Below the pieces are notes generated by a model. It did not search any database. It worked only from the letters and a program-made list of their open reading frames with translations, and had not been told where the DNA came from. From the IMG/VR virus record IMGVR_UViG_3300030646_000021, positions 1-42,802 of that record: a DNA stretch of 42,802 bases; one strand, 5' to 3'. Below are positions 1 through 42,802 of the stretch, in pieces. The position numbers and the translations under genes are program-made. This DNA comes from a virus. Positions within the stretch are counted from its first letter, which is position 1; every line of letters begins with the position of its first letter.

Positions 1-155
1 GGCTGAGGCTTGAGCGGGCACTCGTCCATGTGCTTCTGCACGCCCTTGAGGGTTTTCCACTTCGGCTCCGGCCAGAGGTTGTCGTCCGAGAGCGGCGGGT
101 GGCAGCGGTAGCCGCAGCGATAGCGGCCCTTGGCGTCAGGACCGAGGGGTTGCAC
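1..155 (-). CDS. Partial zinc-finger-like hypothetical protein
   Basis: The C-terminal end lies beyond the left edge. From a GTG at 155 the frame is open to base 1 and carries a Cys-x3-Cys-His cluster followed by a His-x4-Cys, which suggests a small metal-binding domain. A GGAG sits about 9 nt upstream of this GTG; an in-frame GTG at 212 is an alternative start. It overlaps the end of the 65-residue membrane protein in another frame. I do not recognise the family. Confidence 0.45.
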   Translation of the reverse strand, partial: MQPLGPDAKGRYRCGYRCHPPLSDDNLWPEPKWKTLKGVQKHMDECPLKPQ

Positions 156-333
156 GCGGCCACGCTCCGACCATCCAGTACATCTTTGACGGCTCCCACC
201 ACCACTCGCCACTGTGAACCCAGATGCCCAGCGTGAGGACAAGGGCGATGAGGTGGAAGGGCGCGGCGATGAGTGAGATGCCCACGCCGAAGATAATCCA
301 AAGAACACGGCGGAAGAAAAGACTAGCTGTCAA
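136..333 (-). CDS. Small membrane protein (65 aa)
   Basis: The first 37 residues form one or two hydrophobic segments, followed by a Trp-rich stretch (three consecutive Trp) and a short basic tail. The ATG at 333 overlaps the TGA of the upstream HNH gene by 4 nt, so translation is probably coupled. The function is unknown; a single- or double-pass inner-membrane protein is the likely form. Its last codons overlap the start of the partial gene at the left edge. Confidence 0.6.
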   Translation of the reverse strand: MTASLFFRRVLWIIFGVGISLIAAPFHLIALVLTLGIWVHSGEWWWEPSKMYWMVGAWPRATPRS

Positions 334-848
334 AATAGGCCTCCCTTGACCTTCGGTTTTCCGCCTTTACTCTGGCGCTTCCACATCAACTTGGCCCCTT
401 CCCCGCCCGTCGCCAGGCGGGAGAAGACGTCATTCTGATCCCACGGCTCTAGATTCTCCACCATGAACGCGACCAGCTTCCGGAAGCCCTTCGCGCTCAT
501 CTTCCCCTTCCTCAAATTACAAGAGGCGCACGCCGGCACGAGGTTGGTGAGCGCGGCGAGGATCTGAACGTGTAAGCCGGTCTTGCCCCAGGCGAGGGGT
601 TCTTCATGGTCCGGCACGAGGGTCGCGACGGTGAGCAGGGCGTTGCAGTAGGAGCATTTCACCAGCCCCTCCTTCGTGCCCAGCACCCACAGCAGCCAGC
701 CACGGAACTCGGCCAGGCTGAACGGTAGACCACCCGACTCCTTGATGCGCTTGCGGTTCGCCATGCTGCCATAGAGAACCCGTGAGCGAGCATCGAAGAT
801 CGCGTCGATCTGGGGCTTGAGGGCTGCGCTCTTGCGTCCGCGCGTCAC
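330..848 (-). CDS. HNH endonuclease (172 aa)
   Basis: A CxxC pair near residue 65, a P-D-H-E-E-P block near residue 80 and a NLVPACxxCN block near residue 105 are the standard treble-clef layout of HNH nucleases (metal-binding Cys pairs flanking the catalytic Asp-His). The start is a GTG at 848 whose last bases overlap the TGA of the 48-aa gene upstream (GTGA). It may be a free-standing homing nuclease or a DNA-processing nuclease. The short basic C-terminus is Lys/Gly-rich. The family assignment is clear; the role is inferred. Confidence 0.85.
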   Translation of the reverse strand: MTRGRKSAALKPQIDAIFDARSRVLYGSMANRKRIKESGGLPFSLAEFRGWLLWVLGTKEGLVKCSYCNALLTVATLVPDHEEPLAWGKTGLHVQILAALTNLVPACASCNLRKGKMSAKGFRKLVAFMVENLEPWDQNDVFSRLATGGEGAKLMWKRQSKGGKPKVKGGLF

Positions 849-991
849 TTCTTGAACCCTCTGGCGATGGCGAACGCCTTCTGCTTCGCCAAAACGCTAG
901 CCTGATCCTTCACGGCCTCAGCATAGTGATCCCGACAATAGCCGGTCTTGCACACTTGATGGAGGGCGACCTTGCCGCAATGACACTTCAT
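845..991 (-). CDS. Small Cys-rich protein (48 aa)
   Basis: The short open frame starts at ATG 991 and begins Met-Lys-Cys-His-Cys, with two further Cys and a His within the first 24 residues, a pattern of a compact zinc knuckle. The rest is a Lys/Ala-rich helix. It ends in a TGA that overlaps the GTG of the HNH gene, and it starts inside the end of the DUF5131 gene (988). These tight overlaps on both sides support it as real. Function unknown. Confidence 0.65.
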   Translation of the reverse strand: MKCHCGKVALHQVCKTGYCRDHYAEAVKDQASVLAKQKAFAIARGFKK

Positions 992-1914
992 TCTGCCCTC
1001 GCTGGCTGCTGGATCCGAAGGTCCTCGGGGAAGTTCTCGATGTCTGCGAAGCCGGTCGTCATATCGAGCTGGGAGAGCTGCTTCTGAAAGAACGGGACGT
1101 CTGCATAGGCCGCCTGATCGCGGATAAACCGGAAGAAGTGGTGCGGTGTCGGACGAATCTTACTCAAGGGGCCACTCTCTCCGCCCACCACGATCCACGA
1201 GATCGGCCCTTCGATGGGCTGGTCGTCGATCGTCAGATGAAGGAAATCGTGAATCCCGCCGCCGCAATCCTCGCACCGACCAGACTTCGCGTCGAAGCTG
1301 AATTTGTGTGGCATCCACGGCCCCAGATTCACCGCCTCAAGTAGAGGCTCCATCGACAGCCAGCGCATGTGAACCGGCCAGAGGATGATGATGGGCATGC
1401 GGAGGTCAGCGTGGCGCTGGGTTCCAATGCTCGCGCCCCAATGAACGTGCTTCATCCGCCCCACAAGCTCCCTCCGCGCCGGGGAGCTGGTCATGTACTC
1501 CAGCGCCCGCCCGACGCGCTTGGTGAGAACCTGATAGATGTGCCAATCGGCCTTCGCCATCACATACATAATCTGGTCGACCATGTCGAAGTCCAGCTTC
1601 TCGTGGAACAAGTCGCTCATTGAATTTACAAAGATCCGCCGCGGCTTCTTCCATTTGATCGGATCGGCCAGGTGCTTCTCGATGAAGCTAACTCGCCCAG
1701 TCCAAAGCGGCTCCCCGCCCTGAATCACCGTCAACCCTTCGTACGCCTTTCCGGGTCCGGAGAGACGCGGGTGGGACGCTACCCTCGCTGCGTAGCAGAA
1801 TTGACATAGCGGGTCCGATTCCTTTTTCCCGCCGATGGTGTCGATCATTCGACTGCAACCCCGGATCGGTCCCCATGTCGAGTCCGCCCACGTGATACCC
1901 GTTTTCGTTCCCAT
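988..1914 (-). CDS. Gp37/Gp68 (DUF5131) family protein
   Basis: The N-terminus (ITWADSTWGPIRGC) and the C-x(17)-C-x2-CYA cluster match the phage Gp37/Gp68 family, whose conserved cysteines resemble a radical-SAM iron-sulfur site. Further family blocks are the KPRRIFVNSMSDLFHE region and the VVGGESG motif near residue 245. The start at 1914 (ATG, with AAGGG about 10 nt upstream) gives 308 residues, the usual size; the frame stays open upstream but that part has no family character. The biochemical function of the family is not established. It overlaps the HTH gene frame extensively. Confidence 0.88.
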   Translation of the reverse strand: MGTKTGITWADSTWGPIRGCSRMIDTIGGKKESDPLCQFCYAARVASHPRLSGPGKAYEGLTVIQGGEPLWTGRVSFIEKHLADPIKWKKPRRIFVNSMSDLFHEKLDFDMVDQIMYVMAKADWHIYQVLTKRVGRALEYMTSSPARRELVGRMKHVHWGASIGTQRHADLRMPIIILWPVHMRWLSMEPLLEAVNLGPWMPHKFSFDAKSGRCEDCGGGIHDFLHLTIDDQPIEGPISWIVVGGESGPLSKIRPTPHHFFRFIRDQAAYADVPFFQKQLSQLDMTTGFADIENFPEDLRIQQPARAE

Positions 1915-2278
1915 AGAAAGCACCCTTCTTGAGCCTGAGATTGCGTGCGACGGTGTTTCGGTGGATGCCCAGCACGTCAGCCGCGGCGCTCTGGTTTCCC
2001 TTGCACGCGCGAACGGTCGCCAGGATGACCTCGCGGAGCAGAGCGTCCTTGAGAGAGCCGAAGCTGTCGGCCTTGCGGACGAGCGACATGAGGTAGGCGT
2101 CGCGCATCGACCGGCTGGGGAGGCGGAGCGCTGCATCGCGCCACGCCCTCGCCGCCGTTCCAGCCCTGCCGAGTATCACCTTGCCGTCGCGGATGACGAA
2201 GCAGCCAGCGTCCAGCTCGACGCATTGCGCCAAGTGGCGGGACTCGAGGACGAGCGCCATTGCTGCGATCGGCGTCAT
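1688..2278 (-). CDS. Fis-type helix-turn-helix protein
   Basis: Residues 76-118 (ILATVRACKGNQSAAADVLG then IHRNTVARNL) are a classic Fis/NtrC C-terminal HTH, so this probably binds DNA as a transcriptional regulator. The N-terminal 70 residues are unassigned. The ATG at 2278 overlaps the TGA of the next gene upstream (ATGA). The frame does not stop after the HTH: it runs 226 nt into the DUF5131 gene in another frame. Residues after about 121 look like shadow translation, so a lost stop, a frameshift or a genuine read-through tail are all possible. Confidence 0.75.
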   Translation of the reverse strand: MTPIAAMALVLESRHLAQCVELDAGCFVIRDGKVILGRAGTAARAWRDAALRLPSRSMRDAYLMSLVRKADSFGSLKDALLREVILATVRACKGNQSAAADVLGIHRNTVARNLRLKKGAFYGNENGYHVGGLDMGTDPGLQSNDRHHRREKGIGPAMSILLRSEGSVPPASLRTRKGVRRVDGDSGRGAALDWAS

Positions 2279-2556
2279 ACGAGCTGAATCGGCTTGGTCT
2301 TGACCACCGACTCGTCATCCACCCGGCCACGCCGGAGCTCGACGATGCGGTCAGCCATCTTGGCACTCAGCTCGGCCACGACCGCGAGAATCTGGAGCGC
2401 CTCGGAGGGGGAAACCCTGCTTCCGTCAGCGTGAACGCTGCGTGAGGCGTCGACCACGACGCCGCCACACTGCTGGAGGACGATGGTTTCCCATAGCTTT
2501 TTTTCTGCTTCATTACGGAGGACCGGGCGAGTGAGGGATAAATCAGGGGCTTCCAT
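2275..2556 (-). CDS. Hypothetical protein (93 aa)
   Basis: The start at 2556 follows the TGA of the HNH gene by one base (TGACATG), and the end overlaps the Fis-type gene by ATGA. The protein has a long central helix-forming region with the pattern ALQILAVVAELSAKMADRIV, and a charged tail. No domain is recognised. A longer reading from 2643 exists, but it lacks coding character before the chosen Met. Confidence 0.65.
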   Translation of the reverse strand: MEAPDLSLTRPVLRNEAEKKLWETIVLQQCGGVVVDASRSVHADGSRVSPSEALQILAVVAELSAKMADRIVELRRGRVDDESVVKTKPIQLV

Positions 2557-2557
2557 G

Positions 2558-2884
2558 TCAGCTCTTTCTCGGAACAGCTTTCGGTTGGTGGGCATACCGG
2601 TGGCAGTCGCGGCAGCCGTAGAGTAGGTTGTCCAGAGCGTCATCGCCGCCCGCTCCGGTGGACAGAATGTGCATACCGTCGCCTTGGACCGGCGGTATCC
2701 ATCGTTTGCAGATGCCCTCGCAGCGGTTGTTCGCTCTCTGGGCCAACTCCTCGCGCCGCCGATCCCAAGCCTTCTGAGTGACGCAATACTCGCGAAACCC
2801 CCGAGGGTGGGCGGCGTCCGGAATCCTCTGAACGCCGTCCACCACGGGGTACTTCCCTACAGCCTTGCGCCGAACGACGCCCAT
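2558..2884 (-). CDS. Small HNH-type nuclease (108 aa)
   Basis: A CEGICKRW segment near residue 55, a central His in GMHILSTGAGGDD, and a C-terminal YGCRDCHRYAH block make an HNH fold with two zinc-binding Cys pairs. The start ATG at 2884 overlaps the TAA of the preceding gene by one base (TAATG). The layout resembles small phage proteins annotated as HNH endonucleases. Its place next to replication-type genes may mean a nicking or recombination role, but that is inferred. Confidence 0.75.
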   Translation of the reverse strand: MGVVRRKAVGKYPVVDGVQRIPDAAHPRGFREYCVTQKAWDRRREELAQRANNRCEGICKRWIPPVQGDGMHILSTGAGGDDALDNLLYGCRDCHRYAHQPKAVPRKS

Positions 2885-3864
2885 TACAGGACGAGATAAG
2901 CGGCGGTGACCGTTCCCTCGCCCTCACAGGTGAGACAGGGAAGATCGACGTTATCGCTCCGCTCTCCCGACCCATGGCAAGTTGGGCATTCGATGGAGTC
3001 GGCGGGCGTCAAGATCTCCTCGTCATGGCGGGTGGCATACCCTCCGTCTTCCTCGCCGTCGATCGAACCTTCGTCATCCGGGACCGTCCGCATGCGCTCC
3101 TTCTCTTTCGCCGCCCCGCTCCGCCCCTCGGCCTCCGAAGCTGCCAGGCTCTCCTCGTACTCCGCGCCGTAGGTGGCCTCGTACTCTTGACACATCGACT
3201 GGAACCAACGGTCGGTGAATGGAAGCGGGTTGGGGTTCTTGCCCTCTTCCAGCGTCACATCCTCGCGGGTGACGTGAACGGCGATGGCAGCGCACCGCTG
3301 CATCATGGCGTCGGTGTCCGCATTGAACTCGTACTGGCGCCGGACGAGGACGACCGCGCCGCCGGGAACGTGCCGGCCAGCTTCCGACTCCGCCTTCGCG
3401 TGCAGCGCCGGGGCTTCCTTGAAGACTTCCTTCTTGAACTCGGCCGCCGAGAGGGTCTTGGCTTGCACGATGTGGGTCGCCGTGATGGGGATATTGGCTT
3501 TCTTCATCTGGGCCAGAGCGGTCGCGTTGCCCTGCGTCATGCCCCGGACATCCTCGCGGCTCACAGTCTCGTCCTTGACCAGCAGCTTGAAGACACGCAT
3601 GGCCTCGAAGACCTGCGTCTTGCCATTGCGGTCCGGCAGCCGGGCCTTGATGTAATCCTCGAACACCGGGATACCGAGGGCGGTGTGATAGCCCTTGGTG
3701 CGGGCTTCGTCGAACATCTCACCGAGGGCTGTCCAGTCTCGGTACACGCGCTCGACGGTGGTAGTGATCCGCGCGTCGAGCTTCTGGGCCGCTTTCAGAA
3801 AGCGGACATCAATGGGGTCAGGGGTGGTTTCGACGAACTGGGCGGGCTTGGGAACGAGTTGCAT
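2884..3864 (-). CDS. Hypothetical protein with DnaJ-like zinc finger
   Basis: 326 residues. Residues 20-140 are helical and charged. The C-terminal 45 residues hold CPTCHGSG and CLTCEGEG, the double CxxCxGxG zinc module of DnaJ. An acidic linker (about residues 245-290) separates the two. The start at 3864 has an excellent ribosome site (GGAGG, 5 nt spacer); the upstream in-frame ATG at 3912 lacks one. It is the first gene after the promoter at 3913-3940. Function unknown; a DNA-binding or chaperone-like adaptor role would fit. Confidence 0.75.
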   Translation of the reverse strand: MQLVPKPAQFVETTPDPIDVRFLKAAQKLDARITTTVERVYRDWTALGEMFDEARTKGYHTALGIPVFEDYIKARLPDRNGKTQVFEAMRVFKLLVKDETVSREDVRGMTQGNATALAQMKKANIPITATHIVQAKTLSAAEFKKEVFKEAPALHAKAESEAGRHVPGGAVVLVRRQYEFNADTDAMMQRCAAIAVHVTREDVTLEEGKNPNPLPFTDRWFQSMCQEYEATYGAEYEESLAASEAEGRSGAAKEKERMRTVPDDEGSIDGEEDGGYATRHDEEILTPADSIECPTCHGSGERSDNVDLPCLTCEGEGTVTAAYLVL

Positions 3865-3912
3865 GTGGTCCTCCGGGGTTGCGCTCCGCGAGAGCGTCTG
3901 GGTGAGACTCAA

Positions 3913-3940
3913 ATACTATCAAACTGAGTGGGGAAGTCAA
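3913..3940 (-). promoter_or_regulatory. Sigma70-like promoter, copy 1 of a family
   Basis: On the minus strand TTGACT (3940-3935), a 16-bp spacer, then TAGTAT (3918-3913). It shares the TAGTAT-T box with six other copies in this window. The -35 box overlaps the TGA of the small gene ending at 3937. It should drive the gene starting at 3864. Confidence 0.7.
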
Positions 3941-4083
3941 GGCATGAGAGCGACACGCATCGCCACCAACCAATCGAGGTTCGCCACCGATCCGCCCTCC
4001 GGGAACCATGTGATCCAGTAATAACCGGACAACGGACCGCCAGGCGAACCTATCCACATTCGAGTAACCCTGCGCTTCGTCAC
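3937..4083 (-). CDS. Small hypothetical protein (48 aa)
   Basis: The GTG at 4083 overlaps the TGA of the upstream gene (GTGA), the same coupling seen elsewhere. The product is aromatic (YYWITWF) and ends in a hydrophobic stretch. Its stop codon lies inside the -35 box of the promoter at 3913-3940. It fills what would otherwise be a gap. No family recognised. Confidence 0.5.
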   Translation of the reverse strand: MTKRRVTRMWIGSPGGPLSGYYWITWFPEGGSVANLDWLVAMRVALMP

Positions 4084-4853
4084 AGCTTGACCTCGATTCC
4101 GGATTCCGGAATAATCCCCTGCAGAAGCTTCTGTGCCGACGTGAGGTGACCCTTCGGCTCGCCCGCTCCCAGGCGGCGGAAGGTCTTCGCAGACTCCGAG
4201 ACCTTGGCCCAACGCGCGTACTCAGCCAGGAAGTCTCGGCGGCGGAACGGGAACGCTTCGGGCGGGATGGCTTTCAGCTTTACCCAGCCCCCCAGACGCG
4301 CTACAGAGTCCTTCAGGCGCTCCGGCACGTCCGGAACCTCCTCGACCACCTTGCAGGAGCAGACAGAGGCCACGTTGGAGCTGCCATGCGCTTTCACGAC
4401 CATCCCAGACCCGGTGCAGAGCGGGCAATCAGCCAGGGGAGGATTCACGAACCGGCGAAGCTCGATGCCATCCCCGACCGGGCGACCGAACTTCTCCGCC
4501 AGTTTGACCGCCTCATCCCACGCGGCCACACCCTCGACGGACTCAGCTTCGTCGCCCATCACAAGCCCGGCTTTCTTCAGGATGTCTCCCAACACCAGCT
4601 TCGGAGGGTACCCGTTCGAGCTGATCGACTCGCGGCGGCAGCGCGCCAGCGCCACATCGATCTGCCGGTCCTCCAGGTGGCAAAGGTCGAGCGCCATGAC
4701 CTTCAGCGACTCCGGGGACAGCTCAGTCCCCATCGCCCCAGCGGTAGCCCCCAGCCGATCCACTATGGCCTTGAGTCTTTGCGGCGATTTCATCGAGCTC
4801 GTTGAGGACTTGGGCGACGGCGTTGCGGGTACGATCTCCGGGGGTCTTTCCAT
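4080..4853 (-). CDS. Putative replication protein (loader-like)
   Basis: 257 residues. Residues 20-90 (SPQRLKAIVDRL onward, with an ALARCRRE block) look like the N-terminal helical region of phage helicase-loader/replisome proteins. A CPLCTGSG...CSC motif near residue 145 suggests a zinc ribbon. The start at 4853 has a near-perfect ribosome site (AAGGAGGATCAC before ATG) and lies 131 nt inside the preceding initiator-like gene. The last codons contain copy 1 of the 19-bp palindrome. Assignment to replication rests on weak similarity and context. Confidence 0.6.
   Translation of the reverse strand: MERPPEIVPATPSPKSSTSSMKSPQRLKAIVDRLGATAGAMGTELSPESLKVMALDLCHLEDRQIDVALARCRRESISSNGYPPKLVLGDILKKAGLVMGDEAESVEGVAAWDEAVKLAEKFGRPVGDGIELRRFVNPPLADCPLCTGSGMVVKAHGSSNVASVCSCKVVEEVPDVPERLKDSVARLGGWVKLKAIPPEAFPFRRRDFLAEYARWAKVSESAKTFRRLGAGEPKGHLTSAQKLLQGIIPESGIEVKL
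4095..4113. repeat. 19-bp palindrome, copy 1 (one mismatch)
   Basis: It reads GATTCCGGATTCCGGAATA; two other copies (12101-12119 and 21531-21549) are the perfect palindrome ending in C. This copy lies in the 3' end of the loader-like gene, where it encodes Ile-Pro-Glu-Ser-Gly-Ile. Confidence 0.75.
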
Positions 4854-5694
4854 GTGATCCTCCTTCGGGTTCAATCTTGCTGAACTGGTTGAGCGGGGCT
4901 TTGATGTAATTCGGTAGCTTCGGAATGAAGAACTCCGGCGCCTCTCCTGCGTTGATGTTATCCGACTTGAAGCGGTTGCGGACGCAGGTGAGCCACTGGT
5001 CCGCCGTCCACTTCGGCCGCTTCTTCAGCTCTGCCTTGAGCCGAACAAAGGCGAGGCCAACCCAGGCACAGTCGACTCCCGGATTCGCCAACTCCCAGAG
5101 TCGGTCGATCTCGTCGATCACACTTTTCCTCAGATCATCCGGAGAGATCATCACCTCCGCCTCGAAGAGGGGAGGTGTAGTTGCTTCTGGTTTACTGTTT
5201 ATTGTTTTCTTCTTCCTATTATGGGATGCGTCCTCTGGCGTACCCGGTAGTGCAGCGCTGGCATACCCCCCCCCTTCTACAACGGGGTTAGACACTACTA
5301 TTTGCTGTTTCTGGCGTACCCCCTCTTCGGAGATAGGTTCCGGCTTTTCCGCAACATCAACAACCTTCCCAGATTGTGGAAAGCGCAGCTCGCAAAGCTT
5401 ATAGAGGTTCACGCCGCCGCTCAATTTTCCCGACTCAATGACGATCATTTTCGCGTCGACCAGGACCTGAATTTCACGCTGAGTCGTCCGGAGGCTGATG
5501 CCGGCGAGCTTGGACAGCTTCGCGGCGCTGATGAAGGTTGTGGGCGCGTTGTAGCAATGCCTCGCCATGACCGAGTAGACGGCGTAAGCGAACACACCGA
5601 TCTTCGCGAGATGGTCGTCGATCACGACGTTGTCGATTTGGAAGAAGTCTCGGGAGCGCATATCCCGGAGAACGAGCCGGTCAGAGTGAAGCAT
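4723..5694 (-). CDS. Replication initiator-like protein with winged HTH
   Basis: 323 residues. The N-terminal 90 residues (IDDHLAKIGVFAYAVYSVMA, then AAKLSKLAGISLRTTQREIQ) form a winged-helix DNA-binding domain typical of phage replication initiators and replisome organisers. The middle is a disordered linker with a G9 tract and AT-rich codons. The C-terminal half has Trp-containing helices (RPKWTADQWLTCV) like DnaD-type or initiator tails. GAGG lies 9 nt before the ATG at 5694. The gene contains three iteron-like repeats, as in lambda O. The role is inferred, but the context (Sak4-like ATPase, loader-like protein) agrees. Confidence 0.65.
   Translation of the reverse strand: MLHSDRLVLRDMRSRDFFQIDNVVIDDHLAKIGVFAYAVYSVMARHCYNAPTTFISAAKLSKLAGISLRTTQREIQVLVDAKMIVIESGKLSGGVNLYKLCELRFPQSGKVVDVAEKPEPISEEGVRQKQQIVVSNPVVEGGGYASAALPGTPEDASHNRKKKTINSKPEATTPPLFEAEVMISPDDLRKSVIDEIDRLWELANPGVDCAWVGLAFVRLKAELKKRPKWTADQWLTCVRNRFKSDNINAGEAPEFFIPKLPNYIKAPLNQFSKIEPEGGSHGKTPGDRTRNAVAQVLNELDEIAAKTQGHSGSAGGYRWGDGD
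5189..5321. other. Candidate phage replication origin (iterons plus AT-rich)
   Basis: Three direct repeats CTGGCRTACCC (5235-5245, 5258-5268, 5311-5321) lie inside the initiator-like gene, next to an AT-rich T-tract stretch (about 5189-5221). Initiator-encoded iterons beside an AT-rich unwinding element is the lambda-O arrangement. A 9-base C run (5266-5274) adjoins the middle repeat. Confidence 0.45.
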
Positions 5695-5782
5695 GGGCGG
5701 CCCTCAATGTCTCGATATCGCTGGCGTCCAGAGCAAACCACATCTGATGGACAAACAAACCTGCCAAGGCATCGTATTTCAT
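5681..5782 (-). CDS. Small protein (33 aa)
   Basis: The ATG at 5782 overlaps the TGA of the preceding gene (ATGA), and the stop overlaps the first 14 nt of the initiator-like gene. The residues (KYDALAGLFVHQMWFALDAS) look amphipathic and non-random. Probably a coupled microprotein. Function unknown. Confidence 0.55.
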   Translation of the reverse strand: MKYDALAGLFVHQMWFALDASDIETLRAAHASL

Positions 5783-6411
5783 TGCTCGATCAACTCCGGC
5801 GTGGACTGCGCTGCTTCCATATAGCGAACGGCCAGCGTAGCACAGTCCGACGCGAGGTCGGGGTAGCGGTGCTGGCGGATGGTTTGGGTGGCGACGAGCA
5901 TGTAGGACCACGGGGCCATGGGGGACGCCCACGCCTCGATGAAGATGTACTCGAAGGTATCGCTGCCGGTCGCGTCGAGGGCCACGCGCCACTCGTAGCT
6001 GTCGAAGCACCGCTCGGCCAGCTCATCGCCCAGCTCGTCCCCTATGAGGCGGTAGACGCGCACGGTCTTGTCCTGCACGTTGTCGATCTCCCCGAACACA
6101 GCGAGGTCGCCATAGATCTTCCAGAACTCGCCCTTTCCCTCTAGCCGGGGCAAGGCGGCGTCGAAGTCGAGGCCGCAATAGAAATCAAACTTCCCGGAAA
6201 CGATCTCGTCCACAGAGTCACCTACGCGAAGGTTGAGCAGGGCATCCTTGAACGCGACGCCGGCCTCCTCCTCCAGTGTGGGGTTCTCGCGCTTCGCCAC
6301 CCGGCCGCGGATGTACTCCTCCCAGGTCTCTTCCTCGTCACCATCGCGGGTCTTGAGAACCCCGTTCCACGCTTGGAATGCCGCTAGCTCGCTGATTTTG
6401 GCCTTCACCAT
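5779..6411 (-). CDS. Hypothetical protein (possible nuclease-like)
   Basis: 210 residues, acidic. The N-terminal part (TLEEEAGVAFKDALLN) and the following GxxDF...GEID pattern near residues 70-110 faintly recall the E/G-x-x-F and G-x-ID elements of PD-(D/E)XK phage exonucleases, but no D-x-K is visible, so I do not assign activity. The ATG at 6411 overlaps the TGA of the Sak4-like gene (TGATG), with a GAGGGA ribosome site. It probably works with the neighbouring recombination/replication genes. Confidence 0.65.
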   Translation of the reverse strand: MVKAKISELAAFQAWNGVLKTRDGDEEETWEEYIRGRVAKRENPTLEEEAGVAFKDALLNLRVGDSVDEIVSGKFDFYCGLDFDAALPRLEGKGEFWKIYGDLAVFGEIDNVQDKTVRVYRLIGDELGDELAERCFDSYEWRVALDATGSDTFEYIFIEAWASPMAPWSYMLVATQTIRQHRYPDLASDCATLAVRYMEAAQSTPELIEQ

Positions 6412-7301
6412 CACTCTCCCTCCTCGACGAACGCGCCGAGCGCGGTGTCGTACTTCAGCCCGTAGTTGCCAGCAGCCTGATTGAGAGCGTAGCGCACCTC
6501 CGTCGATTCCTTTTTCACTTCCTTGATCATCTCGTTGAACGCGTCCGTGCTGTCGAGCGCGGCGAACTTCACCTTCCAGGCGTCGGTCGCGATTCGGTTC
6601 TTGGTCATCTCCTCCGAGCTGCTGTTGATGCTGGCCTTGATGTCGCGGATGACGTCAGCGAGGAAGTTGGGTGCCTTGAGCGGCGACGGCACAGTCAGGA
6701 TCTCGAAGGCGGCCGGGTTCTTGCCGAGCGAACCCTCGCGCGGGGAGAAGTCCAGCTTCCGCTCCGCGCCGTCGATGTAGAGCTTCCCCATGGCGTCGCA
6801 GACCTTGTAGATTTCAGCCTTGGATCCGCCCTGAATGTCGAGCCGTTCCTTGAGGATGTCGCCCTCCTGCTTCTCATCCATGTGGGAGATCAGCACGACG
6901 TCCTTGCCGAAGCCGCGCATCTGATCCAGCCAGGCGGTGAACCTGCTCTTGGCGATCCCCCAGCCCTTGAGGTCGAGCGAGCCGCCGTTGCCCCGCTTGG
7001 CGTTGCCCGCGATGATGTCCCGGCTGAGGGCGTCGATCGCACGACCGGCGGTGTCGACGACGAGGGTGTTGAAGTCCTCCAGGTCGTCGCGTGTCATCCT
7101 CGCGATGTCGCTCCAGTCCGCCACCTGCACGCTGGCCTTGCGATTCTTCGCGCGGTGCGCGCCCTTGTCGAAGTCGAGGAGGAGAGGCTTGTCAGCGGTG
7201 AAGCCGAGCGTGGTCTTGCCCAACCCAGGAAGGGCATAGATTCCCATGACGATCTCGTTGATGACGATGACGTCGCTGGCGGCGGTAATTCGTAATGCCA
7301 T
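6411..7301 (-). CDS. Sak4/RecA-like ATP-binding protein
   Basis: 296 residues. A P-loop (LPGLGKTT, residues 24-31) follows a beta strand. NTLVVDTAG near residue 83 is Walker B, and DVVLISHMDEK near residue 138 is the sensor strand. This is the AAA_24/Sak4 type used in phage single-strand annealing or recombination. The start at 7301 has GGAG 7 nt upstream; the longer frame to 7376 lacks a site. It is followed by the possible nuclease and replication genes, consistent with a recombination-replication operon. Confidence 0.85.
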   Translation of the reverse strand: MALRITAASDVIVINEIVMGIYALPGLGKTTLGFTADKPLLLDFDKGAHRAKNRKASVQVADWSDIARMTRDDLEDFNTLVVDTAGRAIDALSRDIIAGNAKRGNGGSLDLKGWGIAKSRFTAWLDQMRGFGKDVVLISHMDEKQEGDILKERLDIQGGSKAEIYKVCDAMGKLYIDGAERKLDFSPREGSLGKNPAAFEILTVPSPLKAPNFLADVIRDIKASINSSSEEMTKNRIATDAWKVKFAALDSTDAFNEMIKEVKKESTEVRYALNQAAGNYGLKYDTALGAFVEEGE

Positions 7302-7407
7302 GGCGTAGCTCCGTGGAAGGGTTCGCGCGGAGACGACGGGGCTTTCTAGGCTCTCTGGCGCGCCCGCGAGGCGCAAAACAAACGGCCAACCGCGAACGGC
7401 TGACCGG

Positions 7408-7608
7408 TTACTTCTTCAGTACGAGGTTGCCCGAAATGAACTGCTCCGCCAGCCAGAGAAAGAAGGGGCTGTTTTTCATCCCTTGCTTCTTGGCGGCCTT
7501 CGCGATGCGATCGCGCTGGTCGTCATCCTTCGGATACACGTTGAAGATGGTTGGCTTGCCCTGACGTTTATCGGGGGCTTGGGCCGTCTGCGTGCTGGTG
7601 GTTTCCAT
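7408..7608 (-). CDS. Ribbon-helix-helix-like regulator (66 aa)
   Basis: After a polar N-terminus, a short strand (TIFNVYP) and two helices (DQRDRIAKAAKKQ and FFLWLAEQFI) match the layout of Arc/MetJ ribbon-helix-helix repressors. The gene starts only 6 nt after the -10 box, so its mRNA should be leaderless, and the promoter is embedded in an 8-bp inverted repeat. Together this suggests a small autoregulated DNA-binding protein. The fold is inferred from pattern only. Confidence 0.65.
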   Translation of the reverse strand: METTSTQTAQAPDKRQGKPTIFNVYPKDDDQRDRIAKAAKKQGMKNSPFFLWLAEQFISGNLVLKK

Positions 7609-7614
7609 GAGCCG

Positions 7615-7643
7615 ATACTACCTAATCAGTAGTATCCAGTCAA
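7615..7643 (-). promoter_or_regulatory. Promoter copy 2 with palindromic operator
   Basis: TTGACT (7643-7638), a 17-bp spacer and TAGTAT (7620-7615). Arms GATACTAC and GTAGTATC (7614-7621 and 7629-7636) form a perfect 8-bp inverted repeat with a 7-bp centre, covering the -10 box and half the spacer. The ATG at 7608 is 6 nt beyond the -10, predicting a leaderless transcript. Confidence 0.7.
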
Positions 7644-7758
7644 GGCTCGGGCTGTGCAAGTTGCGGAATACGCGGTGATTAAACTTCCGCTGAAGACCGC
7701 GCAACATCGCCACGCGCGCCTTGCCCCACTTCGACGCCGGGCGCATACGCTTCAGCAT
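7618..7758 (-). CDS. Small basic protein (46 aa), tentative
   Basis: A short open frame rich in Arg and Lys (MLKRMRPASKWGKARVAML). Its ATG overlaps the stop of a 21-codon frame upstream (ATGCTGA), and its own stop lies inside the -10 box of the promoter at 7615-7643. An in-frame GTG at 7776 is an alternative start. Coding is plausible but not proven. Confidence 0.35.
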   Translation of the reverse strand: MLKRMRPASKWGKARVAMLRGLQRKFNHRVFRNLHSPSLDWILLIR

Positions 7759-7817
7759 GTCCAGCTCGGCGGCCACTTCGGTTTGACTTTCTTCACCGGC
7801 TTCACTGTTGCGCTCAT
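7752..7817 (-). CDS. Very short Lys-rich ORF (21 aa), tentative
   Basis: ATG at 7817 with an AAAGGA site 5 nt upstream; the product is Lys/Val/Pro-rich. It ends by overlapping the next small frame. It could be a leader peptide or the 5' end of a frameshifted gene. Confidence 0.3.
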   Translation of the reverse strand: MSATVKPVKKVKPKWPPSWTC

Positions 7818-7830
7818 TTGGTCCTTTCGG

Positions 7831-7974
7831 TTATTCTGGTCTTGCCTCACTCGAGGCGCTCTCTGCTCTGCCGGGTGCTTTACCGCGAGTCTTGCACCTG
7901 ACCTTCGACCTCAGCTTCGGCTGGGGTCGAAGTGTTTCTGGACACGCTTCGCCCGCTCCCGACCGCTTCGTCAT
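7831..7974 (-). CDS. Small basic ORF (47 aa), tentative
   Basis: Open from ATG 7974 to a TAA just before the ribosome site of the next small frame. The product is Arg/Lys/Ala-rich with two Cys. It overlaps the DUF551-like frame (7880-8077), and both may not be coding. The stretch 7.62-8.13 kb has no strongly supported gene and may be partly degraded. Confidence 0.3.
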   Translation of the reverse strand: MTKRSGAGEACPETLRPQPKLRSKVRCKTRGKAPGRAESASSEARPE

Positions 7975-8077
7975 CAACGAGCATATCGACGTGGGCGCTC
8001 GGGACGGGCATTCCCTCTTCCACGCTGATCCACTGCGCGTCTAGCTGCTGGATTTGGACCGGGGAGATGAGGCCCAT
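7880..8077 (-). CDS. DUF551-like fragment, tentative
   Basis: Residues 13-35 (DAQWISVEEGMPVP then HVDMLVDDE) resemble the N-terminal signature of the phage DUF551 family (W-I-S-V-x-E-x-x-P). The rest does not follow the family, so this may be a truncated or frameshifted copy. No convincing ribosome site precedes the ATG at 8077. The frame is open upstream to a TTG that overlaps the preceding TAG. Confidence 0.35.
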   Translation of the reverse strand: MGLISPVQIQQLDAQWISVEEGMPVPSAHVDMLVDDEAVGSGRSVSRNTSTPAEAEVEGQVQDSR

Positions 8078-8127
8078 ACTGGTCGGTTCGGCCCACTCGG
8101 GCTGCCGCGCCTTGAGTCCCCGGCTGT

Positions 8128-8349
8128 CTAGCAAATGTGGTGTTCCCGCTTGATGGCGTTGATCTGGCTCCACATGCCCTCATGGCCGCCGATCCGCTTC
8201 ATCGTCGCCCAGATGTCTTCGATCATGTGCTTGGCGCAGACCGGCTCGCCGTAGATCGCGAGATCGCAGCAATCTTCAACTTCACATTCGAGGTCGGGGT
8301 CGGGGAGGCGGTGACGGGGGTAATCTGTCGGATCGAAGTTGTAGGGCAT
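8128..8349 (-). CDS. Small zinc-finger-like protein (73 aa)
   Basis: CEVEDCC then VCAKHM (residues 22-42) form a CxxxxCC...CxxH cluster, the pattern of small phage zinc fingers. The ATG at 8349 has an ACGAGGA ribosome site. The leader between it and the promoter at 8390-8417 (ATCCAAACTGAGAAACGAGG) closely matches the leader of the 45-aa gene at 19389. First gene of its transcript. Function unknown. Confidence 0.7.
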   Translation of the reverse strand: MPYNFDPTDYPRHRLPDPDLECEVEDCCDLAIYGEPVCAKHMIEDIWATMKRIGGHEGMWSQINAIKREHHIC

Positions 8350-8389
8350 TGTGTTTCCTCGTTTCTCAGTTTGGATAACCACTATCTAA

Positions 8390-8417
8390 ATACTACTAAA
8401 CCGGTCCGCAGAGTCAA
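8390..8417 (-). promoter_or_regulatory. Promoter copy 3
   Basis: TTGACT (8417-8412), 16-bp spacer, TAGTAT (8395-8390). The upstream tract TCGATTTTTG is shared with the copies at 17052 and 19526 and nearly with 11900. It should drive the 73-aa zinc-finger gene and perhaps the small frames beyond. Confidence 0.75.
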
Positions 8418-8450
8418 CAAAAATCGACACGCGAACCGGTTTATTTTCCG

Positions 8451-8603
8451 TCACTTAGGCAAACACGCCCAGATGAGAGCGAGGCAGACCAGGACGAACA
8501 ACGAGGTCAACGTCACCAGCCAGAACCACTCGTGACGCTCACGCTGCGGGGAGTTGAGGTTATCGAGAAGCTTCTCCCGTTCCGACTCGTAGGTCTTTTT
8601 CAT
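8451..8603 (-). CDS. Single-pass membrane protein (50 aa)
   Basis: A charged N-terminal helix (24 residues, EREKLLDNLN) is followed by one transmembrane segment (FWLVTLTSLFVLVCLALIWA) and a short tail. The ATG at 8603 overlaps the TGA of the preceding gene (ATGA). Its TM/C-terminal coding stretch resembles that of the 27-aa protein at 9413-9496. Probably a small inner-membrane protein of unknown role. Confidence 0.7.
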   Translation of the reverse strand: MKKTYESEREKLLDNLNSPQRERHEWFWLVTLTSLFVLVCLALIWACLPK

Positions 8604-9106
8604 CGGACGGCCTCTTCCTCGACCGTAGCAGCCTCCAGGTGAAGCTGGATCCGATTCAGCTCAGTGGTTCTACGTGAGTGAAGGTTGAGGGCGTCCCAGA
8701 GGTTCCTCGGGCGCGAGTCCTCGCCTTGGCCGCGATGGGCGGTCTCCGCCGGGTAGGGCACGAAGTCACGCTCGCACTCCAGGTAGTACACCGCGTCAGC
8801 GTCGAAGGGCTCGTGAGGCCCACGGGCGCATGCGCCGATCTCGAAGACGATAGAGCCATGGCGCGGGCCGTAGCCGTACTGGCAGTCGTGCCGCTGGTCG
8901 CCAAAGCTGGCGTAGTTTTTGAACCCGATGAACCCCTTCGAGAGAGCGTCACGCGGGTCGGTCATGATCTTGATGATGGCCTCTTCAATGAGCCGCTTCC
9001 GCCGGTCAGTGTTGGGGAGGCCGCGCATGTAAAGCTGCTTGGCCCCACGCTTGGCGCGTTGGATGTCGATTGGCTTATTCACCGGCGCTCCCTTCGTGGT
9101 TGTCAT
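8600..9106 (-). CDS. Hypothetical protein (168 aa)
   Basis: The chosen ATG at 9106 lies 32 nt inside the preceding gene. The frame is open far upstream, but only the part after this Met has normal composition. The N-terminus is basic (IQRAKRGAKQLYMRG), and the middle has a Tyr/Gly-rich patch and a Cys. No domain recognised. It ends in ATGA with the 50-aa membrane protein. Confidence 0.65.
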   Translation of the reverse strand: MTTTKGAPVNKPIDIQRAKRGAKQLYMRGLPNTDRRKRLIEEAIIKIMTDPRDALSKGFIGFKNYASFGDQRHDCQYGYGPRHGSIVFEIGACARGPHEPFDADAVYYLECERDFVPYPAETAHRGQGEDSRPRNLWDALNLHSRRTTELNRIQLHLEAATVEEEAVR

Positions 9107-9368
9107 ATTCCGGGGAGTCGAAGTCGATCCCGCAGTCAGATCCGATGAGGAGCATCGAAGTGTCCGCTCCGATCGCGTCGAGCATCTTGGCGGCGAGCTC
9201 TGGATCGAAGTCGAGGGGGAACTCCAGCATCTCCCGCGCCTTGCCAGCAATCGCCGCCGGCCAGACCTCGCAACCTCTCTTGCCACGCGCCTCGTAGAGC
9301 GAGCTGCCCCAGGCGAACATCTCGCCCTTGGCAAACCGCTTGCCCTTCAGCTTCGATTTCTTTGCCAT
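9075..9368 (-). CDS. Hypothetical protein (97 aa)
   Basis: The start at 9368 has GGAG 7 nt upstream. The N-terminus is very basic (MAKKSKLKGKRFAKGE) and the C-terminus very acidic (DCGIDFDSPEYDN). No family recognised. It overlaps the next gene by 32 nt. Confidence 0.65.
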   Translation of the reverse strand: MAKKSKLKGKRFAKGEMFAWGSSLYEARGKRGCEVWPAAIAGKAREMLEFPLDFDPELAAKMLDAIGADTSMLLIGSDCGIDFDSPEYDNHEGSAGE

Positions 9369-9412
9369 GATGGTTCTCCAATGAACTTGCCGGGGATCGG
9401 CCCCGGCTCCGG

Positions 9413-9496
9413 TTAGAGACACGCCAGAATGAGAGCGGCGACGGCCAGGATGAGGCCGAACGCCTTCAGGGAATCGGAGAGGTGAACCCGGCTCAT
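9413..9496 (-). CDS. Membrane microprotein (27 aa)
   Basis: Met-Ser-Arg-Val start followed by one hydrophobic helix (AFGLILAVAALILACL). The ATG overlaps the TGA of the 112-aa gene (ATGA). The coding DNA for its C-terminus (AGACACGCCAGAATGAGAGC on the plus strand) resembles that of the 50-aa membrane protein. A GC-rich hairpin (GCCGGGG/CCCCGGC, about 9389-9407) follows the stop. Confidence 0.55.
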   Translation of the reverse strand: MSRVHLSDSLKAFGLILAVAALILACL

Positions 9497-9831
9497 ACGG
9501 TCTTCCAGAACTCCTCGAGTTGCATCGAGGCTGGTTGAACGCTGGTCGGCTTCGGGTAGAGGATTTCGCCGCGATCCGCGTGGAACACGAGCCAGTCCAG
9601 ACCGTTGCAGATGCGGACCTCCGTGCCCCGGCGCAGCGCGGCCTGAACGAGCAGGAGCGCGTGACCGGCGGTGATTTCCTCGTCGGGATACTTGATGGGA
9701 CGGTCAGTGCTGAACCACTTATAACCTTCGTGCATCGAGTCGAAGTCGTAGAGGTAGAGCTTGAGCATCTCGCCCTTGACCACTGGCTCGACGCCCATGC
9801 TGTCCCCCTTGTAGCTATACGGTGTTGCCAT
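9493..9831 (-). CDS. Hypothetical protein (112 aa)
   Basis: Start at ATG 9831 (AGGGAG about 7 nt upstream), 17 nt inside the previous gene. The sequence mixes a small N-terminal domain (GVEPVVKGEMLKLYLYDFDS) with an acidic Tyr-rich middle, and looks like a folded beta-rich protein. No family recognised. It is coupled to the 27-aa gene. Confidence 0.65.
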   Translation of the reverse strand: MATPYSYKGDSMGVEPVVKGEMLKLYLYDFDSMHEGYKWFSTDRPIKYPDEEITAGHALLLVQAALRRGTEVRICNGLDWLVFHADRGEILYPKPTSVQPASMQLEEFWKTV

Positions 9832-10081
9832 CGCTGGCTCCCTTCGGTGTGAGATCGAACAGTTCCGTCGGCATCCATCCAGCGCCGCCGGTCGGTGAGG
9901 GTAGAACGAAGATCGACTCGCGCGGAACTCGCAAATCCGGCCTGTCGACGTGGCCCCAGATGAGGACTTTTCTTTGGTCGAGATCGACCTCGTAAACGTC
10001 CTCAATCTGGACATGCGTGCCCATGTCGGTGATTCCGTCAGCAGTGACGATGGCTTTCAGTTTGACGCTGATGATTCGCAC
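9815..10081 (-). CDS. Hypothetical protein (88 aa)
   Basis: It begins with a GTG at 10081 that overlaps the TAG of the preceding gene (TAGTG) and is preceded by GAGGAGG at 7 nt. Beta-rich, with alternating hydrophobic residues (RIISVKLKAIVTADG). An in-frame upstream ATG at 10156 overlaps another gene and lacks support. No family recognised. Confidence 0.65.
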   Translation of the reverse strand: MRIISVKLKAIVTADGITDMGTHVQIEDVYEVDLDQRKVLIWGHVDRPDLRVPRESIFVLPSPTGGAGWMPTELFDLTPKGASDGNTV

Positions 10082-10278
10082 TACGCGGCCTCCTCGAAAG
10101 GAACTCCGAAAGCCAGGTGCTCTGCGAACGCGGAGGTGGTAAACTCCGCGGCCCAAGAGGCCAGCCTGAAGTGGAAGAAATGCTCGATCACGCGGAAGGT
10201 GATCACGGAGACGCCGATGAAGATGACCTTGCGGGTCACGAATCGACGCCAGTGGATGCGCTTGCGGCAGGAGAACAT
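10081..10278 (-). CDS. Basic membrane-associated protein (65 aa)
   Basis: GGAGGG precedes the ATG at 10278. The N-terminus is Arg-rich (RKRIHWRRFVTRK), followed by a hydrophobic helix (VIFIGVSVITFRVIEHFFHF). Probably a small membrane protein. Function unknown. Confidence 0.6.
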   Translation of the reverse strand: MFSCRKRIHWRRFVTRKVIFIGVSVITFRVIEHFFHFRLASWAAEFTTSAFAEHLAFGVPFEEAA

Positions 10279-10298
10279 GGGGGCGTCCCTCCGCGAGT

Positions 10299-10316
10299 CT
10301 CGGGCTTTCGCCCGAG
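10299..10316 (-). promoter_or_regulatory. GNRA-capped hairpin in the intergenic region
   Basis: The minus-strand RNA reads CUCGGGC-GAAA-GCCCGAG, a perfect 7-bp stem with a GNRA tetraloop, in the short gap between the DUF932 gene and the 65-aa gene. No U-tract follows, so it is more likely an mRNA-stabilising or processing hairpin than a terminator. Confidence 0.55.
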
Positions 10317-10339
10317 TACTCGCCAGTTGGAGTTGCGTT

Positions 10340-11308
10340 CTAGTTGACGCCCGCCATTTCTAGCGCGACGTTGACGGCGCTGCGTTTCAACCGTTCGCCA
10401 TCCCCGAACCAAGAGGTTGCCAGGCGAGAGTCGTCCGTGCGTCCGCGCTCATAATCGGAGAAGTAGGTCACGGCGTTGACCGCGCCCCAGAGCGTTCCGT
10501 TGGCTGTCACGAGGTCAGAGCCGGGGCTGGTGAGGCGCGCTTTGCTGAGGCTCGTCACGGTGCGCGATGGGTTCCCGCGCGAATCCTTGACGTTATCCTC
10601 GCCCAGCAGCCCGAGCATGAACTTCTCCCAACCCGCGTCGTCGATGGCGACCTTCGAAAGAATCTCGGCCGTCTCGTTCAGCTTCTGGGTGTCCTCGATC
10701 GCGAGGCCCATGACTTCGCGGGCTTCCTGTGCGACCTCGGGCGTCCATTCGCGGGTGTGGCGGATGCCAACCTGCGACCGGCCAGAGCTGAGGGCTTGCG
10801 TCAGCGTGTTGTGGCAGACCACCCGAACTTGGGTGGGCCGTCCAACCGTCTGCATCGTCGAGTCGTGCGAGGTAGCCAGGAGCATGTAGCCCTTCAGCTC
10901 ATCCACGCCGCCCAACTTCACAGACGCGCCCTTCAGCTTCGCCAGCGCCCAGACCACAGCGCCCCCGCGAAGACCGCCAACCGTTTCCAGATCCGCGTGT
11001 CCGGCTTCGCAGTATTCCCGGAAGAAGTCGATGATCTGCTCGTTCTGCACGGGATGGTAGCGGTCGGTTGCGACCTGAAAGACCCGCTCATTGTCCGAGC
11101 GCGTCACAGCCTTGAAGACCTTCAGGGAGTTGATGTTCATGCTGCCATCGTTCCCCTGCATCGACAGGTCGCGCATCTCTACGCGCCAGTCCAGCCCGGC
11201 CAGCTTCCGCATTTCCTCGCCCGTCGATCCAGCGGGAACGTTGACGCCCAGCCCGTGCCAGGGTTTCGCTCCGACGTAGGCGATCATGTTGTCAGTAATT
11301 TCATGCAT
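10340..11308 (-). CDS. DUF932 phage/plasmid-like protein
   Basis: 322 residues. The N-terminus (MIAYVGAKPWHGLG), the DRYHPVQNEQIIDFFREYC block and the VVCHNTLTQAL block are hallmarks of the DUF932 / TIGR03299 family common on phages and plasmids. The start at 11308 has GGAGAG about 8 nt upstream; the in-frame ATG at 11401 lies in the neighbouring nuclease gene. The biochemical role of the family is unknown. It is the largest intact early gene in this part and follows the AP2-HNH gene. Confidence 0.9.
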   Translation of the reverse strand: MHEITDNMIAYVGAKPWHGLGVNVPAGSTGEEMRKLAGLDWRVEMRDLSMQGNDGSMNINSLKVFKAVTRSDNERVFQVATDRYHPVQNEQIIDFFREYCEAGHADLETVGGLRGGAVVWALAKLKGASVKLGGVDELKGYMLLATSHDSTMQTVGRPTQVRVVCHNTLTQALSSGRSQVGIRHTREWTPEVAQEAREVMGLAIEDTQKLNETAEILSKVAIDDAGWEKFMLGLLGEDNVKDSRGNPSRTVTSLSKARLTSPGSDLVTANGTLWGAVNAVTYFSDYERGRTDDSRLATSWFGDGERLKRSAVNVALEMAGVN

Positions 11309-11342
11309 TTGATTTGCTCTCCATTCTTGCCCCGCGAGGGCC

Positions 11343-11873
11343 TTATGCTTCTCTAGCGAATACTCCGTGGAGACGCCTAGCTGCTTGAATATAGGCGCCA
11401 TGCGCCGCCTCCGGAGTGCTGAAATATCCGAGGTGGTGAACTTTACCGGACTTCGTAATCCGTGCTACCCAAAGCTGATGCTTTCCTCCCTTCCAAGTGA
11501 CTCCCTTGAACCCAGAAGAGTTCGCAGAAGTCAGACCTCGATTGCTGCAATTCTGAGACCGAGTCGCAACTCTAAGATTTTGCTTGCGGTTATCAAGCGT
11601 ATCCCCGTTTCGATGATCCCGATCCATTCCCTGCGGAGCTGGAACCAGCTCGCAATGCATGTATACGACTTTCCTCTTAGGCCCAGAGGTATCAGTGCGA
11701 ACCGCATAGAATTTTCCCGATTTAGCCTTGGCTGCACACCAGGCATGGAGAGAAAGGTGCTCATAATCTTCGGCGTCGACCATCGCGACCTTGCCCTGAG
11801 TCAACCCTATCAAACAAATAGAAGCATCTTTGGGCTGCTCAACACGGGCGCGAATTGTCTTCGGTCTAGCCAA
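11343..11873 (-). CDS. HNH homing endonuclease with AP2 domain
   Basis: 176 residues. The N-terminal HNH_3 part has GMDRDHRNGDTLDNRKQNLR (catalytic Asp-His then Asn), and the C-terminal AP2 DNA-binding part has GFKGVTW...WVARIT...HLGYFSTPEAAHGAY. This is a standard selfish phage nuclease. I place the start at a TTG (11873) because GGAG lies 7 nt upstream and the transcript from promoter copy 4 begins just before. It is a diverged paralogue of the nuclease at 20078-20617. Confidence 0.88.
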   Translation of the reverse strand: MARPKTIRARVEQPKDASICLIGLTQGKVAMVDAEDYEHLSLHAWCAAKAKSGKFYAVRTDTSGPKRKVVYMHCELVPAPQGMDRDHRNGDTLDNRKQNLRVATRSQNCSNRGLTSANSSGFKGVTWKGGKHQLWVARITKSGKVHHLGYFSTPEAAHGAYIQAARRLHGVFAREA

Positions 11874-11899
11874 TGACTCACTCCAAACTTGATAACCTA

Positions 11900-11927
11900 A
11901 TACTACTATTCCAGCCAGCGGAGTCAA
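11900..11927 (-). promoter_or_regulatory. Promoter copy 4
   Basis: TTGACT (11927-11922), 16-bp spacer, TAGTAT (11905-11900), with the shared upstream GATTTTTG tract. The predicted start is about 20 nt before the TTG codon of the AP2-HNH gene; DUF932 would be second. Confidence 0.75.
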
Positions 11928-11950
11928 CAAAAATCGCCAAGAATTGCGAT

Positions 11951-12196
11951 TTATTTTCCGGCCCGCTTCATGCGCTGCTCGATGATGATGGCGATGGTCT
12001 GCTCCCTGCTATTCGGGTAGCTCACACCATTCCGACATGCAACGTCGAAGGTCTGGCAAATCTCCCTCGCCGCCTCTGCAGCTATTTTCGCAGTGTCAAG
12101 GATTCCGGATTCCGGAATCGCAAGCGACCGGAGAGGCGACATGCAGGTGCCATGGAGGCCGCAGCAGTTTGGGGTGAAGCAGCTCTCACACTTCAT
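11951..12196 (-). CDS. Small Cys-rich protein (81 aa)
   Basis: It opens with CESCFTPNCCGLHGTC, a dense Cys/His cluster likely to bind zinc, followed by an Ile-Pro-Glu-Ser-Gly-Ile segment encoded by the 19-bp palindrome, and a helical C-terminus. The ATG at 12196 overlaps the TGA of the upstream gene (ATGA). Function unknown. Confidence 0.65.
   Translation of the reverse strand: MKCESCFTPNCCGLHGTCMSPLRSLAIPESGILDTAKIAAEAAREICQTFDVACRNGVSYPNSREQTIAIIIEQRMKRAGK
12101..12119. repeat. 19-bp perfect palindrome, copy 2
   Basis: GATTCCGGATTCCGGAATC, 9-bp arms around one central base, identical to the copy at 21531-21549. It sits within the 81-aa Cys-rich gene. Confidence 0.8.
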
Positions 12197-12477
12197 CCGG
12201 TCCCCTCGTCGAAGTCGAAGCAGTCCACGAAGATGGACGACGCCATCGGCGTCTCAGGGTCATCATTGGTCTTCGTCGGGTGCGCGAGCCTCATGGTCTT
12301 CACGCCGACCACTTCCGCCCCGCAGAACGCGCATCTTATATCGTCCACGTGGGTCTCGGAGACATCGACATCCAGAATCCGATCGGCGTTGATGGGGAAG
12401 CTGGCTCTCTGGCGCTCGCAACATATAGCCCACCCGGGAAGGGCTTCGATTGGTTTCAGCTTGGCGCGGACGATCAT
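12193..12477 (-). CDS. Small zinc-ribbon-like protein (94 aa)
   Basis: Contains AICCERQ near residue 18 and IRCAFCG near residue 48, two Cys pairs about 29 residues apart, as in a zinc ribbon. ATGA overlaps link it to RNase HI upstream and to the 81-aa gene downstream. Function unknown. Confidence 0.65.
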   Translation of the reverse strand: MIVRAKLKPIEALPGWAICCERQRASFPINADRILDVDVSETHVDDIRCAFCGAEVVGVKTMRLAHPTKTNDDPETPMASSIFVDCFDFDEGTG

Positions 12478-13016
12478 AGAACCCCCGGAGGTAGATCGGC
12501 TGGGATGATGGCTTGGGCGTTTGGGTCAATCAGCTTCGAAGCGCACATGCGCCGAACCCGCTTCGCCTCCGCGTCGCACCATTCGTTCACTTTGGACCTC
12601 GGCGCGTCGATGCCGCTGTGCCCGCGAACGTGCTTCACGAAGACGGTGAAGCTGCGCTTGTGGGCCTCGTACATCGCCTTCCGAGCGAAGACGATGCCGA
12701 CCGCGTCCTTTCGGCCCCCGTTGTTCCACGGCTCGACTTTCAGATCCGACGTCTTCGCAGAGCGGGCGCCGTGCGCCACCAGAAGCCCCAGGGCGTGCAA
12801 GCTGTCCGATTGGGCGACGATCATGCCCCGGGCGCTGGGGAGGCCGTCTATGGCCGCCAGGATGCCCGAGCAGATGCCGACAGTCTCCGCCTCGTTGATC
12901 CCAGTGCAGGGCCACTCGACGGCCGCCTGAACCTTCTCAGGCCCGTCGCAGCGCGCCCAGTACGCGAAGCCGCCGGCTCCGTCCCAGTACGATGCGTCAG
13001 CGATTACGGTGATCAT
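12474..13016 (-). CDS. rnhA: Ribonuclease HI
   Basis: 180 residues. The four catalytic acids of RNase HI are recognisable: D7 in VIADAS, E44 in NEAETVG, D71 in AQSDS and D148 in EWCDAE, with the active-site His133 in VRGHSG. It would cleave the RNA strand of RNA-DNA hybrids, for example primers or R-loops during phage replication. The start at 13016 follows the upstream TGA by one base and gives the usual size; the open frame further upstream has no coding character. Confidence 0.9.
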   Translation of the reverse strand: MITVIADASYWDGAGGFAYWARCDGPEKVQAAVEWPCTGINEAETVGICSGILAAIDGLPSARGMIVAQSDSLHALGLLVAHGARSAKTSDLKVEPWNNGGRKDAVGIVFARKAMYEAHKRSFTVFVKHVRGHSGIDAPRSKVNEWCDAEAKRVRRMCASKLIDPNAQAIIPADLPPGVL

Positions 13017-13017
13017 G

Positions 13018-13347
13018 TCAGCTCCAGACGTAGAAGAGTAACGCAACCATGGCGATGGCCGCCGCAGTCCACTTTGCGATGAGGGGCCGATGGTCCGGAT
13101 CGCCGGTGCAAGCGTGACGAAGGTCGTCCATCTCGGATCCGAAGAAGAGGGTTTTGCACTCGCGGCACTGCCACCCGCGCTCGACATAGACCTTGCCCTT
13201 GGGAGTCTCGATCTCGAGGGTTCCAGTCCCGGGCGCCGGCTGCACCCACCAGTACCCGTCGAAGTGACAGGATGGCTTACTGATCGGGTCGCGGCCATTC
13301 CGGTGGTACATGCTGCATGAGTCGTATATCCCCAGGTCCTCGATCAT
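13018..13347 (-). CDS. Cys-containing membrane-anchored protein (109 aa)
   Basis: Aromatic N-terminal domain (CHFDGYWWVQPAPG), a CxxC pair in WQCRECKTLFFG and a C-terminal transmembrane helix (WTAAAIAMVALLFYVW). It is probably a tail-anchored protein with a cytoplasmic zinc ribbon. ATGA overlap with the KH gene upstream. Function unknown. Confidence 0.65.
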   Translation of the reverse strand: MIEDLGIYDSCSMYHRNGRDPISKPSCHFDGYWWVQPAPGTGTLEIETPKGKVYVERGWQCRECKTLFFGSEMDDLRHACTGDPDHRPLIAKWTAAAIAMVALLFYVWS

Positions 13348-13634
13348 TGCGCCTCCGGGGTTGGCGTTTGCACGACGTCGAAGGTGAGGCGCACCTTGTT
13401 CTGCGCGCTGGCCGCTTGGAGGATGATGCGGATTGCCCGCGCCATGCGCCCCTCGCGCCCAATCACCCGGCCAAGCTGCGGCTGCGGAAGCCCGACCAGG
13501 AACTTGATGCCGGTCTCGGACTTCTCCACCGTGAACGTGATGTGGCTGCCCTCGTCCACCAGGAGCCCAACCGTTGCCGTCACGAAGTCGATCGCGGTCT
13601 TCGCCGCTGCATCGGTGTACGTTTGCCCTTGCAT
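13344..13634 (-). CDS. KH-domain RNA-binding protein (KhpA-like)
   Basis: 96 residues. The GRVIGREGRMARAIRIIL segment has the GxxG loop (G59-R-E-G62) and flanking helices of a type II KH domain, as in the bacterial small-RNA partner KhpA. A preceding strand (FLVGLPQPQLG) fits the fold. Ribosome site AAAGGG before the ATG at 13634. A phage-encoded KH protein could influence RNA stability or sRNA action; that role is inference. Confidence 0.75.
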   Translation of the reverse strand: MQGQTYTDAAAKTAIDFVTATVGLLVDEGSHITFTVEKSETGIKFLVGLPQPQLGRVIGREGRMARAIRIILQAASAQNKVRLTFDVVQTPTPEAQ

Positions 13635-13635
13635 A

Positions 13636-13956
13636 TCAACCCTTTCTGTTGGTGTCCGGATGTAGCCAGCTCCGGACTTTCGCTGGTGTTCCCCATGCCG
13701 CTGGGGGAACGTGGTACAGGAGGAAGAGGCCCAGCCCCTTGAGGCCGAACGTTGTGAGGCCCATGCCGGATCGATTGGCCGCCTCCGCGAAGTCGTTCTC
13801 GAACGCGGCGGTGAGGAAGCTGCCCATCGGAATCCGCTGGTCGAGGTAACGAACGATGCCTTCGTGGAGGTGCCAGGGGACGAGTTGCCAGCTCTCCAGC
13901 ACAGCCTCGCGGTTGCCGAGGACATTCTCAGGAGGGTCGGCTAGCAGGTTCGCCAT
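13636..13956 (-). CDS. Conserved phage hypothetical protein (106 aa)
   Basis: LVPWHLHEGIVRYLDQRIPMGSFL-type sequence followed by FENDFAEA and a C-terminal AAWGTPAKVRSWL block matches a family widespread in phages of Proteobacteria and others, usually annotated only as hypothetical. The start at 13956 gives the common length. The TGA is one base before the KH gene's ATG. Confidence 0.7.
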   Translation of the reverse strand: MANLLADPPENVLGNREAVLESWQLVPWHLHEGIVRYLDQRIPMGSFLTAAFENDFAEAANRSGMGLTTFGLKGLGLFLLYHVPPAAWGTPAKVRSWLHPDTNRKG

Positions 13957-14362
13957 TGGGTTCCTCCAATCCCATACAGGTCGCGCAGTACAGGCTCCCA
14001 GTAAACGCGACCGACTGCGAGAAACACCGCTGGCAGTTGAATTGCTCCGAGACCTTCGGCTTCGCCGTCCGGCCGTAGAGGAAGTCCACATCCACGACGT
14101 CGCCGTTCTTGAGCTCGTCGAAGTGCTTCTCGATCCAAACGTGGGCCTCGGGCATCGTGCGCGCGCCCCGGTTCCAGTCGTACGGGTCAGAGTGAGCCTC
14201 CTGATTGTTCAGCATCATCAGGATGACTTGGCTGTCGCTGCCGCCCATGAAGCCGACGCGCATAAGCTGGTAGTTATGGGTGGGGTCGTCGTGGGACATC
14301 TTGATGGCGAGGGCTGGGATGTGCGTGCCCGCGTCGCGGATTTCAAGTGTTTTGAGGATCAT
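13928..14362 (-). CDS. Hypothetical protein with C-terminal zinc ribbon
   Basis: 144 residues. The first 90 are mixed alpha/beta without a recognised family. Near residue 110, CQRCFSQSVAFTGSLYCATC gives two CxxC pairs spaced for a zinc ribbon. It overlaps the next gene by 29 nt and the previous by 20 nt. Confidence 0.65.
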   Translation of the reverse strand: MILKTLEIRDAGTHIPALAIKMSHDDPTHNYQLMRVGFMGGSDSQVILMMLNNQEAHSDPYDWNRGARTMPEAHVWIEKHFDELKNGDVVDVDFLYGRTAKPKVSEQFNCQRCFSQSVAFTGSLYCATCMGLEEPNGEPASRPS

Positions 14363-14702
14363 CGGTTCCCTTCTCCATCTCGTGCATCGCGGCGTCCTGT
14401 TGCTTCTGGAGGAGACGCCCGATCTCGATCCCCCAGAATAGGTAGGTCATTGGCAACTGCGAGACCACCGATTCCTTTGCCAGCCTCTTGAAGTCGCCGG
14501 GCTTGACCTCGTCCAGCGCCTCGCCCAACGAGAGGAGCGCGGCAATCTGGCGGGTCACCTCCATCACCAGCTTCATCGCCAGCTCGGGGTCGTCCGTGAC
14601 CTCGCGCACCATCTCGAAGTAGCCATCGCCAACGTTCATCCCAAAGTCTCGGGTGAACGACTTCGACTTCTTCATCTGCTCAATTAGAAGCTTCGCTATC
14701 AT
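14343..14702 (-). CDS. Helical hypothetical protein (119 aa)
   Basis: Starts MIAKLLIEQMKKSKSFTRDF and is almost entirely amphipathic helix; no domain recognised. The ATG at 14702 overlaps the TGA of the 59-aa gene (ATGA). Confidence 0.65.
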   Translation of the reverse strand: MIAKLLIEQMKKSKSFTRDFGMNVGDGYFEMVREVTDDPELAMKLVMEVTRQIAALLSLGEALDEVKPGDFKRLAKESVVSQLPMTYLFWGIEIGRLLQKQQDAAMHEMEKGTDDPQNT

Positions 14703-14878
14703 GCTGCCTCTTTCGGTTTGTCGATCTCTTTGTTGAATAACCTGATGGCCGCATCGCTGGTCTCCAGGTGCCCATCGAGCTGACCGGCGCTATAGACAAT
14801 CTCCAAGTGACGCCGCAGCTCCCCGCTCTCGTCGGCGATTCCGACGAGGTATCTGTCCACAAATTCGGAGGCTTTCAC
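14699..14878 (-). CDS. Small helical protein (59 aa)
   Basis: The GTG at 14878 is preceded by AAGGGGG and overlaps the TGA of the homing-nuclease gene (GTGA), and its own stop overlaps the next ATG. The product is helical and charged (FVDRYLVGIADESGELRRHL). Easily missed because of the GTG start. Function unknown. Confidence 0.6.
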   Translation of the reverse strand: MKASEFVDRYLVGIADESGELRRHLEIVYSAGQLDGHLETSDAAIRLFNKEIDKPKEAA

Positions 14879-15423
14879 GCTACCCCCTTATGAGTTCGGC
14901 CAAATTTGACCGCGTGGATCGTTCCGTAGCCAACCCCGAAGAGATCGGCGATCGCTTGCAATCTTTCGCCGGCCTGAATCATGCGGCGAATCTTAGGGAT
15001 GTGATCGGCTTTCAGCTTCGTTTTTGGATGAGCCGCGCCAGTCGCATAGCGCGAGGGGCGATGACGGCGCTGGTCGGCGTTGTTGGCTCCAGAGCTGAGA
15101 TACTCGAGATTCGTCGACCAGCAGCGGGCACGGTTCCCGTCTTTATGTCTGTGATTGACCTGCATATTTGGCGCCGGACGCGGTCCAAGGAAAGCTTCCG
15201 CGACAATCTGGTGAAGGAGCACCTGACGGCGGAGAACTCGCCAAGCTAGAGCGACGTTGATATAGCCGTCGGAGCGAAGAGAGCCGCGCACAAAGTCTCC
15301 TGCATGGTGACCTCGCACCGTGACCGGCCGCCTCAATCTCCCCCAGTTGCTAATCTCATATACGCCCTCAAACCTTCGGACGGGACGCCACTCCTCAACC
15401 TTTGGCTTCAGTATTCGCGACAT
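14875..15423 (-). CDS. NUMOD4/HNH homing endonuclease
   Basis: 182 residues. The N-terminal NUMOD4 motif (EEWRPVRRFEGVYEISNWGR) is followed by an HNH core (MQVNHRHKDGNR...LEYLSSGANN) and a C-terminal HTH-like region (LQAIADLFGVGYGTIHAVK), the usual three-part arrangement of SPO1-type homing nucleases. GAGGAG precedes the ATG at 15423. It sits between translationally coupled small genes with overlaps on both ends. Confidence 0.88.
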   Translation of the reverse strand: MSRILKPKVEEWRPVRRFEGVYEISNWGRLRRPVTVRGHHAGDFVRGSLRSDGYINVALAWRVLRRQVLLHQIVAEAFLGPRPAPNMQVNHRHKDGNRARCWSTNLEYLSSGANNADQRRHRPSRYATGAAHPKTKLKADHIPKIRRMIQAGERLQAIADLFGVGYGTIHAVKFGRTHKGVA

Positions 15424-15658
15424 TGCTCCTCGCTTTCTCAAACGCCTCATCGAAGGCGGCCTTGGCTCCGGCATAACCAGCTTCTAGCCCGGTGCCTCGC
15501 CCGTCCAACCACATCCACTGGAAGTGCAGCTTCATCAACTTCCGCTGCTCTCCGTCGAGCAAAGGGAACCACTGCGCGACGTATCGCTCAGATACCTCCG
15601 CCGCCTCTAATGCCACTGGGTCAACTACGACCGGCTTGCCCAACTCGCTTATGCTCAC
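15395..15658 (-). CDS. Hypothetical protein (87 aa)
   Basis: Acidic, helical, with YVAQWFPLLDGEQRKLMKLH and an Ala-rich tail. ATGA overlap with the upstream gene, 29-nt overlap with the homing nuclease. No family recognised. Confidence 0.6.
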   Translation of the reverse strand: MSISELGKPVVVDPVALEAAEVSERYVAQWFPLLDGEQRKLMKLHFQWMWLDGRGTGLEAGYAGAKAAFDEAFEKARSNVANTEAKG

Positions 15659-15984
15659 GCTGCTCCTCTCATCTGCAAGGCCTTCCGAAGAAGCGCCTCG
15701 AAATCGCTATCGTCTACATGGTGGTGGTTCACCGCGACCTGCACGGCACGCTTTGAATCTGCCTTCGAGTAGCCCAGCCCGATCATCGCCAGGATCACAT
15801 CCGCCCGCTGCGACCGGCGGGGATAGTCCGGCGGGCGCGGTGGCGGTTCCAACTCATGCCTCGGCTCGATCTTGAGCCCCATCACCAGGTACCGCATCCG
15901 GCGCTTGAGGCTCTTGTTCTGCTGCATCGCAATGATGAGCAGGAAGAAGAAGACGAGGTTGCTTGCGATTAGCCAGGGGATCAT
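15655..15984 (-). CDS. Membrane-anchored protein with RuvA-C/UBA-like tail
   Basis: 109 residues. An N-terminal transmembrane helix (LIASNLVFFFLLIIAM) is followed by a basic and Pro-rich linker and a C-terminal three-helix segment (ADVILAMIGLGYSKADSKRAV) like the RuvA-C/UBA fold. The ATG at 15984 overlaps the ligase-HNH stop (ATGA). The role is unknown; a membrane-tethered protein- or DNA-binding module is possible. Confidence 0.65.
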   Translation of the reverse strand: MIPWLIASNLVFFFLLIIAMQQNKSLKRRMRYLVMGLKIEPRHELEPPPRPPDYPRRSQRADVILAMIGLGYSKADSKRAVQVAVNHHHVDDSDFEALLRKALQMRGAA

Positions 15985-17006
15985 TTCGCACGCTCGCATT
16001 TCCGGCACTTCCGCCAGCCGCGCGAATTCACCCGACCATACTCAGCGAACGAGTGTCCTTTGCTGCAATGGGTTTTCCGAGCGTTGTGATGCTCCGACCC
16101 CTTGCGGTAGTTAGTCAGACGGCCCTTAGTCACTGCGTCAACGACGTTATCTCGCTGGCTCCCCCTGAAGAGATGATCTGGGCGGCAGCACGGCGGGTTA
16201 TCGCAAGAATGGCAAACCTTCACACCTTCGGGAGCTCCGGCTTTCTTGAAGACGACCCCTTCCGCGTGCGCCTCGGTGAACCGCTGGAGGGCTGCCTCTT
16301 TGTTGGCGGTGCCAGTAAAGGTCCTGACCATGTGGAGGCCGACCGGCGTTGTGTCGCGGACGATGAATCGGGAGAGCGCCAGGCGGCGCTGGTAGCGCGG
16401 GAGGTTCTGAATCTCTATGCCGTCCATCATCAGGATGTCGAAGGCAACGTAGCTCCCTTTGACGAACTCGCCGTCGAGATGAACCTGCTGCCCAGCCAAC
16501 TCGGCCAACTCGCGGGTGGGAACCGGAATTATCTCGCCCTTGCGATTGAAGGCGTAGACCAATGTTCCATCCGCGAGGATAGAGATGCGGTGGCCGTCCA
16601 GCTTCTCCTCCAGCTCCCAGCCGTCATTGACGACATACTCGCCGGCTTGATCCGGTCCGATCGGAGCCAGCAGCTCAGGGAAGAAGGTGGGGGCGAAGCC
16701 AGGAACTGTCGGGTCGGGGATGAATGCCGCGCCGACCGGATGGCCTTGAACGCCTTCCAGCTCGTAGACGCCGCCGCAGCAGTCGCACTTTTTGCCGGTC
16801 TTCTCATCGACGAGCTTGTCGAAGATTTTCCGGGCAACTTCGTAGGTCGTAGTGGTGGGGGTTTTAGTTCCAGCCCTAAGCGGTGCGCCGATGGCCCCAT
16901 ATTGAAAGTCAACCGACCACAGCCCGTCATGCTCCTGAAGCTGAACGTTGTAGGATTTCTGGTGGCGATCATTCCGAAGTACGAGCGAACAACTCAAAGG
17001 CTCCAT
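15981..17006 (-). CDS. WGR-type DNA ligase fused to an HNH nuclease
   Basis: 341 residues. Residues 1-75 are a WGR-like domain (SVDFQYGAIG). Residues 125-258 carry ATP-dependent ligase motifs: I with the adenylated Lys (K135-LDGHR), III (HLDGE, 176-180) and IV (EGVVFK, 249-254). Directly afterwards, where motif V and the OB domain should follow, the sequence becomes an HNH nuclease (CHSCDNPPCCRPDHL, 265-279) ending in a zinc-finger-like tail (314-337). The reading frame is continuous. The ligase half is therefore truncated after motif IV and may be inactive. GGAGAGAG precedes the ATG at 17006; the promoter at 17052-17079 is just upstream. Confidence 0.85.
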   Translation of the reverse strand: MEPLSCSLVLRNDRHQKSYNVQLQEHDGLWSVDFQYGAIGAPLRAGTKTPTTTTYEVARKIFDKLVDEKTGKKCDCCGGVYELEGVQGHPVGAAFIPDPTVPGFAPTFFPELLAPIGPDQAGEYVVNDGWELEEKLDGHRISILADGTLVYAFNRKGEIIPVPTRELAELAGQQVHLDGEFVKGSYVAFDILMMDGIEIQNLPRYQRRLALSRFIVRDTTPVGLHMVRTFTGTANKEAALQRFTEAHAEGVVFKKAGAPEGVKVCHSCDNPPCCRPDHLFRGSQRDNVVDAVTKGRLTNYRKGSEHHNARKTHCSKGHSFAEYGRVNSRGWRKCRKCERAK

Positions 17007-17041
17007 CTGTCTCTCTCCATGCTGCTCAATTTGGTTTTTCT

Positions 17042-17224
17042 CTACTTCCCAATACTACTAAATCCACCAGCAGAGTCAACAAAAATCGACGCGTTTGCAG
17101 GGTTATTTGCACGCCTCTCGAACTCCGCGCTGAGGCGGTCGAACTCAGCTTGCTCCTCTGGAACCCAGTAGGGAATCCGGCTGAGAAGATAGCCCAAGTG
17201 ATCCCACAGCTCGTCGTCACTCAT
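17042..17224 (-). CDS. Small hypothetical protein (60 aa)
   Basis: Helical, with WDHLGYLLSRIPYWVPEEQA and an acidic middle. The ATG at 17224 lies inside the end of the preceding gene. Its C-terminal codons contain promoter copy 5, so the same DNA is both coding and regulatory. Function unknown. Confidence 0.55.
   Translation of the reverse strand: MSDDELWDHLGYLLSRIPYWVPEEQAEFDRLSAEFERRANNPANASIFVDSAGGFSSIGK
17052..17079 (-). promoter_or_regulatory. Promoter copy 5 (inside a coding region)
   Basis: TTGACT (17079-17074), 16-bp spacer, TAGTAT (17057-17052), with upstream TCGATTTTTG. It should start transcription of the WGR ligase gene with a leader of about 38 nt. Confidence 0.75.
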
Positions 17225-17471
17225 GGCCCACGACCTCGCGCTGGCCGACGATCTGGGCTTTCAGCCTCTCGTATTCACGCTTGCGCTCGGGCGTCAGGCG
17301 ACCATGGAAGCGGGCGCGCGGCCCGCGCATCCAGTGGTAGCCCTTCGTCCAGACCTTTCTGTTGCGCGCGGTCGGCTTGCAGTACTCCCCTCGCTCCGCC
17401 CCGCATTGCGGGCACGCGCTGAAGCAGCAGTACAGGCGGGTGCGCTCCTCCTGAGTTAGAGGGGCTGGCAT
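17217..17471 (-). CDS. Small zinc-finger protein (84 aa)
   Basis: CPQCGAERGEYC (residues 19-30) is a phage-type zinc finger, preceded by FSAC, and the rest is basic (ERKREYERLKAQIVGQ). The start at ATG 17471 overlaps the preceding gene's end. Probably nucleic-acid binding. Confidence 0.7.
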   Translation of the reverse strand: MPAPLTQEERTRLYCCFSACPQCGAERGEYCKPTARNRKVWTKGYHWMRGPRARFHGRLTPERKREYERLKAQIVGQREVVGHE

Positions 17472-17638
17472 GGCTCGACCTCCAACCACCGCTCCCAGAG
17501 ACACCACACGTCGCCGCAGGTTTCGCATTGCGGCCCGTTGCAAGGTGTGTCGCCCCACTCCGGCCAGCGCATCGAGTCTTCGCTGATGGTGTGCCCGGCG
17601 GCACGGATGAGTTTGACTGCCTCCTCCTCGGAGGGCAT
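17456..17638 (-). CDS. Small Cys-rich protein (60-65 aa)
   Basis: Ends with CNGPQCETCGDVWCLWERW, a Cys/Trp cluster likely to bind zinc. Two starts are possible: ATG at 17638 without a visible ribosome site, or TTG at 17653 with AAGGA upstream that overlaps the previous stop. Function unknown. Confidence 0.6.
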   Translation of the reverse strand: MPSEEEAVKLIRAAGHTISEDSMRWPEWGDTPCNGPQCETCGDVWCLWERWLEVEPCQPL

Positions 17639-17645
17639 GAGGATT

Positions 17646-18131
17646 TTAGCCAAGGTAAGAGTCCTTCGTCGGGTCGAACTCCCGCGCGTAACGCCGCATA
17701 CTCTCGCACCAGTATGCCTCGCCCTCAAGGAAGATCCGCGGTGGCCCGACCAGCACATAGCGCCCGCGCATGCAGGAGAGTCCGTGGTAAACCCCGTTGG
17801 GGTCTTCGGTGACGCTCCTCTTCATGCCCATCCGCACCCACTTCTCCGAGAGGCTGGTTGCGGCGCCAGGCCAACGCGACTCGACCAGAAGATACGCCTC
17901 CGCTGAATCCGCATAGACCGGGTTGGGATAGAGCGCCTCACTCGACCAGCTCGTGCAAACGTAGCTGAGGCTGCGATATGTCCAGGGCTTGAACATCACA
18001 TACTCGCCGCCGTACCAGCCAGCGTTTTTCAGGAACCGGAACTGCTGCGCTGTGAGGAGCGTCGGCGCGTGCGGCTGGACTGGAGGGACGATGAACAGGG
18101 ATTGCGAGGCTCTAAGCGGTTTCCGTGGCAT
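17646..18131 (-). CDS. Hypothetical protein (161 aa)
   Basis: Aromatic, with FLKNAGWYGGEYVMFKPWTY and a FLEGEAYWCESMRRYAREFD tail. The ATG at 18131 is 20 nt inside the preceding gene. No family recognised. Confidence 0.65.
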   Translation of the reverse strand: MPRKPLRASQSLFIVPPVQPHAPTLLTAQQFRFLKNAGWYGGEYVMFKPWTYRSLSYVCTSWSSEALYPNPVYADSAEAYLLVESRWPGAATSLSEKWVRMGMKRSVTEDPNGVYHGLSCMRGRYVLVGPPRIFLEGEAYWCESMRRYAREFDPTKDSYLG

Positions 18132-18948
18132 TCTGCTCCTCCCGCCATCTCAGCATCCCGGCGGGCGTCCAGTTTAGGAACACGCCCCGGTTGAACTTGA
18201 AGACTCCATCCTCGATGCCGTGGATTATCGCCCACGCCTCCGCCCCTTTATCGTCGAGGTTGGCGTTGATGGGGACGGATTTCTGGCCCTCGTAGTTGTT
18301 CTCGTGCGGCTGCGAGAAGGCAGCCCAACCCGTCCTCAACGGCGGCTCCAGCACGCCCATTTCTGCGAGCAGCCGGCGGCCGTCCGAAACGCTCATCTCC
18401 GGAACCTTATTGTCGGAGTAGGTGAGCTTGAGGGCCAGCGCGCTAAGGATGGCCTTGCCTGTGGTGAATTGCCGGGTGTTTAGCAGCGAGCGCCAATGCC
18501 CGGCGGTCATGAGATCGATAGCGTGATGCCACTGGCCGTTCGTCGTCTCGAAGCTGAAATCGCCCTCCTCGTCATAGACCGGCTCCGTCCCGGCTGCCTC
18601 ACACACGCGCTTCACCAGAGGATGGTCAACCAATAGAGGGTGGCTGATGTAGACGTTGCCCGGGCCTCCCTCCCTGCGCCGGTAGTGCATCGGGAATTGG
18701 AAGAGACGCGAGGGCAACCGCCAGGGGAGGGCGAAGTCCTTGTTCGACCCCCAGCCGTCTCCCAGATCCCCGTAGTAATCGTCCTCGTCGCGGAGGTAGC
18801 CCAGCTCCACCAGCTTCTTGCCGAGGGGATCGCGCCGAGCTTCCCGCTCGATCGCTTTCTGCTCCTCCTCCGCCTTGTCCTCGGCGGCGGTCTGCTGGTC
18901 GAATAGGCCGCCAAGAAAGACGGCTCGGGATGCTGCACTAGGTTTCAC
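18112..18948 (-). CDS. Hypothetical protein (278 aa)
   Basis: GTG start at 18948 with GGAGG 7 nt upstream. An N-terminal charged coiled-coil stretch (residues 17-42) is followed by Trp/Tyr-rich mixed sequence. Near the C-terminus, GVFKFNRGVFLNWTPAGMLR is the most structured part. No family recognised. Confidence 0.65.
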   Translation of the reverse strand: MKPSAASRAVFLGGLFDQQTAAEDKAEEEQKAIEREARRDPLGKKLVELGYLRDEDDYYGDLGDGWGSNKDFALPWRLPSRLFQFPMHYRRREGGPGNVYISHPLLVDHPLVKRVCEAAGTEPVYDEEGDFSFETTNGQWHHAIDLMTAGHWRSLLNTRQFTTGKAILSALALKLTYSDNKVPEMSVSDGRRLLAEMGVLEPPLRTGWAAFSQPHENNYEGQKSVPINANLDDKGAEAWAIIHGIEDGVFKFNRGVFLNWTPAGMLRWREEQNATETA

Positions 18949-19252
18949 TGGACACCTCCGCTTCTGCTCTGGCCGCGATGGACTTGGCCGTTTGATACCA
19001 GTCGAAACTCAGGTCTCGAAGCTGCTCGTTCGCCGTGCGAATCTCCTCCATCACCGACTCGATACCGTACATCTCGGATTCGATCCGGCTCCGCAACTCC
19101 GCGATGTCGTCGATCGCGTATCGCCCGGTGGAACTACACAGCTTCTCGATCGTCTTGACGCGGCCCAGCACATTGTCGATGAGGGGACAAGTGATCGGCG
19201 GGGGCTTGCGCTCCTGCTTCATGAGGTTTACTTCGTCGAGGAGGTCGCCCAT
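18938..19252 (-). CDS. Coiled-coil protein (104 aa)
   Basis: Most of the chain is heptad-like helix (IDDIAELRSRIESEMYGIES and onward). The ATG at 19252 overlaps the TGA of the 45-aa gene (TGATG). Function unknown. Confidence 0.6.
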   Translation of the reverse strand: MGDLLDEVNLMKQERKPPPITCPLIDNVLGRVKTIEKLCSSTGRYAIDDIAELRSRIESEMYGIESVMEEIRTANEQLRDLSFDWYQTAKSIAARAEAEVSSET

Positions 19253-19389
19253 CACTCCGCTGGCTCAAGGGGGCCGGGGCAATCGACGGCGCAAAGTTGA
19301 AATTCCAAGCAAGCTCCGCAATGAGGGCATACTTCGCCGCCGCAGCTTTTGCACGTCTGGATGTCGGGGGATTCCAATAATTCGGCCAT
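19252..19389 (-). CDS. Zinc-ribbon microprotein (45 aa)
   Basis: Seven Cys in 45 residues (CKSCGGEVCPHCGACLEFQL and on) give double CxxC knuckles of a zinc ribbon. GAGGAT lies 5 nt before the ATG at 19389. The leader just before it (ATCCAACTGAGAAACGAGGA) repeats the leader of the zinc-finger gene at 8349. First gene after the structured leader and promoter copy 6. Confidence 0.7.
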   Translation of the reverse strand: MAELLESPDIQTCKSCGGEVCPHCGACLEFQLCAVDCPGPLEPAE

Positions 19390-19417
19390 TTGATCCTCGT
19401 TTCTCAGTTGGATACGC

Positions 19418-19486
19418 TGCCAGTGGAGGGGATCGAACCCTCACGCCGAACCCTGAAAGGCCCGACCGACGCTCTCTGTCACTGGC
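19418..19486 (-). ncRNA. tRNA-like element in an mRNA leader
   Basis: On the minus strand a 7-bp acceptor-like stem (GCCAGTG/CACTGGC) with an unpaired A encloses a perfect T arm (GAGGG-TTCGATC-CCCTC). The middle has a Glu-type loop sequence (CTTTCAG), but neither a normal 5-bp anticodon stem with a 7-nt loop nor a D arm can be formed, and the total of 69 nt is short. It may be a decayed tRNA gene or a tRNA mimic. It lies between promoter copy 6 and the 45-aa gene, so it is transcribed as leader. Confidence 0.5.
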
Positions 19487-19489
19487 GGC

Positions 19490-19516
19490 GGTTGATCGGG
19501 TTTCAGCCCGTCAACC
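19490..19516 (-). promoter_or_regulatory. Leader hairpin upstream of the tRNA-like element
   Basis: GGTTGA and CGGG pair with CCCG and TCAACC around the loop CTGAAA, with one bulged base. The loop plus following CCCGA is complementary to TCGGG-CC-TTTCAG inside the tRNA-like element (19453-19465), so the two structures could pair with each other or switch. Confidence 0.55.
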
Positions 19517-19525
19517 ACTAAACCA

Positions 19526-19553
19526 ATACTACTATTTCAGGCAGCAGTGTCAA
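19526..19553 (-). promoter_or_regulatory. Promoter copy 6 (best -35 match)
   Basis: TTGACA (19553-19548), 16-bp spacer, TAGTAT (19531-19526), upstream TCGATTTTTG. It should transcribe the 136-nt structured leader and the zinc-ribbon gene. Confidence 0.75.
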
Positions 19554-19590
19554 CAAAAATCGACACGAATCGCCAGCTATTACGCGGTGT

Positions 19591-20046
19591 TTAGAACATC
19601 GCTTTCTGAAGCGGCTCGGTGTCGTAGCCGTACTCCTGCACCCCGAATTGGAAGTTACGGCAAGCGGTGAAGGATCGATCCAGGCCCTTCCATCCCAGCG
19701 GGAGCGGGTCAATCATGATCCGCTTGGCGTCGTGGATCGTGAACCGAACGCCGTTGAAAGCGTCGACCCGGGCGACCGAGCCAGGATCATACTTGACGAC
19801 CAGGTGGAGGTTGTTCTTCCACTCCCGCGCCACCCCGCAGATATAAAAGAACTCCCCGCGCATCCGGATCGGGTACTGGCCGTCGACGATGGTTCGGCAG
19901 ATCGTCCGCTCCCAGGCTCCCCGCAAACAGTTCGCGCAGTGATTCGCTGGATTGAACCCTGTGACGTGCTTCGCCCACAAATATGAAAACTCCGCAGCCT
20001 TCCCGCTGCTAATTGGAGCGCCTTCGATTTCAACACAAATTTCCAT
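19591..20046 (-). CDS. Hypothetical protein (151 aa)
   Basis: HCANCLRGAWERTICR (near residue 36) holds two or three Cys; the rest is beta-rich with ITVxDG-like and FYICG segments. The ATG at 20046 lies 6 nt after the -10 box of promoter copy 7, so a leaderless mRNA is predicted. An in-frame TTG two codons earlier would start upstream of the probable transcription start. Function unknown. Confidence 0.65.
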   Translation of the reverse strand: MEICVEIEGAPISSGKAAEFSYLWAKHVTGFNPANHCANCLRGAWERTICRTIVDGQYPIRMRGEFFYICGVAREWKNNLHLVVKYDPGSVARVDAFNGVRFTIHDAKRIMIDPLPLGWKGLDRSFTACRNFQFGVQEYGYDTEPLQKAMF

Positions 20047-20052
20047 ATCCAA

Positions 20053-20081
20053 ATACTACTATTTCAGTAGTGTCGGGTCAA
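20053..20081 (-). promoter_or_regulatory. Promoter copy 7
   Basis: TTGACC (20081-20076), 17-bp spacer, TAGTAT (20058-20053). ACTACT and AGTAGT form a short inverted repeat across the -10. The -35 box overlaps the TGA of the AP2-HNH gene. Confidence 0.65.
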
Positions 20082-20617
20082 ACTTTATTTCCGCTATGCG
20101 CGAACTCCCCATACTCCTCAATGGCCGCTTTCATGTAGACTTCGTGGGCTATCTCGGCGGTCGCATGACCACCAAGATAGACCCTCCTTCCGCCGCGCGT
20201 CATCGATGTAACGTATTGCTGACCAGGGGTGCGATAGGGGCAGAATTGCACGCCTTTGAAACCCGTTCTATTTGAGCTCCGACGATTCGCCTGATTCAGG
20301 CGAAAGGTAGCAGGCCGGAGATTCGCCTTACGATTATCTAAGGTACTGCGGTTGTGATGATCGCGGCACTCTCCTTCGATTTCGCCCATGATCTCCTCGT
20401 GAAGCGAGACGTGAATTTGGCGGCCGTTCACGCGACGCATCCGCATCGCATAATAAGACCGGGTGTGAGGATGCCACCGCGCACTCCATGAGCAATACTC
20501 AACCCGCGGCGCGTCCTCGGCGTCGATGCATGAAAATTGTCCCTTACTCAATTTGATGTAGGCGATGGATGGTCCGACTACACGAATCGCGTCCCGCCTG
20601 ATAGGCTTAGCTGGCAC
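20078..20617 (-). CDS. HNH homing endonuclease with AP2 domain (second copy)
   Basis: 179 residues. HNH core ECRDHHNRSTLDNRKANLRP, then AP2 region GFKGVQF...RVYLGGHATAEIAHEVY. The order and spacing match the nuclease at 11343-11873, with clear sequence divergence. GTG start at 20617 with AGGGA upstream. Both copies border a member of the promoter family. Confidence 0.88.
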   Translation of the reverse strand: MPAKPIRRDAIRVVGPSIAYIKLSKGQFSCIDAEDAPRVEYCSWSARWHPHTRSYYAMRMRRVNGRQIHVSLHEEIMGEIEGECRDHHNRSTLDNRKANLRPATFRLNQANRRSSNRTGFKGVQFCPYRTPGQQYVTSMTRGGRRVYLGGHATAEIAHEVYMKAAIEEYGEFAHSGNKV

Positions 20618-20679
20618 GGTGATCCCTCACGATCTCTATGCGGGTAGAGCCTGTCCGGGCTCCCCGCAACGTGCCCCAA

Positions 20680-20832
20680 TTATAACGCGATTGCTTTTCT
20701 CCAGGCTTCGACCATCATCGGCCCCTTACCCACTGATTCACCGTCGGGCCACGGCAGAGAAAATTCACGCGTTCCTTCGGGATTCCGCGCGTAGGGGATG
20801 ACCGACGCGATATCTGCTTGGATGACCTTCAT
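20680..20832 (-). CDS. ParB-N-terminus-like short protein (50 aa)
   Basis: The first 19 residues (KVIQADIASVIPYARNPE) resemble the opening of ParB-like phage proteins (V-x-x-x-x-I-x-P-Y-x-x-N-P), but the nuclease/HTH remainder is absent. It has its own promoter (20842-20870) and stops 63 nt before the AP2-HNH start. It may be a remnant or a short decoy; uncertain. Confidence 0.5.
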   Translation of the reverse strand: MKVIQADIASVIPYARNPEGTREFSLPWPDGESVGKGPMMVEAWRKAIAL

Positions 20833-20841
20833 AGTGCGTTC

Positions 20842-20870
20842 AGCATACACGCGAAGAAGGTGGAGGGCAA
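20842..20870 (-). promoter_or_regulatory. Sigma70-like promoter unlike the repeated family
   Basis: TTGCCC (20870-20865), 17-bp spacer, TATGCT (20847-20842). The ATG at 20832 begins 9 nt after the -10, so the transcript would be leaderless or nearly so. It lies just after the terminator and restarts transcription. Confidence 0.55.
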
Positions 20871-20898
20871 AGAGAAACCCACCCCGAAAGGTGGGCTT
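20866..20898 (-). terminator. Rho-independent terminator after the lysis/structural region
   Basis: Minus-strand AAGCCCACC pairs with GGTGGGTTT (9 bp including one G-U, loop TTTCGG), followed by the T-rich TTTCTCTTT. It ends transcription coming from the lysis genes before the early region. Confidence 0.75.
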
Positions 20899-20984
20899 CG
20901 CTTATGCGACGTCGAACGGATGCCGTAAGTAAGGTGCGTGGCGGGGACGCCTCCCCGTGCGTTCCACGACTCCGCCGCAATCCT

Positions 20985-21491
20985 TTAGGCCGTCGGAGCT
21001 GGTGCTGGGTCCGGCGCGGGTTCGCCTACCGCCGGCTGGTTCGCCGCATCGACGGAAGCCTGAATCGCAGTCGCCGCGGTCGAGACGGCCGCTCCAAGTG
21101 TCCCGACCTCATTGATCGCCTTGGTGACGCTGGCGATGGTCGTCGGATCCTTGACGTTCGCATCCGTGAGGATCGTGCCGAGGTTGGTCTGGATAGCCGC
21201 GAAGGCGCTGGCAGCCGTCGGAGTTGCTCCGAAGTCCGCTACGGTGGCACTCACGGCCGTCAGGTCGCGCTGCGCTTGCGCTGCTACCGTTCCGACCACG
21301 CTAGCCGCAGCGGTATTGCCAGCCGCGCCAAGCCCGATCTGGAGGCACAGGCCGATGTACTTGATGGAGGTGTCCACAACGCTTGTGATTTCCGGGGCTT
21401 TACCTTCGACCTCCAGAAGTGTCTTCTGAATCCAGGCGGCGGTGCTGTGTTCTGCGAGTTCAAGCTTCAATTCGATGGTTGCTAGTGACAT
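20985..21491 (-). CDS. Ala/Thr-rich hypothetical protein (168 aa)
   Basis: The start at 21491 has GAGGAG upstream. Residues 45-80 are weakly hydrophobic (IGLCLQIGLGAAGNTAAASV), the remainder is Ala/Thr/Val-rich, and the tail is a Pro-Ala run (PAPDPAPAPTA). Last gene before the terminator and next to lysis-type genes. No family recognised; membrane interaction is possible. Confidence 0.65.
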   Translation of the reverse strand: MSLATIELKLELAEHSTAAWIQKTLLEVEGKAPEITSVVDTSIKYIGLCLQIGLGAAGNTAAASVVGTVAAQAQRDLTAVSATVADFGATPTAASAFAAIQTNLGTILTDANVKDPTTIASVTKAINEVGTLGAAVSTAATAIQASVDAANQPAVGEPAPDPAPAPTA

Positions 21492-21530
21492 GGTGTTCTC
21501 CTCTACCGCGAGCGGTGGCTCGACTATACC

Positions 21531-21549
21531 GATTCCGGATTCCGGAATC
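21531..21549. repeat. 19-bp perfect palindrome, copy 3 (intergenic)
   Basis: GATTCCGGATTCCGGAATC lies in the gap between the 242-aa and 168-aa genes, about 40 bp before the latter's ATG. Here it does not code and so could be an operator or a processing signal. Confidence 0.8.
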
Positions 21550-21558
21550 AAGACCCAA

Positions 21559-22287
21559 CTAGAACGGGCAGCTATGCGTCGCCAGGCACGCGATATTCAC
21601 AGCGAGATTCCCATAATTCATAGCCTTGCGCCACCACGGTTGAGGCGCGGTCGCTCGGTCCATGTCCTTGCGGAGATCGGTGGCGATGCCCGTGACCTGC
21701 ACTCCAGTCAGCGCCAACTGCTCAGAGGAGTCCGCGCTCCCCTTTAGGAACCGGGCCACGTCCTTGGACGTCACGAGGTCGTCGAAGTCCTTCACAGACT
21801 TCGCCAGGGCGACGCTATTGGCGTTGACGCTGGTATCCACGTCGAGGAAGGTTTTATTCGCGCTCGCGAGGAGAGGGCCTTCCCCGGCAGTGAAAGTATT
21901 GATCGCCATGGTCGCCGCGTCGCCAGTCCCGGCGATGGAGGCCGTCACCCGGTTGAAGCCAGAGAGCGAAGTGTGAACGTCTGAGAAGAGGTCGGGGAGG
22001 GTCTTCTTGAGCATGAACTGCTCTTGCTTCACCAGGTCGCCAGCATCGGCCAAATCCTGCCCCGCGAGCGATAGCGTGCCGCAGTGGTTGGCCTTGTCCG
22101 CAGAGGTCTTCCCGCTGCCCGCGCAAGGCGCGATGAGCTTCGCCGCCACCGCATTGAATCCGGCGGCCGTCGGCTTGAGGTCGGGGATCTTGTGGCCGGT
22201 CGTGACGAGGAACCACACGACGGCTACGCCAACGACGGGGACGGTGCCAAGCGCGATGATCTGGAAGATGAACTTGAGCCGATTCAC
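21559..22287 (-). CDS. Membrane-anchored hypothetical protein (242 aa)
   Basis: One N-terminal transmembrane helix (IIALGTVPVVGVAVVWFLV), then a long soluble helical region (residues 25-215) that would be periplasmic or extracytoplasmic, with two Cys early and two late. Next to the cell-wall hydrolase, so a spanin-like or lysis-accessory role is possible but not shown. Confidence 0.65.
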   Translation of the reverse strand: MNRLKFIFQIIALGTVPVVGVAVVWFLVTTGHKIPDLKPTAAGFNAVAAKLIAPCAGSGKTSADKANHCGTLSLAGQDLADAGDLVKQEQFMLKKTLPDLFSDVHTSLSGFNRVTASIAGTGDAATMAINTFTAGEGPLLASANKTFLDVDTSVNANSVALAKSVKDFDDLVTSKDVARFLKGSADSSEQLALTGVQVTGIATDLRKDMDRATAPQPWWRKAMNYGNLAVNIACLATHSCPF

Positions 22288-22733
22288 TACAGCTCCATCA
22301 GAAAGATGTGGTGCCCAATCTGCACCGTCTCATGCACGACGGCCGGATTCCAGGTCTCGGGGAACTTCACTACTTGACCGGTCATAAGCGTGAACGTCGC
22401 GTTGCTCACGATGCCAGCGGGGTTCCAGTAGAGCGTTGCGCCCTCGGTCACATCCACCGTCTCGCCGTCGATGACCTGCCGCGCGATGGTCTGGGCCAGC
22501 GCGAAGCTCGGGTCAGTCGGGCTGGGCTGGAGGTGATACTCCGGATCTGAAGGGACGCTCATCGACGTGAACTGCCAGGCCCGGTAAACCTCATGCGAGA
22601 AGGTCGTGTCGTGCTTCACGGTCCGGTTTCGGATGACGCAAGCCACCGCCGTCATGCCCGCCGCACCCTCGCCGCGCGCTTCTTTCCAGAGGCAGAGGGC
22701 GGTGTCGGAGTAGTCGCTCGGGGTCGGGATCAA
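22287..22733 (-). CDS. SleB-type cell wall hydrolase (endolysin)
   Basis: 148 residues. ALCLWKEARGEGAAGMTAVA followed by CVIRNR is the signature of the Hydrolase_2/SleB family; E18 is the likely catalytic acid. No signal peptide, so it probably relies on a holin to reach peptidoglycan. The C-terminal HHIF block also fits the family. It starts in ATGA overlap with the small membrane protein upstream. Best candidate for the host-lysis enzyme. Confidence 0.88.
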   Translation of the reverse strand: MIPTPSDYSDTALCLWKEARGEGAAGMTAVACVIRNRTVKHDTTFSHEVYRAWQFTSMSVPSDPEYHLQPSPTDPSFALAQTIARQVIDGETVDVTEGATLYWNPAGIVSNATFTLMTGQVVKFPETWNPAVVHETVQIGHHIFLMEL

Positions 22734-23122
22734 TTACCGCCTCGCTTCTTCTGGACGAAATATCCAGCCACCGAGGTCGCCACCTGCAGGATCGTGAGAA
22801 GTATCGCCAGCCCGCGGATGTCGCCGTTGAACTCTGCGATAGCCAGGGCGTTCGCCCGGCTCGTCGACTCCAGCGCGTCCATCCTTTTGATGTCCTCGGT
22901 GTGGATGGTCTCGATGTCCTTCACGAGATTGTCGATGCGGGTATCTTCGACAGCGGACTTGATTTCGAGGCCATAGACCGCAGCCGAATTGGCCGAGCTT
23001 TGGGGACTCTGCGCGGCGGCAGGGGGATGGCGCCCATCGAAGATGACGAACAGGCAGACCACGATGAAGGCCATCTTGCACAGCAGCACCACGCGACCCG
23101 TCCGATTCACGAAATCCCCCAT
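22730..23122 (-). CDS. Two-TM protein, holin/spanin candidate (130 aa)
   Basis: An N-terminal hydrophobic helix ending in AAAQS (possible signal anchor or cleavage site), a central coiled coil (residues 50-95) and a C-terminal helix (AILLTILQVATSVAGYFV) with a basic tail. Overlaps the endolysin start. The layout would suit a lysis accessory protein. Confidence 0.65.
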   Translation of the reverse strand: MGDFVNRTGRVVLLCKMAFIVVCLFVIFDGRHPPAAAQSPQSSANSAAVYGLEIKSAVEDTRIDNLVKDIETIHTEDIKRMDALESTSRANALAIAEFNGDIRGLAILLTILQVATSVAGYFVQKKRGGN

Positions 23123-23140
23123 AGTTGCCTCACGCTGAAG

Positions 23141-23506
23141 TTACCCATCGCTCTTTGCAGAAGTCTCCGCTGAGGCCGGAGTCGACGACGCGTCGATGGG
23201 AGTCTTACTTTGCAGCTGGGCCGAAAGCTGATGCATTACATTCTGAGAGTTGGCGGAGACGCCAGTCAGCGTCCCGAGCATGAGGGTAAGGACCGCCAGG
23301 ATGCCAGCGCCGGCCGGGTGGGTTTTGTCGGTGATGTAGACGTACGTCATCGCCGCAGTAACCGACAGGAACCCCAAAGAGCAGACGGCGAAGGTCGCAA
23401 GGAATACGAACCGGGTCGTCGACGGGCCACCCTCGAAGGGCAGCTCCTTCAGTATCCCCCATACCGATAATGTCTTGACACGCGCGTCGAGCTCTTCGTC
23501 TGCCAT
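23141..23506 (-). CDS. Holin-like membrane protein (121 aa)
   Basis: Two transmembrane helices (FVFLATFAVCSLGFLSVTAA and GILAVLTLMLGTLTGVSA) with a short loop, and a polar C-terminal tail. Directly upstream of the lysis cassette, so holin is the best guess. Confidence 0.65.
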   Translation of the reverse strand: MADEELDARVKTLSVWGILKELPFEGGPSTTRFVFLATFAVCSLGFLSVTAAMTYVYITDKTHPAGAGILAVLTLMLGTLTGVSANSQNVMHQLSAQLQSKTPIDASSTPASAETSAKSDG

Positions 23507-23536
23507 ACGTTCATTCTAGAGGCGGGCGCAAGAGGG

Positions 23537-26446
23537 TCAGAAGCTGACGTGCCCACCGGCATTCGCGCCGAAGTGAACGCCCTGCGGAGCGGGAGTGCCG
23601 AGGGTGATATTCCCTGTCCCGGTCGCCGCGAAGGTCAGCACCCCGGCGGTGTCCGAGGTGGCGCTAGAGGGCGCGCCAGTCCCCGCGACTGTGTAGACGG
23701 TGTTGGGCGTGAGATCGGAGACATACTGCGTCGTCGCCCCCGAGGCTGGGTAGGTCACCCCGGTAAAGGTAGCTGGCCACGCACGCATGAAGCAAACCAT
23801 CGACGCGCCAACCTTGCCGCAATCGAAGTTCTGGCCTCCGGTAGACTGCACCAGCGTCGTCGAGCTCTGCGTCAGGCTTGATGTTCCCCATTCCATCACA
23901 GATAGAAACTTGGAGTTGGTAGCTACCGACGACGGGTTCACTTCGAGCGACGTATACGGCTCCCAATCAGCAGCCTGATCTGAGCTTCCAGACGTCAATC
24001 CAGCATTGGTAATGGTCGCCCCGGACGGCAGTAGGCTGGTGAAATATGCCTTCTGCGAACTGGACCGAGTGAGCCAGCTTGCCACGCTTCCAGAGATGGT
24101 CGGGTTTCCCGTCGTCATCAGATAAAGCTGCTTCGTCCAAGTGTTCGTGGTCGAGTCGCCACGGTCGTAATAGACAACCTGATTCGATCCGCGCAGATAG
24201 ATCAGCGACCGGGACGCGGTGATGCCAGAAGATAAATAGCCGAAGCCTCCATAAGTCGATCCATTGTAGGCATTGGATTGATCGATGATTGCAGCCACAT
24301 AGGTTGGCAGCTCGCTGTGCAGCAGTGTGATAAGTCCTTGCTGATAGGAGTGCCAGAACTGGCCTCCGTACTGCGCGGCATACCCTTGCTCGCAACTATT
24401 CGCAACTGTGCAACTGGTTTGCGTTGGATTGTTCTGGAGGGCCACCAGGTTCTGCTGCGGAGCTGTCGTCATCTGATCGTTGTAGTCATTGAATTCAGCG
24501 CGGCCCTTGGTGATGTACTCGCCGTCAGAGTAAATATCGAACCGCCCATCGAACTCATGCTCATGGTCGATGGCCGTATTGGGCGCGTAGTAAGAAAACA
24601 GCGTTCCGCCCGATGTCCAGTTATTGCGCACCACGATGTGCTGGTTTCCAGCGTCGTACAGGTCGGTGGGCAGGGAAGGCCGTGGATCGGCTGGCAGACT
24701 GGCAAGCGGATCGGTAGCGGGTTGGGTGATAAACAAATCAGGAAGTACATCTTGTGCGTAGGTATTCGTTGTTTCGTTATTCCAGCCTGCGTAAAAGCAA
24801 GCCGAAGGGCATCCGTAGGATGTTCCAAGTGGGCCGCCAAAAGCGGTATTCAGTATTGTCCACAGCATTGCCGAATCGCCCTCAGTCCTCCCTATATAAG
24901 AGTTTCCCAACATTGTGGCCGATTGCGTGACAAAGTTGGATGGATATTTGTAGTAAGTAAGCTCGTCCCCCGTATTCAAGAAGTTAGTCGATCCCTGTAT
25001 AACGGCTCCGCCTGCCGTGGTGAGGATGGGGCCAGTCAAAGATGCAAGATCGGTGATGTAGCGCAAGTCCCAGTAACTCGACGAGGCAAGGCTCATCTGC
25101 GGCCCATAGGCAATCGGATCGAGATAGCCAGCCGTGTATGCGGCGTCGAGCGCCCACTTCAGCTTAGAAATTGATCCTCCATAGCTGTTGCCCTCACTTG
25201 GCTCTCCGCCACGTCCAAGACCAAAGCAAGGAGTTTTCGTTCCCAGCGGTGCCCATGTGCTGTCGCAACTTGGCACGGTCGAAAGGTTCGCGTAAGCGGT
25301 CTGGTATGCCTGCCACGTCACGTTCGGGTCTTCCATGTCGGCCCAGTCTTTGTACATCATGCCTCCCGTGAAATACGTCCAGTAGGCATGTAGGGAACCA
25401 GCCGTCCCATCGGGACAGACCTGATAACGCGTGGCTGAACAGGTGTTCGTCAGCGGGGGATCGTCTGTCGTGTTGTCATTGAATGTCAGGGCGTCGGCCA
25501 CCAGATAAAGCATCTTGCTCTGGGTGTAGTTGTTTCCCATCGCCCGCTGATTTGTATAGTCAAACTCGTTCCCCGTATCGAACTGCGAGGAACTGTTGTA
25601 GTTACCGATCACCGCAAGCGTTCCATTGCCGCTGTTGGTGACAGTAAACTTTGCAAAGGCCGCCAGAAATTCCCGCGCCTGGATCAAGTCTGTTGAGTTT
25701 AGATATCCCCCCGCCATCAGCCAATCTGGAGTGAGCGTAAATGCTTTCGCACTGTCCGACCAGTGGTTTCCTCCATAGGCGCTCGGGTTCGCGATGAACT
25801 GATCCATCATGTAAGTAAAAATGTCGCGTCCCGCGCAACCCCATTGGTAACTAGGATCAGAAGGATCAATCATCGACATAAAGGCAAAGAGATTGGCGTC
25901 CCCTTCTTTGTAGCTTTGCGACTGGTCCGAGGAGGGGCCGCTTCCACCCACGCAGGCCGATCCATTCCATGTGCTGAAAGTCCAAATGCCAGAGTCTGTC
26001 GTGTACAAGTTGACGGCCGCGGTACGCAGCGCCTGGTAAAGCGTGTTGCCACTCGTCGCCTTAGCTCGCAAACCGGGCAACATCGCCGCCGTTACCAGCA
26101 GCCGCGGGTGGCTCGTCGCCGGAGTTGGAGACCCCGTGAACGTTACGGTCGAGGTTGCCGTAACCGAGCCGACGTTGGTGGTAGCAGTCAGGGTGTCGGT
26201 CTCAGCAGTTGTGTCGTAGAGCGCGATGGTACAAGGCTCGTTCACTACGCAAGGATTGATGCCAACCAGCGTCCCGGTCCCGCTCGTGATCGACCAGGTG
26301 ACGGTCTTGTTGTTCACACCCTGCACGACGGCTGTGACGGTCTGATAAGTGCCGATGGGGGCGATGGCGACGGTGGGATACACCGAAAGCGTCTGCGCCC
26401 ATACATGGGCCGAGCACAGCAGTGCGAAGGTAAGTAGGCGTCTCAT
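23537..26446 (-). CDS. Secreted heparinase II/III-like lyase with Ig-like domain
   Basis: 969 residues. A signal peptide (RRLLTFALLCSAHVWA, then Gln) is followed by an Ig-like domain (about 20-105) and an (alpha/alpha)-type lyase start (HPRLLVTAAMLPGLRAKA). Near residues 615-640, DHEHEFDGRFDIYSDGEYIT matches the catalytic beta-sheet motif of heparinase II/III and alginate-lyase families. It likely cleaves an acidic polysaccharide (capsule or exopolymer). The start at 26446 overlaps the previous TAA (TAATG). It is the last of four secreted-type tail-region proteins. The substrate is unknown. Confidence 0.8.
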   Translation of the reverse strand: MRRLLTFALLCSAHVWAQTLSVYPTVAIAPIGTYQTVTAVVQGVNNKTVTWSITSGTGTLVGINPCVVNEPCTIALYDTTAETDTLTATTNVGSVTATSTVTFTGSPTPATSHPRLLVTAAMLPGLRAKATSGNTLYQALRTAAVNLYTTDSGIWTFSTWNGSACVGGSGPSSDQSQSYKEGDANLFAFMSMIDPSDPSYQWGCAGRDIFTYMMDQFIANPSAYGGNHWSDSAKAFTLTPDWLMAGGYLNSTDLIQAREFLAAFAKFTVTNSGNGTLAVIGNYNSSSQFDTGNEFDYTNQRAMGNNYTQSKMLYLVADALTFNDNTTDDPPLTNTCSATRYQVCPDGTAGSLHAYWTYFTGGMMYKDWADMEDPNVTWQAYQTAYANLSTVPSCDSTWAPLGTKTPCFGLGRGGEPSEGNSYGGSISKLKWALDAAYTAGYLDPIAYGPQMSLASSSYWDLRYITDLASLTGPILTTAGGAVIQGSTNFLNTGDELTYYKYPSNFVTQSATMLGNSYIGRTEGDSAMLWTILNTAFGGPLGTSYGCPSACFYAGWNNETTNTYAQDVLPDLFITQPATDPLASLPADPRPSLPTDLYDAGNQHIVVRNNWTSGGTLFSYYAPNTAIDHEHEFDGRFDIYSDGEYITKGRAEFNDYNDQMTTAPQQNLVALQNNPTQTSCTVANSCEQGYAAQYGGQFWHSYQQGLITLLHSELPTYVAAIIDQSNAYNGSTYGGFGYLSSGITASRSLIYLRGSNQVVYYDRGDSTTNTWTKQLYLMTTGNPTISGSVASWLTRSSSQKAYFTSLLPSGATITNAGLTSGSSDQAADWEPYTSLEVNPSSVATNSKFLSVMEWGTSSLTQSSTTLVQSTGGQNFDCGKVGASMVCFMRAWPATFTGVTYPASGATTQYVSDLTPNTVYTVAGTGAPSSATSDTAGVLTFAATGTGNITLGTPAPQGVHFGANAGGHVSF

Positions 26447-28749
26447 TAGAATGACCAGTGACAACCGGATGTAGAACCGAGTGCGTTAGGCACGTCTGTT
26501 ATTGCAAAATCTCCAGCGGTCGCCGTTGCTGGAATCACCAAGCCGGTGGTCGAGTGGTCCGTACCGTTGATCGGCTGCGTCGAGTTGAAATTCTTCAACG
26601 TGATCACTTGGCTGGTTTGATTGTTGATCGTGTAGACGGCCCCCGACTGACCGACGCATGAGGGAAGAGTCAAAGTTTCCCCGGCGGAAGCCTGCGTAAG
26701 TTCAATGTAGCCATCCGACGCGAGCATTTGATATGCGGTGGTGGTCACCGGAGCATTGGTGACAGTCATAGTTAGCCCAACGTTTTCACCGGAAAAAGCG
26801 GTGTATGTTTGTGCTCCCGAAGGCAAGGTGCTTTGACCGGTGAGATAATACAGCGGCGTGCCGCCCCCAAGTCCCGGACCCGTTGCAGTCACCCATACCA
26901 CAGGAAACTCACCGGCAACCGCATTCAGTGGTGCCGTGAATCCAACACCCGCAACAAAGGTCTGATTGCCGGATGTCGCAGTAGGTGTCACGGTGAATGA
27001 AGAACCCGGAACGATTGTAAATGTTGGTGCTGTTCCGGTCGCATACGCGAGAGTGATTGGAGTGGTTGTTGGCGCTGCATTGAATCCCAAGGTGATTGAA
27101 CTTAGTGGCCCTGAGATAAGTGGAGAGGGAACCACAATCGCCCAGTTCGCTGGCATATTATTGTTGTACGAACCTGGTATTGACCCGGCGGTGCCAACAG
27201 CACCCGCCACCGTTTGGACAATGGCGTTCGGATTGCTCTTGTTATACCCGAAGTAATATTCCATCGAGTTCCACGCATCGGCCTGCATGAGCAAATAGCC
27301 AGCATTTTGCAGATGGACGAAATCAGACTGATAATAAGTCCCGTTGGTGTTACACGATGAACATCCGAGATAGGGGTCGGCTGCGAAGTCGAGGATTCCT
27401 GCTGCTCCCCACGCCTTCCAGTTTTGCCGAATAAGGTTGTCCAGAGCGATTTGATTTGCGTTCCATGTCAAACCGTTGGGCGGAGCCGGTGAGCTGCCTC
27501 GACTTATCATCGTACCCACGAAAACCTTGCACCCGGCTTGCGTGAGTAGCTGAATTTGATTTGCTAAATACCCCGCTACATTCGCCGCGGTGGCTGTCGA
27601 ATAATTAGAAAAATTATTTGTTCCATCGAAGACTGTTGCTATCTGTGGGCCTTGATTGGAGGAACAGTTAGGGGCGGCGCTACCGGCGTTTGTGGACATG
27701 ATGTAGTCAGCCGTTTTCCCCGCATTGCCGAGGTTTGTTACAAGCCCAAATGTAGGAACAGGCGCAGGTGGTTGATTCACCCAACAATCACCCGGAACAG
27801 TACCGTAAAGGCAGTAAGTGAGCGAGTCCCCATAGGCATACCAATTAGGCCCTATGGAGTTCCATTGGACGCCTATACTCCCTGCTCCTCTCGCCTGAAT
27901 ATCAGAACTTGAGGCTGCATATTCCTGAGCAACTTGAGCCGCCGTCAGTTCTGTAGACCATCCAATAAATTCGTACTCAGTGACAATTGACGCTGAATTT
28001 AGGCCGCACGATTGGCATGCTCCTAATATCCAGTTCCCCGACAGTTGAGTTCCCGCGCTATACCCGCGATTGGTGTACGGCGTCACTTCCACTCCGTCAA
28101 AATAAAAGTGATCGTAGTCACTGCCGCTGGTTCCAAAAGTAACGATGACAACGTGGTTGCCCGAAGACAGGTTCACGGGGGAAGTGGTCGTATCAGCACC
28201 GTACTTCCACAGTGCCAGGCCGGGCGTAGTAGACCAATTGTTGCCTCCAACCGAGCTGATCCACGCACTCAAGAATATCCAGGGGCCGTTGTTTGTGGCT
28301 CCGCTAGTGCTGGGTGTCAAAACTGCCGCTTCGGCTCCACTACCGGACGAACCCGTTATAGGGATGTTGATTACAAACTCGAAAGTCCGCAGATTGTTGA
28401 CGGAGGTTGGAAGAGGCGCACATCTAGCGTTGTCGGGAAAGAACAACCCAACTAGGGTGGACTGTGGGGCATTCGCACCTGTGCATAGAGTGGCGTTATT
28501 TCCGTTACCGCTAGAATCCGTTATGGTCGTGCCACTGATGAATTGAGGAAGCATGTTCAGAAAAATCTCGGCGCCTGAGATATGCTGCGATGTGTTCGCG
28601 ATCAAGCACGTTGATTCTGACAGGCAAGGGTTGCTGTTGATCGTCGTAGTGGTAGATACGTGCGCCGTCTGCCCATTGATCGTTGATTGACCGAGTGCGG
28701 GTAACGCGAATACCAGAGGCAGCGCGAGAATAAAATTACGGAGTGACAT
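26446..28749 (-). CDS. Secreted SGNH hydrolase / lectin-like tail protein
   Basis: 767 residues. Signal peptide (LRNFILALPLVFALPALG, then Gln). Residues about 55-280 look like a concanavalin/LamG-type carbohydrate-binding domain. An SGNH hydrolase follows: YGDSLT near 306 (catalytic Ser) and SDFVHLQNAGY near 478 (Asp-His pair). The C-terminal part contains Ig-like and fibre-like segments ending in a Trp-rich tail. Likely a polysaccharide de-esterase. GGAG precedes the ATG at 28749, which is 14 nt inside the preceding gene. Confidence 0.8.
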   Translation of the reverse strand: MSLRNFILALPLVFALPALGQSTINGQTAHVSTTTTINSNPCLSESTCLIANTSQHISGAEIFLNMLPQFISGTTITDSSGNGNNATLCTGANAPQSTLVGLFFPDNARCAPLPTSVNNLRTFEFVINIPITGSSGSGAEAAVLTPSTSGATNNGPWIFLSAWISSVGGNNWSTTPGLALWKYGADTTTSPVNLSSGNHVVIVTFGTSGSDYDHFYFDGVEVTPYTNRGYSAGTQLSGNWILGACQSCGLNSASIVTEYEFIGWSTELTAAQVAQEYAASSSDIQARGAGSIGVQWNSIGPNWYAYGDSLTYCLYGTVPGDCWVNQPPAPVPTFGLVTNLGNAGKTADYIMSTNAGSAAPNCSSNQGPQIATVFDGTNNFSNYSTATAANVAGYLANQIQLLTQAGCKVFVGTMISRGSSPAPPNGLTWNANQIALDNLIRQNWKAWGAAGILDFAADPYLGCSSCNTNGTYYQSDFVHLQNAGYLLMQADAWNSMEYYFGYNKSNPNAIVQTVAGAVGTAGSIPGSYNNNMPANWAIVVPSPLISGPLSSITLGFNAAPTTTPITLAYATGTAPTFTIVPGSSFTVTPTATSGNQTFVAGVGFTAPLNAVAGEFPVVWVTATGPGLGGGTPLYYLTGQSTLPSGAQTYTAFSGENVGLTMTVTNAPVTTTAYQMLASDGYIELTQASAGETLTLPSCVGQSGAVYTINNQTSQVITLKNFNSTQPINGTDHSTTGLVIPATATAGDFAITDVPNALGSTSGCHWSF

Positions 28750-30847
28750 TGATAGCTCCTAGACTTTCTGATTCGAGAGTGGTTCCGTTGAATGAATCAA
28801 ATGCCTGCAGTGCACATGTATTAGCGGGCATCGTGCCGATCCCGGTCATTCCCCCATTCACACCTGAGGGCCACGTCCAAGAGTATGGACCCCCACTGGT
28901 AGGCTGACATACACGGAAGACTATGTGTTGACTTAAGGCAATGCCTGTGATCGTGGGTGTGGTGTTGCCGCTCAAGGTGATGGTCTGAAGACAATTGGTG
29001 GCTGTGATGACGGGAGTTGTCCCGCTTAGAGTTGTGACGGTTGGGCATCCTCCGCCGCCAGTCCCGTTCGCGGCGAGCGTGATGGTGCCGTCGGCAGCGA
29101 TCGTGATGTTCGCATTCGTATAAGACCCCGGCGTCACCGCCGTCGAGGCGATGTTCGCATGGGGCAAGAGGCCGGTCACGTCGGCGCTCGCGAGATTGAC
29201 AGCCGAGAACGTCATCTGCGCAACCGCACTCGAGAGCGCGCTGACATGAGCGATTCCGGCAGCGGAGACGGTGAGGGGGAACTGGATGCCGTAGGCCGTC
29301 ATAGACGAGCCGCTGGGTCCGAGGAGGTTGACGTTCCCGGCGAAGAGGGTTGGGAGCGAGGTTCCAGGCGCAAGGCCGATCGGAGCGGCGACGCCCGCGG
29401 TTCCGGTAGTTGCTACCGAACTCGGCGCGATGGCCTGCCCTGCGATGGCCGCAACGACGTTCGTCGCATTGACTGGGGTCGTGACCGAGATCGCGCCCGT
29501 GGAGTTGGTGATCGTGGTTCCGTCTGGCTTCACACCGCCCAGCGTGCTGGAGGTCGCGGCAGGAAGGGTATAGGTAGAGGCGTTGGCAAGGACGAAAGCG
29601 TCCGTGGCGAGCTTGGTCGAGTTGTCGCCGGTGGTCTGCGTGACGGCGGAGATGCCGTTCGGGAGCGCCGGGGTGCCGCTCAAATTGGCCGCTGTGCCGC
29701 TGGTGTTCGCTGCGATCGACGCCGGAATATCCCCAGAAACGAGAGCGCGGACGCCAACCGCACCAGAAGATCCGTTGGGAGTGGCAACCACCTCGTTCGC
29801 CGGACCCGAATAGCTGGATCCAGCCCCTCCGCCTTTGGGCCAGCACCAGACATTGGTGTATGCGGTTGCGCCATCTAGGTAGCAGGTGATCAGCAGCTCG
29901 GCCCCCGAAGTTGTGGGCATGGCGGGAGGCGAGCCGACAGGAAGGCCGTTCGACAGCCAATAGACGCCAGGAGCTGTGAAAGACCCGCTAAAGGGCGTGG
30001 TACTCGACTGGATGAGCTTGAACGTGATCTCGGCGGTGCCGGTGCCAACGGGCGGCTCAATGATGGTCAGAGCGCACGAGTCGCCATCCGTCAACGTGAG
30101 GCTCTGATTATTCCCGTTCAAAGGGTCGATCGTCGCGGAGGTAGTGCAGGTCCCCTCGCTGACCTCGCCGGCCGCGAAGAGAGGGCCAGTGAACTGGTCA
30201 AAGGTCGGATGGAATATGAGGCCAGGCCCCGTGAAGTCGCCGACGCTGCACTTCGGGTCGGTGTTATAGCCAATCTCAGCCGCAAACTGGGCATATCCCA
30301 ACGACGCGAAACAGATCGGTATCCCACCCCCTACTTGGTACTGGTAGAGAGACAGATAGGGCACACCACCGGAGCTGTTGCCGAGTTCAATCCCGAGCGT
30401 TCCCGGAAGGACGCCGAAGCCGGAGGTCTGGACGTAATATCCTCCGAGGTCTTGGGCTGACACATAGCCAGTAGGATCGACTTCGATGCCGCCCGGCTGA
30501 ATATAGCCAATCTGACCCGTCGAGTTCACGACGGTGGCTTCCCGCCCCGGAGAGTCGACAAGATTGATATTGAACGGCCCAGTCAAGAGATTGTGGGTGT
30601 CCGTGATGGCGAACGTGCCGACGTAGGGCCCATCGATGCCAGCGACGGTGACGCCATCCGGAAGGTAAATCTGGCAGTTCGTCAGAGGACTGAGGGTGCA
30701 GTCACCCGCCGCAGAGAAATCGACGACCGCCATGCCATTTGTGGAATCGGTGGTCGATGGCACATAGAGATGGCCGCCCACCTTGGACTGCGCCGAGGCG
30801 ATGATCGAGGACAGAAGGATAACGGCCAGGGAGAGGTTTTTTAGCAT
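28736..30847 (-). CDS. Secreted-type tail fibre protein (703 aa)
   Basis: Signal peptide-like start (NLSLAVILLSSIIASA, then Gln). The middle and C-terminal halves are typical of phage fibres: GDIPASIAANTSGTAANLSG, a TLGGVKPDGTTI repeat-type segment, and beta-rich Gly/Thr-rich stretches. About ten Cys are scattered through the chain. Overlaps the preceding gene by 7 nt. Probably receptor or surface binding; the reason for the signal peptide is unclear. Confidence 0.75.
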   Translation of the reverse strand: MLKNLSLAVILLSSIIASAQSKVGGHLYVPSTTDSTNGMAVVDFSAAGDCTLSPLTNCQIYLPDGVTVAGIDGPYVGTFAITDTHNLLTGPFNINLVDSPGREATVVNSTGQIGYIQPGGIEVDPTGYVSAQDLGGYYVQTSGFGVLPGTLGIELGNSSGGVPYLSLYQYQVGGGIPICFASLGYAQFAAEIGYNTDPKCSVGDFTGPGLIFHPTFDQFTGPLFAAGEVSEGTCTTSATIDPLNGNNQSLTLTDGDSCALTIIEPPVGTGTAEITFKLIQSSTTPFSGSFTAPGVYWLSNGLPVGSPPAMPTTSGAELLITCYLDGATAYTNVWCWPKGGGAGSSYSGPANEVVATPNGSSGAVGVRALVSGDIPASIAANTSGTAANLSGTPALPNGISAVTQTTGDNSTKLATDAFVLANASTYTLPAATSSTLGGVKPDGTTITNSTGAISVTTPVNATNVVAAIAGQAIAPSSVATTGTAGVAAPIGLAPGTSLPTLFAGNVNLLGPSGSSMTAYGIQFPLTVSAAGIAHVSALSSAVAQMTFSAVNLASADVTGLLPHANIASTAVTPGSYTNANITIAADGTITLAANGTGGGGCPTVTTLSGTTPVITATNCLQTITLSGNTTPTITGIALSQHIVFRVCQPTSGGPYSWTWPSGVNGGMTGIGTMPANTCALQAFDSFNGTTLESESLGAINVTP

Positions 30848-31881
30848 GAGGAGGCTCCGAGCGTGAACGGGACACTAAGGCTGTTGATGCTCATGTACAT
30901 CCAGACGGTCACGTTCGAACCGTACGCGTTGGTCATCGTCACCGAGACCGGCGCATGCATCGGGAAGCCGAAGCCGCCCGAGCTGAAGGAGCAGGAATTA
31001 CTCAGCGCGACCACGTAGATGTACTGGTCTGAAGGGTTGAGAGGTCCCCAGCTCGTTTGAGCCCCGAGACCCGCGCTTGGAAGTGTGCCGGTGGCTCCGA
31101 CCAGAACGGCGCTGGTTCCAGAAGCGGTCAGCCCGGTCGCTCCGGCCGTTCCGACTCCAGCAAACTCGCGGACGGCGAAGGATCGTCCCTGTGTGGCGCC
31201 GGCGGTCTGGGCTGGGGCCGTCGATGTCGTGGTGGCGCTCCAGGTGGTGTTTGCCGAGTAGACGTAAGGGAAGACCGCCGAAGTGAAAGGCGTCGTCAGC
31301 GTCACATTGTGCGTGCCGTCGGAGACGGTACCGCTGGCCGGTGTGCCGTTGCTGTAGCTCAGGGTGCAGGTGTTCGGATTGGTCGAGTTGTTGCCAGCCT
31401 CGAAGGGGCCGCCCGCCGCGGTGCAGGACATGCTCACCGCGAAGGGCGATCCGATAGCCGAAATGCATCCGTCGGTGATGGTGGCAACCTGACCAGAGAG
31501 GCTGAGGGTGACCGTTGGCCCCGTGCAACCGGACCCGCTGCCCGCAGACCCGAGAGCCAGCCAACTCGACGAGCTTCCGGGGGTGATGCCGGTGTTGTTC
31601 GCGATCGTGCTGAGGTAGGTGCCCCCAGAGTAGGTGACGATGTTGTCGAGCTGGTAGTTGATCCCGGACGACCACGCGCCCTGATAGGGATTCAGCAGCG
31701 CCCATAGGGTGTTGTCGATCTTGGTCATCGAGCCGTTGTAGCAGACGCCCCAGGCCGTGACGCCATTCGGCGGAAGACAGAAGCTGAAGTGCGGGGTCTG
31801 GGGGAACCCACCTTGGGCGCGGGCAGACGCCGCTCCGAAGAAGAAGGCGGCCATCGCCAAGACCAGTTTGAGCTTGCGCAT
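30841..31881 (-). CDS. Secreted-type fibre protein with carbohydrate-binding motif
   Basis: 346 residues. Signal peptide (KLVLAMAAFFFGAASARA, then Gln). A module with W-x-x-G-x-x-Y-x-x-x-x-x-V-x-Y-x-G-x-x-Y (residues 69-107) resembles the carbohydrate-binding segments found in phage tail fibres and chitinases. Many Cys. TAATG coupling with the 37-aa gene upstream, with GGGAGGA as ribosome site. Confidence 0.75.
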   Translation of the reverse strand: MRKLKLVLAMAAFFFGAASARAQGGFPQTPHFSFCLPPNGVTAWGVCYNGSMTKIDNTLWALLNPYQGAWSSGINYQLDNIVTYSGGTYLSTIANNTGITPGSSSSWLALGSAGSGSGCTGPTVTLSLSGQVATITDGCISAIGSPFAVSMSCTAAGGPFEAGNNSTNPNTCTLSYSNGTPASGTVSDGTHNVTLTTPFTSAVFPYVYSANTTWSATTTSTAPAQTAGATQGRSFAVREFAGVGTAGATGLTASGTSAVLVGATGTLPSAGLGAQTSWGPLNPSDQYIYVVALSNSCSFSSGGFGFPMHAPVSVTMTNAYGSNVTVWMYMSINSLSVPFTLGASSC

Positions 31882-31994
31882 TACTTCCTCCCGAATAACC
31901 TCATGATGTGCTTCCGCAGGAAGAACCCGGCGGTTGCGAGAGCAGCGCCCAGAGACTGCAAAGCCAGAAAGCCAGAACCCGGATCGACATACAT
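31881..31994 (-). CDS. YVDPGSG microprotein (37 aa)
   Basis: Starts Met-Tyr-Val-Asp-Pro-Gly-Ser-Gly, a motif known from small bacterial membrane proteins, then a hydrophobic helix (LALQSLGAALATAGFFL) and a basic end. Linked by one-base TAATG overlaps on both sides. Possibly a small membrane protein made together with the secreted fibres. Function unknown. Confidence 0.65.
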   Translation of the reverse strand: MYVDPGSGFLALQSLGAALATAGFFLRKHIMRLFGRK

Positions 31995-32623
31995 TAGTAG
32001 GTGGCCCTCCAGTGAATGGGGATCGCGTTCAAGCTGCCCGCGCCGCTGCCTCCGATATTGGTGGCAGCACGAATCACCGCCGTGGCGCCGGTCGTGCTAG
32101 TGCCGAGGTGGTAAACCGTCACCGCATCCTCGTTCGTCCCATCCGGATAGGTGCCCAGGCTGAGCGTGAGGACAGGGTTTCCGGGGAAAGTAGCAGGGAA
32201 CGTGATGGCCTGCGTCGCCAGCGTTCCGCCGCCCACCGCGCCGGAGGTCACGGTGCCGTAGGCCTCATACAGAAAGCCGCCGGCTCCATCCGGGCTCTTG
32301 ATGAAGGTTCCGTTCCCGTTTCGCGTGGTGACTATCGGCACGGCGGCCTTCGCAGCAGCAGCAACCGCAGCAGCGAACAGGGCGGTGAGGGCCGAGACAT
32401 TGCCGTCATCGAGGACATCGACGTTCCCGTTTTCGACCGAAATCCAAGGAGCCAGCATCGCCATAGCCATCGTCGCTTGGCGCCAGCACTTATTCGCGCT
32501 GGAGGAAGCCGCAACGCCAGCCACGAACCCGGTCGGGAGGTAGCTTGAGGCCAAAAAGGTCGCTTGGCTGTCTACGTTCGCTCCGCCACCGCCCGCCACT
32601 TGCTGATAATCAATCGTTGCCAC
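31994..32623 (-). CDS. gp53-like tail fibre protein (209 aa)
   Basis: No signal peptide. The C-terminal half has the beta pattern of phage fibre gp53-like domains (TLATQAITFPATFPGNPVLT). The N-terminus is Ala/Gly-rich with a helical segment. Located between the DUF2612 baseplate protein and the secreted fibre group. Likely the basal fibre or adaptor. Confidence 0.7.
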   Translation of the reverse strand: MATIDYQQVAGGGGANVDSQATFLASSYLPTGFVAGVAASSSANKCWRQATMAMAMLAPWISVENGNVDVLDDGNVSALTALFAAAVAAAAKAAVPIVTTRNGNGTFIKSPDGAGGFLYEAYGTVTSGAVGGGTLATQAITFPATFPGNPVLTLSLGTYPDGTNEDAVTVYHLGTSTTGATAVIRAATNIGGSGAGSLNAIPIHWRATY

Positions 32624-32639
32624 TCAAGCCTCCTTGAAC

Positions 32640-33302
32640 CTATACCGCTGGTGGTGCCCACTTGCCAGAATCCCAACCGGCTACGACCGGTGTCTCCAGA
32701 TCAAAGCCGAAGATCGGGGGGCCGGTGATGAAGTAATAGCCCGTGATGCCGACGCCCGCGGACTTCAGCGAGAGCTGCCCGCCGAGCAAGAGCGCCGTTT
32801 GAACTGCCGTCAGGGGAGGACCAATGACGTAAATCGTAATCGTCATGTTCTGGTTGTCCTGAATAAGCAGAGTGTACCCGAGGGGTGCAAATGCGAACTC
32901 CAGCACAGCCGCCGTGCTGCCCGCCTTCCCGGTCCAGTAATTGACTGCGATTCGCGCCCTCAGCACCAGGCGATAGTCGTCGTCATCGAGCAGGTACATG
33001 ACGTCGCCGGTTTCATCGGGGCCCAGCCAGTTGCCTTGATCCCAGCCGAGGCCGACGGTGTCGAACGAGAAGAAGACGCCCGTCAGAGGTATCGCCAACT
33101 CGCGGGAAATCCCAATCCAGAGCCCCACCGCATCGAGCTGCGAGCCGACCGCCAGGTCGAGGTCGTACTTGAGGAACATCTCGGCGTAGAGGTTCTGCAG
33201 GTCCACATACGGCTGGCAAGCCTCCGCTACCATCTGCCGGAATAGCGGCTGGTTTGCATGCTCAGAGGTGATGCGCGCGAGGTATTGGTCGACCGTCACC
33301 AT
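32640..33302 (-). CDS. DUF2612 baseplate-periphery protein
   Basis: 220 residues. LDAVGLWIGISRELAIPLTG and the FDTVGLGWDQGNWLG block are hallmarks of the DUF2612 family, which takes the place of gpI/Mu gp48 between gpJ and the fibres. TAATG overlap with the baseplate J gene. Confidence 0.85.
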   Translation of the reverse strand: MVTVDQYLARITSEHANQPLFRQMVAEACQPYVDLQNLYAEMFLKYDLDLAVGSQLDAVGLWIGISRELAIPLTGVFFSFDTVGLGWDQGNWLGPDETGDVMYLLDDDDYRLVLRARIAVNYWTGKAGSTAAVLEFAFAPLGYTLLIQDNQNMTITIYVIGPPLTAVQTALLLGGQLSLKSAGVGITGYYFITGPPIFGFDLETPVVAGWDSGKWAPPAV

Positions 33303-34489
33303 TAGGTCACGACCGAAACGTTCGCGAGAAGCCCGACGGCGGCCGCGTTGAATGCGATCGAGATGTCCGCCGAGGAACCGGGCGACGGGGCAGTCCCGAT
33401 ATACAGGGAGGTGATGACGAAGGTCTGCTGCTGAGGCGTGCCGGGGAGACCGGCCTCCGCGACGAGCCAGGCGTCATAGACGTCCTCGCCGATCGCAAGC
33501 TCGTTGATGAAGTTGACGATGGCAGCCTGAATAAGCGGCTCCGTCGAACCCACCCAGCCGGGCAGGACAGTAACGTTGACGATGGCATAAATCTCGACCT
33601 GCGCCAGCTCGAAGAAGTTGATGGTGATGGGCAGCCCAGACGGGTCAGCAATCGTCTCTGAAGTCGTGCCGTAGGTTCCACACCCTTGGTCCTTCTCGAG
33701 AAGAATAGCGGTGGCGATGGCCGTGGCGTCGCCACCCTGCACGACGGCGCAGATCGAATGGCTGGGGATGCCGTTGCTGTCCGTGGTGGCGCTGTCGTTC
33801 TCGTACACCAAGGAGCGAACCACGCCGGGGATGTCAGCCACCGCGCCCATGATCGCGCCGATGGAGGTCTGCGATGGGATGGCCGTCGAGATAGTCTGGC
33901 GCTGGCGGACGGCCCCATCGGTTTCGGTGGAGGATCCGATATCGGAAGCAGCCGGATTCGTGATCGTGTCCCACCCGAGCTGCGGGGTGTAGATGGTAGT
34001 GATCGTGTTCGGCGGGGCGACAATGGCTCCGACGGCGGCGCATGTCACGGTCACGGGTATGGTTCCGGACGACGGAATCAGCACGGACGCGGGCAGGTTC
34101 CAAAGATTCGGCGGGGTCGCAGTGTCCTGCGCTTGGCCGTTGACGATGGTGAAGCCAGGCGCGCCCACAACATTGCAGATGGCGGTGCTGTTGGTTCCAG
34201 CTTCGCGGGCCATGCCGTTTATCTTGATGGCGGTGTCGAGCTGGACGCCCACGGCCGTCTGAGGGCTGTAGGCATTGAAGGCGGCGACGGCGGCGACGTT
34301 CGAATCGTAGATCGCTTGAGCTTCGATCGCCAGGAGCTGATAGTCCTGCGAGCCGGTGGCGAGATACACGTCATCACCCCAAATGCTCTGATAGGTCGCG
34401 ATCTTCGAGTTGATGATGTCCTGAAGAGCGGGGATCGTGATGCCGGTGGGTGTGATGGTGGGACCGAGGGTCGCCAGTGGGTAGGTCAT
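33302..34489 (-). CDS. Baseplate wedge protein J-like (gp47 family)
   Basis: 395 residues. The N-terminus (ITIPALQDIINSKIATYQSI), the LLAIEAQAIYDSNVAAV helix and the long beta-rich C-terminal half fit the baseplate J family of Mu/P2-type tails. ATGA overlap with the gp25-like gene. Part of the baseplate wedge. Confidence 0.9.
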   Translation of the reverse strand: MTYPLATLGPTITPTGITIPALQDIINSKIATYQSIWGDDVYLATGSQDYQLLAIEAQAIYDSNVAAVAAFNAYSPQTAVGVQLDTAIKINGMAREAGTNSTAICNVVGAPGFTIVNGQAQDTATPPNLWNLPASVLIPSSGTIPVTVTCAAVGAIVAPPNTITTIYTPQLGWDTITNPAASDIGSSTETDGAVRQRQTISTAIPSQTSIGAIMGAVADIPGVVRSLVYENDSATTDSNGIPSHSICAVVQGGDATAIATAILLEKDQGCGTYGTTSETIADPSGLPITINFFELAQVEIYAIVNVTVLPGWVGSTEPLIQAAIVNFINELAIGEDVYDAWLVAEAGLPGTPQQQTFVITSLYIGTAPSPGSSADISIAFNAAAVGLLANVSVVT

Positions 34490-34863
34490 TGGGCCCCCGT
34501 TGGGAGTGAGGTGACGATGCTGGTGACGCCGTAGATCGTATTGACCTCCGCGGCGATGACGAGGGTGCGGGTGGTCTTATTCAGGCTGCTCGTGTAGGCG
34601 ACGATCCCGTTGACGGGAGTCACGCCTTCCACGCTGAGGATGACGCCCTGAATAAGCTGATCGTATAGGCCTTGGGTTCCATAGCCCAGTACCTCGGAGA
34701 ACCATGGGACGCCCTGCGTGGTGTCGAGGAACCACTCCCCCAAAAGCAGCTTTAGCGTGGTCATGATCGCCTGCCCGACCGCCGCCGGGCTGTCGACCAG
34801 ATAATTCTGACCATTGACCCCGAAGGTAAAATCTCCGGTCGCTGATTGGGCACGGTAGCGCAT
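34486..34863 (-). CDS. GPW/gp25-like baseplate wedge protein
   Basis: 125 residues. FLDTTQGVPWFSEVLGYG and the TLKLLLGEWF lead-in match the GPW/gp25 family (tail lysozyme-like fold without activity). ATG at 34863 with AGGA at 7 nt spacing; a GTG two codons earlier is possible. Confidence 0.85.
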   Translation of the reverse strand: MRYRAQSATGDFTFGVNGQNYLVDSPAAVGQAIMTTLKLLLGEWFLDTTQGVPWFSEVLGYGTQGLYDQLIQGVILSVEGVTPVNGIVAYTSSLNKTTRTLVIAAEVNTIYGVTSIVTSLPTGAQ

Positions 34864-34892
34864 AGTCACATCCTAGCTTGCCCTGCAAGCCG

Positions 34893-35471
34893 CTATGGGG
34901 TATGGCCGTTGAGGGTGCCGGTGATGAGCACGTTTCCGGTGATGGTGAGTAGGCCCGAGCTGGGGAGAACGATGTCAACCACCCCGACAGGTCCGATCCC
35001 GATATACGTTGTGCCATCGTCGCTCCTCATCTGGACTTGGGTGGTGCTGACCGCCGTGAGCAGGTTTACTTGGCTGCGCGGTCCGACGAAGAGGAAGCCG
35101 TCATCCCAGGAGAAAATCCGGAACTCGATCGGGTCTTGGAGACCGCCGGCGCGCCACCAAAGATCGATCGCGCGCGAGGAGAAGACGCAAATGCCCTCAT
35201 CGCCGGGCGCGATGGGGTAGGTCGTAGTGAAGCCACCGCCAGACTGGAAGAGGACCGGCACGTTCACCAGGAGCCGAGGCTGCACCATCATGTACGTCCC
35301 GTCCGGCAGGGGGACGCGAACGCGGATGTTGGGCTGGCAGGTAGCCGTCATCTTGATGGGGTCGAACGTCACCACGTCCACCGGGCAGCAGGTTTGGAGG
35401 GCGAGCAGTTCCGCCCGGATCATGGCTTTGATGCTGGCTTCGAGGTCGTTTGCGCGTTCTAGCTGGCTCAT
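34893..35471 (-). CDS. Baseplate spike (gpV/Gp138-like)
   Basis: 192 residues. The N-terminal OB-like domain has the PVDVVTFDPIKMTATCQPNI pattern and APGDEGICVFSSRAIDLWW typical of Gp138/gpV; the C-terminal region (SGLLTITGNVLITGTLNGH) is the beta-helix tip. The start at 35471 overlaps the hub gene (ATGA). It would form the cell-puncturing spike. Confidence 0.88.
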   Translation of the reverse strand: MSQLERANDLEASIKAMIRAELLALQTCCPVDVVTFDPIKMTATCQPNIRVRVPLPDGTYMMVQPRLLVNVPVLFQSGGGFTTTYPIAPGDEGICVFSSRAIDLWWRAGGLQDPIEFRIFSWDDGFLFVGPRSQVNLLTAVSTTQVQMRSDDGTTYIGIGPVGVVDIVLPSSGLLTITGNVLITGTLNGHTP

Positions 35472-36442
35472 TGCGGACTCACCTGCTGTCCCGCCGGGGC
35501 GGAAGGGTTGATCGAGAGGGCGGTGATGTCGGTGTACCACTCCTGCCCGCGGCTATCGCCCGAATGCTCTGCGACGGCCACGCGGTAGAGATTGGATCCG
35601 GATTGGACCTGCGCGACATTCGTGAAGGAGTTTTGGGTGTTGGGGAGCAGAATGATCCCGGAGCCGGCCGGACTCGTCCCCTTCGCCGCGAGAGTCTGGG
35701 TGATGAGGTCGGGAGCGAGCTGGATGGCCGTTCCGATCTTGACAGCGCCGTTCATCAGGCAGCGGCACTCCACTCCGTCGATCGTGAACTCGGGGATTCC
35801 GATGAGGCCAGTCGAAGGGCTGAGGACGACTGCGGTGCCAGGCAGATACCCGGTGGTGCTGACGAACTTCAGAACGCCGTTCTCGACGTACCAGTGGCTG
35901 CCAGCGGCGTTCGCTGTAGCCGCCACCTGATCGAGATACACCCGCGCCAGGCCGAACAGCACCTTGCCCCTCGGAAACGCGCCGCCGAAGCTCTGCAGAT
36001 CGAGAGCGGACTTGTCTACGGTCACGCCCATCGCATCCGCGCATGCCGAGACGACCTGCTGCGGCGTGGCGCCGGCCTCGAGCGTCTGGTTGACGTTGCC
36101 GTAGTTGAAGCCGAAGTCGTTGTCCCCGGCAGTGATCTCCAAAAAGCGGTCGGTGCCGCTCTCCTTCCCCTTCTTGAAGTACTTGATGTCTCCGCTGAAA
36201 ATCTGATTGAGGCCCGTTCCGACGTAGCCCACCTGCAGCTTGATCGAGGTGTACTGCTGAACCACCTTGTTCACGGTCTGGGGGCTGAGGTTGTAGATGC
36301 GGACGATGAGGGTGTTCGGCGTCGAAACCTCCGACTGCTTCACCTCGAAGCGGAAGCGCAGGGCGCTAAGGTCCGTCGTCTCCACTTGATTACCCACAAG
36401 CAGCGAGGCGATGCGGCCGAATTGGACTCCGGTCTGGCTCAT
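35468..36442 (-). CDS. Baseplate hub protein (gpD-like)
   Basis: 324 residues. Beta-barrel N-terminus (FRFEVKQSEVSTPNTLIVRI) with an IYNLSPQTVNKV loop, then a middle part similar to hub proteins (TPQQVVSACADAMGVTV). The start at 36442 is fixed by the ATGA overlap; 70 residues of open frame upstream have no coding character. Trimeric hub above the spike. Confidence 0.8.
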   Translation of the reverse strand: MSQTGVQFGRIASLLVGNQVETTDLSALRFRFEVKQSEVSTPNTLIVRIYNLSPQTVNKVVQQYTSIKLQVGYVGTGLNQIFSGDIKYFKKGKESGTDRFLEITAGDNDFGFNYGNVNQTLEAGATPQQVVSACADAMGVTVDKSALDLQSFGGAFPRGKVLFGLARVYLDQVAATANAAGSHWYVENGVLKFVSTTGYLPGTAVVLSPSTGLIGIPEFTIDGVECRCLMNGAVKIGTAIQLAPDLITQTLAAKGTSPAGSGIILLPNTQNSFTNVAQVQSGSNLYRVAVAEHSGDSRGQEWYTDITALSINPSAPAGQQVSPQ

Positions 36443-36756
36443 TGGGTGAAGGGGATGAAGTAGAGGTTCACGGACTGGCCGAGATTCTCGAAGGTGGGAG
36501 CCACCAGGGGATCGGCGCCGCCCGATTGGAGGAAGAGCGATCCGCCAATGCCGAGGTAGCCGAGCTGGCCGAGAAGGTCGACGCCTGTGACCATATTGAG
36601 CCCGCCGACAATGGTGTTCGCGCTCGTGTCGAGAATGTCCAGCACCCAGCACTGGGCAGCCTTGCTCCAGTAGATGTTGAGCTGGTAGGTGGTTGCGCCC
36701 AACTGCACAGAGAGCAGTTGCGGCAGGGCCAGGAGCGGGATCTCGTAGAAGTTCAT
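36439..36756 (-). CDS. Baseplate plug protein (DUF6983-like)
   Basis: 105 residues. Starts MNFYEIPLLALPQLLSVQLG and has the QLNIYWSKAAQCWVLDILD block of the phage baseplate plug family. ATGA overlaps on both sides, between Dit-like and hub genes, the expected place. Confidence 0.8.
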   Translation of the reverse strand: MNFYEIPLLALPQLLSVQLGATTYQLNIYWSKAAQCWVLDILDTSANTIVGGLNMVTGVDLLGQLGYLGIGGSLFLQSGGADPLVAPTFENLGQSVNLYFIPFTQ

Positions 36757-37505
36757 GGGGTCACCTCGGACTCTGGGAAGGGGAACCGTTCGGCGGCTGA
36801 CTTCGTGAGGTCGTTCTGGAATGACGGGACGCTGGGCGGGGACGCCGGGGACGCCTGCACGGTGCCCACCTGCGTCGTGCCGAGGCCGGATTGCGGGTCC
36901 GCCACGTTCGCGGGATTGACCGAGGTGAGCTGGATCGTGGTCGTCGACACCAGATTGACATTCAGGCAGACGATCCGGACGATGAGCGAGTTCTCGGTGT
37001 TCGCGTCGGTCGTGGTGGCAATCGACTCGATGAGCATGTTCTGGTAGACCCGCTTGCCGGTGTAGATGGCGAAGGGGACGTGCGACGCTTTGAGGTCGAG
37101 GAGCTGCTGGTAGACCGCTTGGATGAAGTGCGGGTTCGCGAAGCTGCTTGGCGTCGTGTCGGTGACCTGCGCGCCCCCGCCGCTCGTGGTCGCATCCGCG
37201 TCCGGCTGGGAGAGATTTGCTGCCAAGAGGCTAATCGTCGCGGTGTTGAATTTCCCTACGTTCTGCGGGCTGCCAGAACTCCACCCATAGGTGAGGGTGA
37301 CCTCGTTCGGCTCGTCGATGATGTTATCCGAGATTGTGGATCCGGACTCCACTGGCATACGGGTAATGGAAGACCGGTCTACGTGCGCCTCCTCGATGAC
37401 ACAATCGGCCGTCAGCGAGCCAAGAGCGCGCCGGGGGTCGAGAGACACCTTCTGGGCCGGAGGCGGGGTGCTGAAGATGCTTTGCGGTGTGGTCGTTAGG
37501 CTCAT
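36753..37505 (-). CDS. Dit-like N-terminal baseplate protein
   Basis: 250 residues. The ADCVIEEAHVDRSSITRMPV region followed by SGSTISDNIIDEP and EVTLTYGWS corresponds to the Dit-like phage tail N-terminal domain, connecting tube end to baseplate. The C-terminus is Pro/Ser-rich. TAATG coupling with the tape measure gene. Confidence 0.8.
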   Translation of the reverse strand: MSLTTTPQSIFSTPPPAQKVSLDPRRALGSLTADCVIEEAHVDRSSITRMPVESGSTISDNIIDEPNEVTLTYGWSSGSPQNVGKFNTATISLLAANLSQPDADATTSGGGAQVTDTTPSSFANPHFIQAVYQQLLDLKASHVPFAIYTGKRVYQNMLIESIATTTDANTENSLIVRIVCLNVNLVSTTTIQLTSVNPANVADPQSGLGTTQVGTVQASPASPPSVPSFQNDLTKSAAERFPFPESEVTP

Positions 37506-39160
37506 TATCCGGGTGCCCCTGCCGCGTTCCGCGCGAGGTCAGCGTTGACGTGCTTCTGAGTACGCATGACGGAGCGCCCAGTTGCTTCGGGGTCCGAGCC
37601 GCCGGTGACGTGGATGTCGGTCTTCTGGTTGATCGAGACGCCGCGCGCCATCTTTTCATCGCCCAGGCGACGGTTCAGGAGCGTGGTGCTGATGGCGTCC
37701 GAGCCGCCGGGGTGGAATCCCCCCTTGCCATCGTGGTATCCACCGTATAGCTCGAACGCTCGGGCAGCTCCGTCCAAGTCCCCAGCACGAAGCTTCCGTA
37801 GCAATATGTGGGCACCGGCCAGGTTGCCCGAGTTGAACTGGTAATCCGTGAGGGCATCGCGCCATCCCTGAGAGAGATTCAGACCCTTCGTGAGCTTGGA
37901 AACTACACCACCCGCCGCAGCCAGGTCGCTCTGGAACAATGCGTTTGCCTGCTCCGTCGTCAGGCTGCCGAAATGCTCCCCCGGCTTGAGCTTGTGGCCG
38001 TAGCCAATCGAAGCAGCGCCGCCCTCTAGAGAGCCGTACAACCGATGACGAAGCCCTTCCTTACTCTTCAGCCAGGAGACGAAACCCATGGCGGCCGTTC
38101 CTTCAGCTTGCCAGCCAGCCTTGCTCGTAGCCGCATGGAACACGCTCGCGACGCTGTGGGCCTCCCCGAACTTCTGCATCTTGTCCAGCGCGCCCGACTT
38201 CTTCAGCACCCAGGCGATGCCAAGGGCCGCCAGTACGCCCACGACGATGGGGACGACGAAGGGAATGACCGCCGCGCCGCCAGCGCCGCCCTCCGCCAGC
38301 TCGCCAGCGGCCGCTCCGCCGCGCAGTCCGATCGAGGTGCCGATCTTTCGCAGTCCCCAGCCCGTGACCTTCTTCGCCGCCCACCCGCCGCCCAACAGTC
38401 CAGCCAGGCCACCGAAGGCAGTGAGGTTCGGATGAGTCGTCATCACCCCCGCCACCACCGTCATCCCGCGCACCAGCTTGTCGACCAGAGGAAGGAACTT
38501 CGAGCCGATGATCTCCTTCAGAATGTCGACGTCATCTTCGAGGGTGTTGAGGTTGCGCTCGAACTCCACCGCCCGCTTGGCGTCGTCGTCCGGGTTCAGC
38601 CCGGCTTTCCGCATCCGGGCCTCGTGGGCCTTCTGCGCTTTGTCGTACTCGGGGAGGTTGTTGAGGACTTGGTTGGTGGTGTCCGAATCGAGGCCGAACT
38701 GCCCGGCTATCTGGAGGGCCATGTACCGCGGCATCTTGGCGATGCGGTGATAAAGGGCGCTCTGGGTGCGGGACGTATCCTGCCCCGGCTTGATGCCCAG
38801 ACCGCCCAAGAGACCGTTCAGCCCGGGATTCGACCGGATTGCCCGCGCCATGTTCTGAAGGCCAGCCGCAGCCGCATCCCCGCTCACGCCGACCGCCCGC
38901 GCGGCGAACTCCACCGTCTGCAGGTTCCGGACGCTGGTGTTCATTTGCTGGCTGGCGTAGGCCATCTTAGAGAAGTTGTCAGCCATGCCGACGACGTACT
39001 TATCGACGGCGATGGAGACCAGCGCCACGCCCTCAGCGAAGCCGGCCAGCACCTTCTCGGTCTTCGCGATCGCCGTTTCCACGCGACGGAGCTGATTGTC
39101 GTCGACGTTGAAGCCGAGCTTGATCAGGTACTCTCGCAGAACGTTGGAGTTACTTGCCAT
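37505..39160 (-). CDS. Tail tape measure protein with lysozyme domain
   Basis: 551 residues. The N-terminal 250 are helical as in tape measures; a hydrophobic stretch (residues about 295-325) has membrane-like helices. Residues about 362-500 form a T4-type (GH24-like) lysozyme: the catalytic Glu in KSKEGLRHRLYG and the SIGYGHKLKPGE motif. The enzyme would open peptidoglycan as the tape measure is ejected. Short for a tape measure, predicting a short tail. Confidence 0.88.
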   Translation of the reverse strand: MASNSNVLREYLIKLGFNVDDNQLRRVETAIAKTEKVLAGFAEGVALVSIAVDKYVVGMADNFSKMAYASQQMNTSVRNLQTVEFAARAVGVSGDAAAAGLQNMARAIRSNPGLNGLLGGLGIKPGQDTSRTQSALYHRIAKMPRYMALQIAGQFGLDSDTTNQVLNNLPEYDKAQKAHEARMRKAGLNPDDDAKRAVEFERNLNTLEDDVDILKEIIGSKFLPLVDKLVRGMTVVAGVMTTHPNLTAFGGLAGLLGGGWAAKKVTGWGLRKIGTSIGLRGGAAAGELAEGGAGGAAVIPFVVPIVVGVLAALGIAWVLKKSGALDKMQKFGEAHSVASVFHAATSKAGWQAEGTAAMGFVSWLKSKEGLRHRLYGSLEGGAASIGYGHKLKPGEHFGSLTTEQANALFQSDLAAAGGVVSKLTKGLNLSQGWRDALTDYQFNSGNLAGAHILLRKLRAGDLDGAARAFELYGGYHDGKGGFHPGGSDAISTTLLNRRLGDEKMARGVSINQKTDIHVTGGSDPEATGRSVMRTQKHVNADLARNAAGAPG

Positions 39161-39799
39161 TTAGACTCCTCGGCATCAGCCGGTCTTGATTCTCAGAGCG
39201 CACGTCGAGCGCGTCGTTCATGCGAGCAATATCTTCAAGTGTAAGCGTGCCGTCTAGCAGGGACTCGTAGCGACACATCCCCTCCATCACGGGCCTCAGA
39301 AGGAAGTCGGTGCCGTCTCGAAGGTGAGCTAGTTTGACGCTGGAGCCGCCGCCCTTTAGACCTTCGGCAGCTCTGTAGGAAAAAAACCGCCAAGGTTCTC
39401 CGTGAGGACGTTGAAAGTGAGCTGCAGCGTCGTCGGGAGATCGAGGTCCTGAATCATGGTGACGCCGTTCGTCCGGATCCTCGCCGGCCCGGTAGGCTGC
39501 ACCACCCAGGCGACCTCAAGGCAGCGGTTGATCACGTACTCCGCGTCCTCGTCCTTCATCTCGTAGAGGGCTTCCGCTAGCTGGGGGAGCGACCGGATGA
39601 GCTTCTTCGCGGTTTCCTCCTCTGCTGTGGCAATCTCCTCAGCGGGTGCGTCCGGCTCTGGCTCTTTGCCACCGGTGAACAGTGGCAGGAGCGAGAGGAG
39701 CGAAGGACCAAGGCGACGGAGGACGTGCAACTGGGTAAACGTGGAAAGGCGGCCAATCTTATAGGCCGCCTTCCCGATGGTGATGTCTGTGAGTTCCAT
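39150..39799 (-). CDS. Tail assembly chaperone, -1 frameshift fusion
   Basis: If ribosomes slip -1 at the T7 run (39386-39380), translation continues in another frame for 76 codons to a TAA at 39150, giving about 216 residues. The extension (VKLAHLRDGTDFLLRPVMEG then MCRYESLLDGTLTLEDIARM) has normal composition but no good start codon of its own. This is the G/GT arrangement of lambda-type chaperones. The extension overlaps the tape measure start by 11 nt. Confidence 0.75.
39356..39799 (-). CDS. Tail assembly chaperone (unshifted form)
   Basis: 147 residues. Begins MELTDITIGKAAYKIGRL and has a helical, acidic middle; the size, position between tube and tape measure, and the slippery run near its end identify it as a tail assembly chaperone. 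It would coat the tape measure while the tail is built and not remain in the virion. Confidence 0.8.
   Translation of the reverse strand: MELTDITIGKAAYKIGRLSTFTQLHVLRRLGPSLLSLLPLFTGGKEPEPDAPAEEIATAEEETAKKLIRSLPQLAEALYEMKDEDAEYVINRCLEVAWVVQPTGPARIRTNGVTMIQDLDLPTTLQLTFNVLTENLGGFFPTELPKV
39380..39386 (-). promoter_or_regulatory. Slippery heptamer T TTT TTT
   Basis: In the zero frame the codons are GGT-TTT-TTT-CCT (codons 138-141), so both tRNAs can re-pair after a one-base backward slip. Seven codons later the zero frame ends at TAA. Confidence 0.75.
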
Positions 39800-39830
39800 G
39801 CCCCCAGTATCGAGGGGGTGTCAAGCTGGA

Positions 39831-40298
39831 TTACCCAACCGAAATGATTGCCCCACCCATGGTCAGGGTTGCGCGAATCGCATAGAACTCCCATTCGATG
39901 ATGTTGGCGTCCTTCGCCCACAGGTTTGAGGGCTGCTTACCGAACGCCACACCAGAGGCGGTCATTGCGTCGCCGGTGACTGGATTCGACAGGGCCAGGG
40001 TGTTCTGACCCCAGAGAAGCGAAGAGGACGATTGCACCGCGAGTGCCTGCTGGAGCGCGGCATTCGTGGGGCTGGCCTTGAGGAAGCGCGCCATGATGCG
40101 AGCCGCCCGGTTCTGGATGAGGGAGTGCATGCCAGAGCCGTCCGCGCCGATGGTCATGCGCGTCCGCTCGTCGAGAGCTTCGAAGCTGATGCCCTCTTCC
40201 GCAGAGCCGGATCCGGTGCCGAGGACGATCGAGCAGGACGGCCCAAGGAGAAGCCCCTGCACATCTGCGAAAGAATAAGCTGCGAAAATCGGTTCCAC
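39831..40298 (-). CDS. Tail tube protein (DUF3277)
   Basis: 155 residues. AYSFADVQGLLLGPSCSIVL, SAEEGISFEALDERTRMTIG and GMHSLIQNRAARIMARFLKA are the DUF3277 signature; the family forms the inner tube of contractile tails. Between sheath and chaperone, as expected. Confidence 0.9.
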   Translation of the reverse strand: MEPIFAAYSFADVQGLLLGPSCSIVLGTGSGSAEEGISFEALDERTRMTIGADGSGMHSLIQNRAARIMARFLKASPTNAALQQALAVQSSSSLLWGQNTLALSNPVTGDAMTASGVAFGKQPSNLWAKDANIIEWEFYAIRATLTMGGAIISVG

Positions 40299-40310
40299 GG
40301 GACTCTCCTT

Positions 40311-41828
40311 TTACGGCTGCAGCGTTACCAGCACGCTGGTGGTGTTGACTGCGCCAGCGCAATTACCTGCGATCTGGATGGGGACTCCGACGCGGGCTGC
40401 ACGCGGAACCTGAGACTGGCTGGCAATCGGCGGCCCATAGATGTAGTAGCCATCCTCCATGTAGGGCTCGCCACCCACGGTGTTCGGCTGAAGCGTGCCG
40501 AAGGGAGCGCCGTACCAGTAGCCAGGCGCGAGGAAGCCGTTGGCGACGAATTGCTGGCAGACCTGCGCGTAATTCGTGATGAACTTGTGGGTGCCCGCGT
40601 CGTCCTGAGCAACCTTCGTCCCGGCGGTGGCGGCGGTGTAGAGGGTATTGAAGCCCGCAGCCTGAAGCGAGACGGCGAACACGTCGGCGCCGATCACTGT
40701 GTCCACGAAGTTGTTCGTGACGCAGGTCGTACCGGGGAAGAAGATCGGAACGCCGTTGTCGATCTGCGCGTAGACGTTGCAGTTCTTCGACTGAAGGATC
40801 GCGAGCTGACCGGACGTGATGTTCTCGGCCACGAGGGTCGGCATCGTCTGGTAGGCCAGCGAGATCATCGTATTGGTGCCCGAATAGTTGAGGTACAGGA
40901 TGCGCGCGAGGGCGGAGATCACCCCGCAAGAGTTGGTCGAGGAGTAGCTGACCATGCTCTTGTTGCAGGAGGTCTTCGACATCGTGTACGCGAGGTCGGT
41001 GGTGGAGCTCGACAGAAGGCACGCCGGCTCCTGCGACGTCGCCCCATAGAAGTGCTTCCGAGTCGAACCGCTCTGGATGAAGCCTTGGACTGCGAGGTGG
41101 TCCGCATCTGCGGTGATGGCCGGGTTGGCGAACGCATACCACTGGCCGCCGAAGTTGGCGTCCATGCGGGTGGCGTTCTGGAGCGCCGTCTCGGCCGCAA
41201 GCCCAGCCGATGTGTACGCTCCGGGGAAGGAAGCCGCCAGGCCGAGCAGGGAGCTGATGTCCGTCTCGCCGCCGCCGGTCGGGGTTGTCGCGAAGCTGAC
41301 CGCGCTGGCTGCGCCCGTCGTTTCGCTCGTCAGCTCGAAGCGGGAATACACCTGATTCCAGACCACCGTTGCAACTCCAGCGAGCGCCGTGGCGATGAGC
41401 GCCGCGATGCCCGGCAGCGTGACAGCGCCGGTGAAGTTGATACCCGTGTGCTGCGTGACCGCGCCGCCGTTGACGGCCAGCCCAAAGGCTCCGTTGGCGA
41501 TGCCGGTGAAGTTCGAAAGAGCTTGCTGCGTGATGGAGAGGCCGCCGCCCAGGAGCTTCCCAGCCGTCGCGGATTCAGCCCAGCTCCCAATGAGGAGGCG
41601 GGGAGGAGTGGGAACCTGCGCGAAGTGGAGGAGGGCCGCCTGATACTCTAGGCCGCCGGTGCCCCAGTCACCAGCCACCGCCGCCGAGCTGGTATAGGTG
41701 CGGTAGCCCTGCGTCTGGTCGATCAGGGCGGTCGCGGTCACTACGAGGAGGTCGCTGGTGTCTTGACCCTGCCCGGCAGTCTGGGCCAGCGAGATCTGTA
41801 CGTCGATTAGAGTGCTCTCGTCGATCAT
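40311..41828 (-). CDS. Tail sheath protein (DUF3383)
   Basis: 505 residues. LIDVQISLAQTAGQGQDTSD at the start and the long beta-rich domains place it in DUF3383, the contractile sheath family of this phage type. The C-terminal segment (VPRAARVGVPIQIAGNCAGA) closes the fold. ATGA overlap with the preceding gene. Its presence shows the virion is a myovirus. Confidence 0.9.
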   Translation of the reverse strand: MIDESTLIDVQISLAQTAGQGQDTSDLLVVTATALIDQTQGYRTYTSSAAVAGDWGTGGLEYQAALLHFAQVPTPPRLLIGSWAESATAGKLLGGGLSITQQALSNFTGIANGAFGLAVNGGAVTQHTGINFTGAVTLPGIAALIATALAGVATVVWNQVYSRFELTSETTGAASAVSFATTPTGGGETDISSLLGLAASFPGAYTSAGLAAETALQNATRMDANFGGQWYAFANPAITADADHLAVQGFIQSGSTRKHFYGATSQEPACLLSSSTTDLAYTMSKTSCNKSMVSYSSTNSCGVISALARILYLNYSGTNTMISLAYQTMPTLVAENITSGQLAILQSKNCNVYAQIDNGVPIFFPGTTCVTNNFVDTVIGADVFAVSLQAAGFNTLYTAATAGTKVAQDDAGTHKFITNYAQVCQQFVANGFLAPGYWYGAPFGTLQPNTVGGEPYMEDGYYIYGPPIASQSQVPRAARVGVPIQIAGNCAGAVNTTSVLVTLQP

Positions 41829-42505
41829 GAATCCTCCTCGGTGCTACTCGTGATGGTCAGAACGTTGGTTACGGGCGGGGTGATGACGGTGAGCTCCGCC
41901 GATGCCAGGTCGAGTACCCGATACCGTAAGCATATCGCGCGACGCAAGTGCATCCGGAAGTCCAACCTGCGAACCCATACCTGCTTGATCAGCTCCGACA
42001 TCGGCTGAGGATCATCGACCGAAACGTAGCGGATGGAAGACTTTCCGAGCGCCTCCAGGTTCTGAGGAACCCGCACGTTGTTCCAGATCGAGGAGGCGGC
42101 CGTCTCGCAGAGCGGGCCGTAGATCGTGATGTCGACGCTGAACAGCTCGTTCGAATAGATGAAGTCGAACGCCGGTGCTGTGGTCTCGCCATTCCCGCCG
42201 AACTCGCTGGTGCCGAAGGGCTGGACTCCAAAGCCTCCGTCGCTGGCCTTGTCGCGAACGTGGTGCCTGAAGGCGTCCCAGTCCCGATTGCGGTTCTTCA
42301 CCCAGAACGCCAGCCAGGTCGTGCTGGTGTCCGGCTGCTCCGGGATGGGGTTCTGGTACTTCGGGCGGACGAGCGTGTCGTCGAGGCCGGTCAGCCCCAC
42401 GAAGAAGGGTTGGAGGACGTCTGCCAGGGCGTCATCGTCGAGGGGCGTCTCCTCCGAGAGAAGGTAGCCGCCGGTGCTGCTGTCGTTGATGGGGTTAGTA
42501 GCCAT
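41825..42505 (-). CDS. Neck/tail terminator protein (LIC_12616-like)
   Basis: 226 residues. ALADVLQPFFVGLTGLDDTL followed by VRPKYQNPIPEQPDTS matches the LIC_12616/gp12-like neck terminator family. The start at 42505 removes 30 residues of arginine-rich shadow; an 11-nt overlap with the upstream gene supports it. It probably stops tail-tube growth and joins the tail to the neck. Confidence 0.8.
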   Translation of the reverse strand: MATNPINDSSTGGYLLSEETPLDDDALADVLQPFFVGLTGLDDTLVRPKYQNPIPEQPDTSTTWLAFWVKNRNRDWDAFRHHVRDKASDGGFGVQPFGTSEFGGNGETTAPAFDFIYSNELFSVDITIYGPLCETAASSIWNNVRVPQNLEALGKSSIRYVSVDDPQPMSELIKQVWVRRLDFRMHLRRAICLRYRVLDLASAELTVITPPVTNVLTITSSTEEDS

Positions 42506-42802
42506 TCTTGCGCTCCAGCGGCAGATCCGCGACCTTCTGAGATGTGGCGGTGGCCTGAGTCCAGCCTTCGCCGAAGACGAGGTAATCCTCCACATCCGTC
42601 ACCTGCAGCTCGAGTCCCCGCCACAGAACCACGTCCGCGATGATCCCGTTGGCTTGCTTGCGGAGAGCGCACTTGGCGATGACGGTGTAGGTGCTGGTGG
42701 CGGTCACGGCGTCTTCCGTCTGGCTCTGCCCGTTCTTCCCCCCGGCGGCGCACACAACCCCGCGGACGCCCTTGAGGGTGACGGAGGTGGACTTCGACCG
42801 GC
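42495..42802 (-). CDS. Partial head-closure/connector protein
   Basis: Open to the right edge, so the N-terminus is missing; 102 codons are visible. The sequence is beta-rich (TSTYTVIAKCALRKQANGII) with WRGLELQVTDVEDYLVFGEG near the end, as in small head-tail connector proteins. Immediately precedes the neck terminator. The family is assigned by context only. Confidence 0.6.
   Translation of the reverse strand, partial: RSKSTSVTLKGVRGVVCAAGGKNGQSQTEDAVTATSTYTVIAKCALRKQANGIIADVVLWRGLELQVTDVEDYLVFGEGWTQATATSQKVADLPLERKNGY

Follow-up and report, generated by a model that had tools for sequence, protein, structure and literature searches.

Why should a tailed phage provide four consecutive proteins of its tail region with Sec-like signal peptides, when tailed-phage tails are thought to be built inside the cell and the classical tail fibres are cytoplasmic products? 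This question is raised by a 42.8 kb IMG/VR virus record, which is referred to here as the window. Its tail operon is located on the minus strand and encodes, in this order, a sheath-like DUF3383 protein, the tape measure, the baseplate hub and J proteins, a DUF2612 protein, a gp53-like fibre and the four proteins in question, P1 to P4, the ORFs of which were found on the minus strand at positions 23537-31881, where the first-pass annotation had placed them. P4 is followed by a lysis region (22287-23506, minus strand) encoding a holin-like protein, a small membrane or exported protein and a cell-wall hydrolase. P1 to P4 thus lie within the tail operon next to the baseplate genes, as is typical of tail fibres, and this arrangement is syntenic with that of the Terriglobia prophage L129. 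An assembly artefact was ruled out by the presence of P2, P3 and baseplate J with 100% identity in a second IMG/VR contig. Elsewhere in the window, the tape measure (37505-39160) has a C-terminal part that resembles a phage lysozyme in sequence (EGLRHRLYGSLEGGAASIGYGHKL), and one ORF (15981-17006) oddly combines WGR, ATP-dependent DNA/RNA ligase and HNH motifs. The small protein encoded between the holin-like gene and the cell-wall hydrolase (22730-23122) has a hydrophobic N-terminus with AAAQ and is possibly an exported, spanin-like lysis protein.

All four signals consist of a basic n-region, an uncharged hydrophobic core, small residues at positions -3 and -1 and a glutamine at +1, as determined with a heuristic scorer that is not SignalP, and neither a lipobox nor a twin-arginine motif was seen by eye in P1 to P4. 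P1 (346 aa; 30841-31881, minus strand, as for all following features of P1 to P4) combines a signal peptide of 22 residues with an ARA/Q cleavage site (31816-31881; N-terminus MRKLKLVLAMAAFFFGAASARA, then QGG) with a canonical phage tail-fibre N-terminal motif and a CBM5/12-like module. P2 (703 aa; 28736-30847) has a signal peptide of 19 residues with an ASA/Q site (30791-30847; MLKNLSLAVILLSSIIASA, then QSK), which is followed by an N-domain shared with the phage locus L181 and a fibre-like C-domain shared with the phage L003. In P3 (767 aa; 26446-28749), a signal peptide of 20 residues with an ALG/Q site (28690-28749; MSLRNFILALPLVFALPALG, then QST) precedes an SGNH-like hydrolase domain and a C-domain, and in P4 (969 aa from its ATG; 23537-26446), a signal peptide of 17 residues with a VWA/Q site (26396-26446; MRRLLTFALLCSAHVWA, then QTL) precedes an Ig-like domain and a heparinase-II-like lyase. 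The possibility that these signals stem from wrongly assigned start codons was ruled out by the ribosome-binding sites upstream of the ATG codons of P1 (GGGAGG), P2 (GGAG) and P3 (AGGAG), and by the overlap of the P4 ATG with the stop codon of P3. The true start of P4 is the ATG at 26446, which replaces the listed TTG at 26464. When the heuristic was applied to 49 genes of the window, none of the other tail or baseplate genes scored above the level of P1 to P4 at its own start. These include the gp53-like fibre (31994-32623, minus strand), which as the upstream neighbour of P1 serves as an internal control, and the DUF2612 and baseplate J proteins (32640-34489, minus strand). The level of P1 to P4 was reached outside the tail region by a transmembrane protein (21559-22287) and by a few cases that were weak or used alternative starts. 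The scores and the start sites therefore bear out the first-pass annotation, which had proposed Sec-like signals on four consecutive tail-region proteins and their absence from the gp53-like fibre and the baseplate proteins.

Chance was likewise rejected as the source of such signals. Ten phages infecting other hosts contributed 18 tail proteins, and none of these was called signal-bearing, although several share modules with a signal-bearing fibre of the Acidobacteriota prophage L077, and the positive control, lambda Lom, was called by the same scoring. Likewise, 40 IMG/VR contigs (some of them near-duplicates) were retrieved with the shaft motif of gp337 and gp341 from the Tunturiibacter jumbo myovirus Tunturi_5, which has been isolated, and none of the 39 in which the shaft-motif ORF was found showed a signal on it. 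When the contigs of this same IMG/VR control set were examined with a related scorer that has no bonus for glutamine and a stricter threshold, 3 of 353 ORFs were called. Baseplate J loci of Myxococcota, which were also used as a control, revealed no signal-bearing fibre cassettes.

Export of these proteins finds independent support in their cysteine residues. The cysteine content of the signal-bearing proteins was 1.63%, compared with 0.45% in control fibres and, in structural proteins lacking a signal, 0.50% in the Tunturi phages and 0.71% in the window (Mann-Whitney P of 3e-10). The first-pass annotation had remarked that many cysteines occur in pairs. The mature parts of P1 to P4 contain 8, 12, 14 and 14 cysteines, all even numbers. 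Even mature counts were found in 28 of 31 signal-bearing proteins (binomial P of 2e-6), but in just 20 of these 31 when whole precursors were counted, and where the signal itself contains an odd number of cysteines, as in 10 proteins, its removal made the count even in 9. The six L180 and L181 proteins of at least 200 aa that were found afterwards all have even mature counts as well, which brings the total to 34 of 37 (nominal P of about 6e-8, some of the proteins being related). Among proteins with at least two cysteines but no signal, the count was even in 24 of 40. Cysteine enrichment together with even mature counts is what is predicted for paired disulfides in cleaved proteins, and the mature parts of P1 to P4 fit an oxidising compartment. 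Matches to the DsbA family were present in each of the six Acidobacteriota genomes searched, and three of these, among them the genome that holds L129, also had VKOR. Because the signals recur, the proteins are rich in cysteine and parity is a property of the mature parts only, we consider it very likely that P1 to P4 are exported and disulfide-bonded.

The recurrence of the signals became evident from comparisons with other phages. The sole match of P3 among 50,697 phage records was gp342 of Tunturi_5, and in this phage gp337 to gp342 are six signal-bearing proteins in a row, three of which are annotated as tail fibres. Altogether, similar cassettes were found in three of the four Tunturiibacter phages examined, the others being Tunturi_4 (gp113 and gp114) and Tunturi_2 (gp12, 13, 14, 16 and 17). 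The fourth, Tunturi_3, has no such signals, and signals are also absent from an orthologous phage (L131), so the trait is not universal. In L131, a related myophage, the protein with the motif (12607-13008) begins right at the tail-fibre motif and thus provides a natural contrast. An unrelated IMG/VR phage, L003, was reached via the P2 C-domain (50%) and contains terminase and portal genes among six signal-bearing proteins. The prophage L129/L130 is syntenic with the window and has four signal-bearing proteins in the corresponding place: in L129, J (45% identical), DUF2612 and a gp53-like fibre precede four such proteins, including a 1256-aa homolog of P1. The host genome of L129 belongs to the same class as G001, an Acidobacteriaceae MAG, and the window phage is likely a tailed phage of Acidobacteriota of the class Terriglobia. 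Further cassettes were detected in L077, L128, L180 and L181, and a 325-aa protein of L181 shares the N-terminal region of P2, including several cysteines, right after its signal. L077 also encodes two collagen-like fibres (8665-10514) upstream of its signal-bearing fibres. A virus with a signal-bearing pectate-lyase-type tailspike (L212, 7064-9189), which has 16 cysteines, adjoins a signal-less tail fibre and runs off the contig, indicates that the trait may reach beyond the phages described here.

No match was obtained for P1 and P4 in the phage collection, for the C-domain profile in genome contigs, or for DUF2612 in 396 Acidobacteriota genomes, although this last result depends on sampling, since the DUF2612 protein of L129 scored 113.7 bits. 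In a search for baseplate J in Acidobacteriota, most long-frame matches looked, by frame length, like contractile injection systems, and none of the J-bearing Acidobacteriota loci that were read, apart from L077, contained a signal-bearing fibre cassette.

That at least P1 is a fibre is suggested by its motif (TPHFSFCLPPNGVTAWGVCYNGSMTKIDNTL; 31708-31797), which starts a few residues past the cleavage site and aligns (alignment A5) with Tunturi_5 gp337 and gp341, Tunturi_2 gp13 and the signal-less Tunturi_4 gp112. The latter protein starts at the canonical motif (TPNYGLTKPDVGTDDWGPQVNTNFDVID), and from residue 2 onward it aligns by blastp with gp337 from residue 25 onward, past the 22-residue signal of gp337. 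The same fusion is found in P1, gp13, gp341 and the L129 protein. A signal thus precedes an otherwise ordinary tail-fibre N-terminus, which suggests that the fibres must still reach the virion. Among 299 Terriglobia genomes, the A5 motif profile gave one full-length match (G625), the others mainly covering its repeat-like C-terminal part. P1 also matched phrog_5073 (E of 1e-5), while P2 scored 24.5 bits against Phage_head_fibr (cut-off 24.6) and ends in a tail-fibre-like domain (28739-29035) that is about 50% identical to the C-terminal end of a 737-aa signal-bearing protein of L003. P3 and P4 matched no known fibre family, and the canonical N-terminal motif was not seen in P2 to P4. The signal-bearing L077 fibre has modules in common with tail fibres of lambda, phage P1, Rhizobium and Pseudomonas, of which those examined lack signals. 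In several phages the large fibre candidates almost all bear signals, which likewise suggests that these fibres have to reach the virion. This holds for Tunturi_2, in which no large candidate without a signal was visible, so that infectious virions plausibly need signal-bearing fibres.

The enzyme assignments of the first-pass annotation hold, with P3 being SGNH-like and P4 heparinase-II-like at the profile level. The SGNH domain of P3 (27295-27837) has visible GDSL and DxxH blocks and scored 29.6 bits against Lipase_GDSL_2, below the cut-off of 32.9, whereas its homolog gp342 scored 81.5 bits. P4 alone matched no Pfam or NCBIfam model, but the profile of its family (A8) matched heparinase II (PDB 3e7j/2fut) with an E-value of 2.2e-7; the heparinase-II-like region, with approximate bounds of 24034-24649, contains a conserved histidine (His628). 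Single-sequence AlphaFold models of P3 and P4 were unusable (pLDDT of about 34). The nearest relatives of P4 (52-55%) are signal-bearing host proteins encoded within what, judged from the gene sequences, is a chromosomal exopolysaccharide cluster. P4 is therefore best read as a predicted exopolysaccharide lyase of host type that was captured by the phage and, resembling a secreted host enzyme, it need not be virion-bound. In one Terriglobia exopolysaccharide gene cluster (L147, 10750-19671), two P4-like proteins are located in tandem.

Taken together, these data lead us to propose that P1 to P4 are made late in infection from the tail operon and passed through SecYEG, that signal peptidase I removes 17 to 22 residues, and that the mature proteins form their cysteine pairs as they fold in the oxidising environment of the periplasm. 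This first part of the scheme is strongly supported by the sequences, and we hold Sec export, cleavage and periplasmic oxidation to be highly probable. The fibre-like P1 to P3 might then remain in the periplasm, fully formed and stabilised by disulfides, until the lysis proteins open the cell, upon which they would dock on fibreless virions, P1 via the canonical motif bared by cleavage, while P4 would either join the fibres or act free in stripping exopolysaccharide. Docking at lysis has about as much chance of being right as of being wrong, and the same even balance applies to our best explanation as a whole, an exported cassette of fibres and depolymerases with fibres docking at lysis. The joining of fibres after lysis is plausible because fibreless T4 particles, and P22 heads with tailspikes, are classical cases of in vitro complementation. 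P2 and P3, however, have no recognised attachment motif. That Acidobacteriota tailed phages build heads and tails in the cytoplasm and disulfide-bonded receptor-binding fibres in the periplasm, to be joined only at lysis, is a proposition to which we give slightly less than an even chance.

The first-pass annotation had proposed that the proteins are secreted or displayed so as to alter surface polysaccharide. Its export part is upheld by the recurrent signals and by cysteine enrichment and parity, and the polysaccharide part now describes one of two possible fates. As enzymes and adhesins that are secreted or surface-bound rather than virion parts, the four proteins could modify the polysaccharide of the cell, prevent superinfection or help progeny to escape from exopolysaccharide. 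The host relatives of P4, the SGNH domains of P3 and gp342 and the annotation of Tunturi_2 gp14 as a pectin lyase all agree with this, as does the precedent of lambda Lom, an exported protein encoded among tail genes. Yet it leaves unexplained why, in P1 and its relatives, a canonical tail-fibre N-terminus has been kept right behind the signal, and it would leave Tunturi_2 with infectious virions devoid of receptor-binding fibres. We regard this account of the cassette as possible but rather unlikely, with free action on polysaccharide being given about a third of the probability. Docking on virions at lysis is the reading that we prefer.

Two further explanations are much less probable. The lyase, SGNH and carbohydrate-binding domains, and a location between tail and lysis genes where accessory genes are frequent, could point to lysogenic conversion or auxiliary metabolism, with the cassette degrading environmental glycans for the host; but its genes belong to the late tail operon, in which they are coupled and overlap one another, and plaque-forming Tunturi isolates possess similar cassettes, which makes this improbable. 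It is at least as improbable that the hydrophobic N-termini are remnants or have some other function, and that folding takes place in the cytoplasm and is followed by ordinary assembly. The signal of P4 could have been inherited from a host gene, but signals recur on different proteins of unrelated phages, and if there were no cleavage and oxidation, it would be difficult to account for cysteine enrichment with parity in the mature parts only.

Tail fibres set the host range of phages and are regarded as products of the cytoplasm, whereas here fibre-like proteins appear to be sent through Sec, a trait that spans unrelated podo-, sipho- and myovirus-like isolates and prophages of one abundant soil phylum, the Acidobacteriota. 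If the fibres dock on virions, tailed-phage assembly gains a periplasmic branch with disulfide-stabilised fibres; if the proteins stay outside, they amount to a set of secreted weapons against host glycans that recurs from phage to phage. The label 'tail fiber protein' in standard annotation has hidden these export signals. No precedent for signal peptides on tail fibres was found in the open-access literature, and the main text of the paper describing the Tunturi phages mentions neither signal peptides nor mass spectrometry (PMC11924767).

Compared with known systems, the signal-bearing proteins resemble canonical tail fibres and tailspikes, such as the lambda side fibre, phage P1 S and the T4 and T7 types, in their place within the tail operon, in the N-terminal motif of P1 and its relatives, and in shaft and C-terminal modules, but the canonical proteins examined are poor in cysteine and have no signal peptide (0/18 tail proteins, 0/39 contigs). 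PblA and PblB of Streptococcus phage SM1 are likewise tail proteins of a phage and come to lie on the surface of the bacterium, but they are reported to lack signal peptides and to be released by the phage lysis proteins. Lambda Lom and similar accessory proteins are also exported products encoded between tail-fibre genes, but Lom is an outer-membrane protein and not fibre-like. P4 resembles heparinase II and related polysaccharide lyases at the level of its family profile. The closest parallels are found in Tunturi_2, Tunturi_4 and Tunturi_5, which carry the same kind of signal-bearing, cysteine-rich fibre cassette, with gp342 as the P3 homolog, in genomes that are, as far as tested, otherwise unrelated to the window phage, and as these phages can be cultured, they make the fate of the exported fibres testable.
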